64,000 nt of DNA. It comes from Stigmatella ashevillena. GTDB taxonomy: Bacteria > Myxococcota > Myxococcia > Myxococcales > Myxococcaceae. Positions within the stretch are counted from its first letter, which is position 1. Each line of letters opens with the position of its first letter. The stretch covers positions 3,652,425-3,716,424 of the forward strand of contig NZ_JAQNDM010000002.1 in assembly GCF_028368975.1 (NCBI RefSeq), in the 5' to 3' direction. Shown piece after piece: positions 1 to 64,000 of the stretch. The notes under the pieces were generated by a model. That model saw only the letters and a list, made by a program, of their open reading frames with translations. It was not told the origin of the DNA and searched no databases. Made by a program: the position numbers and the translations under genes.

Positions 1-2
1 CG

Positions 3-398
3 GGCGACATCGACACGGCGATGGTGATCCTCAAGACCCGGCGTGGCGCGCTCTGCCACATCGACAACAGCCGTCGCGCCGTCTACGGCTATGACCAGCG
101 GCTCGAGGTCTTCGGCTCGAAGGGCATGCTCCAGGCAGCCAACCCCCTGCCCACCACCGTCACCCGCTACACGCGCGAAGCGGTGCTCTCCGACAAGCCG
201 TACCACTTCTTCCTGGACCGCTACCCCGAGGCCTACCGCGCGGAGTTGGAGCACTTCCTCGACGTGGCGGCCGGCCGCGCCGAGCCGCTGGTGACAGGCC
301 GCGATGGCCGAGCAGCGCTGGTCCTGGCAGATGCCGCGCACCAGTCCTTGAAGCTTGGCAAGCCCATCGCGATTCCTCCCCAAGGGGAGAGGAATTAG
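3..398 (+). CDS. iolG: Inositol 2-dehydrogenase, C-terminal part (gene starts before the window)
   Basis: This is the last 131 residues of a Gfo/Idh/MocA-family NAD-dependent dehydrogenase. The reading frame is open to the left edge, so the Rossmann domain lies outside the window. The visible part carries the substrate-domain signature of inositol 2-dehydrogenases: an IDNSR segment, then AVYGYDQR, then EVFGSKGML. IolG oxidises myo-inositol to scyllo-inosose, the first step of the pathway whose later enzymes are encoded just downstream on the other strand. Its TAG stop overlaps the stop of the convergent transaldolase gene by two bases. The family assignment is firm; the choice of IolG over related inositol or sugar dehydrogenases rests on the motif and the iol neighbours. 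Confidence 0.88.
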   Translation, partial: GDIDTAMVILKTRRGALCHIDNSRRAVYGYDQRLEVFGSKGMLQAANPLPTTVTRYTREAVLSDKPYHFFLDRYPEAYRAELEHFLDVAAGRAEPLVTGRDGRAALVLADAAHQSLKLGKPIAIPPQGERN

Positions 399-1450
399 AG
401 CATCTGGTCTCGGACCCACTCCACGAGTTGTTGGTTTCCCCCTAGAAACTGCCGCAGCGTGTGGACCGACGCACCGTACGCCGCGAACGCCTCGGGGCGC
501 ATTCCCTCTTCGTCGTAGGCCCTCCGGAAGTCTGGGAGTTTGTGGTGGAGCGTCTCGACAACCCCGGGCGCCACCGGCACGGTCAACGTCTGACGCGGCG
601 TGAGGTCCGAGCCGTTGAACTGCTTCCACCACGCATAGGGGATGCTCTGAATGACTCCCTCCCCGATGAGCTCCGACCAGTGCAGGGAGTGGCGGTACGC
701 GGCTGAGAGCAGCGTGCTCCGAAACCTCCGCTGAAGGAAGAGCTGGTGCGCCTTCTTGAACACGGCGATCCCCGCCCAGTCCAAGCATCCAGGCTCGAGA
801 GGCACGGAGTCACGCTCCGCGACTCGCTTCATGTGGTCATCGACCCGGCCCACCATGATCGTCACGTAGGGGTGCAACCGCTCCCGGGAGAAGCCCTCCC
901 GGAGCGCCCGGTCGATCCCCCGCTCGAGCGCCTCCGCCGTGGCGAGGGCCTGCGAAACGGTGAAACTCACGGTCGCGTTGACGTTGATGCCTCGGGCCGT
1001 GAGTTCCTCCATCGCGGCGATGCCCTCCTTCGTCGAGGGACACTTGAGCGCGATGTTGGGCGCGAGCGCGGCGAGCGACAGGCCGTGCGCGATCATCCGC
1101 TCGGTGGATCGGTAGAGCTTCGGACTCACCTGCACAGAGAGGTAGCCTTGGCGGCCTCCCGTCCTGTCGTAGAGGGGCGCCAGGAGGGCGGCAGCCTCTT
1201 TCGCGACTGCCTCGATGAGCCTCCAGGCAGCGTCATCCTCTGTGTCAGCGGGATGCTCGCGCAGGAGCCGTTGGAGCACGGGGAGCCACTTCGCCGGGTC
1301 CGCACTCACGGCGGCGCCGACGATGACCGGGTTCGACGTGGCGCCGGACGCGCCATGGCCGATGGCCTCCGCCAGTTCCGGGAGCGCGCAGGAGTCACTC
1401 CAGAACTCGGTCCCCAGGGCGACGGTCTGCTGCATCCGAGATGCGGGCAC
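395..1450 (-). CDS. Transaldolase-family protein, last gene of the iol operon
   Basis: A 351-residue transaldolase-family aldolase. Near the N-terminus is the family's TSNPVIV segment, where transaldolases have TSNPT/S. In the middle is ALKCPSTKEG, matching the Schiff-base lysine strand (usually K-IPAT-EG), followed by NATVSFTV. Classical transaldolase moves a dihydroxyacetone unit between sugar phosphates in the cytoplasm. I prefer the GTG at 1448-1450 because a GGAGGAG Shine-Dalgarno lies about five bases upstream; the first ATG (1433-1435) is too far from it. The gene follows iolE after 40 bp and is probably co-transcribed. Myo-inositol clusters usually carry iolC (kinase) and iolJ (aldolase) for the lower pathway. 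An aldolase of this family here suggests an alternative lower branch, which is inference. The substrate cannot be read from the sequence. Confidence 0.8.
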   Translation of the reverse strand: MPASRMQQTVALGTEFWSDSCALPELAEAIGHGASGATSNPVIVGAAVSADPAKWLPVLQRLLREHPADTEDDAAWRLIEAVAKEAAALLAPLYDRTGGRQGYLSVQVSPKLYRSTERMIAHGLSLAALAPNIALKCPSTKEGIAAMEELTARGINVNATVSFTVSQALATAEALERGIDRALREGFSRERLHPYVTIMVGRVDDHMKRVAERDSVPLEPGCLDWAGIAVFKKAHQLFLQRRFRSTLLSAAYRHSLHWSELIGEGVIQSIPYAWWKQFNGSDLTPRQTLTVPVAPGVVETLHHKLPDFRRAYDEEGMRPEAFAAYGASVHTLRQFLGGNQQLVEWVRDQML

Positions 1451-1490
1451 GGCTCCTCCTTCCACGTGGCCAAGGGAACGCTGGCGCGGC

Positions 1491-2387
1491 TCAAACGCCA
1501 GCGATTTCTCGGATGTAGCGTCGGCCCATGAGGGCGTACATGAGGGGATTCGCCTTCCCGGGATCCTGCTCGGCTTCGACGATCCACCAGCCCGAGTACC
1601 CGAGCGTGGCCAGGTGCTCGAAGAGGGGCTTGAAGTCGATGCCCCCATCGCCCGGGACGGTGAACGCGCCGGCCCGGACCGCCGCCTCGAAGCTGAGCCG
1701 CTTCGTCCGCGCCTGCTCCACGACGGCCGGGCGGATGTTCTTCAGGTGGACGTGCGCGACGCGCGGCCCGTGGTCACGCAACACCGCGAGCGGATCCGCG
1801 CCCGCGAACGCAAGGTGTCCCGTGTCGAGCAGGAGCGAGAGCCCCTTCGTGCGCTCCATCAGCCGGTCCACGTCGCGCTGATCCTGGATCACCGTGCCCA
1901 TATGAGGATGGTAGGCCACCTTCATTCCCACGGCCGCAGCCCGCGAGGAGAGCCTGTCGAGGCCCTCATAGACGCGTTCCCAAGCGCTCGCATCCAGCAG
2001 GTCCGCGCCGGATGCAAAGCGCAGCGGCTTCGAGCCGTCCGAGTGGATGGCGCCCGTGCACTCGGCGACGATGACCACGCGGCTCCCCGCGGCCCGAAGC
2101 CGAGCCACATGCGCGTCGAAAGACGCCTCCTCTTCGGTGTAGGGCTTGGAGGCCAGGAACGTGCTGTGCCACCCAGAGGCGAGCTGCAGCCCGAATGTCT
2201 CCAGCAGCGCCCGGATCGAGGCACCATCCTGCGGAAACCGATGGCCCAACTCCGTGCCCACATAGCCCGCCTGACGCATCTCACTCAGGCACTGATCCAA
2301 CGTGATGGAAGCCCCGAGATCCCGAAAGTCATCGTTGCACCAGTTGATGGGCTGGGCGCCCACTGTCACCTCAAGACCCTTGCGCAT
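1491..2387 (-). CDS. iolE: Inosose dehydratase
   Basis: 298 residues, a TIM-barrel protein of the xylose isomerase-like/AP endonuclease 2 superfamily. It dehydrates scyllo-inosose to 3D-trihydroxycyclohexane-1,2-dione, the second step of inositol breakdown. Family landmarks are the N-terminal PINWCNDD strand, WHSTFL, AYHPHMGT, LLLDTGHLAF, HVHLKN and the C-terminal WWIVEAEQD. The Asp, His and Glu residues in these are the expected divalent-metal ligands. The ATG at 2385-2387 is preceded by GGAGGAG with good spacing; the open frame extends further upstream but that part has no coding character. It lies 23 bp after iolD and 40 bp before the transaldolase gene. Length and motifs are normal for IolE. 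Confidence 0.93.
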   Translation of the reverse strand: MRKGLEVTVGAQPINWCNDDFRDLGASITLDQCLSEMRQAGYVGTELGHRFPQDGASIRALLETFGLQLASGWHSTFLASKPYTEEEASFDAHVARLRAAGSRVVIVAECTGAIHSDGSKPLRFASGADLLDASAWERVYEGLDRLSSRAAAVGMKVAYHPHMGTVIQDQRDVDRLMERTKGLSLLLDTGHLAFAGADPLAVLRDHGPRVAHVHLKNIRPAVVEQARTKRLSFEAAVRAGAFTVPGDGGIDFKPLFEHLATLGYSGWWIVEAEQDPGKANPLMYALMGRRYIREIAGV

Positions 2388-2410
2388 GGCCTCTCCTCCC
2401 GGGCACGGTG

Positions 2411-4264
2411 CTAGTAATAGAGCCGCTGTTTCTTCTTCGCCTCCTCGTACGCCGCGCGTTTCTCTCGCACCGACGAGCAGGGGCTCACTTCCGCGATGGG
2501 GACGTCCCACCAGGAGGTGCCAGGCAGGCCGGGGCTGGCTTCGAGCGGGATGTAGATGAGGCAACTCGTCGTGACGGTCCGCGCTTCACGGAGCGCAGCG
2601 GAGAGCTCCGAGGCGGTCGTCGCGGTGAAGGTCCGCGCGCCCAGGCTCTGGGCGTTCTGGACGAAATCGACGGCGAGCGGCTCCCCTTCCAGGCGATCTC
2701 CCTTCCTCGCGCGGAACTCGTTGCCAAAACTTCGGCTCCCCGAGCCACGCTGGAGGTTGTGGATGCACTGGTAGCCGTGGTTGTCGAGGAGGACGACGGT
2801 GATCTTCGCCCCCTCCTGAATCGACGTCAGCAGTTCCTGACTCAGCATGAGGTAGCTGCCATCTCCCAGCAACGCGTAGACCTCGCGCTGGGGATGGGCG
2901 AGCTTGACACCGAGTGCGCCAGCCACCTCATAGCCCATGCACGAATACCCATATTCCGAGTGGTAATCATCCGCCTCCTTCGAGCGCCAGAGCTTGTGGA
3001 TGTCACCGGGGATGCCGCCCGCGGCATGGACGACGGTGGAGCCCGGCCCGGCCTCGTCATTGAGGACGCGAATGACCTCGGCCTGCGTGAGTTTTCCATC
3101 CGGTGAGCGTGTCAGCTCTTCCCGTGTCTTCGCCCACGCCTCGCGGGCCGCGCGGACCTCGGCGCCATACGCCGACGGGATGAGCCATCCTTCCAGTGCC
3201 TTCGTGAGCTCTTCGAGCGCCAGCCTCGCGTCCCCAACGAGCGGCAAGGCCCCGTGCTTGGCGGCATCGAACGCGCTCACGTTGATGGCGATGAAGCGAA
3301 CCCCCTCCCCTTGGAACTGGGTCTTGGAGGCCGTCGTGAAGTCCGACAAGCGCGTGCCGATGGTAAGGACGACATCCGCGTCATGGGCGATGCGGTTGGC
3401 GGCCCCTGTGCCTGTCACCCCCACGGCCCCAAGACAGGCCCCGTGGGCATCCGGCAAAGCGCCCATGCCCGCCTGGGTGACCCCCACGGGAATACCGGTG
3501 ACATCGGCGAAGCGCCGGAGCGCCTCTTCGGCCGCGGCGTAGTGGACCCCTCCGCCCACGATGCAGAACGGGCGGCGGGCTTGCCGCAGGAGCGCCGCGG
3601 CCTCCACGAGACGCTCCCGGGCACACGGCCGGCGTTCGATGACGTGGACCCGTTCCTGGAGGAAGTGAGCCGGACAGTCGAAGGCCTCGGCTTGCACATC
3701 CTGGGGAAGGCACAGGGTCACCGCTCCGGTCTCGGCCGGATCGGCGAGCACCCGCATCGCCTCGGGCAGTGCGGACAGGATCTGCTCAGGCCGCTGGATG
3801 CGATCCCAGTACCGCGACACGGGCCGGAAGCAGTCGTTGACGCTCACGTCCATCGAGTGGGGAAACTCGAGCTGTTGCAGCACCGGTTGGGGCGCGCGGT
3901 TCGCGAAAATGTCCCCTGGCAGCAGCAGGACGGGGAGGCGGTTGATGGTGGCTGTGGCCGCGCCCGTCACCATGTTGGTGGCACCTGGCCCGATGGAGCT
4001 GGTGCAGGCGAAGGCCGACAGCCGCCGCCGGGCCTTCGCATAGGCGATGGCGGCGTGGACCATGCCCTGCTCGTTCTTGGGTTGGAAGAAGGGCAGCCCT
4101 TCATGCTCCTCGAGGGCCTGACCCAGCCCCGTCACATTGCCGTGGCCGAAGATGCCAAAAACGCCCCGGAAGAACCGTTGCACCTCGCCATCCCTCGAGA
4201 CGCGCTGAGCGTCGAGGAACCGGACGACCGCCTGCGCCAGGGTGACTCGGACGGCTCGAACCAT
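2411..4264 (-). CDS. iolD: 3D-(3,5/4)-trihydroxycyclohexane-1,2-dione hydrolase
   Basis: 617 residues, a thiamine-diphosphate enzyme of the acetolactate synthase type. It hydrolyses the cyclic dione made by IolE to open the inositol ring. The N-terminal Pyr domain has the FGHGNVTGLGQALEE segment with the catalytic glutamate. The central domain contains GTRLSDFTT. The C-terminal PP domain has GDGSYLMLSQELLTS followed by DNHGYQC, the GDG...N Mg-ThDP motif. The frame is open further upstream, but the ATG at 4262-4264 directly follows the iolB stop by one base and has an AAGGG Shine-Dalgarno. The second gene of the operon, with normal length and a very clear family assignment. Confidence 0.95.
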   Translation of the reverse strand: MVRAVRVTLAQAVVRFLDAQRVSRDGEVQRFFRGVFGIFGHGNVTGLGQALEEHEGLPFFQPKNEQGMVHAAIAYAKARRRLSAFACTSSIGPGATNMVTGAATATINRLPVLLLPGDIFANRAPQPVLQQLEFPHSMDVSVNDCFRPVSRYWDRIQRPEQILSALPEAMRVLADPAETGAVTLCLPQDVQAEAFDCPAHFLQERVHVIERRPCARERLVEAAALLRQARRPFCIVGGGVHYAAAEEALRRFADVTGIPVGVTQAGMGALPDAHGACLGAVGVTGTGAANRIAHDADVVLTIGTRLSDFTTASKTQFQGEGVRFIAINVSAFDAAKHGALPLVGDARLALEELTKALEGWLIPSAYGAEVRAAREAWAKTREELTRSPDGKLTQAEVIRVLNDEAGPGSTVVHAAGGIPGDIHKLWRSKEADDYHSEYGYSCMGYEVAGALGVKLAHPQREVYALLGDGSYLMLSQELLTSIQEGAKITVVLLDNHGYQCIHNLQRGSGSRSFGNEFRARKGDRLEGEPLAVDFVQNAQSLGARTFTATTASELSAALREARTVTTSCLIYIPLEASPGLPGTSWWDVPIAEVSPCSSVREKRAAYEEAKKKQRLYY

Positions 4265-4265
4265 G

Positions 4266-5102
4266 TCACTGCCCTTTCGTGCTGCCCGGTTTCCACCCCT
4301 GATGCTGGGCGTCGAGCACCCATCGGTGCTCCTCGGTGAACTCGAATCCACGATAGGGATTGCCCGGCTGGTGCCGCACCACCCAGAGGTAATACATGCC
4401 GTAGCCGGGCGCGGAGACTTGAGGGTGATCGATTCCCCCCAGGATCTTCACCGTGTCGTACTGCTTCACTTTGTGGACGTCGTCACCCAGCTCGGCGTGG
4501 CCGTAGCCCTGGGGGAGCGTGAAGCGGTAGTGGTAGAGTTCCGTCTGGGGGTGGTGGTGCGGCGGATAGCTGGACCAGCGCCCAGGGGAGTTGATGACCT
4601 CGCCGACGACGAAGGCCCCCTCGGGGCGGTGGGTCATGTCGAAGGCCAGCCGCACCGTCCGCACCGCCGCGTCCTGGACGAGCCCCTTGCCCCGCAGCTC
4701 ATCCTGGATGTCCCGAGGCAAGAAGATGCGGGGCGCGAAGGCGTTCGGGTTCGTCGCGGACACCACGGCCCATTCGACCTCCGCGCTCGAAGCCTCGATC
4801 CGGACGTGCGCGCCCACCGGCGCGTGGACCACCGTCGGCGCCTCGTCGAAGAGCGAGGCGCGCGACACGGATGCCCGGGCGCCCTCGAGTTCCACCTCCG
4901 CCTGACCCGACAGGAGGACCCAGGCCGTCTCCTTGGCCGTCCGATGGCTGAGGGACTCACCGCGCCCCATCCGGTGGATGCCGAAATCAAGGCCCGTATC
5001 CAGCTCGGCCTCTCCCTCTCGCGTCACCCAAGTGAGGCCTCTCGGGAAGCCTCGTCGGTGACGCGCGATGAGCGCTGCACTCGCGTGGTTGCTGTCAGCC
5101 AT
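4266..5102 (-). CDS. iolB: 5-deoxy-glucuronate isomerase
   Basis: 278 residues, a double cupin (KduI/IolB family). It isomerises 5-deoxy-glucuronate to 2-deoxy-5-keto-gluconate in the third isomer-forming stage of inositol catabolism. The signature is SSYPPHHHP followed by TELYHYRF, with the histidines and glutamate that bind the metal, then PQGYGHAEL and DHPQVSAPGYGMYYLW. I chose the ATG at 5100-5102 because GGGAGGGGG sits immediately upstream; eight further codons to 5126 are open but lack a ribosome site. It is the first gene of the leftward operon, with one base between its stop and the iolD start. No iolC, iolA or transporter gene lies in the window, so they may be to the left of iolG or elsewhere. 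Confidence 0.94.
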   Translation of the reverse strand: MADSNHASAALIARHRRGFPRGLTWVTREGEAELDTGLDFGIHRMGRGESLSHRTAKETAWVLLSGQAEVELEGARASVSRASLFDEAPTVVHAPVGAHVRIEASSAEVEWAVVSATNPNAFAPRIFLPRDIQDELRGKGLVQDAAVRTVRLAFDMTHRPEGAFVVGEVINSPGRWSSYPPHHHPQTELYHYRFTLPQGYGHAELGDDVHKVKQYDTVKILGGIDHPQVSAPGYGMYYLWVVRHQPGNPYRGFEFTEEHRWVLDAQHQGWKPGSTKGQ

Positions 5103-5249
5103 TCCCCCTCCCGGCAGGTTGCACACACCGAATTCCAGGGAACGCTACCACGCCCGCCACGCGCCTTGAGAGCGCGCGGGCAGGAGGTCAGGCAAGGACC
5201 GTGGTCCAGCAGACAGAAGGCTCCGGACAGGACATCGAAGAGCTCGACA

Positions 5250-5301
5250 TGACGTGTCAAAACGGGCGGCGAACAGGTCCACCGAGAGAACTGACACGTC
5301 G
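5250..5301. promoter_or_regulatory. Candidate paired operator upstream of iolB
   Basis: The 333-bp gap between iolB and the deaminase lipoprotein contains TGACGTGTCA at 5250-5259 and TGACACGTCG at 5292-5301. They are inverted copies of each other (9 of 10 positions), and the first is itself a TGAC/GTCA dyad. Their centres are 42 bp apart, about four helical turns, as expected for two dimers on one DNA face. No regulator gene is adjacent. They could serve the leftward iol operon or the rightward gene. I see no clear -35/-10 or -24/-12 promoter. Nothing else recognisable lies in the gap. Confidence 0.4.
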
Positions 5302-5435
5302 GCCAGGCCCCGTGCCACCATGGCCGTGAGGGCGCGCGCCTGGGAAGCCCCCCGGCCCCTCGGCGGGCACCGTCCTTGCTACGCGCAGGCGCGGTTCCCA
5401 CCGACGGGACACGCCTAACTCTTCCGAGGACACTC

Positions 5436-6887
5436 ATGCGAAAGATCCTGCTTGGATTGATGCTCACCCTGACGTCCGCCTGCGCCACCCTGTCAGGGGC
5501 TCCCGGCACCAGCCATGAAGCCATCACCCAGCGCCATTTCGCCTCCCTGCTGTCAGGGGGCGAGCCGAAGACGGCCGAACTGAGCCTGTTCCTGAACAAG
5601 ATGCCCAAGGGGGCAGACCTGCACCACCACTACTCGGGCGCCATCTATGCCGAGCAGTACTTGGAGTGGGTGGACACGCAGGGCTACTGCGTGAACAAGG
5701 CCACCTCCAAAATCCAGCATCAGCGGCCCACTCCGCCGGACTGCGTCAGCGGCAAGGACCTGGCGGCGGATGACAATGCCTACCGCGACTTGCTGCAGCG
5801 CTGGTCCACCAAGGACTTCAACAACCATGGTGCGGTGAAGCCCCCTCCGGACCTCCAGTTCTTCAACACCTTCATGTACTTCGATGACGTGGCGTCCACC
5901 AACACCCGCGAAGGGCTACAGACGCTGAAGCAGCGCGCGATCGCCGAGCACGTGGGCTACATCGAGACCATCTTCCAACTGACCACGGGCACGCAGGACG
6001 ACGCGTTTGACCGAGACATCGCGGCGGCGGGCCTCGACGGCGAGAAGCTGCAGGCGCGGATGGCGGCACAACTGGCGAAGCTGGACGCCAGCGCTGGCTT
6101 CAACCAGGGCGTCCAGCAGTACATCGCCTATGTGCAGGACAGCAGCCAGGGCATCGACGATGAGAACTTCACGATGCGCTACCAGGCCTACGTGCTGCGC
6201 GCGCTCTCCCCATCGCTGGTGTTCTCGCAGGCCGCAGCTGCCTTCAAGATCGCGGCACAGGAGCCGCGTGTGGTGGCAATCAACCTCGTGGGCGCCGAGA
6301 ACGGAGCGGTCTCGATGCGCGACTACAGTCTGCACATGCAGATGTTCAAGTTCCTGAAGGCCCGGTATCCGGACATCAAGTTGGCGCTGCATGCCGGAGA
6401 GCTGGCCTTGGGCATGGTGCCGCCAGAGGGCTTGAAGTTTCACATCGCCGAGGCGCTCGGAGTGGCCGGGGCCAACCGCATCGGCCATGGCGTGGACATC
6501 ATGCACGAGAGCAACGCGCAGCAGACCCTGGAAACCCTGCGCGAACTCAACATCCCGATTGAAGTGAACCTCACCAGCAACGCGTTCATCCTGGGCATCC
6601 AGGGCAGCGCGCACCCGGTCGAGCTGTACCGCAAGTACGGCGTTCCGTTCGTCATCTGCACCGACGACTCCGGCGTCACCCGCCACACGCTGTCGAACGA
6701 GTACATGCTGTTCGCCAGCCGCTACCAGCCCACCTACGCGGAGGTGAAGAAGCTGTCCTACGACAGCCTGCGCTACGCCTTCCTGCCCGATCAGGACAAG
6801 CAGCGCCTGACGGCGCAACTCGATGCCCGGTTCGCGAAGTTCGAGGCCGACATCGCCGCCTTGGCAGCGCGCGCCGTCCGCAAGTAA
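5436..6887 (+). CDS. ADGF/adenosine deaminase-family lipoprotein
   Basis: 483 residues. Residues 1-16 form a lipoprotein signal ending in a TSAC lipobox, so the protein is likely anchored in the cell envelope. The rest is a metal-dependent amidohydrolase of the adenosine deaminase/ADGF type. It shows KGADLHHHYSGA (zinc histidines, residues 58-69), LALHAGEL, RIGHGVDIMHE, NLTSNAFILG and the catalytic CTDDSGV. The family hydrolyses adenosine or deoxyadenosine to inosine and ammonia; an exported version would act on extracellular nucleosides. The ATG at 5436 has a GAGGA site five bases upstream. It stands alone, downstream of the inositol region, with a gene remnant after it. Purine substrate preference cannot be read from the sequence. 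Very similar lipoproteins are common in Xanthomonadaceae as far as I recall, so transfer is possible. Confidence 0.85.
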   Translation: MRKILLGLMLTLTSACATLSGAPGTSHEAITQRHFASLLSGGEPKTAELSLFLNKMPKGADLHHHYSGAIYAEQYLEWVDTQGYCVNKATSKIQHQRPTPPDCVSGKDLAADDNAYRDLLQRWSTKDFNNHGAVKPPPDLQFFNTFMYFDDVASTNTREGLQTLKQRAIAEHVGYIETIFQLTTGTQDDAFDRDIAAAGLDGEKLQARMAAQLAKLDASAGFNQGVQQYIAYVQDSSQGIDDENFTMRYQAYVLRALSPSLVFSQAAAAFKIAAQEPRVVAINLVGAENGAVSMRDYSLHMQMFKFLKARYPDIKLALHAGELALGMVPPEGLKFHIAEALGVAGANRIGHGVDIMHESNAQQTLETLRELNIPIEVNLTSNAFILGIQGSAHPVELYRKYGVPFVICTDDSGVTRHTLSNEYMLFASRYQPTYAEVKKLSYDSLRYAFLPDQDKQRLTAQLDARFAKFEADIAALAARAVRK

Positions 6888-6907
6888 GCGTTCTTCACAA
6901 AAATTAG

Positions 6908-7039
6908 GTCCGAGAAGAGCTTGAGGAACGGCTCGCGGAGTATCGAGTCGTTGACGAGCCGTACCACCTGCTGGAAGAGGAAGGTGCGGATCAACTTCTC
7001 AAGAACTCCAGGCAGTTGGAATTGAGCCGACGCGCATAA
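6908..7039 (+). pseudogene. Possible gene remnant in the gap before the toxin gene
   Basis: The 433-bp gap 6888-7320 has no intact gene. A 44-codon stretch right after an in-frame TAG reads as a charged, helical peptide (REELEERLAEYRV, then YHLLEEEGADQLLKN) and ends at TAA. Amino-acid composition and codon choice look coding, but there is no start codon or ribosome site, and the reverse strand is open as well. I cannot name the family. It may be the tail of a deleted gene. The rest of the gap shows nothing I recognise apart from the Shine-Dalgarno of the next gene. Confidence 0.25.
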
Positions 7040-7320
7040 GAAAGATCGGGACACTGTTGACGGGCGTGTTCCCCTTCTTCGTTTCCGCCTTCGCCTCTGC
7101 CTCAGACGCCGGGCTCGTCTCTTGTGGCTTCGGCTCTGCCCCCGCTTGAGGGACTTCGCAGAGGCGCATCACCGTGAGCGATGGAAGCTCGCGCTTTCCA
7201 ATCCGCCCTTTGGCCACAAGTCCTCCGTCACCGTCATTTCGCCGCAAACTGCGCCACGAGTGCGAGGTACACTCGGGTCGTGCTCCCGGCGCGAGGGGGC
7301 CAAGGCCAGGAGGCTCCCCC

Positions 7321-8766
7321 ATGCAGCGCGCGGCGGTTGTGCTGCTGTTCGTGTTCCTCTCAGGGTGCGGCACCGCAACGAGGAGCGTCGTCCGCTTGGA
7401 CACAGGCCAGGGCGACCCTCTCGTCCACACTCCGCGTCGCGACGTGGAGCCGACGGCGGTGAACGAAAAAGAGTTCAAGAAGGCCGTCGCACAACAAGCC
7501 CCCTCCGTACCGGACGTGGAGCGTCCCCTGGAATACGCCGGGCGGCTGTTCAGACTGCCCGAGCGAAGCGGCTGGTACCGCTACGAGGGCAGGAGCCAGC
7601 GCCTCATGGCCTCGGCACCGGGGAGCACCGGGAACCTGCGCCTGTTGCCCCAGGAAGAGGAACTGAAGCGCCGCTACCTGCGGTGGTGCGAGCAAGGGTG
7701 GGGAGGTGGAGACTGCCTGCGCCTGCTGATGGACAAGCCCTTCCTGGATGGAGATGCCAAGTACGCGCTGGCCATGGCGATTGCTCACACCAAGGTACTG
7801 GGGGCCATGAAGGAGGAACTCGCCCGAATGGTCAGCCCCCAGGCGGTGGTGGCCACGGTTGTCGGTGGCCTGACCCTGTACGCGATCTTGCTCGCACTGC
7901 CCGAGCCGGTGAGCAAGGGCATCGCCGCGCTGATGACGCTGGGAGCCATCGCCTACCTGGGCTGGGACACGGTATGGCGCCTGATGGATGGGTGGCGGGT
8001 GCTGATGGAGGAAGTGGATCAGGCCACCACCTTCGACGGCATCTATGCCTCCGGAGAGAAGTTTGGAGACACGATGGGTGAAAAGGCGGCACGCGCCTTC
8101 GTCATGCTAGGCATGGTGGCCCTGGGGAACACGACGGCAGGGATGGCGGCAACGCTGCCGAAGTTGCCGGGAGCCGGGCAGGCCGCGATGGTGGCCGAGA
8201 CGCAGTTGAACATCCGCTGGACGGCCCCAGCGCTGGCTCAAGTGGAGTCGGTTGCTATCACTGCCGAGGGCGTCACCCTCGCACTGGCCCCCAACACAGT
8301 CGCCATGGCGGCGCGCGACAGCGCAGGCGGCAAGGCTGGCGCGAAGGCACCGCCACCTGGCTCCGGTGGCCCAGGGAAATGGGTCCAGGCGGACGAGTAT
8401 ATGCCCGAGCAGTCGCGCCGCTATCAGGCTCAGGTGACGGGTGCACCCGAAGGCACTGCCTACCGCGTCAAGTGGGGCAACAAGGAGGTGGACTTTGACG
8501 GTTTCGACCAGGGGGTGCTGCTTGAGGCCAAGGGCACCGGCTACGCGAAGTGGGTCGATAATAAGGAACTGAACTTCGTCGAGTTCTTCGAGGGGCGCAA
8601 CCAAATGCTCGAGCAGGCGAGGCGCCAGTTCAAAGCCGCCAACGGAACGCCCATACGGTGGATCATCGCTGAGGAGAAACTCGCAAGTGCACTCAAGAAG
8701 ATGTTCAGAGAAGCACGCCTCTCGATTGAGGTCGTCCATATTCCCCCTGCAACCCCGGCTCGGTGA
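7321..8766 (+). CDS. SitA-like polymorphic toxin: lipoprotein with Tox-REase-5-like nuclease C-terminus
   Basis: 481 residues. Residues 1-16 are a lipoprotein signal (LFVFLSGCG lipobox), and AGGAGG precedes the ATG by seven bases. Residues about 100-165 contain an RRYLRWCEQGWGGGDCL segment typical of myxobacterial toxin lipoproteins. At about 170-290 come hydrophobic helices (VVGGLTLYAILLALPEPVS, then AIAYLGWDTVW). After a Gly/Pro linker near 345, the last 110 residues resemble the Tox-REase-5 restriction-endonuclease-fold toxin: VDFDGFDQG, LLEAKGTGYAKWV, then RQFKAANGTPIRWIIAEE. In the fold the D and the E-A-K form the metal site. In Myxococcus xanthus, SitA lipoproteins pass between kin by TraA/TraB outer-membrane exchange and kill cells lacking the partner immunity protein. 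The immunity gene follows directly. Delivery by outer-membrane exchange is inferred from family resemblance. Confidence 0.82.
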   Translation: MQRAAVVLLFVFLSGCGTATRSVVRLDTGQGDPLVHTPRRDVEPTAVNEKEFKKAVAQQAPSVPDVERPLEYAGRLFRLPERSGWYRYEGRSQRLMASAPGSTGNLRLLPQEEELKRRYLRWCEQGWGGGDCLRLLMDKPFLDGDAKYALAMAIAHTKVLGAMKEELARMVSPQAVVATVVGGLTLYAILLALPEPVSKGIAALMTLGAIAYLGWDTVWRLMDGWRVLMEEVDQATTFDGIYASGEKFGDTMGEKAARAFVMLGMVALGNTTAGMAATLPKLPGAGQAAMVAETQLNIRWTAPALAQVESVAITAEGVTLALAPNTVAMAARDSAGGKAGAKAPPPGSGGPGKWVQADEYMPEQSRRYQAQVTGAPEGTAYRVKWGNKEVDFDGFDQGVLLEAKGTGYAKWVDNKELNFVEFFEGRNQMLEQARRQFKAANGTPIRWIIAEEKLASALKKMFREARLSIEVVHIPPATPAR

Positions 8767-8780
8767 GGAGTAGCCGTGCG

Positions 8781-9503
8781 ATGAGAGAAACCTACTACGC
8801 TGGCTCTTACTGGCTCGCCCGGCCCGAGTCCGCTCAGGCTTGCGCACAACGCGCGGAGCGTTTTTTCCACCTCCTCGGGCGCTGTGACCCGGCGTGGACC
8901 CGCTGGTGTGAGACAGCAGGTTCCTTTGAGGAAGCGCGCAAACGCCAGTTCGTCCCCAACACTGAGCACTTCCAGAAGCTGTTCGGAACTCAGAAGAAGA
9001 AGGGCGATGATGAGTTCTCGTTCCACTTATGGACAGGTGACAGCCAAGAAGAAACGTCCGGCGTTGACGGGGCATGTGGTTCAGCGGACGCCTCGCTCCC
9101 ATCGAACTGCGTGCTCAGGCCCTACAAATGGGGTCCCATCGCGGAGCGAGTGCTCACCGCTCCCGTCCTGGCCGAGGTGTTGCGCGCCATGGCTCTGGCC
9201 TGGGAGCCGGAGTGGGGAGTGGTCGCCTCGCATCAATATGACGACCTCGTTTCAGAGCAGGTCATGCCCGCAGGCACCTCGGTGGGCTGGGTGATGTATT
9301 TCTCGCGGCTGCGCGGCGCAGTGCCCCCACTGCCTGCCCCCGCGCGCATCGAACTCGTAGGGGACAAGGGTACCCTCGTCACCCTCACTCCCGAGCAGTT
9401 CACCTCTTCCACCCCGGAGCACGTCGCGCTGGCCGCACGTGTCCACGAACTGCTGGACCGGGCCGGACTGCTGCGCCCGTTGCAGCCCTGGCCTGCAGGC
9501 TGA
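8781..9503 (+). CDS. Imm52-like immunity protein for the upstream toxin
   Basis: 240 residues, no signal peptide, so cytoplasmic, as expected for immunity to a nuclease. The N-terminus (RETYYAGSYWLARPES, then AERFFHLLG, WTRWCETAGS) is that of the Imm52 family, which I know as a partner of Tox-REase-5 toxins in myxobacteria. The middle has YKWGPIAERVLT and WEPEWGVVAS, and the C-terminus has GWVMYFSRLRG. It starts 14 bp after the toxin stop, with GAGGAG upstream of the ATG, so the pair is one transcription unit. It should bind and neutralise the nuclease domain in producing and kin cells. An ATG at 8763 overlapping the toxin end is possible but lacks a ribosome site. Mobile-element debris begins within about 30 bp downstream. 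Confidence 0.8.
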   Translation: MRETYYAGSYWLARPESAQACAQRAERFFHLLGRCDPAWTRWCETAGSFEEARKRQFVPNTEHFQKLFGTQKKKGDDEFSFHLWTGDSQEETSGVDGACGSADASLPSNCVLRPYKWGPIAERVLTAPVLAEVLRAMALAWEPEWGVVASHQYDDLVSEQVMPAGTSVGWVMYFSRLRGAVPPLPAPARIELVGDKGTLVTLTPEQFTSSTPEHVALAARVHELLDRAGLLRPLQPWPAG

Positions 9504-9534
9504 CCGCACGGTCGTAGGTTGCTCCCTCGCATGG

Positions 9535-9883
9535 GCTTGCCCCGAGCCAACTTAACAGGTAGTGCGGCTCGTTCAAACTCCAATGGGGTCATGTAGCCCA
9601 AAGTCGGCCGAACGCGACACGCCCAGTTGCTCACACAGGAATTCCACCGGGAAGAAGGCCTTCTGCGCGTCGATGAACTCGAACCTCACTTCGAGCCCTC
9701 CTTCGCGAAGAAGGCCGCCGCTTTTTTTAAGAAGTCCCGCTCCATGAGCAACTGCCGGTTCTTCTTCCTCAGCTGCAGCAGTTCCTCCCGCTCAGATGGA
9801 TTCAACGGCTCGGGCTCGGCTGCTCGCCCCTCAGACAGCCCAGTCCGGTGAACGCTTACGGGTTCAGTACCGAAAGCCCGCAT
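9535..9883 (-). mobile_element. IS3-family element with a large internal deletion
   Basis: On the minus strand from 9883 a frame encodes the C-terminal leucine-zipper end of an IS3-type OrfA (ELLQLRKKNRQLLMERDFLK, then KAAAFFAKEGSK). A second frame continues as the start of OrfB (VRFEFIDAQKAFFPVEFLCE). After roughly 30 OrfB codons, near 9605-9615, the sequence jumps in another frame to LGYMTPLEFE, which is the usual extreme C-terminal motif of OrfB. About 250 codons including the DDE core are therefore missing. No terminal repeats could be identified. The relic sits immediately after the immunity gene. Confidence 0.7.
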
Positions 9884-10102
9884 CCGGCCTTGAGCGTATT
9901 GACAGTGATGCCCCTGTCCCTCCGATGCGTCACGACAGAGACGGCAGAAGATGTCTTGCAGGGATACGCCGGACGGTGGTCCATCGAAGAAGCCTTGCGG
10001 CGAATACGATATTTCTCATATCGCTTCATGGGTGAGCGCGAACAAGGACTGAACCGTCGGCCACCGCACCGTCTCCGATGGAGTCGGACGCCCATGGCTT
10101 GA
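9848..10102 (+). pseudogene. Remnant of a DDE transposase C-terminal region
   Basis: A short open frame contains TTETAEDVLQGYAGRWSIEEA, resembling the conserved Y..RW.IEE stretch at the end of the catalytic domain of IS4/IS701-type transposases. The glutamate of the DDE triad is normally within this stretch. Before and after it the similarity stops, and no start site or complete domain is present. It abuts the IS3 relic, so two different elements decayed at the same place. From 10103 to 10219 nothing is recognised except the ribosome site of the next gene. Confidence 0.5.
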
Positions 10103-10219
10103 TCAGGTGATCGTCAGTCGGTTTGCTAGCGGCGCCACTGCCCGGCTCCGCCGAAGCATCGGGTCGGCTTGGGCCAAACGTGGCATACGTCCCGGTCAGT
10201 TCACACAGAGGAGAATGAG

Positions 10220-11032
10220 ATGCGAGTCGGAAAGCCTCGTCTAAACGCCGTCTGCGCTTTGATTGTCTACCTGTTTACGGCGTCCTGCTGGGCCGCAGGC
10301 GCCCCCTCGGGCCAGACGCGATCGTTGACAGACGCCCTCGGTAGCGCGGGCGCCGAACATGACGTGCGTCAACTTCTGGATGACCACTACGGCGCGTTCG
10401 TCGAAAGCTTCACGGCCACCGCAAACCCCGTTCTCCTGAAGGACGGCGGCATCTTCCTGGACGGCTGGCGGGTCGGCTATTCCGGGCAACATGCAGCGGC
10501 ATTTGTTCACTATGCCGACGGCCGGACCTATGCCGCGTATTTCGACGCGGAGCGCGGCAAGGTCATCTCCTTCGGTGACCTGGGCGGTCGGATTCATCCT
10601 GCCATCGAAGTATGGGCACGGCGTTTTGGCCCGCCTGTGGACGTCATCCTGAAGGCGAACCCGGCGGCCAGCGCACCTGCCAACCTGCCGCCGACCACCG
10701 CGGCGACCCCGAGCCCCCACGACCAAGGGGAGCTGCGAAAGGTAGCCGCTTCGATCTGGAACGGGTCGCTGGCCGCCAGCTGGGATATGAATGCCGATGT
10801 GGGCGACATCCTGGGAACCGTGACCCACGAAATCATGGAGTGCTCGGCGGCTTTCAACCTGGTGCCTAAACCGGTGGGTTGGGTTCCGGGATGGTCCTAC
10901 GTGGCAAAGAGCGCGCTATCGATCGTGGCTTACGTCACCGGTGTTTCGACGAACCGGCAATACAAGGCATGCGTCAATACCGCCGCGCTGAACTGGCGAA
11001 GCGCGATTGAGATGGCCTCTGCCGGCATCTGA
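10220..11032 (+). CDS. Exported protein of unknown function
   Basis: 270 residues with an N-terminal signal peptide (positive MRVGKPRLN, then a hydrophobic core ending near Ala-Ala-Gly around residue 26), so probably periplasmic or secreted. No catalytic signature is visible. The middle has a compact domain (KDGGIFLDGWRVGYSGQHA, then ADGRTYAAYF) followed by a Pro/Ala/Thr-rich linker near residues 150-172 and a C-terminal helical part with two cysteines (MECSA, YKACVN). The ATG at 10220 follows GAGGAG at good spacing; an ATG six bases upstream overlaps the ribosome site. It is flanked by transposase relics on both sides, so it may be cargo of a lost element. Style resembles exported proteins of Xanthomonadaceae. 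Function unknown. Confidence 0.7.
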   Translation: MRVGKPRLNAVCALIVYLFTASCWAAGAPSGQTRSLTDALGSAGAEHDVRQLLDDHYGAFVESFTATANPVLLKDGGIFLDGWRVGYSGQHAAAFVHYADGRTYAAYFDAERGKVISFGDLGGRIHPAIEVWARRFGPPVDVILKANPAASAPANLPPTTAATPSPHDQGELRKVAASIWNGSLAASWDMNADVGDILGTVTHEIMECSAAFNLVPKPVGWVPGWSYVAKSALSIVAYVTGVSTNRQYKACVNTAALNWRSAIEMASAGI

Positions 11033-11178
11033 CGGGCCATGCTGGAACTGCTCGCCCATTGGCATCTCCCGCAGGTGCCGATGGGCCCGCAGGCGTGACA
11101 CTAGCCGAGCCGGCCGGCCGGAGCCTCTGACTCGTTACCTCAACACACTCCTAGAACACCGACCGATTTAGGAGGCCG

Positions 11179-12791
11179 TCACCGGCCCCCCCCCCTCTGC
11201 GGACTGGGCGCTGAGAGCCGTTGCCACGACTCGATGTTCTGAAGGGCGGCAGCGCGACGCAAGTCAAAGACGTTCTTGCGTACGCCGCGATAGCGGGCGC
11301 GAGGCCCCTGCCTTCGCGACAGATGAGCCAATCGGTGTTCGACGCTGACGCGCTGGCGCAAGCGCGCTCGCCCAGCAGAGCTCTTCGTCAGCTTGCGTCA
11401 CTGGCGCTGAAGCGGCTCGTTCTCAGCGATGGACACCGTCCTGCCTTTGCCGGGTGCAGCACTCGTGCACTTTTCTTTCAGCGGACAGCTCGCGCACTTC
11501 TGTGCCTCAAACTCCACCACTTGGCCCAGCGTAAATGATTGGCTCTGCCCAGCAGGGCACGTCACCGTCCGTCGGCTCATGTTCAACTGGAAAGCTGACT
11601 TGGCGAACAGCTCTCCGTTCTGGCTGCCCCAAGCCTTGCAGACCACCTCACCGCCTTTCTTCTGTACCTCCTCCACTCCCGGACTGTTGATATACCCTCT
11701 GTCTATATACAGCTCTTGATCTGTAATCCCTGCCTCTCGATGTCCTTCTGGAGCGCTTGTGCTGCCTCCTGCTCGGGACGATTCGCGGGCGTCACTTCAC
11801 ACGCAAGGATGAGGTTCCCCTCCAACTCCGTGGCGGTATGCTGCTTGTAGCCGTTGAAACGCTTGCTCTGACTCTTGCGGCCGTGGCGCATTTGCCCATC
11901 TTTAATGGACACCCGCCTGTCTTCGGCCACTCCCCGGCGGATTCGCACCCCTCCTCCGTTTGGGTCTGGCTCCAGATTCTGGCCACTCACCTGCTCCAGC
12001 GTCTTCAGGTGCTCGCAGAGCGGTTCCTGCTTTACCTGCTCCGGCAGGTTCTTTCTCAGCCACTTCTTCAAGCACTCCACCTGCTTGTACAACTTCTGGA
12101 GCGCTCGGGCTTTTTGCTCCCGCTCGTTCCAGTCCACATCCAGCGCTTTCTTCACGCTCGACTCCAGCAGCACTGGGATTCCTGCCTCTTGGCACACTAA
12201 ACTCATTGGAATTTCCAAGTGCTTGGCCACGCACATCACCACCTTGCGCGCCGCATGGCCCAACAGGTTGATCGTATCCTCCACTCGCCCCGCTCCCTCC
12301 AACGGCTTCGAGTCGATGGCCACTTTCAACAGGCTCTTGGTTTGGCGCGCCTCCCAGCTCATCCGCTGGCGTGCCACCTCCACCGTCCTTTCCAACAGCC
12401 GCTGGTCCATGTGCTCCCGAATGAGACGGTGCCGGAAGTCGTAGAAGGCTCCTTGGCTGAAAGCCGGTTCTGTTTGCCCCAGGCAATCCAGCACCATCTG
12501 CACTCTCAGGTCGAACACCGTCAGTTCCACCATCGTGGCGTCCGAGGTTCCCAGGTAACCCTGCAACAGGGTCGCCATCGCCATCAGTCCCAGCGGCACT
12601 GGCTCCTTTCCCGCTCCGGTGTCCCGATACATCCCTTCCAGTTCTTCCTGAAAGGCTTCATCCAACAGCTCGTGGCGATGTTGGCGCAGGAACGCAAACA
12701 GCTTTCCCTTTCTCCCCATCCTCTTCACGAACTGCTCTTCTTGCTCGCTCAATGGCTCGGGGGGCCTCCACCGCATGATCCCCATGGTCAC
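11179..12791 (-). pseudogene. IS1182-type transposase, inactivated by a frameshift and a stop codon
   Basis: The N-terminal 362 codons (12791 to 11703) encode a full DUF772-type N-terminus (LFAFLRQHRHELLDEAF), QGYLGTSDATMVELTVFDLR, and the first catalytic region AIDSKPLEGAGRVEDT. At about 11712 one base is missing: LQIK should continue as ELYIDRGYINSP, which is found in the next frame. That frame runs through the Cys-rich segment CASCPLKEKC to a TGA at 11398-11400 inside ENEPLQRQ*RKL. The same frame then continues to the normal C-terminus (VEHRLAHLSRRQG, then YRGVRKNVFDLRR). Two independent lesions show it is dead unless the frameshift is a sequencing error. Terminal inverted repeats were not found. 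A run of ten C at 11186-11195 lies at the left end. The gap 11033-11178 shows nothing else. Confidence 0.85.
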
Positions 12792-12818
12792 CTCTCTCGG
12801 ATGTTACTTGCCAAGTAG

Positions 12819-12940
12819 GGTGGCCACCTGATCAAATCTGGGGACTCTTGTCGACCCCCTTGTTAAATGCTTGATTTTACTGGAGCTGGAAACCGATCCG
12901 TGTCCTAGGAGACGGTCACCCCAGGGGCGAGGTGGCCACC
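12819..12940. repeat. Two copies of the palindrome GGTGGCCACC in a gene-free stretch
   Basis: The 306-bp gap 12792-13097 contains GGTGGCCACC at 12819-12828 and again at 12931-12940, both followed by TG. Sequences of this kind occur in the multiple terminal repeats of IS21-family elements, and the surrounding DNA (AT-richer around 12855-12885) differs from its neighbours. No istA or istB frame is left. I take this as a possible IS21-end relic next to the IS1182-type pseudogene, but an operator is an alternative. The remainder of the gap holds nothing recognised. Confidence 0.35.
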
Positions 12941-13097
12941 TGGGAGACCACCCGGGTTTGGCACGAATTTCAAGCAAAGCACCGGAGCCCTGTTCTGATC
13001 GCATGAGGGCGGCGTGTCTGACCAGCGACGCCAGGGCCTCGAGAAATCTTCGGAGGCCCCGGAGCCCGCGCAGGCTGTCAGCGCTGACGGTGACGGC

Positions 13098-13544
13098 TCA
13101 GCAGCCGCAGGCGCTCTTCGCGTACCGGTACTGGTACTCGGTATGCGTGTAGTTGCCGTACTGGTCGAAGCACGTGCGGTAGCTTTCCTGCGTATCGAAG
13201 GTGGCCGGGTTGTAGATCTTGTAGGCCAGCGAGCCGTCCTCGCAGTAGTAGGCCAGCTTCTCCATGTCACCGCTCGTGGCCTTGGATTCACCCTCGCCTC
13301 CGTGCAGGAGATAGTCGCAGCTCCAGGTGAAGCCACAGGTGCTGTGGGTGCCGCAGTAGCCGGGGCCCGAGAAGTACCACTCGGACCAGCCCGCACAGGA
13401 GCTCAGGTCCGCTTCCGACGTGGTCAGCGTCTCGGCCTCCATCGCCGCTGATTCCTCTTCCGTCGTCGCTCCACCACAAGCCGTCAACGCCAGGCCCGTG
13501 GACATCAGCACGACCGCCCGCAGCAACTTGGTTCCAGAGTCCAC
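13098..13544 (-). CDS. Small cysteine-rich lipoprotein
   Basis: 148 residues starting with GTG, preceded by AAGGAG at seven bases. Residues 1-23 are a lipoprotein signal with an LTACG lipobox. A Thr/Glu-rich linker follows (residues 25-47). The remaining 100 residues have nine cysteines (SSCAGW, GYCGTHSTCGFTWSCDY, YYCEDG, RTCFDQY, SACGC) and many Tyr and Gly residues, suggesting a compact disulfide-bonded surface domain. The last residues are CGC. No enzyme motif is visible. Similar short Cys-rich lipoproteins with SGPGYC-type motifs are frequent in myxobacteria and usually unassigned. It stands alone, convergent with nothing; its upstream neighbour is a truncated gene. Function unknown. Confidence 0.75.
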   Translation of the reverse strand: MDSGTKLLRAVVLMSTGLALTACGGATTEEESAAMEAETLTTSEADLSSCAGWSEWYFSGPGYCGTHSTCGFTWSCDYLLHGGEGESKATSGDMEKLAYYCEDGSLAYKIYNPATFDTQESYRTCFDQYGNYTHTEYQYRYAKSACGC

Positions 13545-13710
13545 TCACTGCTCCTTGTTGGAGTGCGCCTTCGGGGGGCTGTTCATGGCTCCCCGGTAGG
13601 AAGTGAGCCGGTGAGGTGGAAAATGATGCAAAAAATTCCGCGCCCCCGTGAAGCCTTCCCCTATGGCGCATGGAGGCGAGGGGCAGGGCAAGAACTCCTG
13701 GGTGGGGAGA

Positions 13711-14340
13711 CTACAGCGGCTCGGTCCCCCCCGGCGGACAGGTGACCGAGGCCGGCACGGACCAGAGCTGTTCCAAGCCGGTGTCGTCGACGGCGGGGAA
13801 GAACACGCGACTGCCCGCGCGAACGAAGGGCTCCGGCTCGAGTCTAAACACCACCGGGACGTAGACGTCCGTCAGCTGTCCGGTCGTTGCCGCCGTGCCC
13901 CGGGTGAACCAGGGCCTGGCGGACACGCCGTCGGGTGAGCCAAGGAACAGGACGGCGCCCGTGCCAGTGGCGAACACGGGAAAGTAGATGACGTCCCCAG
14001 AGACCGCCGCCCGCTGGATATCGAGTACCTGGTTCTCGTTGTCGCGCGGCAGGGTGGTGACGAGGCTCCTGCCACCTCCGCTCAGCGAGAGGCTGTAGAG
14101 GCGCGCATCCTGGGCCAGGTAGACCTTCGAGCCCAGCCCTCCCAGGAGGTAAATGGACTGGCCGAACGTGTCCAGCCGGAGGGCCCCTGCGGCCGTGTCA
14201 TGGGCGAGGTTCGCCAGCAGCACCGTGCCCGAACTCGTCCGGTCCGAACTCCACACCTCCTTTGACGCAGACTGTGGCCGGTGGAAGAAGACCAGCCGGC
14301 CGTTGATGGCAGTCAGATCTCGCAGTGGGGGGCCGTACAT
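13711..14340 (-). pseudogene. C-terminal fragment of an ELWxxDGT-repeat protein
   Basis: The frame encodes beta-rich repeats of the ELWxxDGT type: REVWSSDRTSSGT-like (here KEVWSSDRTSSGT), LVFFHR, SIYLLGG, VIYFPVF and a final GLEQLWSVP. Complete members are long secreted or lipoprotein beta-propeller-like proteins with a signal sequence and many repeats. Here only about four repeats remain, there is no signal sequence, and no ribosome site precedes the first ATG. The repeat pattern breaks off around 14345, exactly where the oppositely oriented redox-enzyme fragment begins. The stop is at 13711. Read as a 3' remnant left by a rearrangement; a short expressed product cannot be excluded. Confidence 0.65.
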
Positions 14341-14352
14341 GCCGTAGATACC

Positions 14353-14943
14353 CGATGGTTTGTCCGCTTCTTCATCAGCGATTGTTCCCTGAATATCCGT
14401 TTCTATGATCTCATCGCCCTGTCGCTCGTGGGGCTACATTCCCAACTCAGGCAGGAACTGGCTCAGAATTTCTGGGATGAAATGGGACGCGGAATCCGGG
14501 AGAACGAGCACAACAACCTGTTCAAGCGCATCTTGGAGTACGTGGGTGTCGAATACGATCCCGGCAGTTTCATCGAGTCACTTGGCTCGCAAGGATTGGC
14601 TGGCTATAACCTGTTCCTCCGGTTTGGTTTGCACCGGAAACACTTCCTGCACTCCATTGGCAACATGGCTGTCTCGGAGATGATGGATCCGGCCAACTAC
14701 GCCAAGCTGGTGAGGGGCTGCAAGCGAGTGGGGCTCACTGACGAGACGGCTCAAGCCTACTACTTCGAGCATATCTCCGTGGATGTAGCGCATGGGGATG
14801 GTTGGATTGCCAATGTCATGCTGCCCATGGCCCATCAATTCCCGAATCATACCTGCGACATCATTGTAGGCGCTGAGGTGCGCCTCAATACGAGCTTCGA
14901 CTATTATGAGAACCTGTACAGCCAGTTGACCCATCCCGCATGA
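14353..14943 (+). pseudogene. Truncated iron-containing redox enzyme (haem-oxygenase-like diiron fold)
   Basis: About 195 codons matching the C-terminal two thirds of the haem-oxygenase-like diiron oxidase/oxygenase family (iron-containing redox enzyme). The visible helices include NFWDEMGRG (metal-binding Glu), ENEHNNLFKRILE (His), and YYFEHISVDVAHGDGW (Glu, His, Asp and His ligands). Members are usually above 300 residues with an additional N-terminal helical region carrying the first ligands; that part is absent. No start codon with a ribosome site is present at the break. The frame is open a little further upstream, but those codons are the reverse of the ELWxxDGT fragment. Some relatives act in natural-product biosynthesis. 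Probably inactive. Confidence 0.65.
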
Positions 14944-15049
14944 TCTGTTGGGGGTAGCTCGCGGCAGCAGAACGAGGCTGGCAGCAACAGCCCGGGCCCA
15001 TCGACTTACGGAAAGCCGCCGCACGACCGGCAAGCTTCTGCTCATCCCG

Positions 15050-16396
15050 TCAAGCCCCCCCCGTGGCTGCCGGTGCCACCGGCAGCAGCAGCGTCACGCG
15101 CAGGCCACCACCGCTCCGGTTGGCGAGCACGAGTTCGCCGTCCAGTGTGGCCGCCAGTTGCTGAGCGATGGCCAGCCCCAGTCCGGTGCCGCCGGTATCG
15201 CGGTTGCGCGAGCTTTCCAGCCGGTAGAACGGTTGCAGCACCGCTTGCATCTCCTGTTCGGGAATGCCCGGGCCACGGTCGCACACGTCCACGGCCACGC
15301 GCCCGTCGTCGAGCTGGCGCACGCCAACCTCGGCGCCGCCGCCGTACTTCACCGCGTTGTCGATCAGGTTCTCGACGATGCGCCGCAATGTCGGCGGCCG
15401 CGTGCTCAACGCAGCGCGCACGCATTCGCCCAGCGTGACCGGCTTGCCCGCGTCCTGGTAGTCGCACACCACGCTGTCGAGCAATGCGTGCAGGTCCAGC
15501 CGCACTGCCGGACCGGTGGCGCCATGGGTGCTGCGCGCGTAGGCGATGCCCTCGCGCACCAGCTGATGCAGCTGCCCCAGGTCGCCGATCAGGCGATCTC
15601 GGTCGGCTCCCTCATTCATCGCTTCCAGACGCAGCTTCATGCGAGTGATCGGTGTTTGCAGGTCGTGCGAGATCGCGGCCAGGATCTGCAACCGCTCCGC
15701 GAGATAGTGGCCGATGCGCGCCTGCATCGCATTGAACGCGGTGGCGGCCTTGACCACTTCTACCGGCCCTTCCTGCGGCAACGGCGGGCGCGCGCGCGCC
15801 GGGTCCAGCCGCTCGACCGCGTCGGCCAACTGCACCAACGGTCGCGTCGCCAGCCGCACCGCCAGCCACGCGCACACCAGCAGCAGCGCCAGCTGCGCCG
15901 CCAGCACCACCGGCAGCCAGCGTGAGATCGGCATCACCGAGGGCGTGACATCGAGGGTCAGCGGCTGGCCGTCGGCCAGTGTGAGCTCCACCTCGAAGCG
16001 CTCCGGCGAGGTGGACACCGTGCGCGCCCGCAGGGGGTAGCGATGGTCCAGGCTGCGATCGATCAGGGCGGTGACCTCACGCGCGCGGTCGCTGGTCAGG
16101 GGCACACCGGGCCGAGCAGGGCCGAGCAGGTAGCGGTAGGTGCGCCGCTCCAGGCGCGGCGCCCATCGCGCGCGCTCGGCCGGGCTCAGGCGTTCGAGCA
16201 GGGCCACGCTGACGGTCACGTCCTGGTCCAGGTGGGTGAGCATCATCGAACGGGCGACCATGAAGCGCTCGGAGAACAGCAGCGCGAAGGACAGCGCGTG
16301 CGCGAGCAGCAAGCCGGTGAACAGGATCAGGGTCAGGCGCGCGCCGAGGGTGCGTGGCAGCAGGCGTCGCCAGCCGATGCGCGGGGGGGCGTTCAT
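15050..16396 (-). CDS. Sensor histidine kinase of a two-component system
   Basis: 448 residues. Two membrane helices (residues about 19-42 and 166-186) enclose a periplasmic sensor region. HAMP follows (RPLVQLADAVERL). The dimerisation and phosphorylation box is AAISHDLQTPITRM, with the His that is phosphorylated. The ATPase domain shows NLIDNAVKYG (N box), DRGPGIP (G1), FYRLESSRNRDTGGTGLGL (F and G2). It overlaps the response-regulator gene by four bases (ATGA), so the two are translationally coupled. Organisation and wording resemble EnvZ/RstB-type kinases of Xanthomonadaceae. The signal sensed cannot be told. An upstream extension of the frame is the shadow of the regulator gene. Confidence 0.93.
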   Translation of the reverse strand: MNAPPRIGWRRLLPRTLGARLTLILFTGLLLAHALSFALLFSERFMVARSMMLTHLDQDVTVSVALLERLSPAERARWAPRLERRTYRYLLGPARPGVPLTSDRAREVTALIDRSLDHRYPLRARTVSTSPERFEVELTLADGQPLTLDVTPSVMPISRWLPVVLAAQLALLLVCAWLAVRLATRPLVQLADAVERLDPARARPPLPQEGPVEVVKAATAFNAMQARIGHYLAERLQILAAISHDLQTPITRMKLRLEAMNEGADRDRLIGDLGQLHQLVREGIAYARSTHGATGPAVRLDLHALLDSVVCDYQDAGKPVTLGECVRAALSTRPPTLRRIVENLIDNAVKYGGGAEVGVRQLDDGRVAVDVCDRGPGIPEQEMQAVLQPFYRLESSRNRDTGGTGLGLAIAQQLAATLDGELVLANRSGGGLRVTLLLPVAPAATGGA

Positions 16397-17133
16397 GCAT
16401 TCTCGCCGAGCAGGACCACAGGCTGACAGAACACATAGCCCTCGCTGCGCACGGTCTTGATGTAGGCCTGCTCGCGCGCGTCGTCGCGCAGGCGCTGGCG
16501 CAGGCGGCTGACGAGCAGGTCGATGGAGCGGTCGAACAGCTCGGCGTCGCGGCCCCGGGTGAGGTTGAGCAGCTGGTCGCGGCTGAGCACGCGCTGCGGG
16601 TGGTCGAGGAACACGCGCAGCAGGCGGAACTCCGCGCCACTGAGCGGATAGGCGGTGCCGTCTCCGTCGAGCAGGTGGCGCGCGGAGGTGTCCAGTCGCC
16701 ACTGGCCGAACCCGATCAGCCGACCCGCCTCGGTGATCTGAAGGTTGGGCGGCAACATGCGCGTGCGCCGGAGCACCGCGTTGATGCGCGCCAGCAGCTC
16801 ACGCGCGGAGAACGGCTTGACCACGTAGTCGTCCGCACCCATCTCCAGGCCGACGATGCGATCGGTCTCTTCATCGCGCGCGGTGAGCATCACCACCGGC
16901 ACGGTGCGGTGCTTGCTGGCGCGCAGGTTGCGGCACAGGGACAGACCGTCCTCACCGGGCATCATCACGTCGAGGACGATCAGGTCAACGTCGCTGGTGT
17001 CCATCGCCGCGCGCATCTCGCGGCCGTCGGCCGCGAGCGTGGTGCGCAGGCCGTTGCGCTGCAGGTATTCGCCGACCAAGCGACGGATCTCGCGGTCATC
17101 GTCGACGATGAGGATGTGGTCTGTATGGGCCAT
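16393..17133 (-). CDS. OmpR-family response regulator
   Basis: 246 residues. Receiver domain residues 1-115 with the acidic pocket (VDDD), phospho-acceptor Asp in LIVLDVMMPGEDG, Thr in VMLTARDEE and Lys in VVKPFSARELLARI. A winged-helix DNA-binding domain follows (PLSGAEFRLLRVFLDHP, LSRDQLL, IDLLVSRLRQRL, KTVRSEGYVF). It is cognate to the overlapping kinase. I chose the ATG at 17131-17133 by alignment with the family; an in-frame ATG at 17154 is possible, and neither has a good ribosome site. It likely controls its own operon or the neighbouring hydrolase, which is inference. Confidence 0.93.
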   Translation of the reverse strand: MAHTDHILIVDDDREIRRLVGEYLQRNGLRTTLAADGREMRAAMDTSDVDLIVLDVMMPGEDGLSLCRNLRASKHRTVPVVMLTARDEETDRIVGLEMGADDYVVKPFSARELLARINAVLRRTRMLPPNLQITEAGRLIGFGQWRLDTSARHLLDGDGTAYPLSGAEFRLLRVFLDHPQRVLSRDQLLNLTRGRDAELFDRSIDLLVSRLRQRLRDDAREQAYIKTVRSEGYVFCQPVVLLGENA

Positions 17134-17229
17134 GGTGTCGTCCGTGGGAAGCATAGCGACGGCCGCGCCGCGACCGCCGCCATGTTAGCGCACCAGATTC
17201 AGCCCGCAGCCAAGACGAAGGCCCCCATC

Positions 17230-18027
17230 TCAGCCCCCCGCCTTGGCCGACGACGGCGCGGCCGACTTCACCCCGGCTGCATCGAGGATAATGTCGGCCA
17301 CCTCGCCCGGATGCGACAGCATCGAGACATGGCTGGCCGGGACCGAATGCAGCCGCGCGCCGATGCGCTGCGCGGTGGCGGACTGCAACTGCGGAGCGAG
17401 CATGCGGTCCTCGCGGTTGAGCACGTACCAACTGGGCTTGTGCTTCCACGCCGCCCGCGTGACCGGCTCGGACAGCGCGCTGGCCTTCAGCGGGCCCTGA
17501 GTGCTGTAGAGCAGGCGCGCGGTGGCCGGCTTGAGATCCTGAGCGAAATCCTCGGCCACAGCCTCGGCCGGCAGCCACAGGAAGCCGTCGCGCTCCTGCA
17601 ATCGCTTCAGCCCCGGCGCCGTCGGGTAATGCTCGCCCTGCTGGGCCGAGTTCTCGCCAACATCGGGCGCGAACGCAGACACGTAAACCAGCGCGACCAC
17701 CTTGTCATCGTTGCCGACCTCGGTGATGACCGTGCCGCCCCAGGAATGGCCGACCAGCACCACCTTGCCCGGCGCGGCGGCGATGGCGCGGCGCGTGGTG
17801 GCCACGTCGTCCTGCAGCGAGGTCAGCGGGTTCTGCACCGCCAAGGCGGGCACCCCCCTGGCCTCCAGGAGTGGGATGACCTTGTTCCAGCTCGAACCGT
17901 CGGCGAAGGCACCATGTACCAGGATCACCGTGGGCGCGGCCGGATTGACATGCACCGGACGTGAGCCCGCGGCGGCTGGAGTCAGGGCGGTGGCCACCAG
18001 CGCGGCCAGCATCGTCTTGCGAATCAT
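17230..18027 (-). CDS. Exported alpha/beta-hydrolase
   Basis: 265 residues with a signal peptide (residues 1-24, ending PAAAG). The alpha/beta-hydrolase fold shows VILVHGAFADGSSW (oxyanion region), nucleophile elbow VGHSWGG, acid in NREDRM and catalytic His in PASHVSML. The closest architecture is the EstC/salicylate-esterase-like group of small hydrolases, which act on esters; the real substrate is unknown. The ATG has AGGAG eight bases upstream. It is divergent from the ferric-reductase-like gene, with a 210-bp shared promoter region (18028-18237) in which I see no clear motif, and it precedes the two-component genes in the same direction. Confidence 0.88.
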   Translation of the reverse strand: MIRKTMLAALVATALTPAAAGSRPVHVNPAAPTVILVHGAFADGSSWNKVIPLLEARGVPALAVQNPLTSLQDDVATTRRAIAAAPGKVVLVGHSWGGTVITEVGNDDKVVALVYVSAFAPDVGENSAQQGEHYPTAPGLKRLQERDGFLWLPAEAVAEDFAQDLKPATARLLYSTQGPLKASALSEPVTRAAWKHKPSWYVLNREDRMLAPQLQSATAQRIGARLHSVPASHVSMLSHPGEVADIILDAAGVKSAAPSSAKAGG

Positions 18028-18237
18028 GGAGAGCACTCCTGTGGAAGGAGCGCCCATTCGAGACCAGGACTGTATCGCCGTTGTTTCCGCGCGGTTGACT
18101 TCTTGTCACGCAAGGTGTCGGCGCTGCGCGGGTCTACGTTTCGATACACAACGCCGACCCGCCCGACACGGTGCGGATACCTCGCCCCTTTGCAATGGCC
18201 ACCCTCCGCTCACCGCCACCATTGCCAGGAGCCTTCC

Positions 18238-18966
18238 ATGTCAACGCAACATTCCCCCTCCCCCATCCGCGCGAACCCGATCCCCTCGCCCCGCCGCTTC
18301 GGCGGCTGGAGATTGTTCCTGGTGCTGGCCGCACTGCTGATGGGCACAGCGGGCGCCGCCTACCTGCTTGGCCCCGACGCCGTGGAAGGCAGCCGCCGCG
18401 CCATCCGCGTCACCGCGCGCACCTCCTTCGTTCTGTTCCTGGCCGCGTTCACCGCGTCCTCGTTCGCCTCGCTGATGCCCGGCCCGTTCACCCGGGCGTT
18501 GTTACGCGAGCGGCGCATCGTCGGCCTGTCGTTCGCGTTCTCGCACCTGTTGCACGCGATCGCTATCTACACCTTCGGCCAGCTCAGTCCCGAGTTCTGG
18601 CCCGGCCGCTCCACCCTGGCCAACCTGCCCGGCACGATCGGCTACGCGTCCATCCTGCTGCTGGCGGTGACCTCGCATCGCGGTCTTGCCCGGCGCATGG
18701 GCCCGGCCGCCTGGCGACGGCTGCACGTCACCGGCATGTGGGTGATCGCGGCGGTGTTCACCTATTCTTACTTCAAGCGCGTGCCGATGAACGCCTGGTA
18801 CGCCGTGCCTTCAGCGCTGCTGTTCACCGCGGTGGTGGTGCGGCTGATCGCCAAACGCGCCCAGGCCCTCCGGCACGGCACGCGGTCGCTCATGCCCGGG
18901 GGATGGGCTTCCAGTCGACCTTGGAGCGCTGACGCACGTGGGACGATGAACGATCGGCGGTCGTGA
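18238..18966 (+). CDS. Ferric reductase-like transmembrane protein
   Basis: 242 residues with about six membrane helices and no soluble FAD/NAD domain. Histidines suited to haem ligation occur in helices: SHLLHAIAIYTFG, TSHRGLA and WRRLHVTGMWVI, as in the ferric reductase-like/MsrQ b-type cytochrome superfamily. Such proteins move electrons across the membrane; the partner is not visible. AGGAG is seven bases before the ATG. It is divergent from the hydrolase. The final 20 residues are polar and atypical. Together with the hydrolase and two-component genes this forms a block resembling Xanthomonadaceae. Confidence 0.75.
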   Translation: MSTQHSPSPIRANPIPSPRRFGGWRLFLVLAALLMGTAGAAYLLGPDAVEGSRRAIRVTARTSFVLFLAAFTASSFASLMPGPFTRALLRERRIVGLSFAFSHLLHAIAIYTFGQLSPEFWPGRSTLANLPGTIGYASILLLAVTSHRGLARRMGPAAWRRLHVTGMWVIAAVFTYSYFKRVPMNAWYAVPSALLFTAVVVRLIAKRAQALRHGTRSLMPGGWASSRPWSADARGTMNDRRS

Positions 18967-19005
18967 GCCGCCTCTGACGAGAGGAGCGCGCTAGGCTGTC
19001 GGGCC

Positions 19006-20682
19006 ATGCCCTATCAACGCGCTCCGGTGAAGGCTCCCAGGATGTCGGGTGTGGCCCTCAAGGCCATGGTGAACACGCTGGAGCGGGGCGGCATCGGCCC
19101 CGCGCTGGTGGAGAAGTTGATGCGGGACAGCGGCATCGAGCAGTGGCGCGAGCTGTCTGCGGGCGATGCTCCCCCCATCCAGTACCCCCTGCCCCCCGGC
19201 GCGCCCGCGGCAGAACCCCAGACGCCGCTGGAGCAGGCCGCTCGCGCCGTGGCCGCGTCGCCCGTGACGCCGGAACGGGAGACGGTGGCCGCGTTCGCCC
19301 GGGCCTACCGGGACGGGACGGCGGACCCCGTGGCCGTGGTGAACCGGGCCCATGCGGCCATCGAGCGGCTGGACAGCGGCGCGGACCGTCTGGGCCTCTT
19401 CATCGCCCGCAAGCCGGAGGAGGTGCTGCGTGCGGCGGAGGCCTCTTCGGAGCGGCTGCGCGCGGGCACGCCCCTGAGCGTGCTGGACGGCGTGCCCGTG
19501 GTGCTCAAGGACGAGGTAGACTTGGCCGGGTTCCCCACCACGCTGGGCACCACGTACCGCACGGAGGTGGCCCGGGCGGACTCGACGGTCGCCGCGCGAT
19601 TGAAGGCCGCGGGCGCCCTCATCCTGGGCAAAGCCAACATGAATGAGATTGGCATCAACCCCATCGGGTTGAATCCGCACCACGGCGCCGCGCGCAACCC
19701 GTGGAACCGGGGCCACATCACCGGCGGAAGCTCCAGCGCTTCCGGCGCCGCCGTGGCCGCGGGCCTGTGTCCGCTGAGCATCGGCGCGGACGGCGGCGGC
19801 TCCATCCGCATCCCCGCCGCGCTCTGCGGCATCGTGGGCCTCAAGGCCACCTGGGGCCGCATCCCGGAGACGGGCGTACCGCCGCTGTGCTGGAACGTGG
19901 CGCACGTGGGCCCCATGGGCCTCACCGTGGACGACGTCGCCGCGCTGTATGCGATTCTGGCCGGGCCGGATGGCCACGACGTCGTCGCGCGCGAGCAGCC
20001 CGCGCACCACCTGTCACGCTACGAGGACGGCTCGCTCCAGGGAATCCGCCTGGGCGTGTGCACGCCCTACTTCGAGGATGCGGATCCCGACGTCGTCACA
20101 CGCTGCAAGGACGCCCTGCGCGCCCTCACCGACGCGGGCGCCACGGTGGTGGAGCTCCCCCCGCCCGACCTCAACGCCATCCTTTGGACGCACAGCTGCA
20201 TCATCCTGAGCGAGATGGCCGAGGCGGTGCTGCCCCAGCTCAAGGCCCGCGCGTCCGTGTTCGGCCTGGACTCACGCGCCAACCTGGCGCTGGGCCGCCA
20301 GTTCCGGGCCACGGACTTCGTCCACGCCCTGCGGCACCGGCACCGGCTGACCCGTGAGCTCCTGGCGCTGATGGCGGACGTGGACGTGCTCGTCACCCCC
20401 ACCACCGCGTGCACCGCGCCCGCGATTCCCGAGTCCGCGCTCCCCGCCGGCGAGTCCAACCTGCCCGTGGTGGACGCGCTCATGCGCTTCGTCCGCCTGG
20501 CGAACCTCACCGGCAACCCCGCCCTCTCCGTCCCCGCAGGCTTCGACCGAGCGGGTCTGCCCGTGGGCGTGCACCTCACCGGGCGGCCCTACGAGGAGCA
20601 CCTCCTCTTGCGCCTGGGCCGCGTGGTGGAGCGGGCAGCCGAGCGCCGCACCCCGTCAACCCACGTCCGCGTCCTCGGCTGA
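19006..20682 (+). CDS. Amidase-signature family protein
   Basis: 558 residues. The Ser-cisSer-Lys amidase core begins near residue 90: VVLKDEVDL (catalytic Lys), GGSSSASGAA (cis-Ser) and GADGGGSIRIPA (nucleophilic Ser). It then shows GLKATWGRIP, GPMGLTVDD and VLVTPTT. The N-terminal 80 residues form an extra helical region like that of fatty-acid-amide-hydrolase-type amidases. The family hydrolyses amide bonds of many small molecules; the substrate is not predictable. No signal peptide. The best-placed GAGGAG is about 18 bases before the ATG at 19006, so a slightly later start is possible. GC is high and codon use is typical myxobacterial, in contrast with the block before it. Confidence 0.9.
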   Translation: MPYQRAPVKAPRMSGVALKAMVNTLERGGIGPALVEKLMRDSGIEQWRELSAGDAPPIQYPLPPGAPAAEPQTPLEQAARAVAASPVTPERETVAAFARAYRDGTADPVAVVNRAHAAIERLDSGADRLGLFIARKPEEVLRAAEASSERLRAGTPLSVLDGVPVVLKDEVDLAGFPTTLGTTYRTEVARADSTVAARLKAAGALILGKANMNEIGINPIGLNPHHGAARNPWNRGHITGGSSSASGAAVAAGLCPLSIGADGGGSIRIPAALCGIVGLKATWGRIPETGVPPLCWNVAHVGPMGLTVDDVAALYAILAGPDGHDVVAREQPAHHLSRYEDGSLQGIRLGVCTPYFEDADPDVVTRCKDALRALTDAGATVVELPPPDLNAILWTHSCIILSEMAEAVLPQLKARASVFGLDSRANLALGRQFRATDFVHALRHRHRLTRELLALMADVDVLVTPTTACTAPAIPESALPAGESNLPVVDALMRFVRLANLTGNPALSVPAGFDRAGLPVGVHLTGRPYEEHLLLRLGRVVERAAERRTPSTHVRVLG

Positions 20683-20702
20683 CCTGGCGGGGCAACTCTT
20701 TG

Positions 20703-20735
20703 TCTCGGGTCCCGATAACTCCCTGGAACCCGAGA
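20703..20735. promoter_or_regulatory. Perfect 8-bp inverted repeat before the lipase-like gene
   Basis: TCTCGGGT at 20703-20710 and ACCCGAGA at 20728-20735 are perfect inverted copies with a 17-nt loop, located 17 bp before the next start codon. There is no T-tract, so a simple rho-independent terminator for the amidase gene is unlikely. An operator or a 5'-leader hairpin close to the ribosome site is more likely. Confidence 0.4.
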
Positions 20736-20752
20736 ATTCAGAGGACCTGACC

Positions 20753-21853
20753 ATGGGCATCGACGGAGTGGGAAAGAGTGGCATCCGCCCGGTGGCACCG
20801 CGTCCCCCGGAGCCCCAAGCCGCACCCGTGGCCGCGAAGAACCAGGTGACCCGCCCCCTGGCGAGCGCGGACGTCTTCGAGGCGCGCGCCAAGGCCACGA
20901 GTTCCACGCCGAGCAACGCCAGCCTACCCCCCGTCCAGTCCAACACGGGCACGGTGCAAGCCGGCACGGTGGTGCTGGACGAGGCGACGAAGGTGGCGCG
21001 CGGGGCGTTGAAGATCGACCCCGAGGCCGATCCGAAGACGTATGACGGCATGTACCTGGGTTCGGACGGCTACGCGTACCCGCCGGACAAGTTCTCCGTG
21101 TCGGAGGTGCCGCCGTTCCGGCCGGAGACGCCCGTCGCCAGCCCGACGCCGACGACGTACCACGTCAACGGCATCCAGACCCCACAGGGCAGCGCCACGA
21201 GCGAGGCCCAGAAGATGGCGAACGAGACGGGCACCAACGTGGTGCCCATCTACAACGCCACGGAGAGCCTGGCCGAGGACGTCGCGCAGACGGGCATGGA
21301 TCGGCTGGGCCTGGGCGACAACAAGGCGGCGCAGACGCTGGCGGACGCCATCTACAACGACCTGCAGGCGGGCTTGAAGGTCAACGTCACCGGCTACAGC
21401 CAGGGTGGCGCCATCGTGTCCAGTGCGCTGCGGGAGGTGGACAACCGCATCAAGGACGACATGGGCGGCTTCTGGGGCAACCTGCCCATCTTCGGGGACG
21501 ACAACCGGAAGAAGCGCGAGGAACTGCTCGGCAACGTGAACGCCACCATGTTCGCGGGTGCGGGAAAGACGTTCCCAGACGGGCCGAACTACACGTTCTA
21601 CGTCAACAACCAGGACCCCGTGCCGACGTGGCTGGGCTCGCACGAGTTCAACCCCGTCACGGACATCGTCAGCGGCATCGTGTCCGGCCTGTTCCCGGGC
21701 ATCGGCGCCATCAACGGCGGCTCGTCCATGCAGGCCCCGGAAGGCGCGACCATCCACACCTTCGACTCCCCGGGGGCGAGCGGAGAGGTGTTCGGCACCG
21801 ACGGCAAGCACGGCATCGACACGTACCTGGGGAACATCCAGGACGCGGCCTGA
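20753..21853 (+). CDS. Lipase-like alpha/beta-hydrolase of unknown substrate
   Basis: 366 residues. Residues 1-65 are Pro/Ala/Thr/Ser-rich and lack a signal peptide. From about 130 the chain looks like an alpha/beta-hydrolase: YHVNGIQTPQGSA, TNVVPIYNATE, then VNVTGYSQGGAIV with a GxSxG nucleophile elbow (GYSQG). After an insertion, NNQDPVPTWLGSHEF could supply the acid, and ATIHTFDSP or the end HGIDTYL the histidine. This pattern resembles lipase-like effectors of secretion systems, but no secretion genes lie nearby. GAGGA is seven bases before the ATG. A hairpin-forming repeat lies just upstream. Function beyond hydrolase fold is inference. Confidence 0.65.
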   Translation: MGIDGVGKSGIRPVAPRPPEPQAAPVAAKNQVTRPLASADVFEARAKATSSTPSNASLPPVQSNTGTVQAGTVVLDEATKVARGALKIDPEADPKTYDGMYLGSDGYAYPPDKFSVSEVPPFRPETPVASPTPTTYHVNGIQTPQGSATSEAQKMANETGTNVVPIYNATESLAEDVAQTGMDRLGLGDNKAAQTLADAIYNDLQAGLKVNVTGYSQGGAIVSSALREVDNRIKDDMGGFWGNLPIFGDDNRKKREELLGNVNATMFAGAGKTFPDGPNYTFYVNNQDPVPTWLGSHEFNPVTDIVSGIVSGLFPGIGAINGGSSMQAPEGATIHTFDSPGASGEVFGTDGKHGIDTYLGNIQDAA

Positions 21854-21943
21854 CGCAGGTGAAGCGCACGGCGCTCCAGGAGCAAGGCTCTCGGAGCGCC
21901 ACTCACACCAAACCAGCACGTCCTTGAAGCGAGCCCGGGAAGC

Positions 21944-22771
21944 TCAGCGCCCCAGGAAGTGGGCGGGGCGTCGCTCGGCGAAGGCGGAGAAGGCTTCGGC
22001 AAGGTCATGTGACTGGAGGAACGCGGAGTTCCACACGGCGACGTAGCGCAGGCCATCTGCCGTGGACTTGTCGGCGCAGTACTCCATCACCTGCTTGGCG
22101 CCCTGGACGACCAGGGGCGGGTTGTCGGCGATACGACGCGCGGTGGCACGGGCCTGCGTGAGCAGTTCCTCGGGTGACGCGAAGACCTCATTGACGAGGC
22201 CCATGCGGAGGGCGCGCTCCGAGTCCACGTCTCCTCCGGTGTAGGCCAGCTCGCGCGTGTGTCCCTCGCCGATGATGCGCGGCAGGCGCTGGAGGGCGCC
22301 AAGGTCCGCGACGATGCCGATCTTCACCTCGCGCAAAGAGAACTTCGCCTCGCGGGAGCAGTAGCGGAAGTCACACGCGGCGATGAGATCCATGCCTCCG
22401 CCGATGCACCAGCCATGCACGGCGGCGATGAAGGGCTTGCGACAGCGGGCAACGCCTTCGGTGGCCTGCTGCATGTCACCAATCAGCTTGAGCAGCTTCG
22501 TGCGCTCCAGGGCGAGGTTGTTGTCTCCGGTGAGCAGCGGCCCCAGGGACTCCATCATCCCCGTCAGGTCCAAGCCGTAGGTGAAGTGGTTGCCATGGCC
22601 GCGCACCAGCACCACGCGGACGGAGTCATCGGCCTCCAGGTCACGCAAGGCCTCTGGCATCTCCCGCCAGAAGTCCGGTCCCATGGCGTTGCCACGTCCC
22701 GGGCCCAAGAGAACCAGCTCGGCGACTCCGTCCGCCTTCTCGATGCGCAGCGACTTGTATGCAGCGTCCAT
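21944..22771 (-). CDS. Crotonase-family protein, dienoyl-CoA isomerase-like
   Basis: 275 residues, an enoyl-CoA hydratase/isomerase fold. The oxyanion loops are HFTYGLDLTGM and GWCIGGGMDLIAACD. In the active-site stretch FSLREVKIGIVADLGALQRL the acidic residues match the Asp/Glu/Asp set of delta3,5-delta2,4-dienoyl-CoA isomerase (ECH1 type) rather than the two glutamates of ordinary hydratases. That suggests isomerisation of dienoyl-CoA in fatty-acid beta-oxidation. ATG at 22769-22771 with GGGAGG five bases upstream. It is divergent from the aldo/keto reductase gene across 178 bp. Cytoplasmic. Confidence 0.88.
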   Translation of the reverse strand: MDAAYKSLRIEKADGVAELVLLGPGRGNAMGPDFWREMPEALRDLEADDSVRVVLVRGHGNHFTYGLDLTGMMESLGPLLTGDNNLALERTKLLKLIGDMQQATEGVARCRKPFIAAVHGWCIGGGMDLIAACDFRYCSREAKFSLREVKIGIVADLGALQRLPRIIGEGHTRELAYTGGDVDSERALRMGLVNEVFASPEELLTQARATARRIADNPPLVVQGAKQVMEYCADKSTADGLRYVAVWNSAFLQSHDLAEAFSAFAERRPAHFLGR

Positions 22772-22949
22772 GACGGCCTCCCGCGAGAGTGCGCGAACCG
22801 TACCTCACTCGCCCCTCCAGCCCCAACCGGGAGCGATGCCGAATCCAAGATGACCTGCTTCGGCCAGACCACGGTGCGTCTGCCACTTTGCGTGACACCT
22901 TTTTCTTGAAGATGATGTGCCTTTTCTCTCCCTTTGCCTGGAGCACCCA

Positions 22950-24035
22950 TTGGCTCTCAACAGCTACCTCACCCTCGGCCACTCTGGCTTGCGCGTCAGC
23001 CCCTTCTGCCTCGGTACCATGACGTTCGGCGAAGATCTTGGCTGGGGCAGCAGCGTCGAGACCTCCAATGGCATCATGGACCGCTTCATCGAACGCGGAG
23101 GCAACTTCCTCGATACCGCGAACCAGTACACGCGAGGCCACTCGGAGAAAATCATTGGCGATCACCTCGGCAAGACTCCGAGCAAGCGCCACCGCGTCGT
23201 CATCGCCACCAAGTTCTTCAGCAACCTCTTCCCGGGAGACCCCAACGGCGGTGGCACGGGGCGCAAGTCCCTGATGGCGGCGTGCGATGAGTCCCTGCGC
23301 CGACTGCAGACGGACTACATCGACTTGTACTGGATGCACCTCCATGACGCGAATACGCCCATCGAGGAGACGATGCGGGCGCTGGACGACTTGGTGAGGG
23401 TGGGCAAGGTCCGCTACATCGGCTTCTCGGATACGCCGGCGTGGAAGGTGGCGCAGGCGCAGCTCCTGGCGCAGTTCAAGGGCTGGTCGCCCCTGATCGC
23501 CTTGCAGATCGAGTACTCGCTGCTGGAGCGCACCGTGGAGGGAGAGCTGACCCCGATGGCACGGGAGCTGGGGTTGGGCATCACCCCGTGGTCGCCACTC
23601 AAGGGCGGAGTGCTCAGCGGCAAGTACACGCGCCAGAACGCGGGCAAGCTGAAGGCCGACCGCGGCATGTGGGTGGAGGGCAACCTCAGCGAGAAGGCGT
23701 ACGCCATCATCGAAGTGTTGCAAAATGTAGCCCAGGAGCTGAACTCCACCGTGGCGCGCGTGGCACTGGCGTGGGTGCAGAGTCGGCCCGGTGTCGCCTC
23801 GACCATCATCGGTGCGCGTACGCTGGAGCAGTTCGACAACAACCTGGGCGCGCTGGAGCTGACGCTGACGCCGCAGCAGGTGGCGACCCTGGACGAGGCC
23901 TCCAAACCAGCGCTCAACTTCCCGGCCGGCCTCCTCCCGAACGCGCCCATGATCATGCACCCGGGCCTCACGGTAAATGGCATCACCGCACCGCCCTTCT
24001 CCATGGCGCCCCCATCCGACCAGGAGCGCTGGTAA
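22950..24035 (+). CDS. Aldo/keto reductase
   Basis: About 361 residues, a TIM-barrel NADPH-dependent oxidoreductase. The catalytic tetrad is visible: Asp and Tyr in NFLDTANQYTRG, Lys in VIATKFF and His in YWMHLHD. The cofactor-binding end shows STIIGARTLEQFDNNLGALE. This form, with GTMTFGEDLGWG near the N-terminus, belongs to the AKR group that reduces aldehydes of broad range. I chose TTG at 22950 because GGAG lies six bases upstream and the protein family begins near NSYLTLG. An ATG at 22917 in the same frame has only a weak site. Downstream is a 108-bp gap before the large kinase. Confidence 0.9.
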   Translation: MALNSYLTLGHSGLRVSPFCLGTMTFGEDLGWGSSVETSNGIMDRFIERGGNFLDTANQYTRGHSEKIIGDHLGKTPSKRHRVVIATKFFSNLFPGDPNGGGTGRKSLMAACDESLRRLQTDYIDLYWMHLHDANTPIEETMRALDDLVRVGKVRYIGFSDTPAWKVAQAQLLAQFKGWSPLIALQIEYSLLERTVEGELTPMARELGLGITPWSPLKGGVLSGKYTRQNAGKLKADRGMWVEGNLSEKAYAIIEVLQNVAQELNSTVARVALAWVQSRPGVASTIIGARTLEQFDNNLGALELTLTPQQVATLDEASKPALNFPAGLLPNAPMIMHPGLTVNGITAPPFSMAPPSDQERW

Positions 24036-24143
24036 GGGAGCCCCTCCAGAGCGGAGGTCAGCCGGACGTTTGAGTCAGAGGTCCAACGTGTTTACTCTGT
24101 CACGTCATCGCAGATACCGCTCGCTTGCTGAGGACAACCAACC

Positions 24144-27100
24144 ATGTTGGACATTCCCGGCTACAAGGTTCTTGGCACCATCCGAGCGACTGGCTCGAAT
24201 GTACTCTTCCACGCGGTGCGTGAGGCCGATGGCTTGCCCGTCATCCTCAAGACGCCCATGGCGCCCACGCCAGGCCCCAGCGAGCGCGAACGCTACCGCC
24301 GGGAATTCGGAATCCTGCAGCGGCTCCGGGGCGTGAGCGGCGTGGCCAAGCCCTATGCCTGTGAACTCATCCGCGAGCGGCCGGTGCTCCTGTTGGAGAG
24401 GATTCAGGGCGAGCCCTTGTCTGAGTTCGTGGGTCGCCCGCTGGGGGTCCCCCGGTGTCTCGGCGTGGCCATCTCCCTGGCCTCGACCCTGGCGGAGATT
24501 CACTGCCGCCATGTCATCCACAAGGACATCAAGCCCTCGAACATCATTCTCGAACCCTCCGGCGAGGCGCGGCTCATCGACTTTGGGGCTGCCACGCTGC
24601 AAAAGATTGAGCATCTGGATGCCGCGCCCGCTCATATGATCGAGGGAACGCTTGCGTACATGTCGCCCGAGCAGACGGGGCGGATGAACCGGGCGGTGGA
24701 CTATCGGACTGACTTCTACTCACTCGGTGTGACGCTTTATGAGCTGCTCACGGGCCAACGGCCCTTCCAAGGGCGTGATGCGCTCGAGTGGTTCCATGCG
24801 CACATGGCCCAGAACCCCAGGCCGCCGCACGAACTCAACCCCGGCGTGCCCCGGGCCTTGTCGGCCATCGTGACGAAGCTGCTGGCCAAGGTGGCCGAGG
24901 AGCGCTACCAGAGCGCCGAGGGCTTGAAGGCCGACCTCGAGCAGTGCCGTGAAGGATTGCTCCAGGACACGTTGGAAGGATTCACTCCAGGCGCGCACGA
25001 TACCCCCCACCAGTTCCAACTGCCTCAGCGGCTCTATGGGCGAGAAGCGCAGGTCTCTACGCTGATCCAGGGTTTCGAGCGCGTCATCTCGACCGGCAAG
25101 CCGGAACTCTTCCTGGTCAGTGGCTACTCCGGCATCGGCAAGTCCTCGGTGGTGCATGAACTGCACAGGCCGGTGGTGCAGCGACGCGGGTTCTTCCTGA
25201 GCGGGAAGTTCGAGCAGTTCCAACGGAACATTCCCTACTCGACCCTGGCGCAGGTCATTCGGGGGCTGATGCAGCAGCTCCTGGCGGGAGCGGATGAGGA
25301 ACTGGCGAAGTGGCGTGAACTGCTGAATCAGGCGTGGGCGGGCGATGGCCAGGCGCTCGTGGACTTGGCACCTCAGCTGGAGGTGTTGGTGGGCAAGCAG
25401 CCACCGCTCCAGGCGCTGCCTCCCAATGAGACGCAGTACCGCTTCCACCGGGTGCTCCGCCAGTTCCTGCAGGTGTTCGCTACTCCCGAACACCCGCTCG
25501 TGGTCTTCCTCGATGATCTGCAGTGGGCAGACCTGGCAAGCCTTCAGCTGATCCAACAGGTGTTGTCCCAGCCGGAGATCCTCCCCGTGCAGTGGATTGG
25601 CGCCTACCGCGACAACGAGGTGAGCCCCTCTCACCCGCTGACTCCGATGTTGAATGAGGTGAGCAGGGCCGGTGCGCGGATCACCCGAATTGACCTGGAG
25701 CCCTTGAGCCTGACACAGGTTGAGCAGCTGATCGGCGATACGCTCCCGGGAGTGGGGGAGGACATGGCCATCCCCCTCTCTGCCTTGGTGCACGAGAAGA
25801 CCGGCGGCAACCCGTTCTTCCTCCTCCAGTGGATGGTGACGTTGAACCAAGACGGCCTGCTGGTGCGCGAGCCAGGGGGAGGCTGGAGTTGGGATGCCGC
25901 AAGCGTCCGGGCCAAGGGCTACTCGGACAATGTTGTCGACTTCATGGTGGGCAAGCTGCGCCAACTGCCTTCCGGGACGCAGCACCTGTTGCAGCTGGCG
26001 GCGTGCGTGGGCAATGTCTTCTCACTCCAGATGCTGAAAACACTGGCGGGCCTGGAGGAGGTGGGAGACGTGGAGCAAGGGCTCGAGTCCGCGCTCCAGG
26101 AAGGCATGCTGACGCGCACGGGGCCGGAGCAGTACCGCTTCCTCCACGATCGCATCCAACAGGCGGCCCACGCCCTGCTCTCCCAGGCGGAAGGCAAGTT
26201 CGTCCACCTGCGCATCGGCCGGTTGCTGCTGAAGAGCTTGTCACCCGAAGAGGTGGGCGAGGCGATCTTCGATGTCGTGAGTCAACTCAACGTGGGGGTG
26301 GAACTGATTGATGAGCCAGGGGAGCGTTACCTCGTCGCGCGGCTGAACGCTGAAGCGGGCCGGAAGGCCGCGGCCGCAGTGGCGCCCCTGCCTGCTATCA
26401 CCTACCTCACAGCCGCCTTCGCGCTCATTCCAGGCAACCCATGGGAGACGGATTACGAGCTGGCCTTCAAAGTGCTTTCCTCCCGGGCAAAGTGCGAGCT
26501 CCAGTGCGGCAATGCCACCGGGGCGCGCCAACTGGCGGAGGAGCTCCTTTCACAGGCACGGACACGTGCGGACACCACCGCCGCCTATTGCCTGAAGGGC
26601 ACCAGCTGTCTGGTCTCTGGCGAGATTCAGGAGGGGACTGCCTGCATGCTGGAGTGCTTGGCGAAGCTGGGCATGCCCATGTCACAGAACCCCGCTTGGA
26701 ATGAGGTATTGGCGGCCCACGAGGAGGTATGGACGCTGCTAGGGGATCGCTCCATCGAGAGCCTCATTGACCTGCCGCCCATGACGGACCCGGACATGAA
26801 GATGGTGATGGAGGCGCTCTCCACCGCCTTCACGTCGGCCTACTTTTCCGGCCCCCAGTTGCTCATCATCGTCCTGAGCCGGATGGTCTCCCTCACGTTT
26901 CGTCACGGTTTCACGGAAACGGCGATGAGAGGACTCGGTTGGTTCGGGGTGCTGACCGGCTTCATGTTCAAGCGGTATCAGGAAGGCACTGCCCTGGGGA
27001 GGCTCGCCTACGGCCTCGTCGAGCGGCACAACATGGCCACCTGCCGCGCACAGGTGCTCTCCAGCCTGGAGAACATCAGCTACTGGACCCAACCTTTCTC

Positions 27101-29435
27101 CGCCGTGCAGGAGATCGCCCTCAGTGGGCTCCACCACGCGCTCCAGTTGGGAGACTTTCAGTCCGCGAGTTTTTTCAGCGTTTCGACCCTGGGGAATCGT
27201 CTGGTTCTGGGGCATGCCCTGGCTGACATCCACCGGGAATCAGTCGCGCGCGGTGAGTTCCTGCACAAGGCCGGGTTCCAGGATTGCCAGGACATGCTGC
27301 TCATCTACCAGCGCTACGTGCAGCAGTTGCGCGGACACTCGCTCTCATTCGGTACCCTGAACGGAGAGGGCTTCGATGAACAGGCCTTCGAGGCTCGGCT
27401 GACCCCCGGGCGCATGCCCCCCCTGCGGTGCATGTACTGGATCGTCAAACTCCAATCCCGCTTCATGTGCGGATCCCTGGACGAAGCCCGCGAAGCTGCG
27501 GGCCGGGCGGCCGAACTGCTGGGATCCATGACAGGCTCCATCCTCATCAAAGATTACCACTTCTTCAGCGCCCTGACCCTGGCCGCGTGCTTCGACGAGG
27601 CAACACCCGAGAAGCAGCAGCAGTCCCTCCAGGCCATCCGGAGCCATCATCAGCAGCTCGTGGAGTGGGCAGAGCAGTGCGCCGAAAACTTCCGCGCGTT
27701 GGAGCGGATGGTGGAAGGTGAACTGGCCCGTCTCGAGGGGAGAGGGAATGAGGCAACGTGTGCTTACGAGGAGGCCATCTGCGCGGCGAGAGAGAGCGGT
27801 GCCACCCACTGTGTGGGGCTGGCCAGCGAGCTGGCGGCGAACTTCTGGCGCACGCGGAAGGCGCCCATCGTCTCTCATTCGTTCGCACGCGAGGCCCGGG
27901 CGGCGTATCTGCAATGGGGAGCCCGGGGCAAGGTTCAGCACCTGGATGCCCAGTGGCCGCACATCGAGGCTCCTCTGTCGGCAGACGGCAGCAGTACCAG
28001 CAGCACGGAATCGGCTCAGATAGACGCCATCACGGTGGTCAAGACCCAGCAAGCCATCTCGGGTGAGATCGTCCTGGAGCGGCTGGTGACCACGCTGTTA
28101 CAGGCAGCCATCGAGAATGCAGGCGCTCAGCGAGGAGCCCTGCTGCTGCCGGGCGGGGACACGCTTTCGGTTGCGGCCACCTCCAGCGCTTTGCCGGGCA
28201 ATCCCTTTGTCCCGCCAGGAGAGGACTCGATGCAGGCGCTGCCGTGGACGATCCTCACCTATGTCCGGCGCACCCATGAGGCGGTGCTCATTGGGGATGC
28301 CTCCAAGCCCCACCCGTTCTCGTCCGATGCGTATCTGACGCGCAGCAAGGCGCGCTCGGTGCTGTGCCTGCCGTTGATGCGCCAGGAGCAATTCTCCGGA
28401 GCGCTGTATCTGGAGAACAACCTGGCCACCAACGCCTTCAGTCCCGCGCGTCTGGCATTGCTCGGACACATTGCCTCGCAGGCAGCCATCTCCATTGAGA
28501 ATGCACGGCTCTATGCCGACGTGGAGCGCGCCCGGGCGGAGTTGCGGGAAGCAAACGATGAGCTTGAGCAGCGGGTGAACGAACGCACGCGCGAGCTCAC
28601 CCAGGCCCAGGCCCGGCTGGTGGACACCGCGCGCGCGGTCGGAATGGCCGAGGTGGCCTCCAACGTGCTGCACAACGTGGGCAACGTGCTCACCAGCGCG
28701 GTCATCAACCTCGAGATGATGCACCACGCGGTCGGCTCCTCACGCGTCGGCCGGTTGAAGCAGGCCACCGCCCTGATTCTGAAGCACCGTGAAGGACTGG
28801 CGGACTTCCTGGCCCCCGGGGCACGCGGTGGCAACCTGCCGGGCTACCTGGCCGCGCTGGCCGAAGAGCTCATCGGAGAGCAGACCCGCCTGGTGGAAGA
28901 CATCGACGCGATGAGTCGGCACATCGCGCACATCCGTGCCATCGTCCATGTGCAGCAGACGTATGCCAGGACGTCGCTGATGACGGAGGAGTGCGACCTG
29001 GCCCAGCTCATCGAGGATGCCCTGCGCATCCAGATGGCGGCGCTCAATCGTCACGGAGTGGCCCTCCAGCGCCAGATCGCTCCGGTTCCCACGCTGAAGG
29101 TGGACAAGCACAAGGTGTTGCAGATTCTCATCAACCTCATCAGCAACGCGAAGCACGCGCTGGACGAAGTGCCCGAGGGAAAGCGCAACATGTGTGTGCG
29201 GCTGGTGGTGGAGGGCAACCGAGTACGTATCCAGGTAGAGGATGATGGAAGGGGCATCGCACCGGAGATACGGGAGAAGCTCTTCACGCACGGCTTCACC
29301 ACGCGCCATGACGGCCACGGCTTCGGCTTGCACTCGAGCGCGCTGGCGGCGCAGATGCTGGGGGGACGCCTCACACTGGAAAGTGAGGGCGCGGGCAAGG
29401 GCGCCGTGGCCACGCTCGAGTTTCCGCTCTCTTGA
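24144..29435 (+). CDS. Trifunctional Ser/Thr kinase, AAA-type ATPase and sensor histidine kinase
   Basis: 1763 residues. Residues 1-270: protein kinase with HKDIKPSN (126-133), DFG (146-148) and GTLAYMSPEQTGRMN. Residues about 290-560: STAND-like ATPase with YGREAQ and P-loop SGYSGIGKSS (326-335) and a Walker-B-like VVFLDDLQWAD. A long TPR-like helical region follows. GAF domain about 1310-1470, then a coiled coil (ANDELEQRVNERTRELTQAQ). The histidine box is ASNVLHNVGNVL (His 1510), ATPase domain NLISNAKHAL near 1662 with DDGRGIAPEI and HGFGLHSSAL. This architecture is a well-known expanded class in myxobacteria and cyanobacteria. No response regulator is adjacent, so the partner is elsewhere. 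GAGGA precedes the ATG. Confidence 0.95.
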   Translation: MLDIPGYKVLGTIRATGSNVLFHAVREADGLPVILKTPMAPTPGPSERERYRREFGILQRLRGVSGVAKPYACELIRERPVLLLERIQGEPLSEFVGRPLGVPRCLGVAISLASTLAEIHCRHVIHKDIKPSNIILEPSGEARLIDFGAATLQKIEHLDAAPAHMIEGTLAYMSPEQTGRMNRAVDYRTDFYSLGVTLYELLTGQRPFQGRDALEWFHAHMAQNPRPPHELNPGVPRALSAIVTKLLAKVAEERYQSAEGLKADLEQCREGLLQDTLEGFTPGAHDTPHQFQLPQRLYGREAQVSTLIQGFERVISTGKPELFLVSGYSGIGKSSVVHELHRPVVQRRGFFLSGKFEQFQRNIPYSTLAQVIRGLMQQLLAGADEELAKWRELLNQAWAGDGQALVDLAPQLEVLVGKQPPLQALPPNETQYRFHRVLRQFLQVFATPEHPLVVFLDDLQWADLASLQLIQQVLSQPEILPVQWIGAYRDNEVSPSHPLTPMLNEVSRAGARITRIDLEPLSLTQVEQLIGDTLPGVGEDMAIPLSALVHEKTGGNPFFLLQWMVTLNQDGLLVREPGGGWSWDAASVRAKGYSDNVVDFMVGKLRQLPSGTQHLLQLAACVGNVFSLQMLKTLAGLEEVGDVEQGLESALQEGMLTRTGPEQYRFLHDRIQQAAHALLSQAEGKFVHLRIGRLLLKSLSPEEVGEAIFDVVSQLNVGVELIDEPGERYLVARLNAEAGRKAAAAVAPLPAITYLTAAFALIPGNPWETDYELAFKVLSSRAKCELQCGNATGARQLAEELLSQARTRADTTAAYCLKGTSCLVSGEIQEGTACMLECLAKLGMPMSQNPAWNEVLAAHEEVWTLLGDRSIESLIDLPPMTDPDMKMVMEALSTAFTSAYFSGPQLLIIVLSRMVSLTFRHGFTETAMRGLGWFGVLTGFMFKRYQEGTALGRLAYGLVERHNMATCRAQVLSSLENISYWTQPFSAVQEIALSGLHHALQLGDFQSASFFSVSTLGNRLVLGHALADIHRESVARGEFLHKAGFQDCQDMLLIYQRYVQQLRGHSLSFGTLNGEGFDEQAFEARLTPGRMPPLRCMYWIVKLQSRFMCGSLDEAREAAGRAAELLGSMTGSILIKDYHFFSALTLAACFDEATPEKQQQSLQAIRSHHQQLVEWAEQCAENFRALERMVEGELARLEGRGNEATCAYEEAICAARESGATHCVGLASELAANFWRTRKAPIVSHSFAREARAAYLQWGARGKVQHLDAQWPHIEAPLSADGSSTSSTESAQIDAITVVKTQQAISGEIVLERLVTTLLQAAIENAGAQRGALLLPGGDTLSVAATSSALPGNPFVPPGEDSMQALPWTILTYVRRTHEAVLIGDASKPHPFSSDAYLTRSKARSVLCLPLMRQEQFSGALYLENNLATNAFSPARLALLGHIASQAAISIENARLYADVERARAELREANDELEQRVNERTRELTQAQARLVDTARAVGMAEVASNVLHNVGNVLTSAVINLEMMHHAVGSSRVGRLKQATALILKHREGLADFLAPGARGGNLPGYLAALAEELIGEQTRLVEDIDAMSRHIAHIRAIVHVQQTYARTSLMTEECDLAQLIEDALRIQMAALNRHGVALQRQIAPVPTLKVDKHKVLQILINLISNAKHALDEVPEGKRNMCVRLVVEGNRVRIQVEDDGRGIAPEIREKLFTHGFTTRHDGHGFGLHSSALAAQMLGGRLTLESEGAGKGAVATLEFPLS

Positions 29436-29441
29436 ATTCAG

Positions 29442-29744
29442 TCAGTGGGCGGTTGCAGACGCGGATACCGAGGGCAACACCTGGTGCAGTGCTTCTACGG
29501 AAACGGAGAGGACAACTGCGTCACTGACCGATTGAACGATTCGAATCGGAATTTCAATCGTTCCGGCATGGAACAGCGTTCGCGATGCGCCAAGTTGCTC
29601 CGCGGCGCCTCGACGCAACTTCACCTGAAGCGCTTCAACGAGCCACGTTTGGCTGTCAACGAAAAGGACAGAGACTTCTCCGAGTGCCTGTCCATCGGCG
29701 GTGACGACCACCCGCCCCACAAGATTCTTATCGGAAAGGCGCAT
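29442..29744 (-). CDS. Small PRC-barrel-like protein
   Basis: 100 residues, cytoplasmic, all-beta in appearance: NLVGRVVVTADGQALGEVSVLFVD, then WLVEALQVKLRRGAAEQ, TIEIPIRIVQSV and VVLSVSVEALH. This is the PRC-barrel pattern known from RimM and photosynthetic reaction-centre H subunits, and from many small stress proteins. The open frame starts much earlier, but the ATG at 29742-29744 is the one with GGAG six bases upstream. An ATG two codons before overlaps that site. Convergent with the big kinase, its stop only 7 bp from the kinase stop. Role unknown. Confidence 0.75.
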   Translation of the reverse strand: MRLSDKNLVGRVVVTADGQALGEVSVLFVDSQTWLVEALQVKLRRGAAEQLGASRTLFHAGTIEIPIRIVQSVSDAVVLSVSVEALHQVLPSVSASATAH

Positions 29745-29940
29745 TCCCATCTCCTTCTCCCAAGAAGCTGGAGGCAGCGCCGGCCTGCGGCACGGAGAGG
29801 GCATTGGGGCGCTGGCCCGATCCATGGGAAGGCAAGCCCCGAGCGCTCGCTTCCCTTCTTCCGGGCATGGCGGTTCTACTCTGTAAGGCCTAACTTCTGA
29901 ATGAGCCCTCTTCATTGACTCATCCAGGAGGAGCACGGCC

Positions 29941-30330
29941 ATGCCCTATTCCTATCGCGTTATCATCCTGCCCAAGCTGGCGGAGGCTTACGGCCAGCTT
30001 GCTCCCCGGGATCGATTGACCCTTCAATCGCATCTGGACATTCTGGCAAAAGCTGCCCAGGACGCATTCCATTCCCCATCTGCGCGTCCGCGTTGGCTGG
30101 ATGCCGCCGACATCTCTGCCGGGGAACATCGCGTGTTCGTCGGTGGACAGTGGATGGCCTACCGTCTGAGCGACGAGGAGCACAGCCTCCAGCTTCTGGA
30201 TTTCGGCACCTGGCGCAGTACGCCCTTTCCGTCTCATGAAGGGGTGGCGGTCCCATGGCATGCCACAGCCCAACGAGAGGACGGCTGGGACAACGAAGGG
30301 GGTGGCAACCTTCCACAGTCGGTCTCATGA
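29941..30330 (+). CDS. Small protein of unknown function
   Basis: 129 residues, no signal or membrane segment. The N-terminal half (YRVIILPKLAEAYGQLAP, LTLQSHLDILAKAAQDAF) followed by a beta-rich part (HRVFVGGQWMAYRLSDEE, LQLLDFGTWR) has the alpha-then-beta order of the RelE/ParE fold, but the resemblance is weak and no antitoxin gene is adjacent. The last 25 residues look disordered. GGAGGAG lies eight bases before the ATG, so translation is well supported. It is followed after 21 bp by the YihY-family gene and probably shares its transcript. I do not recognise the family. Confidence 0.65.
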   Translation: MPYSYRVIILPKLAEAYGQLAPRDRLTLQSHLDILAKAAQDAFHSPSARPRWLDAADISAGEHRVFVGGQWMAYRLSDEEHSLQLLDFGTWRSTPFPSHEGVAVPWHATAQREDGWDNEGGGNLPQSVS

Positions 30331-30351
30331 CCAGTTCTTCAGGAGAGGACC

Positions 30352-31218
30352 ATGGAAGGTGTGCCCCAACGCCAGGTTGGCAAGGAAGCGGCCGGCCCGG
30401 GCAGCGCCGCGGCGTGGAAGGACATCCTTGGGAGTTTGAGACGGGAGTGGAAGCGCAACAAGCTGAGTGACGCTGCGGCCGCCCTCACGTTCTATGGCGT
30501 TCTCTCCCTCTTTCCCTTCCTGCTCTTCATTGTCGCCCTGGCGGGTCTCGTCATCCAACCTGCGCAGGTGCAAGCGCTCATCGGCGAGCTTGGGCGCGAG
30601 GTTCCCCCAGCCTTCAGCCAGATTCCCTCTGAGCAGCTCGCGCAGCTCACTTCTGGCTCCAGTACGGAGTTGCTCACCTTCAGCGCGCTGGCCGCGGTGT
30701 GGTCGGCGGCCGCTGGGGTGGTGAGTCTCATGACGGCCCTCAATACCGCCTACGGCGTGATGGAAAGCCGTCCGCGCTGGAAGGTGTACGGGATTGCCCT
30801 CGGGATGATGCTGGCGGGAGCCCTCCTGGCGCTGCTTGCCGGGCTTGTCGCCGTAGCGGCCCCTGCTCTGGCCACCCGGCTTGGACAGCCCTGGATCGCG
30901 CTCGTGGGCTGGCTGAGGCTGCCCCTCGCGGCGCTGCTGATGATGATCCTTTGGGCAATCCTCTACTCCGTGCTCCCGGATGTCCGGCAGAAATTCAAGT
31001 TCATCACGCCCGGCTCCGTGGCGGGGGTGCTCGTGTGGCTCGCCGCTTCGCTGGGCTTCTCCTTCTATGTCTCCCATTTCAGCACTTTCGGCATCACCTA
31101 TGGCGCTTTGGGCGGCATCATCGTCCTGCTGCTGTGGATGTGGATCTCCTCCCTCGCGCTGATGCTGGGCGCCGAGATCAACGCCGTCCTGGCTCGCCGC
31201 TCTAAGGCCCAGCACTGA
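30352..31218 (+). CDS. YihY/BrkB-family inner membrane protein
   Basis: 288 residues with six membrane helices. Family hallmarks are SDAAAALTFYGVLSLFPFLL near residue 40, AAVWSAAAGVVSLMTALNTAYGV, and the C-terminal FGITYGALGGIIVLLLWMWIS followed by LMLGAEINAVLAR. The protein family (once called ribonuclease BN) is a conserved membrane protein whose exact role is unsettled; envelope integrity and transport have been proposed. GGAGAGGA precedes the ATG. It forms a short unit with the preceding small gene. Confidence 0.93.
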   Translation: MEGVPQRQVGKEAAGPGSAAAWKDILGSLRREWKRNKLSDAAAALTFYGVLSLFPFLLFIVALAGLVIQPAQVQALIGELGREVPPAFSQIPSEQLAQLTSGSSTELLTFSALAAVWSAAAGVVSLMTALNTAYGVMESRPRWKVYGIALGMMLAGALLALLAGLVAVAAPALATRLGQPWIALVGWLRLPLAALLMMILWAILYSVLPDVRQKFKFITPGSVAGVLVWLAASLGFSFYVSHFSTFGITYGALGGIIVLLLWMWISSLALMLGAEINAVLARRSKAQH

Positions 31219-31339
31219 GACAGCCCACCTGGGCGAGCGGCCGACGCACCTTGTGCATCGGGGCGGGAAGTCGTTGGCCCAGCAAGCATACGACTCCAGA
31301 TGCCACGCGAGCTCTCCCCCGTTTCCGTAGGCGCTTAAG

Positions 31340-31831
31340 ATGGCGGGCACCGCCATGACCCCTACGCCCCACCTTCCCTCCCCCGCTGGCTCCGATGCCC
31401 CGCTCGCTTCAGTGCCCGCCGCGCGCTTCATGGCCCACGCCGCCGCTTGGCTGCTGCTCATTGGCCTCCTCACCGGCGGTTATGTGTCTGCGGCCATGAC
31501 AGGCAAGGTGCCCGCAGATCCCCAGATGGCGCTCGCCGCCCACCTCAACGCGCTCCTGGGCGCCTTCTTCCTGCTCGGTGTCGCGTGGACGCTGCCCATG
31601 CTGCGCTATGGCGCCGTGGGCCAGCAGCGCCTCGCCTGGCTCGTCATCGTCGCCAACTTCGCCAACTGGGGCGTGACGTGCGTGAAAGCCTGGTTGCGCG
31701 TGTCGGGCGTGGACTTCATCGGCCAGCCGACCAATGACGCCATCTTCGTCGTCCTCACCCTCTCCGTGGTGCTGCCCTCGCTCGCGGCCGCGGGCGCGTG
31801 GGTGTATGGCTTTCGCCGCCCCCACGCCTGA
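31340..31831 (+). CDS. Small four-helix membrane protein, hydroxylaminobenzene mutase-like
   Basis: 163 residues with four membrane helices. AHAAAWLLLIGLLTGGYVSAA and DPQMALAAHLNALLGAFFLLG resemble the pattern of hydroxylaminobenzene mutases (HabA/HabB), which have a similar PxMALxxHLxxxxxGxF segment. NDAIFVVLTLSVVLPSLAAAG forms the last helix. The known enzymes convert hydroxylaminobenzene to aminophenol, but most members are uncharacterised, so the activity should be treated as a family label. Two possible ATGs (31340, 31355) lack ribosome sites. It stands alone between YihY and a convergent peptide gene. Confidence 0.65.
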   Translation: MAGTAMTPTPHLPSPAGSDAPLASVPAARFMAHAAAWLLLIGLLTGGYVSAAMTGKVPADPQMALAAHLNALLGAFFLLGVAWTLPMLRYGAVGQQRLAWLVIVANFANWGVTCVKAWLRVSGVDFIGQPTNDAIFVVLTLSVVLPSLAAAGAWVYGFRRPHA

Positions 31832-31873
31832 GTCTCTCCCGCCAGTCCCGCGCGCCGCGAGCGAGGCCGCCGC

Positions 31874-32071
31874 TCACTCGATGGAGCAGTGATCCTCACA
31901 AATGCAGCCTCCGCCCGCCCGGAAGCACCGGATAAAACAGGTGCACTCCGCGTCGAGGCAGTACCCCGAACACGAGGGGGCTGCTTCCGCCTCCGTCTGG
32001 GACAGTCCTCCCAGGACCCCTCCGGCCGCGACTCCCAGGACAAAAACCAGCTTCACGATTCCCTTGCGCAT
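31874..32071 (-). CDS. Secreted peptide with eight cysteines
   Basis: 65 residues. Residues 1-31 are a classical signal peptide (MRKGIVKLVFVLGVAAGGVL core, AEAA cleavage region). The mature part of about 34 residues has eight cysteines: PSCSGYC, AECTCFIRCF, GGGCICEDHCS. The ATG at 32069-32071 has GGGGAG eight bases upstream, so it is a real small gene. The spacing would allow four disulfides; metal binding is an alternative. The acidic C-terminus and the small size recall secreted Cys-rich myxobacterial peptides of unknown function. No processing or export gene is adjacent. Convergent with the membrane-protein gene. Confidence 0.7.
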   Translation of the reverse strand: MRKGIVKLVFVLGVAAGGVLGGLSQTEAEAAPSCSGYCLDAECTCFIRCFRAGGGCICEDHCSIE

Positions 32072-32250
32072 GATGCACTCCCCTCTGGATTAGGCCTCCA
32101 CTTCCGGGAGTGGAACCTAACACACGAGCCGCGCCAGCCCCTTGCGTCTGCCTCCGCAGGGAGGGCACGCGGACATGTGCAGCGCCAAGGTGCGACGCAT
32201 TCACCCAGCCCAACCTGGCGCGCGGCTCGCGTCCGAGATGGGCTCCCACC

Positions 32251-32460
32251 CTACTGGCAGCCCCCCGGGAAGGCAGCCCAGTCGGCCGCCGTGAAGAGGC
32301 CCAGCCCGGTGGGCTGGTGGGGTCCGTTGCTCAGCCAGAAGTTGCGGTAGGTGGTCAGGGCATGGGGCATGGACTTGCCCAGCTGATTCAGGTCGAAAAA
32401 GCCCTGGCGCGCCGCCACCGGCCCGGCGCGTCCGCAACCCTTGGTCCCAATCCGCGACAA
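32251..32460 (-). pseudogene. C-terminal remnant of an unidentified secreted protein
   Basis: In the 395-bp gap 32072-32466 the minus strand holds about 50 codons that look coding: FFDLNQLGKSMPHALTTYRN, then HQPTGLGLFTAADWAAFPGG, ending in a stop at 32251. The composition (many aromatic residues, a final Cys) suggests the end of an extracellular protein. No start, signal or upstream coding part remains. I do not recognise the family. It lies head-to-head with the beta-rich protein gene. Confidence 0.35.
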
Positions 32461-32466
32461 TCGGAT

Positions 32467-34041
32467 ATGACCGTTCTCCGCAAGCCGCCAGGCATGTCAT
32501 CGCTCACGCCTCCCCGGGGCCCTTTGGTAACGGACTCAAAGCCAGGCGATGCACGCGCACCGTCAACGGCAGGCAGGCAGACTGGCACGCGCCCGGCCCG
32601 GGCCGACGGCTTCCTTCCGCTGCGGCATGATCGGAGCGAGTTCGCGGATGACCGTCGGCGCCCTCTGGGCGGGTTCACGATGGGGGCTGAGACTGGCGCC
32701 TCGATCGAGGTGACGCCTGACCGTCTCTCCGGCTCCGTCAAGAGCGAGGTCAAGGGCGAGACCAAGGGGGAGCACGGCTCGGCGTCGGCTTCAGTGACGG
32801 CAGAGATCACCGCCACCTCTGAGGTGGTCGAGGAGGATGGGCGAAGGAGGTGGACCACTACGGCCAAGGCTTCGGTTTCGGGCGAAGCCTCTGGCGACGC
32901 CAAGGGCAAGGTGCGTGGCCACGATGTGAAGGGCTCAGGTTCCATCTCGGCGGAAGCCTCGGTGGAAGTAAAATACGAGGTGAGCGTGCCCGTCGGCGCA
33001 AAGCCCGAGCGCACGCCGAGCGAGATCTCTCCCTATACGCCAGAGTCGATGCCCCCGGGCACCATCATCACCCTCGACAGCTCCGAGAACACCGAGTGGG
33101 AGGCCGAGGGCTCCGTGTCGGGAGGCAAGGGCATCTGGGGTGGCACGGTGGGTGCCTCTTATGGTGAGTCGGACTCGAAGGGCGTGACGGTCTCCATCGA
33201 GAAGACGTCGGAGACGAAGGTAAAGGTGTCGGTGGGCCCTACCGAGGCGAAGGGGCGGCACGGGAAGGTCGAAGTCGGCCTCGAGGTAGGTCCGTTGGAA
33301 GTGGGCCTTGGCATCGGAAGCTCGACGAGCGCGAAGCAGGCGACGGTGCGCGAAGTGGAATTCGACCTCGCCACGCCCGAGGGCAAGGCGGCCTATGACC
33401 ACTTCATGGCCACCGGTGAGCTTCCCACGCAAGCCGGCCCCGGTGTGTCGGGCACCACCGTGGTCGCGCGCCGCAACGGCGTCACCGCGATGGACCTGGA
33501 AGCCAGCCTGGGCGTGGGCGGAGAGACGGTGGAAGGCTCGCTGCACTCCGAAGCCACCTACGACACCGTTACGACCACGCACCCGGACGGATCGAAGGAG
33601 GTCGAGTACCGCGAGAAGCTTCCTGGCTACGACGGCGCCCTGACCGTCAAGCGAACCTACGGGCCTGACGGGAAGGAAGATGTCTCCAAGCGCGTGTATC
33701 AGTACGAGGTGGAGGTGACCGACGCCAATGCCGCAGGCGTCAACGGAATGCTGAATCTCGGCTACGGAGATGGCCGCAAGGTGAAAAAGGGGGACTGGGT
33801 CACCGTGGAATTGTCGCAGGAGGACTACGACAGGCTGTGTGACCAGGCCGTGGAGGCGTCCGGGAAGAAACGCCTCTGGGGAAACGAGGGACTGGTGCCA
33901 GGGCAGGCTGGCTCTGTGGACCGTGAGAGTTTCCTTTCGTCGCTGCTGGAGCGGGGGGCGAAGGCGTTCAACCTGCTTCAGCAACTGGCGCTGGACACCG
34001 GGAAGCCTCTGCCCGGCAAGGTGAAGGTCAACGGCGAGTAG
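32467..34041 (+). CDS. Beta-rich repetitive protein of unknown function
   Basis: About 524 residues from the ATG at 32467; the start is uncertain because no candidate (32467, 32494, 32680) has a good ribosome site. The first 70 residues are Pro/Arg-rich. The body, residues about 75-320, is dominated by alternating Ser/Gly/Val/Glu/Lys stretches (SGSVKSEVKGETKGEHG, then SASASVTAEITATSEVV, SISAEASVEVKYEVS, TVSIEKTSETKVKVSVG), predicting a large beta-sheet structure. EVEFDLATPEGKAAYDHFMA, SLHSEATYDT and TTHPDGSKEVEY follow. The end has KKGDWVTVELSQEDYDRLCD and SSLLERGAKAFNLL. No signal peptide or catalytic motif. The charged repeats resemble structural or toxin-associated scaffold proteins, but I cannot assign it. 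Confidence 0.65.
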   Translation: MTVLRKPPGMSSLTPPRGPLVTDSKPGDARAPSTAGRQTGTRPARADGFLPLRHDRSEFADDRRRPLGGFTMGAETGASIEVTPDRLSGSVKSEVKGETKGEHGSASASVTAEITATSEVVEEDGRRRWTTTAKASVSGEASGDAKGKVRGHDVKGSGSISAEASVEVKYEVSVPVGAKPERTPSEISPYTPESMPPGTIITLDSSENTEWEAEGSVSGGKGIWGGTVGASYGESDSKGVTVSIEKTSETKVKVSVGPTEAKGRHGKVEVGLEVGPLEVGLGIGSSTSAKQATVREVEFDLATPEGKAAYDHFMATGELPTQAGPGVSGTTVVARRNGVTAMDLEASLGVGGETVEGSLHSEATYDTVTTTHPDGSKEVEYREKLPGYDGALTVKRTYGPDGKEDVSKRVYQYEVEVTDANAAGVNGMLNLGYGDGRKVKKGDWVTVELSQEDYDRLCDQAVEASGKKRLWGNEGLVPGQAGSVDRESFLSSLLERGAKAFNLLQQLALDTGKPLPGKVKVNGE

Positions 34042-34117
34042 CTTGATGGCGAGGACGACTGGATGACCGGCGTTCTGCTGACGCCCGCTAACCCCCAACA
34101 GGACTCCTGAATGTCAG

Positions 34118-34225
34118 ACGCTGCAGCCCGAGGCGCAGGAGCCCCAGGCCGCCCAGTTCGACATGAAGCGCGCCACCCCTGACCGGGAGATCATTCCCAA
34201 CCGCTACATCGTCGTCCTCAAGTTT
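34118..34225 (+). pseudogene. Remnant of a subtilisin-type (S8) protease propeptide
   Basis: In the 247-bp gap 34042-34288 a short open stretch encodes LQPEAQEPQAAQFDMKRA and then REIIPNRYIVVLK. The second piece is the usual first strand of an inhibitor-I9 propeptide of secreted S8 proteases (IPxxYIVVLK). Neither signal peptide nor protease domain is present, and the frame degenerates after FSR. It is probably what is left of a deleted extracellular protease. The rest of the gap is featureless. Confidence 0.5.
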
Positions 34226-34288
34226 TCAAGGCTGGGCGGCGAGCCGGTTGAGGCAGGCTCAAGAGGAGGGGCCGCCTGCCGTAAGGCC

Positions 34289-37200
34289 TCACCCGAACGT
34301 CACGTTCAGCGGGAGCGCCACCGTGAAGGTGGCTCCTCCGCCCTCCGTGGGCATGAGGCGAATGCTGCCATCGTGCGCTTCCGCAATGTGGCGAGAGATC
34401 CATAATCCCAGCCCGAACCCGCCATAGTTTTTCTCGGAAACGGCGCGCTCGAAGCGCCCGAAGATGCGCTCCTCATCCTCTGGCCCGATGCCGGCGCCGT
34501 GATCCATCACCGTGAGGAAGGCATGGTCCGAATCCCTCCGCACAGCCACCTCAACGGGCTTTCCCGCCCCGAACTTGAGTGCGTTGTCGAGGAGGCCTTC
34601 GAGGAGCTGGTGCAGCCTCGCCCGGTCGCAGTGTCCCATGACGGGCAAGGGCGCATTCAAGGTGAGGACGCAACCGGCGTGAGCGGCCTTGCTCCGCGCC
34701 TGCTCCACGACGGCGCTCGCGACCGCCAACAAGTCTACTTCCTGCCGTGCGAGCTTCAGGCGGCCGGTGACGAACTCGGACGCGTCCAGCAACTGCTCGA
34801 CGAGGCGCGCCAAGCGGTGCAGCTGTTTCTGCGTCGTTTGCGCCTTCACCCCGATCGGTTCCAGCGAAGCCTCGGCACCGCCTTCACGGCCCATGCTTCG
34901 GACCAAGGATTGAAAGTTGAGAGACAGGGCGCTCACGGGCGTGCGCAGCTCATGGCTGACGAGACTGAGAAACTCGTCTCGCACCCGCACGGACTCGCGC
35001 AGCACCTTCTTCTCAAGCTCGCTGCGGACCACCTCCCGGCGCACGCGAGCCATGTCGAGATGGGTGCGCACCCGGACCATGAGCTCGCGAGCAGAGAAGG
35101 GCTTCACCAGGTAGTCATCCGCTCCGCTCTGTAAACCCTCCACCGTGGACTCATCGCCCGCTCGCGCGGAGAGCAGGATGATGGGGATGGCGCGCGTGTC
35201 CTTGTCGGCGCGAAGGGCGCGCACCAACCCCAAGCCGTCCAACCCCGGCATCATCACATCGGAGAGGACCAAGTCCGGCGGCTGGACGCGCACCCGCTCG
35301 AGTGCGTCGTGTCCATTCGTGGCTGTCTCGACGTGGGGGAAGACGCGCCCAAGCAACCCAGCGACGTAGGTGCGCAGGTCGGCGTTGTCGTCGACGAGGA
35401 GGATGCGGGAGCGCGCAATCTCTTCAGGCACCTCCAGCACCGGGGCCTCGGACGCTTCGGCGCTGGACATGTCCGTGCCCGTGGCATCTGCGGACCAGCG
35501 CTGCGCCTCCTCAACGAAGGGCGCGGCCCCCGAGGCGAAAGAGCCCGGCCGGAGCGTGTGCTCGATTCGCTCTGGAGGCAGGTGGGCCGAACCGCGTGGC
35601 AGCCGCAGGGTGAAGGCCGTGCCCTTACCGAGCGTGCTCTCCACCGAGATGCTACCGCCGTGAAGCTTCATCAACTCCTGCACCAGGGCGAGACCGATGC
35701 CCGTGCCTTCGTGGCTTCGTCCCTGGGTAGCACGGACGCGGTAGAAGCGCTCGAAGACGCGCGGAAGCTCTTCTTCGGGAATCCCCACCCCAGTGTCCTG
35801 GACGGTGAGGACCGCATGGTCGTCCTGCCACCTGAGGACAATACGGATCTCACCTTCATAGGTGTACTTCACTGCATTCGAGAGAAGGTTCAAGACAACC
35901 TTCTCCCACATCTCCGGGTCGACGTAGAGGGGCTCGGGCAGGGGGGGGCAATCCACCACCAGCCTCAAGCCCGCGCTCTCTACCGCGGATTGAAAGGCGC
36001 TCGCGAGGTTGCGCGTCACGGAGGAAAGGTCTACCGGCACGTAGTGGGCCTGGGCCCGGCCCGCCTCCATCCGCGAGAAGTCGAGCAGCGTGTTGACCAT
36101 CTTGTAGAGCCGCAAGGCATTGCGGCGAACCAGGTCGAGCTTCTCTCCTTCCAACGATTTTTCCGGCTTGGACAACGCATCCTCGACGGGACCGAGAATG
36201 AGCGTGAGCGGGGTCCTGAATTCATGGCTCACATTGCTGAAGAATGCCGTCTTCGCCTGGTCAAGCAGGGCCAACGCCTCTGCCCGCTGCTTTTCCTGCT
36301 CATAGGCACGGGCACTGGAGATGCTGGCCGCGAGCTGCCGCGCCAGAAGCTGCAGGAAGCCGCGGTACTCGTCGTCCAGCGCGACCAGTGGGCTCAGGCC
36401 CGCCACCAGCACGCCCATGCCCGCGGTATCCGCGCCCATGGGCACGGGAAGGACGAGGGCGCGCGTCGCTGGCTCGGGCCAAGGGCCGCCAGGAAGGCGG
36501 CCAAACTTCAAGTGGAGGTCTTCGACCAGTGCCTCCTGCCTCAGGCTGGCAACGGCGGCGAGTGGCCACGCGTCGGTGTCGCCAAGGCTCAGCCCGAGAG
36601 GGGCTGCGGGGGCTCCCCGCTCAAGGCCGGAGCAGCTCACCAGGTGCGCCTTCTCGGCCTTGACGACGTAGAGGAGCGCGAAAGGCAGATCGTTACCAGC
36701 CTGCGCAAGGACTTCTTCCAGCGAGCGGAAAACCCCTTCGACCTTCTTATCGAGCGCCGCCCGGATGGACAGTTCCCGGAGGATCCCCAGCCGGCGATCA
36801 CCCACCACCTGGCGCGTCGTCTCGCTCGCGATGGCGAAGAGGCCCGCGATCTCCCCCATCTCACCGATGGTCGGATTGTAGGACCAGGTGAAGTATGCCT
36901 CTTCTCTCAACCCGCCAGGCCGCCGTGCAAAATTGACGTTCCCGTTCTCGATGAACAGGGGCTCTCCCGTCTCGTGAACGCGCTTCATCAAGGGGCCGAG
37001 GAGCGCCCACTCCTCGGCAAGCGCCTCATGCCCGCGCGCGCCCATGGTCTGGGGATGCTTCGCCCCCAGGATGGGCCGGAACGGATCGTTGTAGAGCATT
37101 CGGAGCTCGGGACCCCAGAACAGAATGATGGGATAAGGGGAGCGGAGCATCGTGCTGATGGAGGTCCGCAGAGACTGGGGCCAAGCTTCGACCGGTCCCA

Positions 37201-40200
37201 GCGAGTTCTTGGACCAGTCAATGGAGCGCATCAGCGCGCCCATCTCTCCGCCGCCTTGAATGAAACTCTCCTCGGCGCCCGGCCGCGGGAGTGCGATGCG
37301 GAGTGCTGGCGAGACCGCGCCCGCCTTCTGTTGTCCGGATGGAAGCGAGAAAGAGAAGGTGCTGCCCTCGCCAGAGGTCCTCTCGAGCCGGATGTGCCCT
37401 CCGTGGCTCTCCACGATGCCCTTGGCGATGGAGAGGCCCAGGCCATGTCCCTCACGCTTGTTCTGCGCCCCGTGCCAGTAACGATCGAAGATGTGCGGTT
37501 GCGCGGAAAGAGGGACCCCCGGGCCGGTATCCACTACGCTGAGACGGATGTCCTCGGTCTCCACCTCGGCCTTGGCCCGCAGGAGGATGCTGCCCCCAGG
37601 GGGCGTGAATTTGATCGCGTTGGAGAGCAGATTTCCGAGCGCTTGAAGGATCCGTTCCTTGTCACACGGCAGGATGAGTCCTGGCTCCACTTCGAAGGCG
37701 AGCTGCAAGCCTTTCTCGGCCGCGTGAGGCTCGAACAATTCCCGGGCATCACGGACGAGCTCATCGACCCTCTGCGGGTGAGCCTGGACGGAGAGTGTTC
37801 CGGCATCAATGCTCGCCAAATCCAGCAGATCATCGATGAGCCGGTTCATCCGGTCCGCGGAACGTCGAATGGCGTCCGCCTGCTTGTGCACGCGGGCGAG
37901 CGGCTCACCCTCGGGAGGAATTCGCCGGAGGAGTTCGGCGGAGGTGCGAATGGCGGTGAGCGGCGAGCGCAAGTCGTGGCTGACGACGGCGAGCATGTCC
38001 TCGCGAAGACGCGTGGCGCGGCGGGACTCCTCGAGAAAACGCAGGGTGTCCTCCACGTGGGCGCGTTCCGAGCGGACCGCCGCCTGGCGCAGTTGCGAAA
38101 CCGTGAGCAGCGCGGTGACGCGCGCCAAGAGCTCCTTCGCGGAGAAGGGCTTGACGAGGTACGCATCCGCGCCACTGTTCAGCCCTTGAATGGTGGCCTC
38201 TTCGCCTGCACGTGCAGACAGGAGCAGGATGGGAATGGTGCGGGTGCGGCTGTCCGCGCGAAGGGATTGAACCAGCTCCAGACCATTCACCCCTGGCATC
38301 ATCACGTCGGAGATGATGAGGCTGGGAGGATTCGCCCGCGCGGCGGCGAGGGCCAAGGAGCCCTCGCTCACTGGCTCCACGCTCCAGTGCGGAGACAGGA
38401 GGCGTGAGAGGTAGATCCGCATGTCGGCGTTGTCGTCCGCCAACAAGATACGGGCTTCGGAGAGCGGGGGGGACGGCGCAGCGGGGAGAGTTGGCTCCGG
38501 ATTCCAGAGGGAGGCCTCCGCAAGGAACAAGCGGGATTCACTCCCGGTGGAGGGGATCGTCCGGGGAGCCCCCAGGTGCTCTTGGGGCAAGTGCGCAGAG
38601 CCAGCCGGGAGGCTGACCGTGAACGTGCTTCCCTGGCCGAGGACACTTTTCACCGTCACTCTTCCGCCGTGCAGCTTCACCAACTCCTGCACCAGCGCGA
38701 GCCCGATGCCCGTGCCCTCATGGCTGCGCCCTCGCGCTCCCTCTACCCGATGGAAGCGCTCGAAGATGCGGGGCAGCTCCGCCTCCGGCATACCCGTTCC
38801 CGTATCCTGAACGGTGAACTCCACACGATCGCCGAGCCACCTCAGCGCAATGAGAACCTCCCCCTGGAGGGTGAACTTCAAGGCGTTGGAGAGGAGGTTC
38901 AAGACAACCTTCTCCCACATGGCCGGGTCCACGTAGACGGCCTCGGGGAGGACGGGGCAGTCAACCACCAGCGCCAGACCGGCAGCCGCCATCGCCGAGC
39001 CGAAGTTGCTCGAGAGCTCGATCGTGAGGGCGGACAGATCCGTCGGGACGAAGGAAGCCTGGGCGCGCCCGGCCTCCATGCGGGCGAAGTCGAGCAGCGT
39101 GTTGACGAGCTTCCGCAGGCGCAGACCATTGCGGTGCACCACTTCCTGCCGTTCCCGCTGCTTGGGGGGGAGGGGATGTTCGGTGTCCTCCAGGCCATCC
39201 TCGACGAGCCCGAGCATCAGCGCGAGCGGGGTGCGAAACTCGTGGCTCACGTTGTTGAAGAAAGCCGTCTTGGTACGGTCAATCTCCGCCAGTGCCTCCG
39301 CCCGCTTCTTTTCCTCCTCGTAGGCGCACGCGCTGCTGACGGCGGTGGCGATGTGATCCGCCACCAACCCAAGAAATCCACGGTAGTCGTCGTCGGGGGC
39401 GCGCCTCGCGCTCAAGCCCGCGACGAGAAAGCCATGGAGGCGCACAGAGCCTGCACGGGAAATGGGGAACACCCAGGCCGAGTGAGGAGCTTCCGGCCAG
39501 GTGCCTCTGGGAAGCTCCGCGAAGCGGGCGCGCACATCCGGGACGAATTGGGGGGTCAGGGTCGCAGCCGCATCCGCGAAGGGCCACAGCAGGCTTGCCT
39601 GAGGTGCGCCCATGAGCGAAACAGCGGCTGCTGTATCCGTCCCCCAGCCGGCCGTCTCTACCAATTCGGGCCTCTCACCCGCGTCATTCATCCGGTACAG
39701 CAAGGCGAAGGGAACGTCCAAAACGTTGCCCGCCAGCACCTGGGCGGCTTCTCGCCACGCATCTTGTTCCCGCCTCACCGGTCCCGCGCGCGCCGCGAGG
39801 TCTCTCAGTGTCCGCAACCGTCGTTCGCCGAGCACCCGGCCGGTCGTTTCGGTGACGGTGACATGAACACCTCCGACGCCCCCACTCTCGTCTCGTATCG
39901 GACTGTACGAGAAGGTGAAGTAGCACTCCTCGAGATAGCCATTGCGGTCAAGCGGGAGCATCCAGTCTTCGGAGCCGACCGCCTTCCCTTGTCTCACTTC
40001 CTCGAACATCGGACCGATGAGGTGCCAGCCCTCCGCGAACGTGGCCTGGGAGCTGCCGCCCAGGGCGCCGGGATGCTTGGTCGAGCCAAGAATCGGGCGG
40101 AACCCATCGTTGTAGAACTGAACGAACTGGGACCCCCACGCGATGTACATTGGAAAGCGCGATTCGAGCAGGATGCCGACCGCCGTGCGCAGCGACTGGG

Positions 40201-40375
40201 GCCACGTTTCCAGCGGCCCCACGGGAGTCTGAGCCCAATCGATGGAGCGCATGAGGGCTCCCATCTCGCCCCCACCCACGGGCAGCGCCGCAGCGGCTCC
40301 TTGAGGCTCGCCCGGCGGCTGGGGGGCGGAAGAGGAACTGCTCGCCGCTTCGTGAGGTGTGCTTGAGGTACCCAT
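34289..40375 (-). CDS. Hybrid histidine kinase built from an internal tandem duplication
   Basis: 2028 residues made of two similar halves. Half one (about 33-1010): PAS-like sensor starting GGGEMGALMRSIDW, a GAF-like region, kinase with NVSHEFRTPL (His 378), ATPase, receiver (ISDVMMPGVNG, Asp 690; LVKPFSAKELL), then a second kinase with VVSHDLRSPL (His 800) and its ATPase. Half two (about 1041-2028): again GGGEMGALMRSIDW, GAF-like, kinase with NVSHEFRTPL (His 1384), receiver (LSDVMMPGLDG, Asp 1706; LVKPFSARELM) and final kinase LVSHELRTPV (His 1808). There are no membrane segments, so sensing is cytoplasmic. Four kinase and two receiver modules in one chain allow an internal relay. The ATG at 40375 is the first likely start; a weak GTG lies 6 codons earlier. 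The terminal output protein is not encoded nearby. Confidence 0.92.
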   Translation of the reverse strand: MGTSSTPHEAASSSSSAPQPPGEPQGAAAALPVGGGEMGALMRSIDWAQTPVGPLETWPQSLRTAVGILLESRFPMYIAWGSQFVQFYNDGFRPILGSTKHPGALGGSSQATFAEGWHLIGPMFEEVRQGKAVGSEDWMLPLDRNGYLEECYFTFSYSPIRDESGGVGGVHVTVTETTGRVLGERRLRTLRDLAARAGPVRREQDAWREAAQVLAGNVLDVPFALLYRMNDAGERPELVETAGWGTDTAAAVSLMGAPQASLLWPFADAAATLTPQFVPDVRARFAELPRGTWPEAPHSAWVFPISRAGSVRLHGFLVAGLSARRAPDDDYRGFLGLVADHIATAVSSACAYEEEKKRAEALAEIDRTKTAFFNNVSHEFRTPLALMLGLVEDGLEDTEHPLPPKQRERQEVVHRNGLRLRKLVNTLLDFARMEAGRAQASFVPTDLSALTIELSSNFGSAMAAAGLALVVDCPVLPEAVYVDPAMWEKVVLNLLSNALKFTLQGEVLIALRWLGDRVEFTVQDTGTGMPEAELPRIFERFHRVEGARGRSHEGTGIGLALVQELVKLHGGRVTVKSVLGQGSTFTVSLPAGSAHLPQEHLGAPRTIPSTGSESRLFLAEASLWNPEPTLPAAPSPPLSEARILLADDNADMRIYLSRLLSPHWSVEPVSEGSLALAAARANPPSLIISDVMMPGVNGLELVQSLRADSRTRTIPILLLSARAGEEATIQGLNSGADAYLVKPFSAKELLARVTALLTVSQLRQAAVRSERAHVEDTLRFLEESRRATRLREDMLAVVSHDLRSPLTAIRTSAELLRRIPPEGEPLARVHKQADAIRRSADRMNRLIDDLLDLASIDAGTLSVQAHPQRVDELVRDARELFEPHAAEKGLQLAFEVEPGLILPCDKERILQALGNLLSNAIKFTPPGGSILLRAKAEVETEDIRLSVVDTGPGVPLSAQPHIFDRYWHGAQNKREGHGLGLSIAKGIVESHGGHIRLERTSGEGSTFSFSLPSGQQKAGAVSPALRIALPRPGAEESFIQGGGEMGALMRSIDWSKNSLGPVEAWPQSLRTSISTMLRSPYPIILFWGPELRMLYNDPFRPILGAKHPQTMGARGHEALAEEWALLGPLMKRVHETGEPLFIENGNVNFARRPGGLREEAYFTWSYNPTIGEMGEIAGLFAIASETTRQVVGDRRLGILRELSIRAALDKKVEGVFRSLEEVLAQAGNDLPFALLYVVKAEKAHLVSCSGLERGAPAAPLGLSLGDTDAWPLAAVASLRQEALVEDLHLKFGRLPGGPWPEPATRALVLPVPMGADTAGMGVLVAGLSPLVALDDEYRGFLQLLARQLAASISSARAYEQEKQRAEALALLDQAKTAFFSNVSHEFRTPLTLILGPVEDALSKPEKSLEGEKLDLVRRNALRLYKMVNTLLDFSRMEAGRAQAHYVPVDLSSVTRNLASAFQSAVESAGLRLVVDCPPLPEPLYVDPEMWEKVVLNLLSNAVKYTYEGEIRIVLRWQDDHAVLTVQDTGVGIPEEELPRVFERFYRVRATQGRSHEGTGIGLALVQELMKLHGGSISVESTLGKGTAFTLRLPRGSAHLPPERIEHTLRPGSFASGAAPFVEEAQRWSADATGTDMSSAEASEAPVLEVPEEIARSRILLVDDNADLRTYVAGLLGRVFPHVETATNGHDALERVRVQPPDLVLSDVMMPGLDGLGLVRALRADKDTRAIPIILLSARAGDESTVEGLQSGADDYLVKPFSARELMVRVRTHLDMARVRREVVRSELEKKVLRESVRVRDEFLSLVSHELRTPVSALSLNFQSLVRSMGREGGAEASLEPIGVKAQTTQKQLHRLARLVEQLLDASEFVTGRLKLARQEVDLLAVASAVVEQARSKAAHAGCVLTLNAPLPVMGHCDRARLHQLLEGLLDNALKFGAGKPVEVAVRRDSDHAFLTVMDHGAGIGPEDEERIFGRFERAVSEKNYGGFGLGLWISRHIAEAHDGSIRLMPTEGGGATFTVALPLNVTFG

Positions 40376-40738
40376 CCAAGCACTCGATACCACACACCCT
40401 TTTGTGAGGGTGGGCAGAGCAGTTTCAGTCCAGAGCCCTCTTGCCTGAGTGCTTCCGAGTCGCAAGGAGGGCGGGCAGGCGCGATGCGCTCGGAGAGACC
40501 CAAGGAAAATAGGCGGAATAGGGGCCCACTGGCTCGGCGGCGGGCGAGGAGGCGCAGGAGGAGACGGCTGGGGCCAGCAAGGCCGTGCGCGGCGCCGGTG
40601 GAGGGGCCGAGCCTCCCCAGGGTTCCGTATTGCCACAGTGACGTCCACCTGCGCCCGGCGGATTCTTCATGCGCGAGTTCGTCTGCCCCCCGTTGCCTCA
40701 GCCGCGCAAGTACTCTGCCCAACAAACCGAGGGGCTCT

Positions 40739-41656
40739 ATGTCCAAAGACCGGTCCGGGAAGGTCCATGTCGAGAACCACGAGGAGCCTGCCAGCGCAGC
40801 GGAAGTCCTGCCCATCCCCGAACTTCTCGCCTTCGCGCCAGGACGGGCGAGGGCCATGCTGGACGAGGGCCTTCGTGAGCGCCCCGAGAGCGCCCCCCTG
40901 CGCTACAGGCTGGCACTTCTGCACGAGCGTCAAGGTCACCGCGACGAGGCCCTCGCTGCCTTGCGAGAAGCCGTGGCACGCGAGCCGAGGTTGTTGGAGG
41001 CGGCGGCAACGGACTTCGCGGCGCTCGACCGGCTCTTCCTTCACGAGATTGGCTTGGAGACCGTTCCGGAGGCCATTGGGGACTTCACTCGACTGAAGAC
41101 ACTGGACCTCGGCCACAATCTCATCAACGCGCTGCCGGACAGCATCGGCACGCTGCGCGAACTTGAGGTCCTCTACGTCCATGAGAATCGACTCACCAAG
41201 CTTCCCGACGCACTCGGCGAACTCTCCGCGGTGACATACCTGAATGCCGGCGAGAATCCGCTGGCCCGACTGCCGGACGCCATCGGACGGATGAGCAGCC
41301 TCATTGAGCTACGCCTGCTCCATGCGGGGCTCCATGAGCTGCCCACCGCCATCGGAAGGCTCGCGTCCCTCCGCGAGTTGCACCTGCGCGGCAACCACCT
41401 GACTGCGCTCCCAGCGGCAATCGGTGAATTGCGCGAACTGCGCCACCTCGACCTGCGTGAGAATCGCCTCACCGCCCTTCCAGACGCCATTGCGGGGCTG
41501 CCTCGGCTTCGTGTCCTCGATTTGCGTGCCAATCCGCTCCGGACCCTGCCACCCGGTCTGAACGCGATGCACGCCCTGGAGAAACTGGACCTGCGCTGGA
41601 CCGGACTGTCCCCTCCGCCGGGCCTCCGCGAACGCGGCTGCGTCGTGCTGGTCTAG
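40739..41656 (+). CDS. Leucine-rich-repeat protein
   Basis: 305 residues, cytoplasmic. Residues about 25-95 form a TPR-like helical pair (LRYRLALLHERQGHRDEALA). From about 100 come eight to nine leucine-rich repeats of 23 residues with consensus LPxxIGxLxxLxxLxLxxN, for example LKTLDLGHNLINALPDSIG, then LRELHLRGNHLTALPAAIG. These are the bacterial (IRREKO/plant-like) type used for protein binding. GAGGGG is five bases before the ATG. It is divergent from the giant kinase. The intervening 363 bp (40376-40738) are GC-rich and contain no gene I can support. It could be an interaction partner of the kinase, which is speculation. Confidence 0.88.
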   Translation: MSKDRSGKVHVENHEEPASAAEVLPIPELLAFAPGRARAMLDEGLRERPESAPLRYRLALLHERQGHRDEALAALREAVAREPRLLEAAATDFAALDRLFLHEIGLETVPEAIGDFTRLKTLDLGHNLINALPDSIGTLRELEVLYVHENRLTKLPDALGELSAVTYLNAGENPLARLPDAIGRMSSLIELRLLHAGLHELPTAIGRLASLRELHLRGNHLTALPAAIGELRELRHLDLRENRLTALPDAIAGLPRLRVLDLRANPLRTLPPGLNAMHALEKLDLRWTGLSPPPGLRERGCVVLV

Positions 41657-41727
41657 TCCTCACAACCATCACCGCTGGGGAGAGCGCGGAGCGCTGGGGC
41701 GCCTCCTCGCAGCCGCCTGCCCGGATT

Positions 41728-42270
41728 TCAGAGCGCCAGGACGAGCACGAGATCGCGTTGCAAGTCGTTTCCCAGCAGGAAGTGCATCTCGCCCACCTCG
41801 GTGAAGCCCCAACGCGAGTAGAAGGCCCGTGCGCGGGCATTGCGTTCCCACACTCCCAACCACAGCACGTCATGCCTCCGAGTTCGCCCCTCCTCCAAAC
41901 AGCGGAGCATGAGCGCGGCCCCCACCCTGACGCCCAGAAAGGGCCGGTCCACGTACAGGCGGGACAGATTGAGCGGGCGCTCGGTCTGCACGCCCTGCTC
42001 GCGGGCTCCATCACGTAGCAGGGCGAAGCCTGCGGGGACTCCGGAGACCTCCGCCAGCAGGTACAGGTTGCGCGGATCCTTCAGCTCCGCTTCCTGGATC
42101 TCCGGCCGGTAGTGCGAGGCGAGGAACGCCTCCACGTCCTCGGGGGTGTTGTCGGCGGCGAAGGTGTCTCGGAACGTGCGCGCGCCGATCTCCGTCAGGG
42201 TCGCCGCGTCCGCCAGCGCCGCAGGGCGGATCCTCACGACGTGCGTGGGACTCGTCTCGAGAGTCGTCAT
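41728..42270 (-). CDS. GNAT-family N-acetyltransferase
   Basis: 180 residues. The acetyl-CoA-binding motif A is visible as SRLYVDRPFLGVRVGAALML (R/Q-x-x-G-x-G/A type), motif B as LWLGVWERNARARAFYSRWG followed by FTEVG. The N-terminus VRIRPAALADAATLTEIGAR is typical. The family transfers acetyl groups to amines; similarity is to PaiA/SpeG-like diamine or small-molecule acetyltransferases, with substrate unknown. No clear ribosome site before the ATG. Nothing recognisable lies in 42271-42399. Confidence 0.88.
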   Translation of the reverse strand: MTTLETSPTHVVRIRPAALADAATLTEIGARTFRDTFAADNTPEDVEAFLASHYRPEIQEAELKDPRNLYLLAEVSGVPAGFALLRDGAREQGVQTERPLNLSRLYVDRPFLGVRVGAALMLRCLEEGRTRRHDVLWLGVWERNARARAFYSRWGFTEVGEMHFLLGNDLQRDLVLVLAL

Positions 42271-42399
42271 CGGCTGACACTCTAGCGCAACGGGCGCGCG
42301 GTGGGAGACTGAGCAACCGTCAACTGCACACGCGGAAGCGCCGAGGAGCCCCTCCGGCGCCTCTGGCCCATGACCTCCACAAACGTTAGGCGCTCCTAG

Positions 42400-42819
42400 T
42401 CATGACGTCTCCGAGGTGGCGACGAGGGTGGCGCGCGCAAGCGTGTGCCCGAGCATGACGAACGAGATGTGCGCCGACGTTCCGTCTTTCGGCACCGCCA
42501 GCGTGTCGACGTCAAGCGCTCGGACCACGATGAAGTAGCGGTGTGGACCGTCGCCCTTCGGAGGTGTCGCTCTCACGTAGCCCGCCACTCGTGCGTCGTT
42601 GGGGAGCTGCACTGCGTCCTTCGGCAGCAACGCGCCGTCGACCGTGCCCGCGCCGCGGGGGAGCGAAGTCACGCTCGCGGGGATATAGAACACCGCCCAA
42701 TGCCAGAAGCCGCGGGGGGTCGGGGCGTCGGCATCGTACACGGTCACGGCGTAGCCCTTCGTGCCCGCGGGAGCACCGCTCCATTCGAGCTGCGGGGAGA
42801 TGTCCTTGCCTTCAGCGCC
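42400..42819 (-). pseudogene. N-terminally truncated YbhB/Raf-kinase-inhibitor-like protein
   Basis: About 140 codons of a PEBP-family protein: GKDISPQLEWSGAP, then YDADAPTPRGFWHWAVFYIP (the DxDxP ligand loop and the H-W-A-V strand), GDGPHRYFIVVRALD and the C-terminal GHTLARATLVA. The usual first 35 residues, up to the TCEG preceding GKDISPQ, are missing. The family match begins exactly where the upstream redoxin gene stops (42812), and no start or ribosome site lies at the junction. A deletion most likely removed its 5' end; readthrough fusion is not possible because the redoxin stop is in another frame. Probably inactive. Confidence 0.7.
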
Positions 42820-43918
42820 GGGGCTGCGCCAAGTCGACCGGCGCGTAGTAGTGCCGGTCGCCGAGCGCGTCAACGCGCCGCCAGAAATCCTCGCCAACGG
42901 CCAGACCGCTCGCGTTCTTCTCGGCCGTCTGTCGCCAGATCGCCCAGGACTCTGGGTGCAACCGGGTGGCCTCAGCGAACTCAGCCGCAGCCTCGTCGGC
43001 CTGCCCGTCGCGCAGCAGTGCATGGCCCAGACGAAAGTGCGCGTGGGCTTCGGCGATCGCCGCGTCGGGAACGGTCAGCCGCGCCATGGCAGCCCTCGCA
43101 TCGAGGGCGTATGGGCTCGCGCTACCACAGACAGCCCAGTCGCGCACAGCGTCGAGGTACGCCGCCTTCGCCCGGTCTCGCGCCTCTCGCGCCGCCTCCG
43201 GCATCGCGAAGCGCTTCCGATCCATCGCTCGGAAGCTGTCCGTCATGCCTGCCGACTCGGGCGGCCGCACCATGTGTCCGGTTTCGTCGATCCAGACGGC
43301 CTGCGGCACGTTGACGAGGTTGTACAGCTTCGCAGTGAGGTGATCGCGGTCGATCAGGCACGGGTAACCGGGTGAGGCCGCCTCAATCCAAGGCCGGGCC
43401 GCGTCGGGCTGGTCCAGCGCGATTGCCAGCACCGTGAAACCGTGCTCTTGGGCGGTCTCGTAGAGCGACTGCCAAACGGGCAAGTCTCCTCGGCAGCCGC
43501 ACCACGAAGCCCAGGTAACGAGAAAGACTTTGCGGCCTCGGTAGTCGGATAACCGATGCAGCCGCCCGTCGAGGTCAGGCAACGCGAAATCGGGCGCATC
43601 CAGCGAGGTCAGCGCAGCGGCAAGGCGCGATGCGCCCTCGCCAAGCACCCAGAGGTTCCCCGAGCGGCTATGTACGACAGGCCAGCCCGCGTGCCGCCAC
43701 ACGCCCGCCGCATCGACACGTTCGCCGTCGACCCGCTTCCGGCTGCTGCGTGGAAAGGGCAGACAGATGTCGTCTCGACACAGGCCCACGGGTTTCCATA
43801 GCCAACCGGTAGCGCGCTCGAGTTCCCCCTTGTCCAGCCAGAGGGCGTCGCCGTCAGCCGTCGCGCGCGCGAGGCGCGTGTCCTGCGATTCATGAATCAC
43901 TCGAATCTCGCTCGTCAT
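42812..43918 (-). CDS. Redoxin-domain protein with a CxC active site and TPR-like tail
   Basis: 368 residues, no signal peptide. An N-terminal 100-residue part of unknown function is followed by a TlpA/AhpC-like thioredoxin domain: LPDLDGRLHRLSDYRGRKVF, then VTWASWCGCRGDLPVW, and the cis-Pro loop VNVPQAVWIDE. The active site reads C-G-C rather than the common C-x-x-C. The C-terminal 100 residues are helical and TPR-like (AHFRLGHALLRDGQADEAAAE), ending YYAPVDLAQPRR. AAGGAG lies eight bases before the ATG. It is divergent from an AraC regulator over 93 bp, which probably controls it. A reductase or oxidative-stress role is inferred from the fold. Confidence 0.8.
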   Translation of the reverse strand: MTSEIRVIHESQDTRLARATADGDALWLDKGELERATGWLWKPVGLCRDDICLPFPRSSRKRVDGERVDAAGVWRHAGWPVVHSRSGNLWVLGEGASRLAAALTSLDAPDFALPDLDGRLHRLSDYRGRKVFLVTWASWCGCRGDLPVWQSLYETAQEHGFTVLAIALDQPDAARPWIEAASPGYPCLIDRDHLTAKLYNLVNVPQAVWIDETGHMVRPPESAGMTDSFRAMDRKRFAMPEAAREARDRAKAAYLDAVRDWAVCGSASPYALDARAAMARLTVPDAAIAEAHAHFRLGHALLRDGQADEAAAEFAEATRLHPESWAIWRQTAEKNASGLAVGEDFWRRVDALGDRHYYAPVDLAQPRR

Positions 43919-44011
43919 CGAAACGCTCCTTCATTTGAGTTGTGACCACCCTACGCAGCGGAGCGAGTCGAGGCCCGCCCAATTCTCGTTCACCCTTGCC
44001 TGATTCTCTCC

Positions 44012-44971
44012 ATGTACGCAGAATCGGTTCGAATGCCTGCCAACCTACCCAAGCGAACGAACGACGAGGGGTTCCATGAGTCCCTGCAGCGGCTGACCGA
44101 GTACGCGCTGCGACTCGTTCCACCTTCGACTGTTCGAACGGCGCAGCTCGTCACGCCACGGCACGGCTTGTACCTGCTGCGGCAGCACCAACGCACGGCA
44201 TTCGAGGCCGCCATCTATGCCCCAACGCTTTGTCTGATTCTCCAGGGATGCAAGGAGATGACCTTCGGTGAGCACCACTTTCGTCTGCGCGTCGGCGAGT
44301 GCGCGCTGGTGAGCCATGACCTGCCGATTGTCTCCCGGGTCCGGGATGCACCCTATCTGGTGTTGCTGCTCAACATCGAAGTCGATGTGCTTCGGAGCCT
44401 CTACGAAGACATCGGCGAGTTGGTGACGGCTGCGGCCGAAGCGCGGGCGCTCGAGGTGCATCAGGCCGATTCGCGCCTACTCGACGCCATCGGCCGCTAT
44501 CTCACGCTCGCGGAGTCGGAGACGGACGCGCGGGTGCTCCGCCCGATGTTGCTCAAGGAGATCCACTACCGCCTGATGATGGCGCCGCTCGGTCACATGC
44601 TGCGGAGCCTGATTCGGCACGACAGCCATGCGAGTTCGATCGCCCGCGCCATCGCTCTCCTGCGGCGAGACTTCCGCTCGCCGATGGTGGTGGAGGAGTT
44701 GGCGCGCGCGGTGGGGATGAGCGTCTCGTCCTTCCACAAACACTTCAAGGCCGTCACCTTGTCCTCGCCACTGCAGTACCAGAAAGGCCTGCGCCTGCTC
44801 GAAGCGCGGCGGATGCTCGTGGTGGGCAAGGCTTCAGTGACCACGGTCGCGTTCGAAGTTGGCTACGAGAGTCCCAGCCAGTTCAGTCGGGAGTACACAC
44901 GAAAGTTCGGACGCCCGCCAAGCCAGGACGTGGCGCCCAAGGCGCTCAGCGCCCCTTCACGCTTTACTTGA
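44012..44971 (+). CDS. AraC-family transcriptional regulator
   Basis: 319 residues. N-terminal cupin-like AraC_N domain (APTLCLILQGCKEMTFGEHH, VGECALVSHDLPIVSRV) binds the effector. The C-terminal two helix-turn-helix units are RSPMVVEELARAVGMSVSSF and ASVTTVAFEVGYESPSQFSREYTRKFG, the latter followed by RPPSQD. Divergent orientation suggests control of the redoxin gene. The start at 44012 lacks a clear ribosome site; an ATG seven codons later is possible. Confidence 0.92.
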   Translation: MYAESVRMPANLPKRTNDEGFHESLQRLTEYALRLVPPSTVRTAQLVTPRHGLYLLRQHQRTAFEAAIYAPTLCLILQGCKEMTFGEHHFRLRVGECALVSHDLPIVSRVRDAPYLVLLLNIEVDVLRSLYEDIGELVTAAAEARALEVHQADSRLLDAIGRYLTLAESETDARVLRPMLLKEIHYRLMMAPLGHMLRSLIRHDSHASSIARAIALLRRDFRSPMVVEELARAVGMSVSSFHKHFKAVTLSSPLQYQKGLRLLEARRMLVVGKASVTTVAFEVGYESPSQFSREYTRKFGRPPSQDVAPKALSAPSRFT

Positions 44972-44984
44972 GCTGCACAAGCTT

Positions 44985-47189
44985 CTACAGCTCGACGGCC
45001 GGGAGGGCGTCTCCCATCTCACCCGGGTTACCCCCACGGTTGGCGATGTCACCGAGCCCGAGCTTCCCGTAGTCATTCATTCCCCAGCACTTGACACTGC
45101 CCTCGTCGAGGGTGACACAGGTGTAGTAGTAACTCGCCGTGAGAGACGTCGCGGTACGGCCTGTACCGAGGTTGATCTGAGGCAGCGCGTCACCCATCTC
45201 GCCCGGGCCATCTCCGCGCCACACCGAATCGCCGAGCCCGAGCGAGCCATAGGAGTTTTCACCCCAGCACTTGACGGAGCCGTCATCCAGGAGTGCACAC
45301 GCGTGGTCGTCGCCGACGGAGAGCGCCATCGCGCTCCGCCCTGTACCCAGGTTGACTGGGGGGAGCCCGTCACCCATTTGACCAGGCAATGCCCCGCGGT
45401 TCTCCCTATCGCCGAGCCCGAGCTGGCCAGAGGCGTTGTTGCCCCAGCACTTGACCGTCGCATCGTCGAGGAGGGCGCATGTGGAAATCCTACCGGCGAC
45501 GAGTGCCTTCGCGGTCCGCCCCGTTCCGAGGTTCACCGAGGGCAGCGCGTCACCCATCTCATCCAGCCCATCTCCGCGGTGCTCCTTATCGCCGAGCCCG
45601 AGCTGGCCATAGTCATTGTGACCCCAGCACTTGACCGTCGCATCGTCGAGGAGGGCACAGGTGTGGACATTGCCCATTGCGAGCGCCTTCGCGGTCCGTC
45701 CCGTGCCGAGGTTGACCGGAGGCAGCGCATTGCCCATCTCACCCGGGCCATCTCCGCGGTCCGCTGTATCGCCGAGCCCGAGCTGGCCATAGGAGTTGTA
45801 ACCCCAGCACTTGACCGTGCCATTCTCAAGGATGGCACACGCGGAATAAACACCGGCGGCGAGCGCCCTCGCGGTCCGCCCTGTGCCGAGATCCACCTGG
45901 GGCAGCGCGTCACCCATCTCTCCGGAACGACCTCCGCGGTTCACTGTATCGCCGCGTCCGAGCTGGCCATAGACGTTCAAACCCCAGCACTTGACTGCGC
46001 CCCTCTCGAGGAGCGCACAGGTGAAGCTTGAACGCAGGGCGAGCGCCGCCACCCTCTCCCCCGTGCCGAGGCCGACGAATGGGAGAAAGCCGCCCATCTC
46101 ATTGGGGCCGTCCCCCAGGACGCTGCCATGCTCGAGTCCGAGCTGGCCATACGTGTTAGCCCCCCAGCACTTGACACGCCCATCCGGGAAGACCGCGCAG
46201 GTGTGCGCTCCCCCGGCGACGACCTGCTTGGTGCCAGAGGCACGAACGATGAGGGCAATTGGACCGGTGACGGTTGCTCCATGGATGTCGGACACCTGGT
46301 ACTCGAAGCCGGCGGCGCCCGCGAACCCCGGCGTCGGCGTGAACTTCACATCGTCTCCGACGAGTTCGACCGTGCCGTTGTGCGCGTTCGCAACCTGGCT
46401 CACCGTCAGCGAATCTCCCTCGATATCGCGGTCATTGGAGAGGAGCGTCGCCACAGGGATGAGCAGTTCGACGTCCTCGTCGGCGAAGGCTGAATCGAAG
46501 ATGGCAACGGGAGCGTCATTCACGGAGCGGACGGTGATGGTCACCGTCGCAGTGCGGGTGCTCGTCCCATCGCTCACCGTGTACTCGAACGTCGCCGCCC
46601 CGAAGAAGTTCGCCTCCGGAGTGAAGGTGACGTCGTCGCCCGCCAGCGTCACGGTGCCATGGGTCGCCGCGCCGACTGCAGCCACCACCAGGGTATCGCC
46701 GTCGACATCGACGTCGTTGGTGACGAGCGTCGTGGCCGGGATGACCAGCACGGCATCTTCATCCACCTGCGCGGAATCGGCGACCGCTGTGGGTGCATCG
46801 GGCAGGGGGTTGACCGTGACGGTCACCGTCGCAGCGCTGGTGCTCGTCCCGTCGCTGACTGTGTACTCGAACGTCGCCGTCCCGAAGAAGTTCGTCTCCG
46901 GGGTCAAGGTGACGTTGCCGCCCGCCAACGTCACGGTGCCATGGGTCTCCTTGCCAACGGCGGTGACAGTGAGTGAATCGCCGTCCGCATCGGTGTCGTT
47001 GGAGACGAGCGTGGAGGCAGGGATGACGACGGCGGTGTCCTCGTGAGTCGTCGCCACGTCATTCGCTGCGACAGGGGCCTTGTTGGTCGGTTTCTCCTCT
47101 CCTCCACTGCACGCGGCAAGGACACAGGAGACAAGAAGGATGGAGAACCGGATGTTGGGGAGAAATCCCAGTGTGTGTTCGAGATGCAT
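44985..47189 (-). CDS. Lipoprotein with Ig-like and RCC1 repeats
   Basis: 734 residues. Signal with LAAC lipobox near residue 27, so anchored in the outer membrane or on the surface. Three tandem bacterial Ig/cadherin-like repeats (about 35-320) share the pattern NDxDxDGDSLTV, GTVTLAG, and ATFEYTVSDG. Then seven RCC1-type repeats of about 55 residues, each with a CALLDDxxVKCWG core and GQLGLGD, form a seven-bladed propeller, followed by a C-terminal blade-closing piece. DNA of neighbouring repeats is almost identical in places, showing recent amplification. The protein is likely an adhesive or binding scaffold at the cell surface; the ligand is unknown. Convergent with the AraC gene, stops 13 bp apart. 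Confidence 0.9.
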   Translation of the reverse strand: MHLEHTLGFLPNIRFSILLVSCVLAACSGGEEKPTNKAPVAANDVATTHEDTAVVIPASTLVSNDTDADGDSLTVTAVGKETHGTVTLAGGNVTLTPETNFFGTATFEYTVSDGTSTSAATVTVTVNPLPDAPTAVADSAQVDEDAVLVIPATTLVTNDVDVDGDTLVVAAVGAATHGTVTLAGDDVTFTPEANFFGAATFEYTVSDGTSTRTATVTITVRSVNDAPVAIFDSAFADEDVELLIPVATLLSNDRDIEGDSLTVSQVANAHNGTVELVGDDVKFTPTPGFAGAAGFEYQVSDIHGATVTGPIALIVRASGTKQVVAGGAHTCAVFPDGRVKCWGANTYGQLGLEHGSVLGDGPNEMGGFLPFVGLGTGERVAALALRSSFTCALLERGAVKCWGLNVYGQLGRGDTVNRGGRSGEMGDALPQVDLGTGRTARALAAGVYSACAILENGTVKCWGYNSYGQLGLGDTADRGDGPGEMGNALPPVNLGTGRTAKALAMGNVHTCALLDDATVKCWGHNDYGQLGLGDKEHRGDGLDEMGDALPSVNLGTGRTAKALVAGRISTCALLDDATVKCWGNNASGQLGLGDRENRGALPGQMGDGLPPVNLGTGRSAMALSVGDDHACALLDDGSVKCWGENSYGSLGLGDSVWRGDGPGEMGDALPQINLGTGRTATSLTASYYYTCVTLDEGSVKCWGMNDYGKLGLGDIANRGGNPGEMGDALPAVEL

Positions 47190-47414
47190 CAGCCACCGTA
47201 CGAAAGGTCAGATTCGGGTGCAACGTATAGGGTGAATAGGTGGAGCGGGACTTCGCCCGGTACCTGGGGTGCGGCGAAATGGGCCCCATGGATGACCCGG
47301 GCGAGCAGGATGTCACGGCTACCGTGCGGACGCTCTATGGCATGTCCTACGCCTATCAGGCCCACAGCACCGACAGCGCGACGCGCACCACCCAGAATCA
47401 CCGCTCACCCCCAG

Positions 47415-47513
47415 ATGATTTCGCTCATGAGCGGGAAGACTCTCACCATAGGGACCTGCGGAGTCACGGGTGGCTCCGGTACCGGTGACACCTACCTGCG
47501 GCTCTTCCAGGTA
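47415..47513 (+). pseudogene. Remnant of a secreted-protein C-terminal domain
   Basis: The 477-bp gap 47190-47666 has no intact gene. Within it about 33 codons read ISLMSGKTLTIGTCGVTGGS and then GTGDTYLRLF. The GTCG...GDTYLRLF pattern is a recurrent beta-sandwich element at the end of myxobacterial exported proteins (often followed by N-D-D). Here the rest is missing and no start is present. The other parts of the gap show nothing I can support. Confidence 0.45.
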
Positions 47514-47666
47514 CTCCCGGCCGACAAGAAAGTCTCGACAGAACCTCCGCAGGTCGCCACCTTTACAGTGTTTGGAAGGCGTGACGGTCCTGCCGCGAGG
47601 GCAACACTGCCCTGCCCGCCCGAGGGCTACAGCGACCGCGCGCACGCTGCCAGAGTCGTCGGCATG

Positions 47667-48617
47667 TCAAGACGATGCGGGTCCGAGGAAATCGGAGAAG
47701 TCCGGGGCGCGCGCGCTCAGAAAGGCCATCAGCGTGGCGAGGCGACCGGGCGTCAGCCGGCGATCCCGGCGCAGCATGACCACGCTCGCGGCGGCGCCGC
47801 GGAAATCGGAGAGGACCTCGACTGCCGTGCCATTCCGGAGCGAGGCGGCCGCGAGGTAGAGCGGGACGCATGCGATGCCGCCGCCCGCGAGCATCGTCCC
47901 CCAGACGGCGTCGCCGTCGTCGAACGCGAACCGCGCCCGGGGCTCGTAGGTCCCCTCGGTCGTGCCGGCCACCGTCCGGTGGGGCCAGGGCTGGATCCGT
48001 CCGCTCTGGGGGTTCCGGAACCTGACGAGGTCGTGCTCGTCGAGTTCCGCGATCGTCCGCGGCTCGGGGCGCCGGGCGAGGTAGCTCGGCGCGGCGCAGA
48101 TCACCCACGGGCACGTGAACCAGGTTTGATGGATGTGGCCTGGCAGACCTACGAGGGAGCCGGATCGGATCGCGAGGTCGATGCCGCCCTCGGCAAGATC
48201 GAGAACCTCGTTCGTCGCGCGGACGTCGAGGTGAATCTCGGGATGAAGCCGCGCGAGTTCGCCGAGCATCGGCACGAGGACGTGCCGGACGAACCCCACC
48301 GCCGCGGTGAGGCGCACGACGCCGGCGGCGCCGCTGCCTCTGGCATGCCCGGCTGCTTCCTCGAAGGCCTCCGCCGCGCGCACGGCCTCGCGCGCCGGCT
48401 CAAGCAGCGCCTCTCCGGCCTCGGTGAGAGAAAGCGCGTGGGTCGACCGGTGGAGGAGCCGCACGCCGGCGCCCTCCTCGAGCCGGGTGATCGCCTTCGA
48501 CACGCTCGCCGCTGACATCCCGAGGCGGCGACCGGCCTCGGCGACAGAGTCGGCGTCCACCACGGCGATGAAGCATCGCAGTTGCGGAACGGAGACCTCG
48601 AAGTCGATGGCGCTCAT
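47667..48617 (-). CDS. LysR-family transcriptional regulator
   Basis: 316 residues. The N-terminal winged helix is VPQLRCFIAVVDADSVAEAG, RRLGMSAASVSKAITRLEEG and RLLHRSTHALSLTEAG, the usual LTTR DNA-binding region. The co-inducer-binding domain follows (LHPEIHLDVRATNEVLDLAE, GGIDLAIRSG, QTWFTCPWVICAAPSYLARR). ATG at 48615-48617. It is divergent from the DUF1330 gene, the classic position for a LysR target, with 163 bp between the starts. The inducer is unknown. Confidence 0.94.
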   Translation of the reverse strand: MSAIDFEVSVPQLRCFIAVVDADSVAEAGRRLGMSAASVSKAITRLEEGAGVRLLHRSTHALSLTEAGEALLEPAREAVRAAEAFEEAAGHARGSGAAGVVRLTAAVGFVRHVLVPMLGELARLHPEIHLDVRATNEVLDLAEGGIDLAIRSGSLVGLPGHIHQTWFTCPWVICAAPSYLARRPEPRTIAELDEHDLVRFRNPQSGRIQPWPHRTVAGTTEGTYEPRARFAFDDGDAVWGTMLAGGGIACVPLYLAAASLRNGTAVEVLSDFRGAAASVVMLRRDRRLTPGRLATLMAFLSARAPDFSDFLGPASS

Positions 48618-48780
48618 GGAGCGCGGTCTACCGCGCGAGCGCCGGGCACCGCAAGGGTGGGAAGACAACGCCATCGCCACCTGGCAGTTCGTCGACGCCG
48701 CACGGCGAGCATCGCATCAAAAGCATCCTCCTCTTCAACAACGTGCCGAAGCAGACTCTCAAGTAACGAAAGGAATCCCA

Positions 48781-49149
48781 ATGATTGCGTTCACCCCCGC
48801 AGATCTCGATCGCTTCCTCCGCGAGGACGACGGCGCGCCGGTCGTCATGCTCAACCTGCTCCGCTTCCGCCCCGACGGCGGACGGGAGCGCTACTTCGAA
48901 TACCTGCAGTTGGCGGGTCCGCTCGTCGCGCGCTACGGCGCGGAGATCCTCTATGCGGGCGACGGCAGGACGCCGCTCGCGGCAGAGCCGGGCCAGGACT
49001 GGGACACCGTCGCCCTGGTCCGCTATCCGAGCCGACGCGCCTTCGCGGACATGCTCGCTGATCCGGAGTACGCAGTCGCCGATCCCGTGCGCATGTCGGC
49101 GCTCGCAGAGGCGGTTTTGCAGCCCACGCGGAGTATTTTGCCGACCTGA
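48781..49149 (+). CDS. DUF1330-family protein
   Basis: 122 residues of the dimeric alpha+beta-barrel type. VVMLNLLRFRPDGGRERYFE and YAGDGRTPLAAEP are typical, as is WDTVALVRYPSRRAFADML followed by PEY. Members are small cytoplasmic proteins of unknown function, sometimes thought to bind aromatic or polyketide-like ligands. AAAGGAA lies six bases before the ATG. It is the probable target of the divergent LysR regulator. Confidence 0.88.
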   Translation: MIAFTPADLDRFLREDDGAPVVMLNLLRFRPDGGRERYFEYLQLAGPLVARYGAEILYAGDGRTPLAAEPGQDWDTVALVRYPSRRAFADMLADPEYAVADPVRMSALAEAVLQPTRSILPT

Positions 49150-49311
49150 GCGTACGAAAGCGAAACGCCGCGGTCGTCTCGAACCGCGGCGCTTCATCGG
49201 TCCATCAGGACGTGCGTTTCAGGCCTGTTTCAAGAATTCCGCCAGTACGCGGCTGTCATCAACAACCCCTCTCGACGACGAGCGCACTCACCGCGCGGTT
49301 CGCTCGCCGGT

Positions 49312-49842
49312 AGGCCGGGATCATTGTCCGTCGCGGATCCTGCTTGGCGAAGCCGGCGATGGTGTTGAGCGTGTTGAGGAGGAAATGCGGCTTGAGCTGC
49401 GAGCGCAATCGCGCGAGCTCCGACGCCGTCCTGAGCTGCTCGGCCTCGATGCGCAGCCGCTCGGTTTCCAGCCTGCGGAGCTGGGCCTGCTCAACCAGGT
49501 GTGGGGAGACGAACGCAACCCCACCAGTCCTTCGAACAAAACCACGAAGGCGACCCCGAAGAGCACCCCAATGGTGACGGCGACGAGGAGGCAGGCGACC
49601 AACACGCTCGTGGTACCGAACTTCCGCTTCACGCCGTAGACGAAAACGACCGAGAGCACGACCACCTGCAGCGGCGTCTCGAGCACCCACAACAAGACGC
49701 TGAGACCAATGCTGGCGATGCGCTCGCTCCCGAGGAGGTCGGGCGCGGCCTGCAGCAGACCGATGCCAATGGCCAAGCCCAGGCCCACCCACCAACGCCG
49801 TCGCGCCAGAAGTGCGACATGCCGCGCAACAGAACTCTCCAT
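49312..49842 (-). pseudogene. Broken LytS/AlgZ-type sensor histidine kinase
   Basis: The frame from the ATG at 49842 encodes four membrane helices (VGLGLAIGIGLLQAAPDLL, IGLSVLLWVLETPLQVVVLS and others) up to about 49515. There the coding signal changes frame and goes on as VSPHLVEQAQLRRLETERLR, LRSQLKPHFLLNTLNTIAGF, the phospho-His box of the His_kinase family, and AKQDPRRTM. After 49320 similarity ends; the ATPase domain is missing. So there is one frameshift and one 3' deletion. The sequence between 49150 and 49311 shows nothing else. A LytR-type regulator gene is not present. Confidence 0.75.
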
Positions 49843-50053
49843 GCGACTTCAGGCTATCGGCCGCTCCGGCTGTTGACAAGGAAGCCCCAGGCGCCGCGCT
49901 CCACGAAATCGCCTCGCGCAGAGAGCTTTCCAGCTCGTGCACCTCGCGCAACGGCTCGTCGCAAGCACACGACAGCTCGTCGGGAGCGAATGGCAGAGCA
50001 CATCGCCCACTGCGAGAGTCGAGTGAACCCTCTCACCCTGGCACGGACCCAGC

Positions 50054-51442
50054 ATGAGCCAACCTCTTCGCCGCAGGAACCTCCAGCCTCTCGCGGTCAT
50101 CGCCTTTGTCGCGACGAGCGCTTGTAGCACCAAGACGGAACCGACCGTCACCGTGGAGCCGCTCTTCAAGGAAGCCTTCCAGGGCACCAACGGCCGCGCC
50201 TGCGCCACCTGCCATGTGCCGGAAGACAACTTCACCCTCACGCCCGCGCACGTCGCTCGATTGCTCGAAACGAATCCGGACGATCCACTGTTCGCCGCGA
50301 TCGATGCCGACGATCCCACCGCCGAGACGTTGACCTTCGAGCACCTCAAGAAGGGGCTCGTGCGCGTGTGGCTCACGTTGCCCGGCAACATGGACTTGAT
50401 AGACGAGGGTGGCAACGTGATCACCCCAGGCGATCGCAAGATTTTCGTGTGGCGTGGAGTTCCCTCGCTCGCCGACTCGGCATTGACTGCACCCTATCAA
50501 TTGGATGGACGCGAGCGGACGCTCGAAGAACAAGCACAAGGTGCCATTACGGCGCACAGCGAAGGCGGCAAGGTGAGCAAGGCCGAGCTCGAGCGCATCG
50601 CGGCGTTCGAGCGCACCGTCTTCTCATCGGACCGAGCTCGCAAGGTTGCCGACGAGCTTGCGAGCGGGGTCGAATTTGGCGCAGTGAGCGATGTCGAAGC
50701 CTCGCTGACGCTGTCTCCCGAAGAGAAGCGCGGCAGGGAAGTCTACGAGAAGGTATGCGCGCCCTGTCACGGGGGCGCCAACAAGGCGACGATCGTGGCT
50801 CGCGATATTCACGATATGGCCTTCCCAGCCCTCAAACCCGATGGAAACGTGCTTTTTCAAGTCCCAGCGACAGATCCCCCAACCCCGGTGCTCGCGCCTC
50901 AGCCTGAGAATGAATTCATCAATATCGGATCGGCGCTGGAAAACTTCCTGGTTCAGCTCGGCGCAACTGAACACGAGAGCTTTACAAAGGATGTGAGCTT
51001 TCCAGCTTACCGGTTTCGGTTCTACCAGGACGCTTCTCGCACAGAGAGAGTCGCGGACCTGCCTCCGGCTCTTCCGCTCGATGATCCGTTCTCTCCCCGA
51101 GTCGACGCCGATGGCAACCCCGTGACAGGGCCGAACTTCTTCCCGCAGTTGTTTACTACCGATCCGGGGCGCGCCGCGATTACAGGAAACCCCTACGACT
51201 TCGAGGCATTCGACATCCCAACGTTGCGTGGGATCGGGAAGACTGCTCCCTACTGGCACAACAATATCTCGGAGACCCTGGAAGATGTCGTCTCGCTCTA
51301 CAGCGACCACCTGTTTTCCAAATTCCCACCCCTCATCCTACCGGGAGAGAAGGAGCCGGACCCGGATGGGGACATCGGCCCTCCCGAGGCCTTGACCAAA
51401 GAACAGAAGAGCGACTTGGCCGCATTCTTGAAACGTCTTTGA
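50054..51442 (+). CDS. Dihaem cytochrome c lipoprotein (MauG/cytochrome c peroxidase family)
   Basis: 462 residues. Residues 1-24 are a lipoprotein signal (FVATSAC lipobox). Two c-type haem-binding motifs are visible, CATCH near residue 51 and CAPCH near 236, with distal features such as PTLRGIGKTAPYWHNN (C-terminal domain Met/His region) typical of bacterial dihaem peroxidases and MauG-like enzymes. These reduce hydrogen peroxide or oxidise periplasmic substrates using electrons from cytochromes. The chain is longer than standard peroxidases because of an insertion around 270-330. No good ribosome site. No partner cytochrome gene is adjacent. Confidence 0.88.
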   Translation: MSQPLRRRNLQPLAVIAFVATSACSTKTEPTVTVEPLFKEAFQGTNGRACATCHVPEDNFTLTPAHVARLLETNPDDPLFAAIDADDPTAETLTFEHLKKGLVRVWLTLPGNMDLIDEGGNVITPGDRKIFVWRGVPSLADSALTAPYQLDGRERTLEEQAQGAITAHSEGGKVSKAELERIAAFERTVFSSDRARKVADELASGVEFGAVSDVEASLTLSPEEKRGREVYEKVCAPCHGGANKATIVARDIHDMAFPALKPDGNVLFQVPATDPPTPVLAPQPENEFINIGSALENFLVQLGATEHESFTKDVSFPAYRFRFYQDASRTERVADLPPALPLDDPFSPRVDADGNPVTGPNFFPQLFTTDPGRAAITGNPYDFEAFDIPTLRGIGKTAPYWHNNISETLEDVVSLYSDHLFSKFPPLILPGEKEPDPDGDIGPPEALTKEQKSDLAAFLKRL

Positions 51443-51542
51443 TTGGGAGTCGGTCGACCCCACCCCTGGCGTGGAGTTCGAGCCCAGGCCCAATGCCCCG
51501 CTTCTGCCCTGGGAGCGGAAGCGGGGGCACGGCCGTTAGGCG

Positions 51543-52880
51543 TCAGTCCGCAGTATACACGCGGGGCTGTTGACCGCCCCCCAGGTAGACGGCGTCGATT
51601 GGCCCGGATGCCGGAGTCCCGGTCGCCATCCTCGTCCAACCGCCATTCATGACGGCGGTCTGGTACAGGTTCCCGGCTTCAGCTGTGAACACCTGCGGCC
51701 ACCCTCCGCCCATGTTCAGGGCACTCAAGGTCGCACCGGGCGCAATCGCAATCCCCGTCGACATCACCACCCACTCCGTGCTCGAGGCCCAGATCTGATG
51801 GAGCTGCCCGTTCAGCACGGTCATCACCTGGGGTGCGCTGCCCCCCATGTACACCGCCTCGAACGCGTCGCCGACCGGCCGTCCCGTGGACCCGATGTGC
51901 CAGGCGCCGCCGCCGGCCCACACCTGGTACAGCGTTCCACCCTGATTGATCATCGCCTGGATCGAGTTGTCCGCCATCACGACAGCGGAGACCTTGCCAG
52001 TCGTGTGGATGCCGGTCCAACCCTTCTGCCAGCCGTTCGAGTCGCCCCAGACGTGCATGAGTTTGCCATCCTCCACCGCGAGAATCTGCGGCGACGCTTG
52101 CCCGACATTCACGGCAGACATGCTCGTGGCGTTCAATGCGAGCCCTGAGTTGAGGGTGATCCACCGTCCACCGCTCACGAACGAGTGCACGAGGTAGCCG
52201 CCGGAACTGCTGAGGATGTCACCCCATCCCGTCCCCATGTTCACGGTCGTGAAGACCTTCGACGCGATCTGCTGCGCCGTGGACATTTTCTTCCACGCAG
52301 TGCCGTGTACTGCCGTCTCGTGGATCGTCTTGGGCGTGTTGGACTGGAGCTCGGGAAAGTCCATGGGGATCGGGTAACCCCTCGTCACCGTCTGGCCGCA
52401 CGCGTAACCCTGGTTCGCGATGTTCGCCCCATTCCGCCTGAGCTCGAAATGCAGGTGCGCTCCGAATGAGTTCCCGGTGTTGCCAATGAGGCCGAGCGTC
52501 TGGCCCTTCGCCACGGTCTGGCTCAATGCGACGGCCGGCGCTTGCTGCATGTGCGCGTAAAGCGTCGTATAGCCGGACGCGTGTGTGATGATCACATGGT
52601 TCCCATAGCCTGTCGTGCCAAAGTTGACGACACGAGTGGTGACGACCCCGTCGTACGCGGCCACGATGGGCGTGCCCGCTGAGCCCGCGATGTCGATTCC
52701 CGCGTGCGTCGGCCTGGGGTCAGAGGGGCAGCCGCCGACGACATACGAGATCCTCCCCGAAGCCGGCTGGATCATCGCCGCATCGTCGGCCTGAGCCGGC
52801 AACGCGCCGACGAGCGTTGTCGCGATAATCCCGAGCACTGCCAGGTTCGCCGTGAAGCGCCTACGTATCGCCAAGTGCAT
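51543..52880 (-). CDS. Secreted M23 metallopeptidase with a beta-propeller tail
   Basis: 445 residues. Signal peptide residues 1-30 (ending PAQADD). Peptidase M23 (lysostaphin-like) domain about 35-175 shows the zinc motifs THAGIDIAGS and HLHFELRR, with YGNHVIITHASGYTTLYAHM between. Such enzymes cleave peptidoglycan cross-bridges. Residues about 190-445 contain five to six repeats (GTGWGDIL, GNLYQ, VWAGGGAW, IWASSTEW) of a PLL-like sugar-binding propeller. I chose the ATG at 52878-52880 because GGGAG is six bases upstream; the frame is open further. The combination suggests lysis of prey or cell-wall remodelling. The style recalls actinobacterial exoenzymes. Confidence 0.88.
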   Translation of the reverse strand: MHLAIRRRFTANLAVLGIIATTLVGALPAQADDAAMIQPASGRISYVVGGCPSDPRPTHAGIDIAGSAGTPIVAAYDGVVTTRVVNFGTTGYGNHVIITHASGYTTLYAHMQQAPAVALSQTVAKGQTLGLIGNTGNSFGAHLHFELRRNGANIANQGYACGQTVTRGYPIPMDFPELQSNTPKTIHETAVHGTAWKKMSTAQQIASKVFTTVNMGTGWGDILSSSGGYLVHSFVSGGRWITLNSGLALNATSMSAVNVGQASPQILAVEDGKLMHVWGDSNGWQKGWTGIHTTGKVSAVVMADNSIQAMINQGGTLYQVWAGGGAWHIGSTGRPVGDAFEAVYMGGSAPQVMTVLNGQLHQIWASSTEWVVMSTGIAIAPGATLSALNMGGGWPQVFTAEAGNLYQTAVMNGGWTRMATGTPASGPIDAVYLGGGQQPRVYTAD

Positions 52881-53103
52881 ACGAGCTCCCATTTCATCCA
52901 ATGCGAGGAACTCTCCGATCGACGTTCTGAGACGTCTCGTGAGAGCGGAGTCACCACTGCTCCTCGGGACACTATCGAGAGTCTGCGAGCACAAAAAATG
53001 TTTAAGTCGCTAGACCGGTTTTTCTGGGCATACCCCGCCGGTCACGAAGTGCTGTTTGCGTGCGGCCACTCTTGACGGGCCTGTCCTGGCGCCCCTGTAA
53101 TCT

Positions 53104-53253
53104 CTGGCGGTGGTGACCACAGTCGTGGGCGGCCTGACCATGTATGCCTTTTGCTCGCACTGCCCGAGCCGGCGAGCAAGGGCATCGCCACGCTGATGAC
53201 GCTGGGGCTATGGCCTACCTGGGCTGGGACACAGTGGAGCGGCTGATTGACAC
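53104..53253 (+). pseudogene. Decayed fragment of a SitA-like toxin delivery region
   Basis: The DNA here is clearly homologous to 7841-7993 of the toxin gene: both contain GGTGACC/GGTGGCC-type starts, GGCGGCCTGACC-like, GCTCGCACTGCCCGAGCCGG, GAGCAAGGGCATCGCC, GCTGATGACGCTGGG and CCTACCTGGGCTGGGACAC. The encoded segment would be the hydrophobic VVGGLT...LPEP...GIA.LMTLG.AYLGWDT helices. Two one-base deletions (near 53145 and 53205) shift the frame. No signal, toxin or immunity part accompanies it. It therefore represents a lone relic of the delivery half of a second toxin gene. Confidence 0.75.
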
Positions 53254-53372
53254 CGGGACAGCGTGACGGAGAAAGCGAAGCCGGGCACCCTGCGGAACAG
53301 GATGGGACAGGACGGGACGACACGGGACGCGGCGGGATACCGACTCCAAATCATTCCGGGCAGCTACGAGGT

Positions 53373-53435
53373 AAGGGCGCGATTCTGCTGAGGGTTTTGC
53401 ACCGCCCGGCGCGGGTTCGAAACCCTCCGCCCTCA
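53373..53435 (+). other. tRNA-3'-end-like sequence, not a complete tRNA
   Basis: GGG-TTCGAAA-CCC at 53413-53425 looks like a T-arm with its loop, followed by CGCCCTC and A as in an acceptor 3' side with discriminator. AAGGGCG at 53373-53379 could pair with CGCCCTC in six of seven positions. The interval is 63 nt, too short for a tRNA, and no anticodon arm folds convincingly. A tRNA fragment left at an integration junction is the simplest idea. Confidence 0.3.
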
Positions 53436-53451
53436 TCGGCCCTCGGCTGAG

Positions 53452-54597
53452 TTACCGCGTCCCGTCCCGCTCCAGGAGATCCACGAGTTCCACCGCCATG
53501 CGCTCCCAGGTCCAGGCGCGCAGTTTCCCGGACAGCTCCGAGACATGCGGCGCCAGCTCCGCCTCCCGCGCCCGCCATCCCTCCAGGCGCCGGACCAGTT
53601 CCGACACGTCGTCCGGCTCCTCGATGAGCAGTTCTTGGAGGGCGTCCGGGTAACGCTCCGCCACCCCCGCCCTCCGGCTCACCAGCGCGGGCAACCCAGC
53701 GCACAGAGCCTCCTGCACGCCCAGCCCATAGGGCTCATAGCGCGTGGGCGAGACGAGCAGGTCCGCAGCGGCCAGGAGCTTGGGCACGTCCTTGCGAAAG
53801 CCGAGGAACTGGATGCGCCCACTCAGAGACCGCGCTTGGACCTCGCGCTCCCAGGCCTCCCGCTGTGGCCCGTCGCCCACCACCTTGAGGTCCACGTCCC
53901 AAAGCTCATGCGCGCACAGCCACTCCCAAGCGGAGACGAGCGAGTCGAACCCCTTGCGCCGGTCTCCCAGCGCGCCCACGAACAGCGCGATCCTCCGGGA
54001 CTCGGGCCACCCCAACTCCGCCCGGGCGTCCTTCCGCTCTTGCGAGGACACCGGCTGGAAGCGATGGGGGTCGCTCCCCAGGTAGATGACATGAACACGC
54101 TCAGCGGGGATGCCCGTCGCCTGGAGGATGTCCTCCCGCGTGCGCTCGGAGTTGGCGATGACGAGGCGGGCCCGGCGCACGGCCCGGCGCTCGGTGTAAC
54201 GGTAGTACCGCTGGCTCACGTGGGCTTTGAGCTGGCGCAGCGGCGTCCCCGTGGCCTCGGAGGCATAAGCCCCGTGGACATAATGGATCCAGTTGACGGC
54301 AGGCACCGTGCAATTGCCTCCGTTGGCCACCACCTCGCCTCCCTCCGCCAAGGTGCGAAGGGCCCAGAGGCGTCCGGCGGCGTCCAGCAACGGCTCGCCG
54401 AGCAGGTACGCCCCCGCGGGCTTGGGCACCGGAATGAAGCGCACGTTGGGAAGGGCCCTCAGCTCGTCCGCCACCCGGTGGGCCACCAGACGCACGGGGT
54501 GGCCTCGCTGCGCGAGGTGGCTTGCCAGGGCCAGGTTGGCCCGGTCCATCCCACCAGTGGCGACGAAGTCACCGGCGATGAGCGTGTAGGGTCGCAT
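53452..54597 (-). CDS. GT4-family glycosyltransferase
   Basis: 381 residues, GT-B fold. The N-terminal acceptor domain starts YTLIAGDFVATGGMDRANL with the Gly-rich loop. The C-terminal donor domain shows RIALFVGALGDRRKGFDSLV, VVGDGPQREAWE, IQFLGFRKDVPKLLAAADLL and the EX7E-type segment PTRYEPYGLGVQEALCAGLP. It adds a nucleotide-activated sugar to the growing lipid-linked repeat unit at the cytoplasmic face. It is the last gene of the leftward polysaccharide operon and overlaps the polymerase gene by 29 bp. Confidence 0.92.
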   Translation of the reverse strand: MRPYTLIAGDFVATGGMDRANLALASHLAQRGHPVRLVAHRVADELRALPNVRFIPVPKPAGAYLLGEPLLDAAGRLWALRTLAEGGEVVANGGNCTVPAVNWIHYVHGAYASEATGTPLRQLKAHVSQRYYRYTERRAVRRARLVIANSERTREDILQATGIPAERVHVIYLGSDPHRFQPVSSQERKDARAELGWPESRRIALFVGALGDRRKGFDSLVSAWEWLCAHELWDVDLKVVGDGPQREAWEREVQARSLSGRIQFLGFRKDVPKLLAAADLLVSPTRYEPYGLGVQEALCAGLPALVSRRAGVAERYPDALQELLIEEPDDVSELVRRLEGWRAREAELAPHVSELSGKLRAWTWERMAVELVDLLERDGTR

Positions 54598-56122
54598 TCG
54601 GCACGGGAGGGCGGGCCTGATGGACCGCGTGGTGGTGGGCGCCAAAGAGGGCGGCGTTGAGCAGCCAGAACACCATGCCCGTCTGGCTCATGAAGAACGG
54701 GTAACTGAAGGTGATGGCGATGGCACCCAGGTTGAACCCGAAGAGGATGCTGCCCCACAGCCAGAATTCATGCTGGTCGTCCTTGCTCGAGGCGAGCCGC
54801 AGGGACCAGAACAGCGTGGCGAGCAGCGCCAGCGGGTAGAGCACCAGCACGAAGATGCCACCATCCAGCACCCACGCGGCCCACTGAATCTCCACCCACA
54901 GGGGCGGCCGGGACGGATCGCTGTTGTCGCCGAAGTAGGAGTTGGGCATCCCGTACCGGCCGAGCCCCGCGCCCAGGGGGTACTCCGGCAGATAGGCCGT
55001 GAGGGCGCTGTCGAGGAAGCGCCCCCGGTTGTCGTAATAGACGTCGCCCGCCTGGTCCTCGAAGAGCGTGTTCCAGCGGCTGACGATGGCGTCGCCGCCC
55101 ATGGTGGAGGCCCACCCGAAGCCCACGACGGCGAAGCCTCCCACCACGGCGATCAGCTTGGTCATCCGCAAGAGCCGGCCGTTGAAGGCCAGCACCGCGA
55201 CGATGGCCAGCATGCACACCAACAGCATCATCGCGGAGGCACGCACCTGGCACAGGTAGAGACAGACGATGCCCAGGAAGATGCCTCCCACGCTCAACAG
55301 GCGGATCAGCCCTCCCTTCTCGCTGAGCAGAAAGCCGCTGCCCAACAGCACGGCGTAGAAGGCCCCCGTGGTGGCGCCCCCCGGCGTATCGGTGAGGCCA
55401 AAGGGCCGGAAGATGCGCTCCCCCGTGGGCCCCACGAACTGGAGGCTCTGGGTGTAGGCCTCGCCCATGCTCTCGATGATGACCGACATGGCGGGCTGGA
55501 ACTTGCCGGGGGCATAGACTTGCAGCACCCCCAGCGCCGCGCTCGCCGCGTTGAACAGGAAGAGCAGCCCCAGCGTGCGCCGGAGCACCTGCGCATCAAT
55601 GCGCAGCCGGGTGACCCAGATGAGCGGCCCCAGCACGGCGAACTGGATGCCCAGTTGGGCCGCTCCCGCCATCAGGCTGCTCGTCTGCGGGTGGAAGAGG
55701 TTGAGAGCGGTGACCGCCATGGCGGCGAGCGCGAACGGCAAGGCGGGGTGCCTCAAGCGCTGGCCGGGCACGAGCGCGAGCAGCAGCAGGCTCGCCCCGA
55801 ACGAGAAGATGCGGAAGATCATCCGCAGCGGGGCCAGCACCTCCCACAGCAAGGCAAGCTGCGTGAGGATCTGCACGGCGATGAACAGCGGAACCAGGGC
55901 GCTCGACGAGAGCAACCCCTTGCGCACGGCACGCTCAGGGACAGGAGGTGCCTCGCTCTGCACCGCGGGCACTGTCTGCACCGCGGGCACTGTCTGCACC
56001 GCGGGCACTGCGTCCGCGGACGGCGGAGCACGGCGGACATATCGCTGTCGCAGCACACCGGGCCCCTGGAGCGGAAGAGGGGCTGCGAGTGGGGATGATG
56101 CACGTCCCCCAGGCCACCTCAT
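54569..56122 (-). CDS. O-antigen polymerase/ligase-family membrane protein (Wzy/WaaL-like)
   Basis: 517 residues with about twelve membrane helices from residue 72 onwards. The large periplasmic loop contains the Wzy_C/O-antigen ligase pattern: QFVGPTGERIFRPFGLTDTP, GRFLDSALTAYLPEYPLGAG, LGRYGMPNSYFGD. Such proteins polymerise lipid-linked repeat units or ligate them to an acceptor; context with a Wzc-like kinase favours polymerisation. The cytoplasmic N-terminus of about 60 residues contains a threefold repeat of AVQTVP. Start codon ATG overlaps the stop of the preceding gene (ATGA). Confidence 0.88.
   Translation of the reverse strand: MRWPGGRASSPLAAPLPLQGPGVLRQRYVRRAPPSADAVPAVQTVPAVQTVPAVQSEAPPVPERAVRKGLLSSSALVPLFIAVQILTQLALLWEVLAPLRMIFRIFSFGASLLLLALVPGQRLRHPALPFALAAMAVTALNLFHPQTSSLMAGAAQLGIQFAVLGPLIWVTRLRIDAQVLRRTLGLLFLFNAASAALGVLQVYAPGKFQPAMSVIIESMGEAYTQSLQFVGPTGERIFRPFGLTDTPGGATTGAFYAVLLGSGFLLSEKGGLIRLLSVGGIFLGIVCLYLCQVRASAMMLLVCMLAIVAVLAFNGRLLRMTKLIAVVGGFAVVGFGWASTMGGDAIVSRWNTLFEDQAGDVYYDNRGRFLDSALTAYLPEYPLGAGLGRYGMPNSYFGDNSDPSRPPLWVEIQWAAWVLDGGIFVLVLYPLALLATLFWSLRLASSKDDQHEFWLWGSILFGFNLGAIAITFSYPFFMSQTGMVFWLLNAALFGAHHHAVHQARPPVPNATLHAHRR
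55957..56010. repeat. 18-bp tandem repeat, three copies
   Basis: The unit TCTGCACCGCGGGCACTG occurs three times without mismatch at 55957-55974, 55975-55992 and 55993-56010, inside the polymerase gene. It encodes three copies of a six-residue unit in the cytoplasmic N-terminal tail. Because 18 is divisible by three, copy-number change would keep the frame. Confidence 0.9.
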
Positions 56123-57282
56123 GAGAGGCCTCGCGAGGTGAGGGACTGAAGATCCTCGGCCAGTCCTCGGAAAAAGACGGACGGCTCACAGAGCTCCCTG
56201 GCGCGCGCAGGGCCCGCGGCCCCAAGCCGCCGCCGCTCCTCGGGCGCTTCGATCAAACGCCGCAGGGCCTCGGCCAGGGGCTCGGGACGGGGCGCGACGA
56301 GCACGCCACAGGAGCCATCGATGATCTCCAGCGGGCCCCCCATGGCGGTGGTGACCACCGGCAACCGTGCCTGCAATGCCTCGATGAAGGCGATGCCGAA
56401 AGGCTCCGGCCCCAGGTTGGGCTGACAGTGGATGTCCGCCGCGCGCAACAACCGCGGAACATCCGAGCGCTGCCCCAGGAACCGCACCCGCCCCCGGATG
56501 CCCAGCTCGGTGGCCAGGGCTTCCAGCTCCGCCAGATAGCGCGCCTCGTAGGGGCGCTGCGCTCCTCCCGCCACCCAGAGCCCCCAGCCCGGCACGTGCC
56601 GGAGGCGCCCGAGCGCTTCCAGGAGCAACCGGTGGCCCTTCCAGGCCTCCATGCGGCAGGCCTGGATGATGACGGCCTCGTGCTCGCCCGTGCCCAGCTC
56701 CGCGCGCACCTTCGCGCGCTCCTCGCTGTCGCTGCCGGGCGCGGGCGGAGCCACCGGCAGGTAGCGCACCTTCCACGGCCTGTCCGGATAGAGGTTGCGC
56801 AACGTCCCAGCCGTGAAGCGGCTGTTGGAGATGCTCAGGTCCGGAGCGGTCACCCGCGCCCACCGCTCCACCCAGTGCTTTCCCTCCAGCGCATCATGCT
56901 GGAAGAAGACGAGCGGGAGCCCCGAGGCACGCACCACGGGGCCAAAAAGCGCCTGGGACCAGGGCGAGTGACACACCGCCACCGTGTACCGCTCGCGCCT
57001 CAAGAGTTCCGCGAGCGCGCTCCGGGCACGCCACACCGTCCAGGGCCGGCTCACCCGCACTCCGCCCAGGAGGGTGACGGAGGCGCCCGTCTCCCGAAGC
57101 TCCTGGCTCATCCGGCCCTCGAAGCAGAGCGCGAACGCATGGGAGGGCCCCGCCGCGCCCCGCTGCTCCCGGGCCAACGTCCGCAGAAACGACTCCACCC
57201 CGCCGTACAGGTTGCCACTGTGCACGTGAAGGACGGTGCCCTCGGAGCGCGGAGTCACCGGCGCGACGCGCGGCCCGCTCAA
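56119..57282 (-). CDS. GT4-family glycosyltransferase
   Basis: 387 residues, GT-B fold. N-terminal LHVHSGNLYGGVESFLRTLA, C-terminal donor site AVIIQACRMEAWKGHRLLLE, VRFLGQRSDVPRLLRAADIH and PNLGPEPFGIAFIEALQARL with the two conserved glutamates. It starts with TTG at 57280-57282, overlapping the previous stop (TTGA), with GAGGGG about seven bases upstream. Cytoplasmic sugar transferase for repeat-unit assembly; donor and linkage are unknown. Confidence 0.9.
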   Translation of the reverse strand: MSGPRVAPVTPRSEGTVLHVHSGNLYGGVESFLRTLAREQRGAAGPSHAFALCFEGRMSQELRETGASVTLLGGVRVSRPWTVWRARSALAELLRRERYTVAVCHSPWSQALFGPVVRASGLPLVFFQHDALEGKHWVERWARVTAPDLSISNSRFTAGTLRNLYPDRPWKVRYLPVAPPAPGSDSEERAKVRAELGTGEHEAVIIQACRMEAWKGHRLLLEALGRLRHVPGWGLWVAGGAQRPYEARYLAELEALATELGIRGRVRFLGQRSDVPRLLRAADIHCQPNLGPEPFGIAFIEALQARLPVVTTAMGGPLEIIDGSCGVLVAPRPEPLAEALRRLIEAPEERRRLGAAGPARARELCEPSVFFRGLAEDLQSLTSRGLS

Positions 57283-58511
57283 GGGCTTCCCCTCGGAGAG
57301 GCCGTGTCCCGCTGGGCCGCGGAGGAGGCCCGCTGGGCCTCGGCATAAAGGGACAGGCTGTGCTCGGCCATCACGTCGTGCCGGAACTCGGCCTGGGCCC
57401 GCTCCCGCGCGGTGCGCCCCAAGCGCTCGGCCAGTCCCGGCTCATCCAGCAGGCGCTGGGCGGCCTTCGCCAGGGCCCAGGCGTCTCCCACCGGCACGGT
57501 GAGCCCCGTCTGCTCGTGGAGACTCACCCACGGCACCCCCGAATGGGGAATGGCGGTGTTGAGCACGGGCCGTCCACTCGCCATGGCCTCGACTTGCGAG
57601 AGCCCATACGCCTCGCTGCGGGCATTGCTCGGAAACCAGAGGGCGGTGGAGGCCCGGTAGGCCCCGGCCAGCTCCTCCGAGGACAGGTACCCAGCCCACG
57701 TCACCCGGTCCTCGATGCCCAGCTCCCGCGCCCGCATCCGGCCTTCCCGCTCCAGCGGCCCCACGCCCACCACCAGCAGCCGGCCCGGCACCTTCGCCAG
57801 CGCCTCGAGCGCGGTGAAGATCCCCTTGTAATAGACGAGCCGGCCCACCATCACCCAAAGCGGAGCGCTCCCCTGCCCCCGCCAACGCTCCTCGGCCTCC
57901 AGCGCCGCGGCCGAGGGCACCAGCCAGGGGGCGAGATCCACGCCCAGCGGCAGCGCGCGCACCTTGCGGCGAAAGCGCCGCAACAGGGACGAGCCCCCCA
58001 CATAGGCCTCGCTGGTGGCCAGCACCCGGCGAGCCCGCGTGTACAGCAGCATCTCGAATGGGCGGAAGAGGGTGCCCGCCACCCGCTGGCGGATGACGTC
58101 ACTGTGGTGGGTGACGACCACCGTGGGCAGCCAGGGCAGCGCATCCAGCGCCAGCACCATGGTGGGGTTGGGCGTGTGCACGTGGAGGATGTCCACCCCG
58201 CGCGACAGGGCCCGCACCAGCTCGGGCACCAGGTCCGGCAGGACGTCCATGCGCAGCACCGAGGCCCATCGCCCCAAGCGCGTCACGCGCACCGGCCCAT
58301 CCCACTCCTCGCGGGTCGCGCTGCGGCCCCGGAATTCGTGGCTGAAGCCCTCGCCCTCGGCCGAGTGGTTGATGCACAGCACCTCCACCTGGGCCCCCAG
58401 CGCCGCCTGCGCGTGCGCCAGTGTCTGGACGTGGGCCTCCATGCCCCCCGAGGCGGGGGGATAGAACTTGCCCAGGTGCAATACCCGCAGTCCCTGCCTG
58501 GTACGGCTCAC
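57279..58511 (-). CDS. GT4-family glycosyltransferase
   Basis: 410 residues, GT-B fold. N-terminal VLHLGKFYPPASGGMEAHVQ, C-terminal PLWVMVGRLVYYKGIFTALE, RVTWAGYLSSEELAGAYRAS and FPSNARSEAYGLSQVEAMAS with the EX7E glutamates. Starts with GTG, overlapping the kinase stop (GTGA), hence translationally coupled. Mannose-transferase-like by pattern, but the sugar is not certain. Ends with the overlap to the next transferase. Confidence 0.92.
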   Translation of the reverse strand: MSRTRQGLRVLHLGKFYPPASGGMEAHVQTLAHAQAALGAQVEVLCINHSAEGEGFSHEFRGRSATREEWDGPVRVTRLGRWASVLRMDVLPDLVPELVRALSRGVDILHVHTPNPTMVLALDALPWLPTVVVTHHSDVIRQRVAGTLFRPFEMLLYTRARRVLATSEAYVGGSSLLRRFRRKVRALPLGVDLAPWLVPSAAALEAEERWRGQGSAPLWVMVGRLVYYKGIFTALEALAKVPGRLLVVGVGPLEREGRMRARELGIEDRVTWAGYLSSEELAGAYRASTALWFPSNARSEAYGLSQVEAMASGRPVLNTAIPHSGVPWVSLHEQTGLTVPVGDAWALAKAAQRLLDEPGLAERLGRTARERAQAEFRHDVMAEHSLSLYAEAQRASSAAQRDTASPRGSP

Positions 58512-60697
58512 GACGAGGCCACCCGGTCTTTCACCTCCTCGCGCTGGCCGTAGTCACCAGGGTAGAGGTACGACTCCTTGTACCGGCCGTCCGTCGCCTC
58601 CAGATCATTGAGGATGGCGCCGTACATCTGAGCCTGCACATCCGCCAGGGAGCGCAGCGCCCGCCGGGCCGCATCGTGATGCGTCTTCCCCGCGCGCAGC
58701 ACCAGCACCACGCCATCCACCTGCGTGGCCAGCACCGCCGAGTCCGACACGGCATTGAGCGGCGGGCTGTCGAGCAGGATGCGATCGAACTTCCCGCTGA
58801 CCGTCTTCAGCAGCTCGGCGAACGCCTGGGTGTGCAGAAGCTCCGCCGGGTTGGGGGGAATGGGGCCGCAGGGCAGCACGAAGAGGTTGGGCACCTCGGT
58901 GCTCTTCACCGCCCGGTCCAGCGTGCCCTCGCCGACCACCAGCGAGCTGATGCCCACGTCATTGGGAACACCGAAGGCCTTGTGCAGCCTCGGCCGCCGC
59001 ATGTCCGTGTCCAGCAGGAGCACCCGGTTGCCGCTCTGGGCCATGGCCACGCCCAGGAAGATGCAGCTCGTGGACTTGCCCTCCTGCTGCCCGCTGGAGG
59101 TGACGACCAGCGTCTTGAAGGGCTTGTCCGGAGACATGAACAGGAGGTTGGTGCGAATGGCCCGGCAGCACTCCGCCACGGAGGACTTGGGCTGGCGGTG
59201 GACGTACAGGTCTCTCTCGCCGGGGCTCTCCCCCTTGCCCTCCACGCGCGGCACGAAGCCCAGGAACGCCAGCCCCAGCTTCTGCTCCACATCCGCCTGG
59301 GACGAGATGCTGCTCTCGAGGAACTCCAGCAGCACCACCACCCCCACACCCACCAGCAGCCCCAGCGCCATCGCCATCATCACGCTGCGCCGCACGTTGG
59401 GCTTGATGGGCAGGAACTGCGGCCGGGCCGGATCCAGCACGCGCACGTTGCTGGTGCGCAGCAGCCCCGACAGCTCGATGTCCTTGAGGCGCTTGAGGAC
59501 CAGCTCGTACAGGCGGCGGTTGTTGTCGGCCTCGCGGCGCAGGCGGTCGAATTCGATCTCCTTCTTGCCCACCTCGAACGCCTCGTCCTTGGTGACGGAC
59601 AGCAGGCGCACGAGGTTCTTCTCCTTGGCCTCCGCCTCGGCCAGCTCCGCCTCCGCCTTGCGCACCACGTTGTTGAGGCTGCGCACGAAGTCCTCTTTCA
59701 CCACGGCCAGCTTGCGCTCGCACTCGAGCATCTTCGGGTGCTCGGGCAGGTACCGCTCGGCCAGCTCCACGCACGCCACGCGCTGCTCGATGAAGCTGCG
59801 CTTGAACTCCTGCAGCGCCGTGTCATCCGCGCCCGGCACCGCCTCCGCCCACGTCATGTCCCCCGCCTGGGAGGACTTGCGCAGGTGCCGGATGGACTCC
59901 ACGCGCCCCTGGAGCCCCGCGATGCGCGTGCGCACCTCCGTCAGCGCCAGGTTGTAGCTGTTGATGCGGTCGCTGACGATGCTCATCCGGTCCTCCAGCG
60001 AGGTGGACAGCACGTCCGACTCCTTCTTGAAGTCATACAGGGCCAGCTCGCTCACCTTGGAGCTCTGCTCCAACTCCGCCCGGCGCTCTTCCAACCACAC
60101 CGTGGCACTCTCGGTGGTGCGCAGCTTCAGGGCCAGGTTCTCCGCCATGTAGGCCTGGGCCACCTCGTTGGCGAGCAGCGCGGCCCGCTGGGGCTCCAGG
60201 TCCTCCACGGAGACCGTCACCACGCGCGAGTCCCGCACCGGCAGCACCCGGATGCGCGACTGGAGCAGCCCCGCCGCGTCCGCGCCCTGCATGGCCTGGC
60301 TGCGCTCCTTCTCATCCTTGAGGTGGGACAGCCCCAGGAAGCCCGCGTCGTGCTGAAGGCCCAGCTTGTCCACCACCCGCATGGACACCGCGCGCGAGGT
60401 GATGATCTCGTTCTGGGTGGTGTAGTACTCCTTGTTGAACCAATAGTTGCTGCGCTCCTCGCCCATCACCTCCTTCACCTCGCCATCGAGGATGCGCGGG
60501 GCGGTGACGTCGATGATGAGCGAGGTGCTGGCGGCATACACCTTGGGCTGGCGCAGGGCCTGCAAGGAGGCTGCGCCGGTGATGAGCACGGCGACCCCGA
60601 GGACGACCCATTTGCGGCGCCAGAACGCGCGCACGAAGCGCATCACGTTCAAAGGCGTCATGCCGGCGGGGGCCGGGCCGTTCACAAAACCATCCAA
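58508..60697 (-). CDS. Polysaccharide co-polymerase with BY-kinase (Wzz/Wzc-like)
   Basis: 729 residues. A TTG start at 60695-60697 with AGGAG six bases upstream. Membrane helices near 25-48 and 430-450 enclose a Wzz chain-length domain rich in coiled coil (residues 60-420), with the PxxP-like LDPARPQFLPIKPN before the second helix. The cytoplasmic tyrosine kinase has Walker A SSGQQEGKSTS (about 534-544), A' VLLLDTDMRRPRLH and Walker B ILLDSPPLN. The C-terminal tail has four tyrosines (YKESYLYPGDYG), the autophosphorylation cluster. It controls polymer length and export. First gene of the leftward operon; 193 bp divergent region to the next gene. Confidence 0.93.
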   Translation of the reverse strand: MDGFVNGPAPAGMTPLNVMRFVRAFWRRKWVVLGVAVLITGAASLQALRQPKVYAASTSLIIDVTAPRILDGEVKEVMGEERSNYWFNKEYYTTQNEIITSRAVSMRVVDKLGLQHDAGFLGLSHLKDEKERSQAMQGADAAGLLQSRIRVLPVRDSRVVTVSVEDLEPQRAALLANEVAQAYMAENLALKLRTTESATVWLEERRAELEQSSKVSELALYDFKKESDVLSTSLEDRMSIVSDRINSYNLALTEVRTRIAGLQGRVESIRHLRKSSQAGDMTWAEAVPGADDTALQEFKRSFIEQRVACVELAERYLPEHPKMLECERKLAVVKEDFVRSLNNVVRKAEAELAEAEAKEKNLVRLLSVTKDEAFEVGKKEIEFDRLRREADNNRRLYELVLKRLKDIELSGLLRTSNVRVLDPARPQFLPIKPNVRRSVMMAMALGLLVGVGVVVLLEFLESSISSQADVEQKLGLAFLGFVPRVEGKGESPGERDLYVHRQPKSSVAECCRAIRTNLLFMSPDKPFKTLVVTSSGQQEGKSTSCIFLGVAMAQSGNRVLLLDTDMRRPRLHKAFGVPNDVGISSLVVGEGTLDRAVKSTEVPNLFVLPCGPIPPNPAELLHTQAFAELLKTVSGKFDRILLDSPPLNAVSDSAVLATQVDGVVLVLRAGKTHHDAARRALRSLADVQAQMYGAILNDLEATDGRYKESYLYPGDYGQREEVKDRVASS

Positions 60698-60890
60698 AGG
60701 GGTCTCCTAGGAGTCTTCTTAACTTACGCGCGAGGCGCTGGCCTAGCATGGATGCCCTGGCCCGACTTACACCCACAGTCTGGCCCGAGCGTGCCCCGTC
60801 CGGGTCAGAGGGTCAATCTTACAAACCGCGCTCCCCCAACGCCTGGATGTCTGCTGGGCATTCCTCGGGGCTCCCCCCCCTGCCCCCAGC

Positions 60891-62258
60891 ATGTGTGCTA
60901 GTGACGCGTGCGTGACTTCGCCTCTGTCCGTCATCCTCCCCTACACGCCGGCCACGGCCTCCGCAGCAGCCCACTTCGCCCATGCCCTGGCGGGCCAGCA
61001 CGAAGTGGTCCTCGCGGGAGAAGGGGCGGTGGCGGTCACGCCGGGCCCTCGGCTGCACGTTCTGTCCGGGTGGGTGGGCAAGGGTGCGGCCATCCGGGCG
61101 GCGCTGGCCAAGGTGACGAGCCCGGTGACGGTGCTCCAGGATCCGGACGAGGCCTACAGCCTGGCCGCCTACGAGGCGCTTTGCCGCCCCATCCACGAGG
61201 ACACGGCGGACGGGGTCTTCGGCCGCCGGACGGTGCCGGGATTGAACCCGGAGCTGCTGGCCGACCGGGCGCTGGGCGGCTTCACCCGGTTCGTCACGGA
61301 CACGTCCCTGGAGGATCCGCTTACGGGGGCCCGGGCCTTCCGCACGGAGGCCCTGCGCTCGGTCACCCTGACGAGCGACGACGACGCGGTGGACGCGGAG
61401 CTGGTCGTGAAGCTCGCCGCCCAGCTCTACCGGCTGGCCGAGGTGCCGCTGACGTTGAGCGCGGCACCCAGCCGCTCCCTGGCCTCGCACCTGTCCCGGC
61501 TGCGGACCCTGGTGCGCTACGCCACCGTCCGCAACGACGCGGACAACCAGCACGAGGGGTACACCTCGCTGGAGCGCATGGATGGCGCCAACAATTACAA
61601 CGCCTGGCTGGGCCGACGCTTTCGCGAGCACCTGGGCCGACGCGTGCTGGAGATTGGCGCCGGCATCGGCACCATCACCCGCGAGTTGGAAGCGGGGCGG
61701 GAGCTGCTCATCGCGCTCGAGGTGGACGGCTTCTACGTGGACCGGCTGAAGAACCTGTTCCGGGGCAAGCCCCACGTGCGGCCGTACCTGTCGGACGTGG
61801 CCCTCGCCGACTGGGAGTCGCTCCAGGCCGAGCGGCTCGACACCATCGTCCTGTCCAACGTGCTGGAGCACATCCCCGATGACGCGGCGGCGGTGCGCCG
61901 CTTCCGGCAGATCCTCCCCGTGGGGGGCAAGGTGGTCATCCTGGTGCCCGCCCTGCCCCAGCTCTTCGGCTCGATGGACGAGGCGGTGGGCCACTACCGG
62001 CGCTACACGCCCCAGGCGTTGCGCGAGGTGCTGGAGGCCGGTGGCTTCACGGTGGACACGCTGGAGTGGATGAACCTGGTGGGCATCCCAGGCTGGTTCG
62101 TGAACAGCCGCCTGCTGCGCCGGCGCGCGATGCCCAGGTTCCAGCTCAAGCTGTACGACCGGCTGGCGCCTCTGCTCGCACAGACGGAGCAGCACGTGAA
62201 GCTGCCGGTAGGCATGAGCCTGTTCGCCGTGGCCCGCGTCACGGAAGAGGCCAGATGA
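60891..62258 (+). CDS. Fused GT2-type glycosyltransferase and SAM-dependent methyltransferase
   Basis: 455 residues. N-terminal part (about 10-215) is a shortened GT2-like fold: SVILPYTPATAS, VTVLQDPDEAY in place of the usual DxD loop, and DDDAVDAELVVKLA. The C-terminal part (about 235-450) is a class I methyltransferase with RRVLEIGAGIGTITREL (SAM site), LIALEVDG and IVLSNVLEHIPDD. The fusion would glycosylate and methylate an intermediate, or modify one substrate twice. The 193 bp upstream (60698-60890) is the divergent promoter region; no motif is recognised. The start has no ribosome site, so a GTG at 60912 is possible. Confidence 0.8.
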   Translation: MCASDACVTSPLSVILPYTPATASAAAHFAHALAGQHEVVLAGEGAVAVTPGPRLHVLSGWVGKGAAIRAALAKVTSPVTVLQDPDEAYSLAAYEALCRPIHEDTADGVFGRRTVPGLNPELLADRALGGFTRFVTDTSLEDPLTGARAFRTEALRSVTLTSDDDAVDAELVVKLAAQLYRLAEVPLTLSAAPSRSLASHLSRLRTLVRYATVRNDADNQHEGYTSLERMDGANNYNAWLGRRFREHLGRRVLEIGAGIGTITRELEAGRELLIALEVDGFYVDRLKNLFRGKPHVRPYLSDVALADWESLQAERLDTIVLSNVLEHIPDDAAAVRRFRQILPVGGKVVILVPALPQLFGSMDEAVGHYRRYTPQALREVLEAGGFTVDTLEWMNLVGIPGWFVNSRLLRRRAMPRFQLKLYDRLAPLLAQTEQHVKLPVGMSLFAVARVTEEAR

Positions 62259-62262
62259 GGCC

Positions 62263-63936
62263 GTGAACCCGGGCCCCTCCCAACCCCCTCCCGCCTCCCC
62301 CCACGAGCCCCCGGCGAGTCCCGCGCCGGTCCGGACCTCTCGTGTGCTCTGGGCCGTGCTGGCGGGGCTGTACGTGCTGGCGTTTCCCTACCACCCCGGC
62401 CTGCGCTCGCCCAACGAGCTGTGCCGGCTGTGGCAGACCCGGGCGCTCGTCGAGTACGGCACGCTGGACATCAACCAAGCGCTGCGGGACTACGGCTACG
62501 TGGGGGACCTGTCGGTGAAGGATGGGAAGTACTACCCCTCCAAGGCCCCGTTGATGTCCTTCGCGGCGGTGCCCCTCTATGCGGTGTTGAGGGCCGCGGG
62601 CGGCGGGTTCCGGTACGCGGTGCCCGAAGTCCCGCTCGTGTTCTTCAGCCGGCTGCTGCTCACGATCCTCCCCACGCTGGCGATGCTGTGGGGCGTGCGC
62701 CGCTTCCTGAACGCGTACGTGAGCCCCCCTGTCGCGGACGGAGTAACGGTCACGTACGGGCTGGGCTCGTTGGCCTACAGCTACTCCCTGCTCTTCATGA
62801 GCCATCAGGCCACGGCGGTGCTGCTCTTCGGAGGCTTCTACGCGCTGTGGCGGTGCGCGCGAGGCGAGTGGCGCGAGCGGGGCTATGCGGTGGCCGGAGC
62901 CTTCGCGGGCGCCACGGTGGCGGCCGAGTACACGGGCGCGCTGGGGGTGCTGGGCCTGGTGCTGTACGCGGCGCTGAGCCTGCTGTGGCGGCCCGAGCCC
63001 CTGCGCGTCCGGCTCGCCCTCCTGGGACGCGCCGCGGGACTGGCCACGCTGGGAGCCTTACCCTTCGTGGCCACGCTGATGCTCTACCACCAAGCGGCCT
63101 TCGGACACCCGCTGGCCAGCGGCTACAAGTACCTCAACGACGCGGCCTACCAGCCGTGGCACCTGGGGGGCTTCCTGGGCATCCGCTATCCGGATCCCCG
63201 CGCCTTCCTCCTTTCCTTCTTCTCGCCGCTGCGCGGGCTGTTCACCCTGTCGCCCTTCCTGCTGCTGGCGCTGCCGGGCCTGCTCCTGATGCGGCGCGAA
63301 GGACGGGCCTCCAGGGAATGGCGAACGCTCTGCTGGCTGTCGGCGGCGTTGCTCGCCGGGTACACGTACTTCACCTCGTCCTTCTCCTATGACTCGTGGG
63401 GGTGGACGACCGGGCCCCGGCACCTGACGGGGCTGGTGCCCTTCCTGCTGCTGCCCGTGGCCCTGGTGCTGGAACGGCTGCGCGCAGGACGCCATCCCTG
63501 GCTGCTGGGCGGAGCCGCAGCGGTATGCGCGGTGTCCATCCTCATCACAGGCGTGCTCACGCTCATCAATTACATCCCAGACCTGGTCTCCAGCGCGCTC
63601 CTCTCCCTGGCCCTGCCCCTGCTGAAGGCCGGGTATCTGACGCCCACCGTGCTGAGCTTCTGGGGAATTCCCCAACCGCTGGCGGGCGCACCCCTGCTCC
63701 TGGCCTTGCTCGCGCTGGCGGGGTGGACCTTCGTGCGGCTGGGCTCACCCGAGCACGCCTGGCCCCCTCGGGCCGTGCTGGCGGGAGGCGCCCTCATGGC
63801 GGTGCTGCTGCTGGGCGCCCAGGTCCCGGGCGCCGCCCATCATGCGGGTGACCAGGAGTCCCTCCGCCTCCTCAAAGCCGTCTGGCTCACGCCGCCCGGC
63901 AAGGCGGTGTCCTTCTGGCCTGCCCCGCCCCGTTGA
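62263..63936 (+). CDS. Multi-pass membrane glycosyltransferase-like protein (GT39/ArnT type)
   Basis: 557 residues starting with GTG four bases after the preceding stop. About eleven membrane helices. The first periplasmic loop has NELCRLWQTRALVEYGTLDI, resembling the DE-type loop of polyprenyl-phosphate sugar transferases, here with Asn-Glu. YYPSKAPLMSFAAVPLYAV and SYDSWGWTTGPRHLTGLVPF are further conserved-looking loops. Such enzymes use polyprenyl-phosphate sugars on the outer face of the inner membrane. It is translated from the same unit as the fusion protein. Substrate unknown. Confidence 0.72.
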   Translation: MNPGPSQPPPASPHEPPASPAPVRTSRVLWAVLAGLYVLAFPYHPGLRSPNELCRLWQTRALVEYGTLDINQALRDYGYVGDLSVKDGKYYPSKAPLMSFAAVPLYAVLRAAGGGFRYAVPEVPLVFFSRLLLTILPTLAMLWGVRRFLNAYVSPPVADGVTVTYGLGSLAYSYSLLFMSHQATAVLLFGGFYALWRCARGEWRERGYAVAGAFAGATVAAEYTGALGVLGLVLYAALSLLWRPEPLRVRLALLGRAAGLATLGALPFVATLMLYHQAAFGHPLASGYKYLNDAAYQPWHLGGFLGIRYPDPRAFLLSFFSPLRGLFTLSPFLLLALPGLLLMRREGRASREWRTLCWLSAALLAGYTYFTSSFSYDSWGWTTGPRHLTGLVPFLLLPVALVLERLRAGRHPWLLGGAAAVCAVSILITGVLTLINYIPDLVSSALLSLALPLLKAGYLTPTVLSFWGIPQPLAGAPLLLALLALAGWTFVRLGSPEHAWPPRAVLAGGALMAVLLLGAQVPGAAHHAGDQESLRLLKAVWLTPPGKAVSFWPAPPR

Positions 63937-63999
63937 TCAGCCGCGCGCCGCCGCGTGCTCCGCATCCAAGCGGGCCTTCTCTGCGATCATGAGGTTCCG
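63937..63999 (-). CDS. C-terminal end of a gene running off the right edge
   Basis: The last 20 codons of a leftward gene are visible: RNLMIAEKARLDAEHAAARG and a TGA at 63937-63939. It converges with the membrane transferase gene, its stop codon directly adjoining. The piece is too short to name the family. Confidence 0.5.
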   Translation of the reverse strand, partial: RNLMIAEKARLDAEHAAARG

Positions 64000-64000
64000 C

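Follow-up and report, generated by a model that had tools for sequence, protein, structure and literature searches.

Two HK-REC-HK units in a single soluble hybrid histidine kinase of Stigmatella ashevillena: a partial internal repeat and a possible output core

Introduction

How does a protein come to carry four histidine kinases and two receivers in one chain, and do its two halves signal together or side by side? These questions are raised by a gene in a 64,000 nt stretch of the Stigmatella ashevillena genome (contig NZ_JAQNDM010000002.1; here, the window), whose product has the order T-R-T-T-R-T (T = kinase, R = receiver). This architecture is already in print as a catalogue entry. STAUR_6958 of Stigmatella aurantiaca DW4/3-1 is listed as ‘TRTTRT’ and read as a tandem duplication with fusion (Whitworth 2015, PMC4603909); it is the sole TRTTRT protein named in the portion of that paper available to us, while here we describe a family spread across several genera. 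Among the papers listed by our literature searches, we saw no mechanism for the architecture and no study of the function of STAUR_6958. A survey from 2015 records a HK1HK2HK3HK4RR1RR2 type with six proteins in 6 of 7,609 species (PeerJ; PMC4558063); the domain count is the same as here, and the survey figures available to us are counts that specify neither domain order nor protein names.

Results

The gene lies on the minus strand, with an ATG at 40375 and a stop codon ending at 34289, and encodes 2028 aa with no internal stop. The start codon is uncertain because the same frame stays open upstream of the ATG, as far as a GTG at 40648. The domain order is PAS-GAF-HK1-REC1-HK2-PAS-GAF-HK3-REC2-HK4 (Table 1). 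In a Pfam scan, the protein gives four HisKA, four HATPase_c and two Response_reg matches together with GAF_2 and one PAS_4 match. With each sensor scanned alone, PAS_4 falls under the cut-off, and GAF_2 is above it in the first half and just under it in the second (25.8 vs 28.6 bits). The first sensor as modelled by AlphaFold2 (residues 30-360; mean pLDDT 90.4) matches PAS and PAS-GAF structures in Foldseek, including the PAS domain of Rv1364c with a TM (target) of 0.66-0.68. Among the best 25 of 173 NCBIfam matches, all are families of other, single kinases or hybrids.

A sequence-only reading of this DNA had proposed four phospho-His boxes and two receiver Asp residues in one chain without a membrane anchor, and both points are borne out. 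The motifs are intact, and all ten full-length proteins aligned retain the four His, the two Asp and the N/G boxes. No membrane helix is evident (best 19-residue Kyte-Doolittle mean, 1.76). Unlike the unorthodox HK-REC-HPt kinases ArcB and BvgS, the protein has no HPt family match in the Pfam scan at E 0.001. By the domain limits used, 21 residues link REC1 to HK2 and 12 link REC2 to HK4.

Table 1. Features of the gene and its product. Positions are those of the window.
Feature	Residues	Position	Strand	Phospho-site	Evidence
Whole gene, hybrid histidine kinase, T-R-T-T-R-T		34289..40375	-		Pfam; G002 orthologue
PAS1 sensor	30-190	39806..40288	-		weak PAS_4; AlphaFold2; Foldseek
GAF1 sensor	191-350	39326..39805	-		GAF_2 above cut-off
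HK1 (HisKA+HATPase_c)	358-600	38576..39304	-	H378 (phospho-acceptor)	Pfam; boxes conserved 10/10
REC1	641-758	38102..38455	-	D690	Pfam; conserved 10/10
HK2	780-1015	37331..38038	-	H800	motif alignment, kinase tree
PAS2 sensor	1037-1195	36791..37267	-		sensor scan, dN/dS
GAF2 sensor	1196-1360	36296..36790	-		GAF_2 just under cut-off alone
HK3 (67% identity with HK1)	1364-1603	35567..36286	-	H1384	Pfam, alignment
REC2	1652-1775	35051..35422	-	D1706	Pfam, alignment
HK4	1788-2025	34301..35014	-	H1808	kinase tree

The four-kinase, two-receiver protein is a real, conserved gene. Other genera have full-length orthologues in independently made assemblies, and within the genus the single-contig genome G002 has one at 8.50 Mb in which residues 1-2028 are matched in one frame with 95% identity. 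Moreover, the DNA of the two halves is alignable in parts only (three stretches of 192-856 bases at 69-72% and one of 30 bases at 87%), and the repeat is therefore old and not collapsible by short reads. An assembly or frameshift artefact concealing a single-half gene, the outcome that would have undone the sequence-only reading, is excluded by these orthologues and by the divergent DNA; we found no point in its favour and regard it as vanishingly improbable. The G002 orthologue is probably STAUR_6958, since gene 6958 of 8352 would by proportion fall at 8.55 Mb. The architecture is the same, with two TRT units in one open frame here too.

The two halves are 45% identical over 1020 columns, far above chance (BLASTP E reported as 0.0), and begin alike, as had been noticed from the sequence, with GGGEMG boxes starting at residues 34 and 1041. 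Identity between the halves is 45.5% for PAS, 40.9% for GAF, 67.1% for HK1/HK3 and 62.9% for REC, while the terminal kinases HK2 and HK4 are only 30.5% identical, no higher than HK1 and HK2 (31%). In a FastTree kinase tree, with local supports only, HK2 and HK4 are placed in different kinase groups: the nearest kinases to HK2 are in other myxobacterial ORFs of 601-759 aa rather than HK4. A paralogous gene pair lies elsewhere in this genome, and HK4 groups with the terminal kinase of its second member. The low identity of the terminal kinases thus confines the repeated unit to PAS-GAF-HK-REC. Of the tandem internal duplication that had been proposed, two similar halves stand but a repeat of the whole five-domain unit does not, and a recent tandem duplication of that unit is ruled out by the 30.5% identity and the kinase tree.

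The repeated part may derive from duplication within one gene or from fusion of two older paralogues. In the first case, one TRT gene would have been duplicated and fused, after which the terminal kinase and the sensors of the first half would have been replaced. We consider this a serious contender, if somewhat short of an even chance. The high identities of HK1/HK3 and REC1/REC2 are in its favour, the kinase-receiver columns do not reject the grouping of all halves in a single clade (AU p 0.347 and 0.293), and in the full kinase-receiver tree the two kinds of halves are separated with support of only 93/69. By contrast, free trees put the first halves with other single-unit genes and the second halves with the second gene of the paralogous pair, with support of 100/100 when sensors are included and 99/92 on the kinase-receiver columns with long branches left out. 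Sister halves are also rejected with sensors included (AU p 0.0028, from a set in which the closer form A, to which the protein described here belongs, was the only fused form), a rejection that the exchanged sensors may drive. We have withdrawn an outright rejection of sister halves, since the kinase-receiver columns alone do not reject them and sensors have been exchanged. Duplication followed by replacement is also the reading closest to that of Whitworth 2015 (PMC4603909) and to the sequence-only reading.

For these trees, 100 distinct segments were found and 68 rows were used; L030-L082 were left out except for five, as were short segments, and row L095_fusN was dropped because it proved to be its own C half. 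In the tree with sensors, 12 further loci were dropped as long branches or near-copies, leaving 55 rows; in the kinase-receiver tree without long branches, nine loci (10 rows), L181 among them, were dropped.

On the HK-REC columns, the first halves form one clade (100/100) and the second halves another (100/99). The fused proteins appear to go back to a single origin. Among them is a divergent second form; in all six of its members, motif scans show the H-boxes of three kinases and the D motifs of both receivers, and alignment shows the HK4 His. Compared across the family, sensor modules have been exchanged on a conserved six-domain phosphotransfer backbone. Seven pairs were compared, and each domain, wherever a pair has it, gives a dN/dS of 0.04-0.52 (HK1 remnants of 1 and 14 residues in two shortened proteins were set aside), showing purifying selection on all ten domains. 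PAS2 has the lowest value of all domains in all seven pairs, and HK4 has the highest among full domains in three (up to 0.52). In full-length proteins, HK1, REC1 and HK2 are no less intact than the second half.

Four genomes have naturally shortened forms, and all four keep the complete second half. In two of them, the deletion is internal and in frame, and PAS1-GAF1 is retained with the whole second half: G001 lacks about residues 372-775 (HK1-REC1) and G003 about residues 359-1027 (HK1-REC1-HK2). These two are sisters. G061 and G062 lack the entire first half. The sequence-only reading had suggested looking for a single-half homologue in relatives, and in one genus 2 of 16 genomes indeed have second-half-only genes; they sit inside a clade of full-length proteins, and the tree favours loss of the first half. 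A first half alone was not among the close matches, and the later searches would miss lone first units without HK2. The shortened forms could represent early decay; dN/dS of PAS1 is 0.34 for G001 vs G003 and 0.395 for the gene described here vs G003, compared with 0.06-0.25 in the other five pairs.

The gene mostly has no conserved neighbourhood. We compared 12 flank sets, with 5-10 kb covered on 23 of the 24 sides and 1.4 kb on the remaining side. Just four pairs have any ORF in common with at least 50% identity: window/G002, L013/L155, L014/L155 and G001/G003. The L013/L155 match (about 54-60% identity) is on opposite sides. This scant common neighbourhood would fit transfer or rearrangement.

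Discussion

Based on these data, we suggest a model in which two TRT units are combined in a soluble hybrid kinase. Within each of them, the PAS-GAF sensor would set the first kinase, which would phosphorylate the receiver behind it, and the receiver would either pass the phosphate to the terminal kinase or switch that kinase. The first unit would be an accessory input, its state being fed into the second unit as the output core, and HK4, probably HK2 as well, would pass phosphate to one or more response regulators whose genes lie elsewhere. We infer the division into core and accessory half, as well as every phosphotransfer step, the direction from first to second half and the output, from sequence comparison. 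As a whole, we regard this proposal as evenly poised between right and wrong. An accessory first half would not mean an inactive one, because HK1, REC1 and HK2 are as well preserved in full-length proteins as the second half. Some observations sit uneasily with this proposal: dN/dS is highest in HK4 in three of seven pairs, which is odd for an output domain, the shortened forms are confined to four genomes, two of them sisters, and could be early decay, and no response regulator gene was found among the nearest ORFs scanned.

The two options within each unit, relay or switch, follow two precedents. TodS conducts a His-Asp-His-Asp relay to a response regulator (PMC4321377). As far as the available text goes, TodS/TmoS of Pseudomonas share with the protein described here the HK-REC-HK order with intact phospho-sites, PAS input and the lack of a transmembrane region, but TodS has one TRT unit with two PAS domains (PMC4321377), while here there are two units, each with PAS and GAF before the first kinase. 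Unlike in TodS, no sensor fits between REC1 (which ends at 758) and HK2 (which starts at 780), a gap of 21 residues. The second PAS domain of TodS sits before the terminal kinase, and the gene for its regulator TodT adjoins todS. Here, no response regulator gene was found among nine picked ORFs scanned by Pfam, the nearest on each side included; the adjoining ORFs encode a leucine-rich repeat protein on one side and a product without Pfam match on the other. The second precedent is LvrB of Leptospira, a REC-HK protein whose autokinase activity, in the available text, rises with its partner LvrA but not in the LvrB receiver mutant D56A (PMC5863495). A phmmer match to the LvrB structure 8vc9 spans REC1 into HK2 (residues 676-1012); the match (E 1.9e-24) covers only domains common to many kinases, and LvrA and LvrB are two separate proteins.

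Alternatively, two independent TRT kinases could share a chain, each running a relay to its own response regulator, fusion setting only their ratio and location. HK2 and HK4 belong to separate kinase groups and might therefore differ in their partners, and a two-gene relative of the same order was seen in 4 of 7 genomes of the genus (L005/L002 in the same genome as the window; G001, G002 and G003). However, G001 and G003 have kept the first sensor after losing the kinase and receiver that belong to it, suggesting that this sensor informs the remainder of the protein, and we consider independence unlikely. A single linear relay, H378-D690-H800 to H1384-D1706-H1808 with HK2 as the bridge, is allowed by the domain order, and its first three steps are seen in the TRT protein TodS in the available text (PMC4321377). 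However, HK2 directly precedes PAS2 and not a receiver, and would need to reach D1706 across PAS2-GAF2-HK3. Also, His-to-His phosphotransfer is not known to occur, and we find such a relay distinctly improbable. By analogy with known systems, an in-chain relay and the integration of two signals, as the sequence-only reading envisaged, are plausible.

Beyond the STAUR_6958 entry, the sequences show terminal kinases that differ from each other, sensors that have been exchanged and deletions that occur naturally. New here, at the level of sequence, are the restriction of the repeat to PAS-GAF-HK-REC, the divergent second form, the exchange of sensors and the one-sided shortened forms. These findings should be useful to the fields of two-component signalling and hybrid kinase evolution, and they do not amount to a new principle. 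We tentatively speculate that the protein grows and shrinks by whole modules, with a six-domain backbone, freely exchanged sensors and an optional first TRT unit that feeds the second. If so, the natural deletions (HK1-REC1; HK1-REC1-HK2; the whole first half) would be a ready-made series for testing signal integration in one chain. Related species offer orthologues that are complete, shortened or equipped with other sensors; comparing these could show whether signals from the first half pass through the second, and the same set bears on how fused kinases are built and pruned.

Domains of the fused kinase and likeness of its halves

A Pfam scan of the 2028-codon frame (table) returned HisKA and HATPase_c four times each and Response_reg twice, together with GAF_2 and a PAS_4 match, bearing out the sequence-only reading that one polypeptide holds four kinase units (HK1 to HK4) and two receivers (REC1 and REC2); the lack of a membrane anchor was likewise supported in that no membrane helix was suggested. 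The protein belongs to an architecture that is already in print, and a PeerJ survey counts six proteins with this domain count in six of 7,609 species (PMC4558063). In isolated Pfam scans of the sensors, GAF1 passes the cut-off, while GAF2 is slightly under and PAS1 and PAS2 are under it. Modelled with AlphaFold2 from an alignment of 43 sensors, the first sensor reaches a mean pLDDT of 90.4, and in Foldseek it matches PAS and PAS-GAF proteins (Rv1364c PAS domain, TM by target 0.66-0.68). Phytochromes also match, at a TM by query of about 0.3-0.4, and thus the mutual arrangement of the two sensor domains is unmatched.

Coordinates of the fused kinase gene and other features discussed
Feature	Position	Strand	Description
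Kinase ORF	window 40375 (ATG) to 34289 (end of stop)	minus	2028 codons, stop-free
pair1	G000:C2:5215582-5218539	same as pair2	first-half-like, window's genome
pair2	G000:C2:5212608-5215529	same as pair1	second-half-like, after pair1, window's genome
Regulator/kinase pair	window 15050-17154		about 17 kb from kinase gene
Second giant signalling protein	window 24144-29435	+	1763 aa, about 5 kb from kinase gene
Convergent ORF	window 32110-34041	+	643 aa, no Pfam match
L061	11804-18052		cyanobacterial ORF, 2083 aa

The two halves align with 45% identity over 1020 columns. Identity is 45.5% for PAS, 40.9% for GAF, 67.1% for the first kinase and 62.9% for the receiver. The halves had been read as repeating the full five-domain order; this stands for PAS-GAF-HK-REC but not for the terminal kinases, HK2 and HK4, which are 30.5% identical, the level of HK1 against HK2 (31%), and fall into different groups in a FastTree phylogeny of 115 kinase domains. 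HK4 lies within a 26-row group (local support 99) of weak internal branching order that holds the terminal kinases of pair2 and of other C-type genes, along with some further kinases. HK2 joins the kinases of four ORFs of 601-759 aa (L010, L128, L137 and L139; local support 98), and the sister of this group, at 93, is formed by the pair1 terminal kinases on a long branch, so that HK2 may be distantly tied to them. Based on the low terminal identity and the separate kinase groups, the repeated part is PAS-GAF-HK-REC, and each copy bears its own kind of terminal kinase.

Descent of the fused form

Besides its one fused gene, the window's genome has several single-unit genes and one adjacent gene pair, pair1/pair2, which are single-unit HK-REC-HK genes ordered like the halves of the fused protein and also present in three further genomes of the genus (G001, G002 and G003). 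Fused proteins occur as form A, which includes the window protein, and the divergent form B (L178-L182 and L184, genus g23; 2023-2134 aa), whose sensors differ from those of form A in both halves. In the tree of HK-REC columns, the first halves of both forms are a single clade (100/100), the second halves another (100/99), and the two clades branch in broadly similar fashion. The simplest reading is that the fused form arose once, before the two forms split. Five of the six form B proteins form a clade, and the sixth, L181, is at the base of form A in both halves.

In free trees, the first halves are beside pair1 and other single-unit genes and the second halves beside pair2, with support of 100/100 with sensors, 93/69 in the HK-REC tree and 99/92 without long branches. 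Constraining all halves to one clade, as expected for duplication, is rejected with sensors in the data (p 0.0028, form A only) but not without them (p 0.347 and 0.293). The sensors are a poor guide to the descent of the halves because they have been exchanged. In a quick tree, in which L155 and L181 are marked as long-branched, the sensors of these two proteins and the first- and second-half sensors of both forms fall in separate places, and L155 is 76% identical to the window protein in HK1 and only 54% in PAS1 and 30% in GAF1. The first-half sensor of L155 (genome G035; ORF residues about 185-505) is replaced and clusters with two paralogues from Corallococcus, L020 and L023. For these reasons, we only lean towards fusion of two older paralogues rather than duplication.

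Distribution, constraint and loss

Among the matches listed for the seven genomes of the window's genus, the gene is full-length in two (G000 and, at 95%, G002), internally shortened in two (G001 and G003) and without a close orthologue in three. A 403-residue junction-spanning stretch is matched at E 1e-80 or better in 9 of 58 genomes sampled from the family. In genus g26, 15 of 16 genomes match, with the junction spanned in 13 (two, G064 and G065, have shorter open frames on short contigs) and the second half only in two (G061 and G062; frames of 1024-1025 aa). One of four g12 genomes and nine of 27 g23 genomes match, the latter with form A in six (73-75% identical), form B in six (51-53% over the junction query) and both in three. 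Full-length relatives include those of Myxococcus qinghaiensis, Corallococcus sicarius and Pyxidicoccus caerfyrddinensis; these may be among the sampled genomes, and as the samples overlap, their counts are not additive. Further afield, the C-terminal 1000 residues of L061 match one half of the window protein.

Phospho-sites and ATP-binding boxes are all retained in the 10 full-length proteins aligned, and the six form B members have the His of all four kinases and both receiver Asp motifs. Among pairs holding the respective domain, leaving aside HK1 remnants of 1 and 14 residues, dN/dS is 0.04-0.52 across all ten domains, with the strongest constraint on PAS2 in 7/7 pairs and the weakest on HK4 in 3/7. 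The shortened proteins lack about residues 372-775 (G001) and 359-1027 (G003), in frame, and retain PAS1-GAF1. Single-half homologues, which the sequence-only reading proposed to seek in relatives, are found in G061 and G062. In the HK-REC tree, these are nested in a clade of full-length proteins with moderate support nearby (99/90 and 93/55; one inner node 37/10 without long branches), so that loss of the first half would be simpler than its repeated gain. A first half without the second was not found among the matches listed for the genus or in the family, g26, g12 and g23 samples, apart from contigs ending inside the gene; the queries of these four samples begin in HK2, and a lone PAS1-GAF1-HK1-REC1 would escape them. 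These losses point to the second HK-REC-HK unit as the likely core of the fused kinase.

Possible mechanism and genomic context

Each half has the HK-REC-HK order of TodS, for which a His-Asp-His-Asp relay is reported (PMC4321377). LvrB provides an alternative model: its autokinase activity is reported to increase with a partner kinase and to need the receiver Asp preceding its kinase (PMC5863495). A phmmer match to the LvrB structure extends from REC1 into HK2.

No response regulator gene was found next to the kinase gene among nine picked ORFs scanned; the nearest encode a leucine-rich repeat protein and a product without a match, followed by an acetyltransferase and others, and the regulator/kinase pair is too distant to be adjacent. 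The second giant signalling protein carries Ser/Thr protein kinase, AAA ATPase and GAF domains and, at its C terminus, a histidine-kinase ATPase domain. The ORF convergent with the kinase gene is unmatched beside the gene of G002, except where it overlaps a conserved stretch (31331-32347). Flanking genes (window 24289-50375 and the flanks of 11 orthologues) are mostly unshared, even within one genus; mobility or transfer of the locus is possible.

By rough position, the gene of G002 may be STAUR_6958 of S. aurantiaca DW4/3-1 and that of G062 COCOR_01454 of C. coralloides DSM 2259. If the latter holds, COCOR_01454 would be the second-half-only form and, judging from the tree, a shortened protein rather than the single-unit ancestor.
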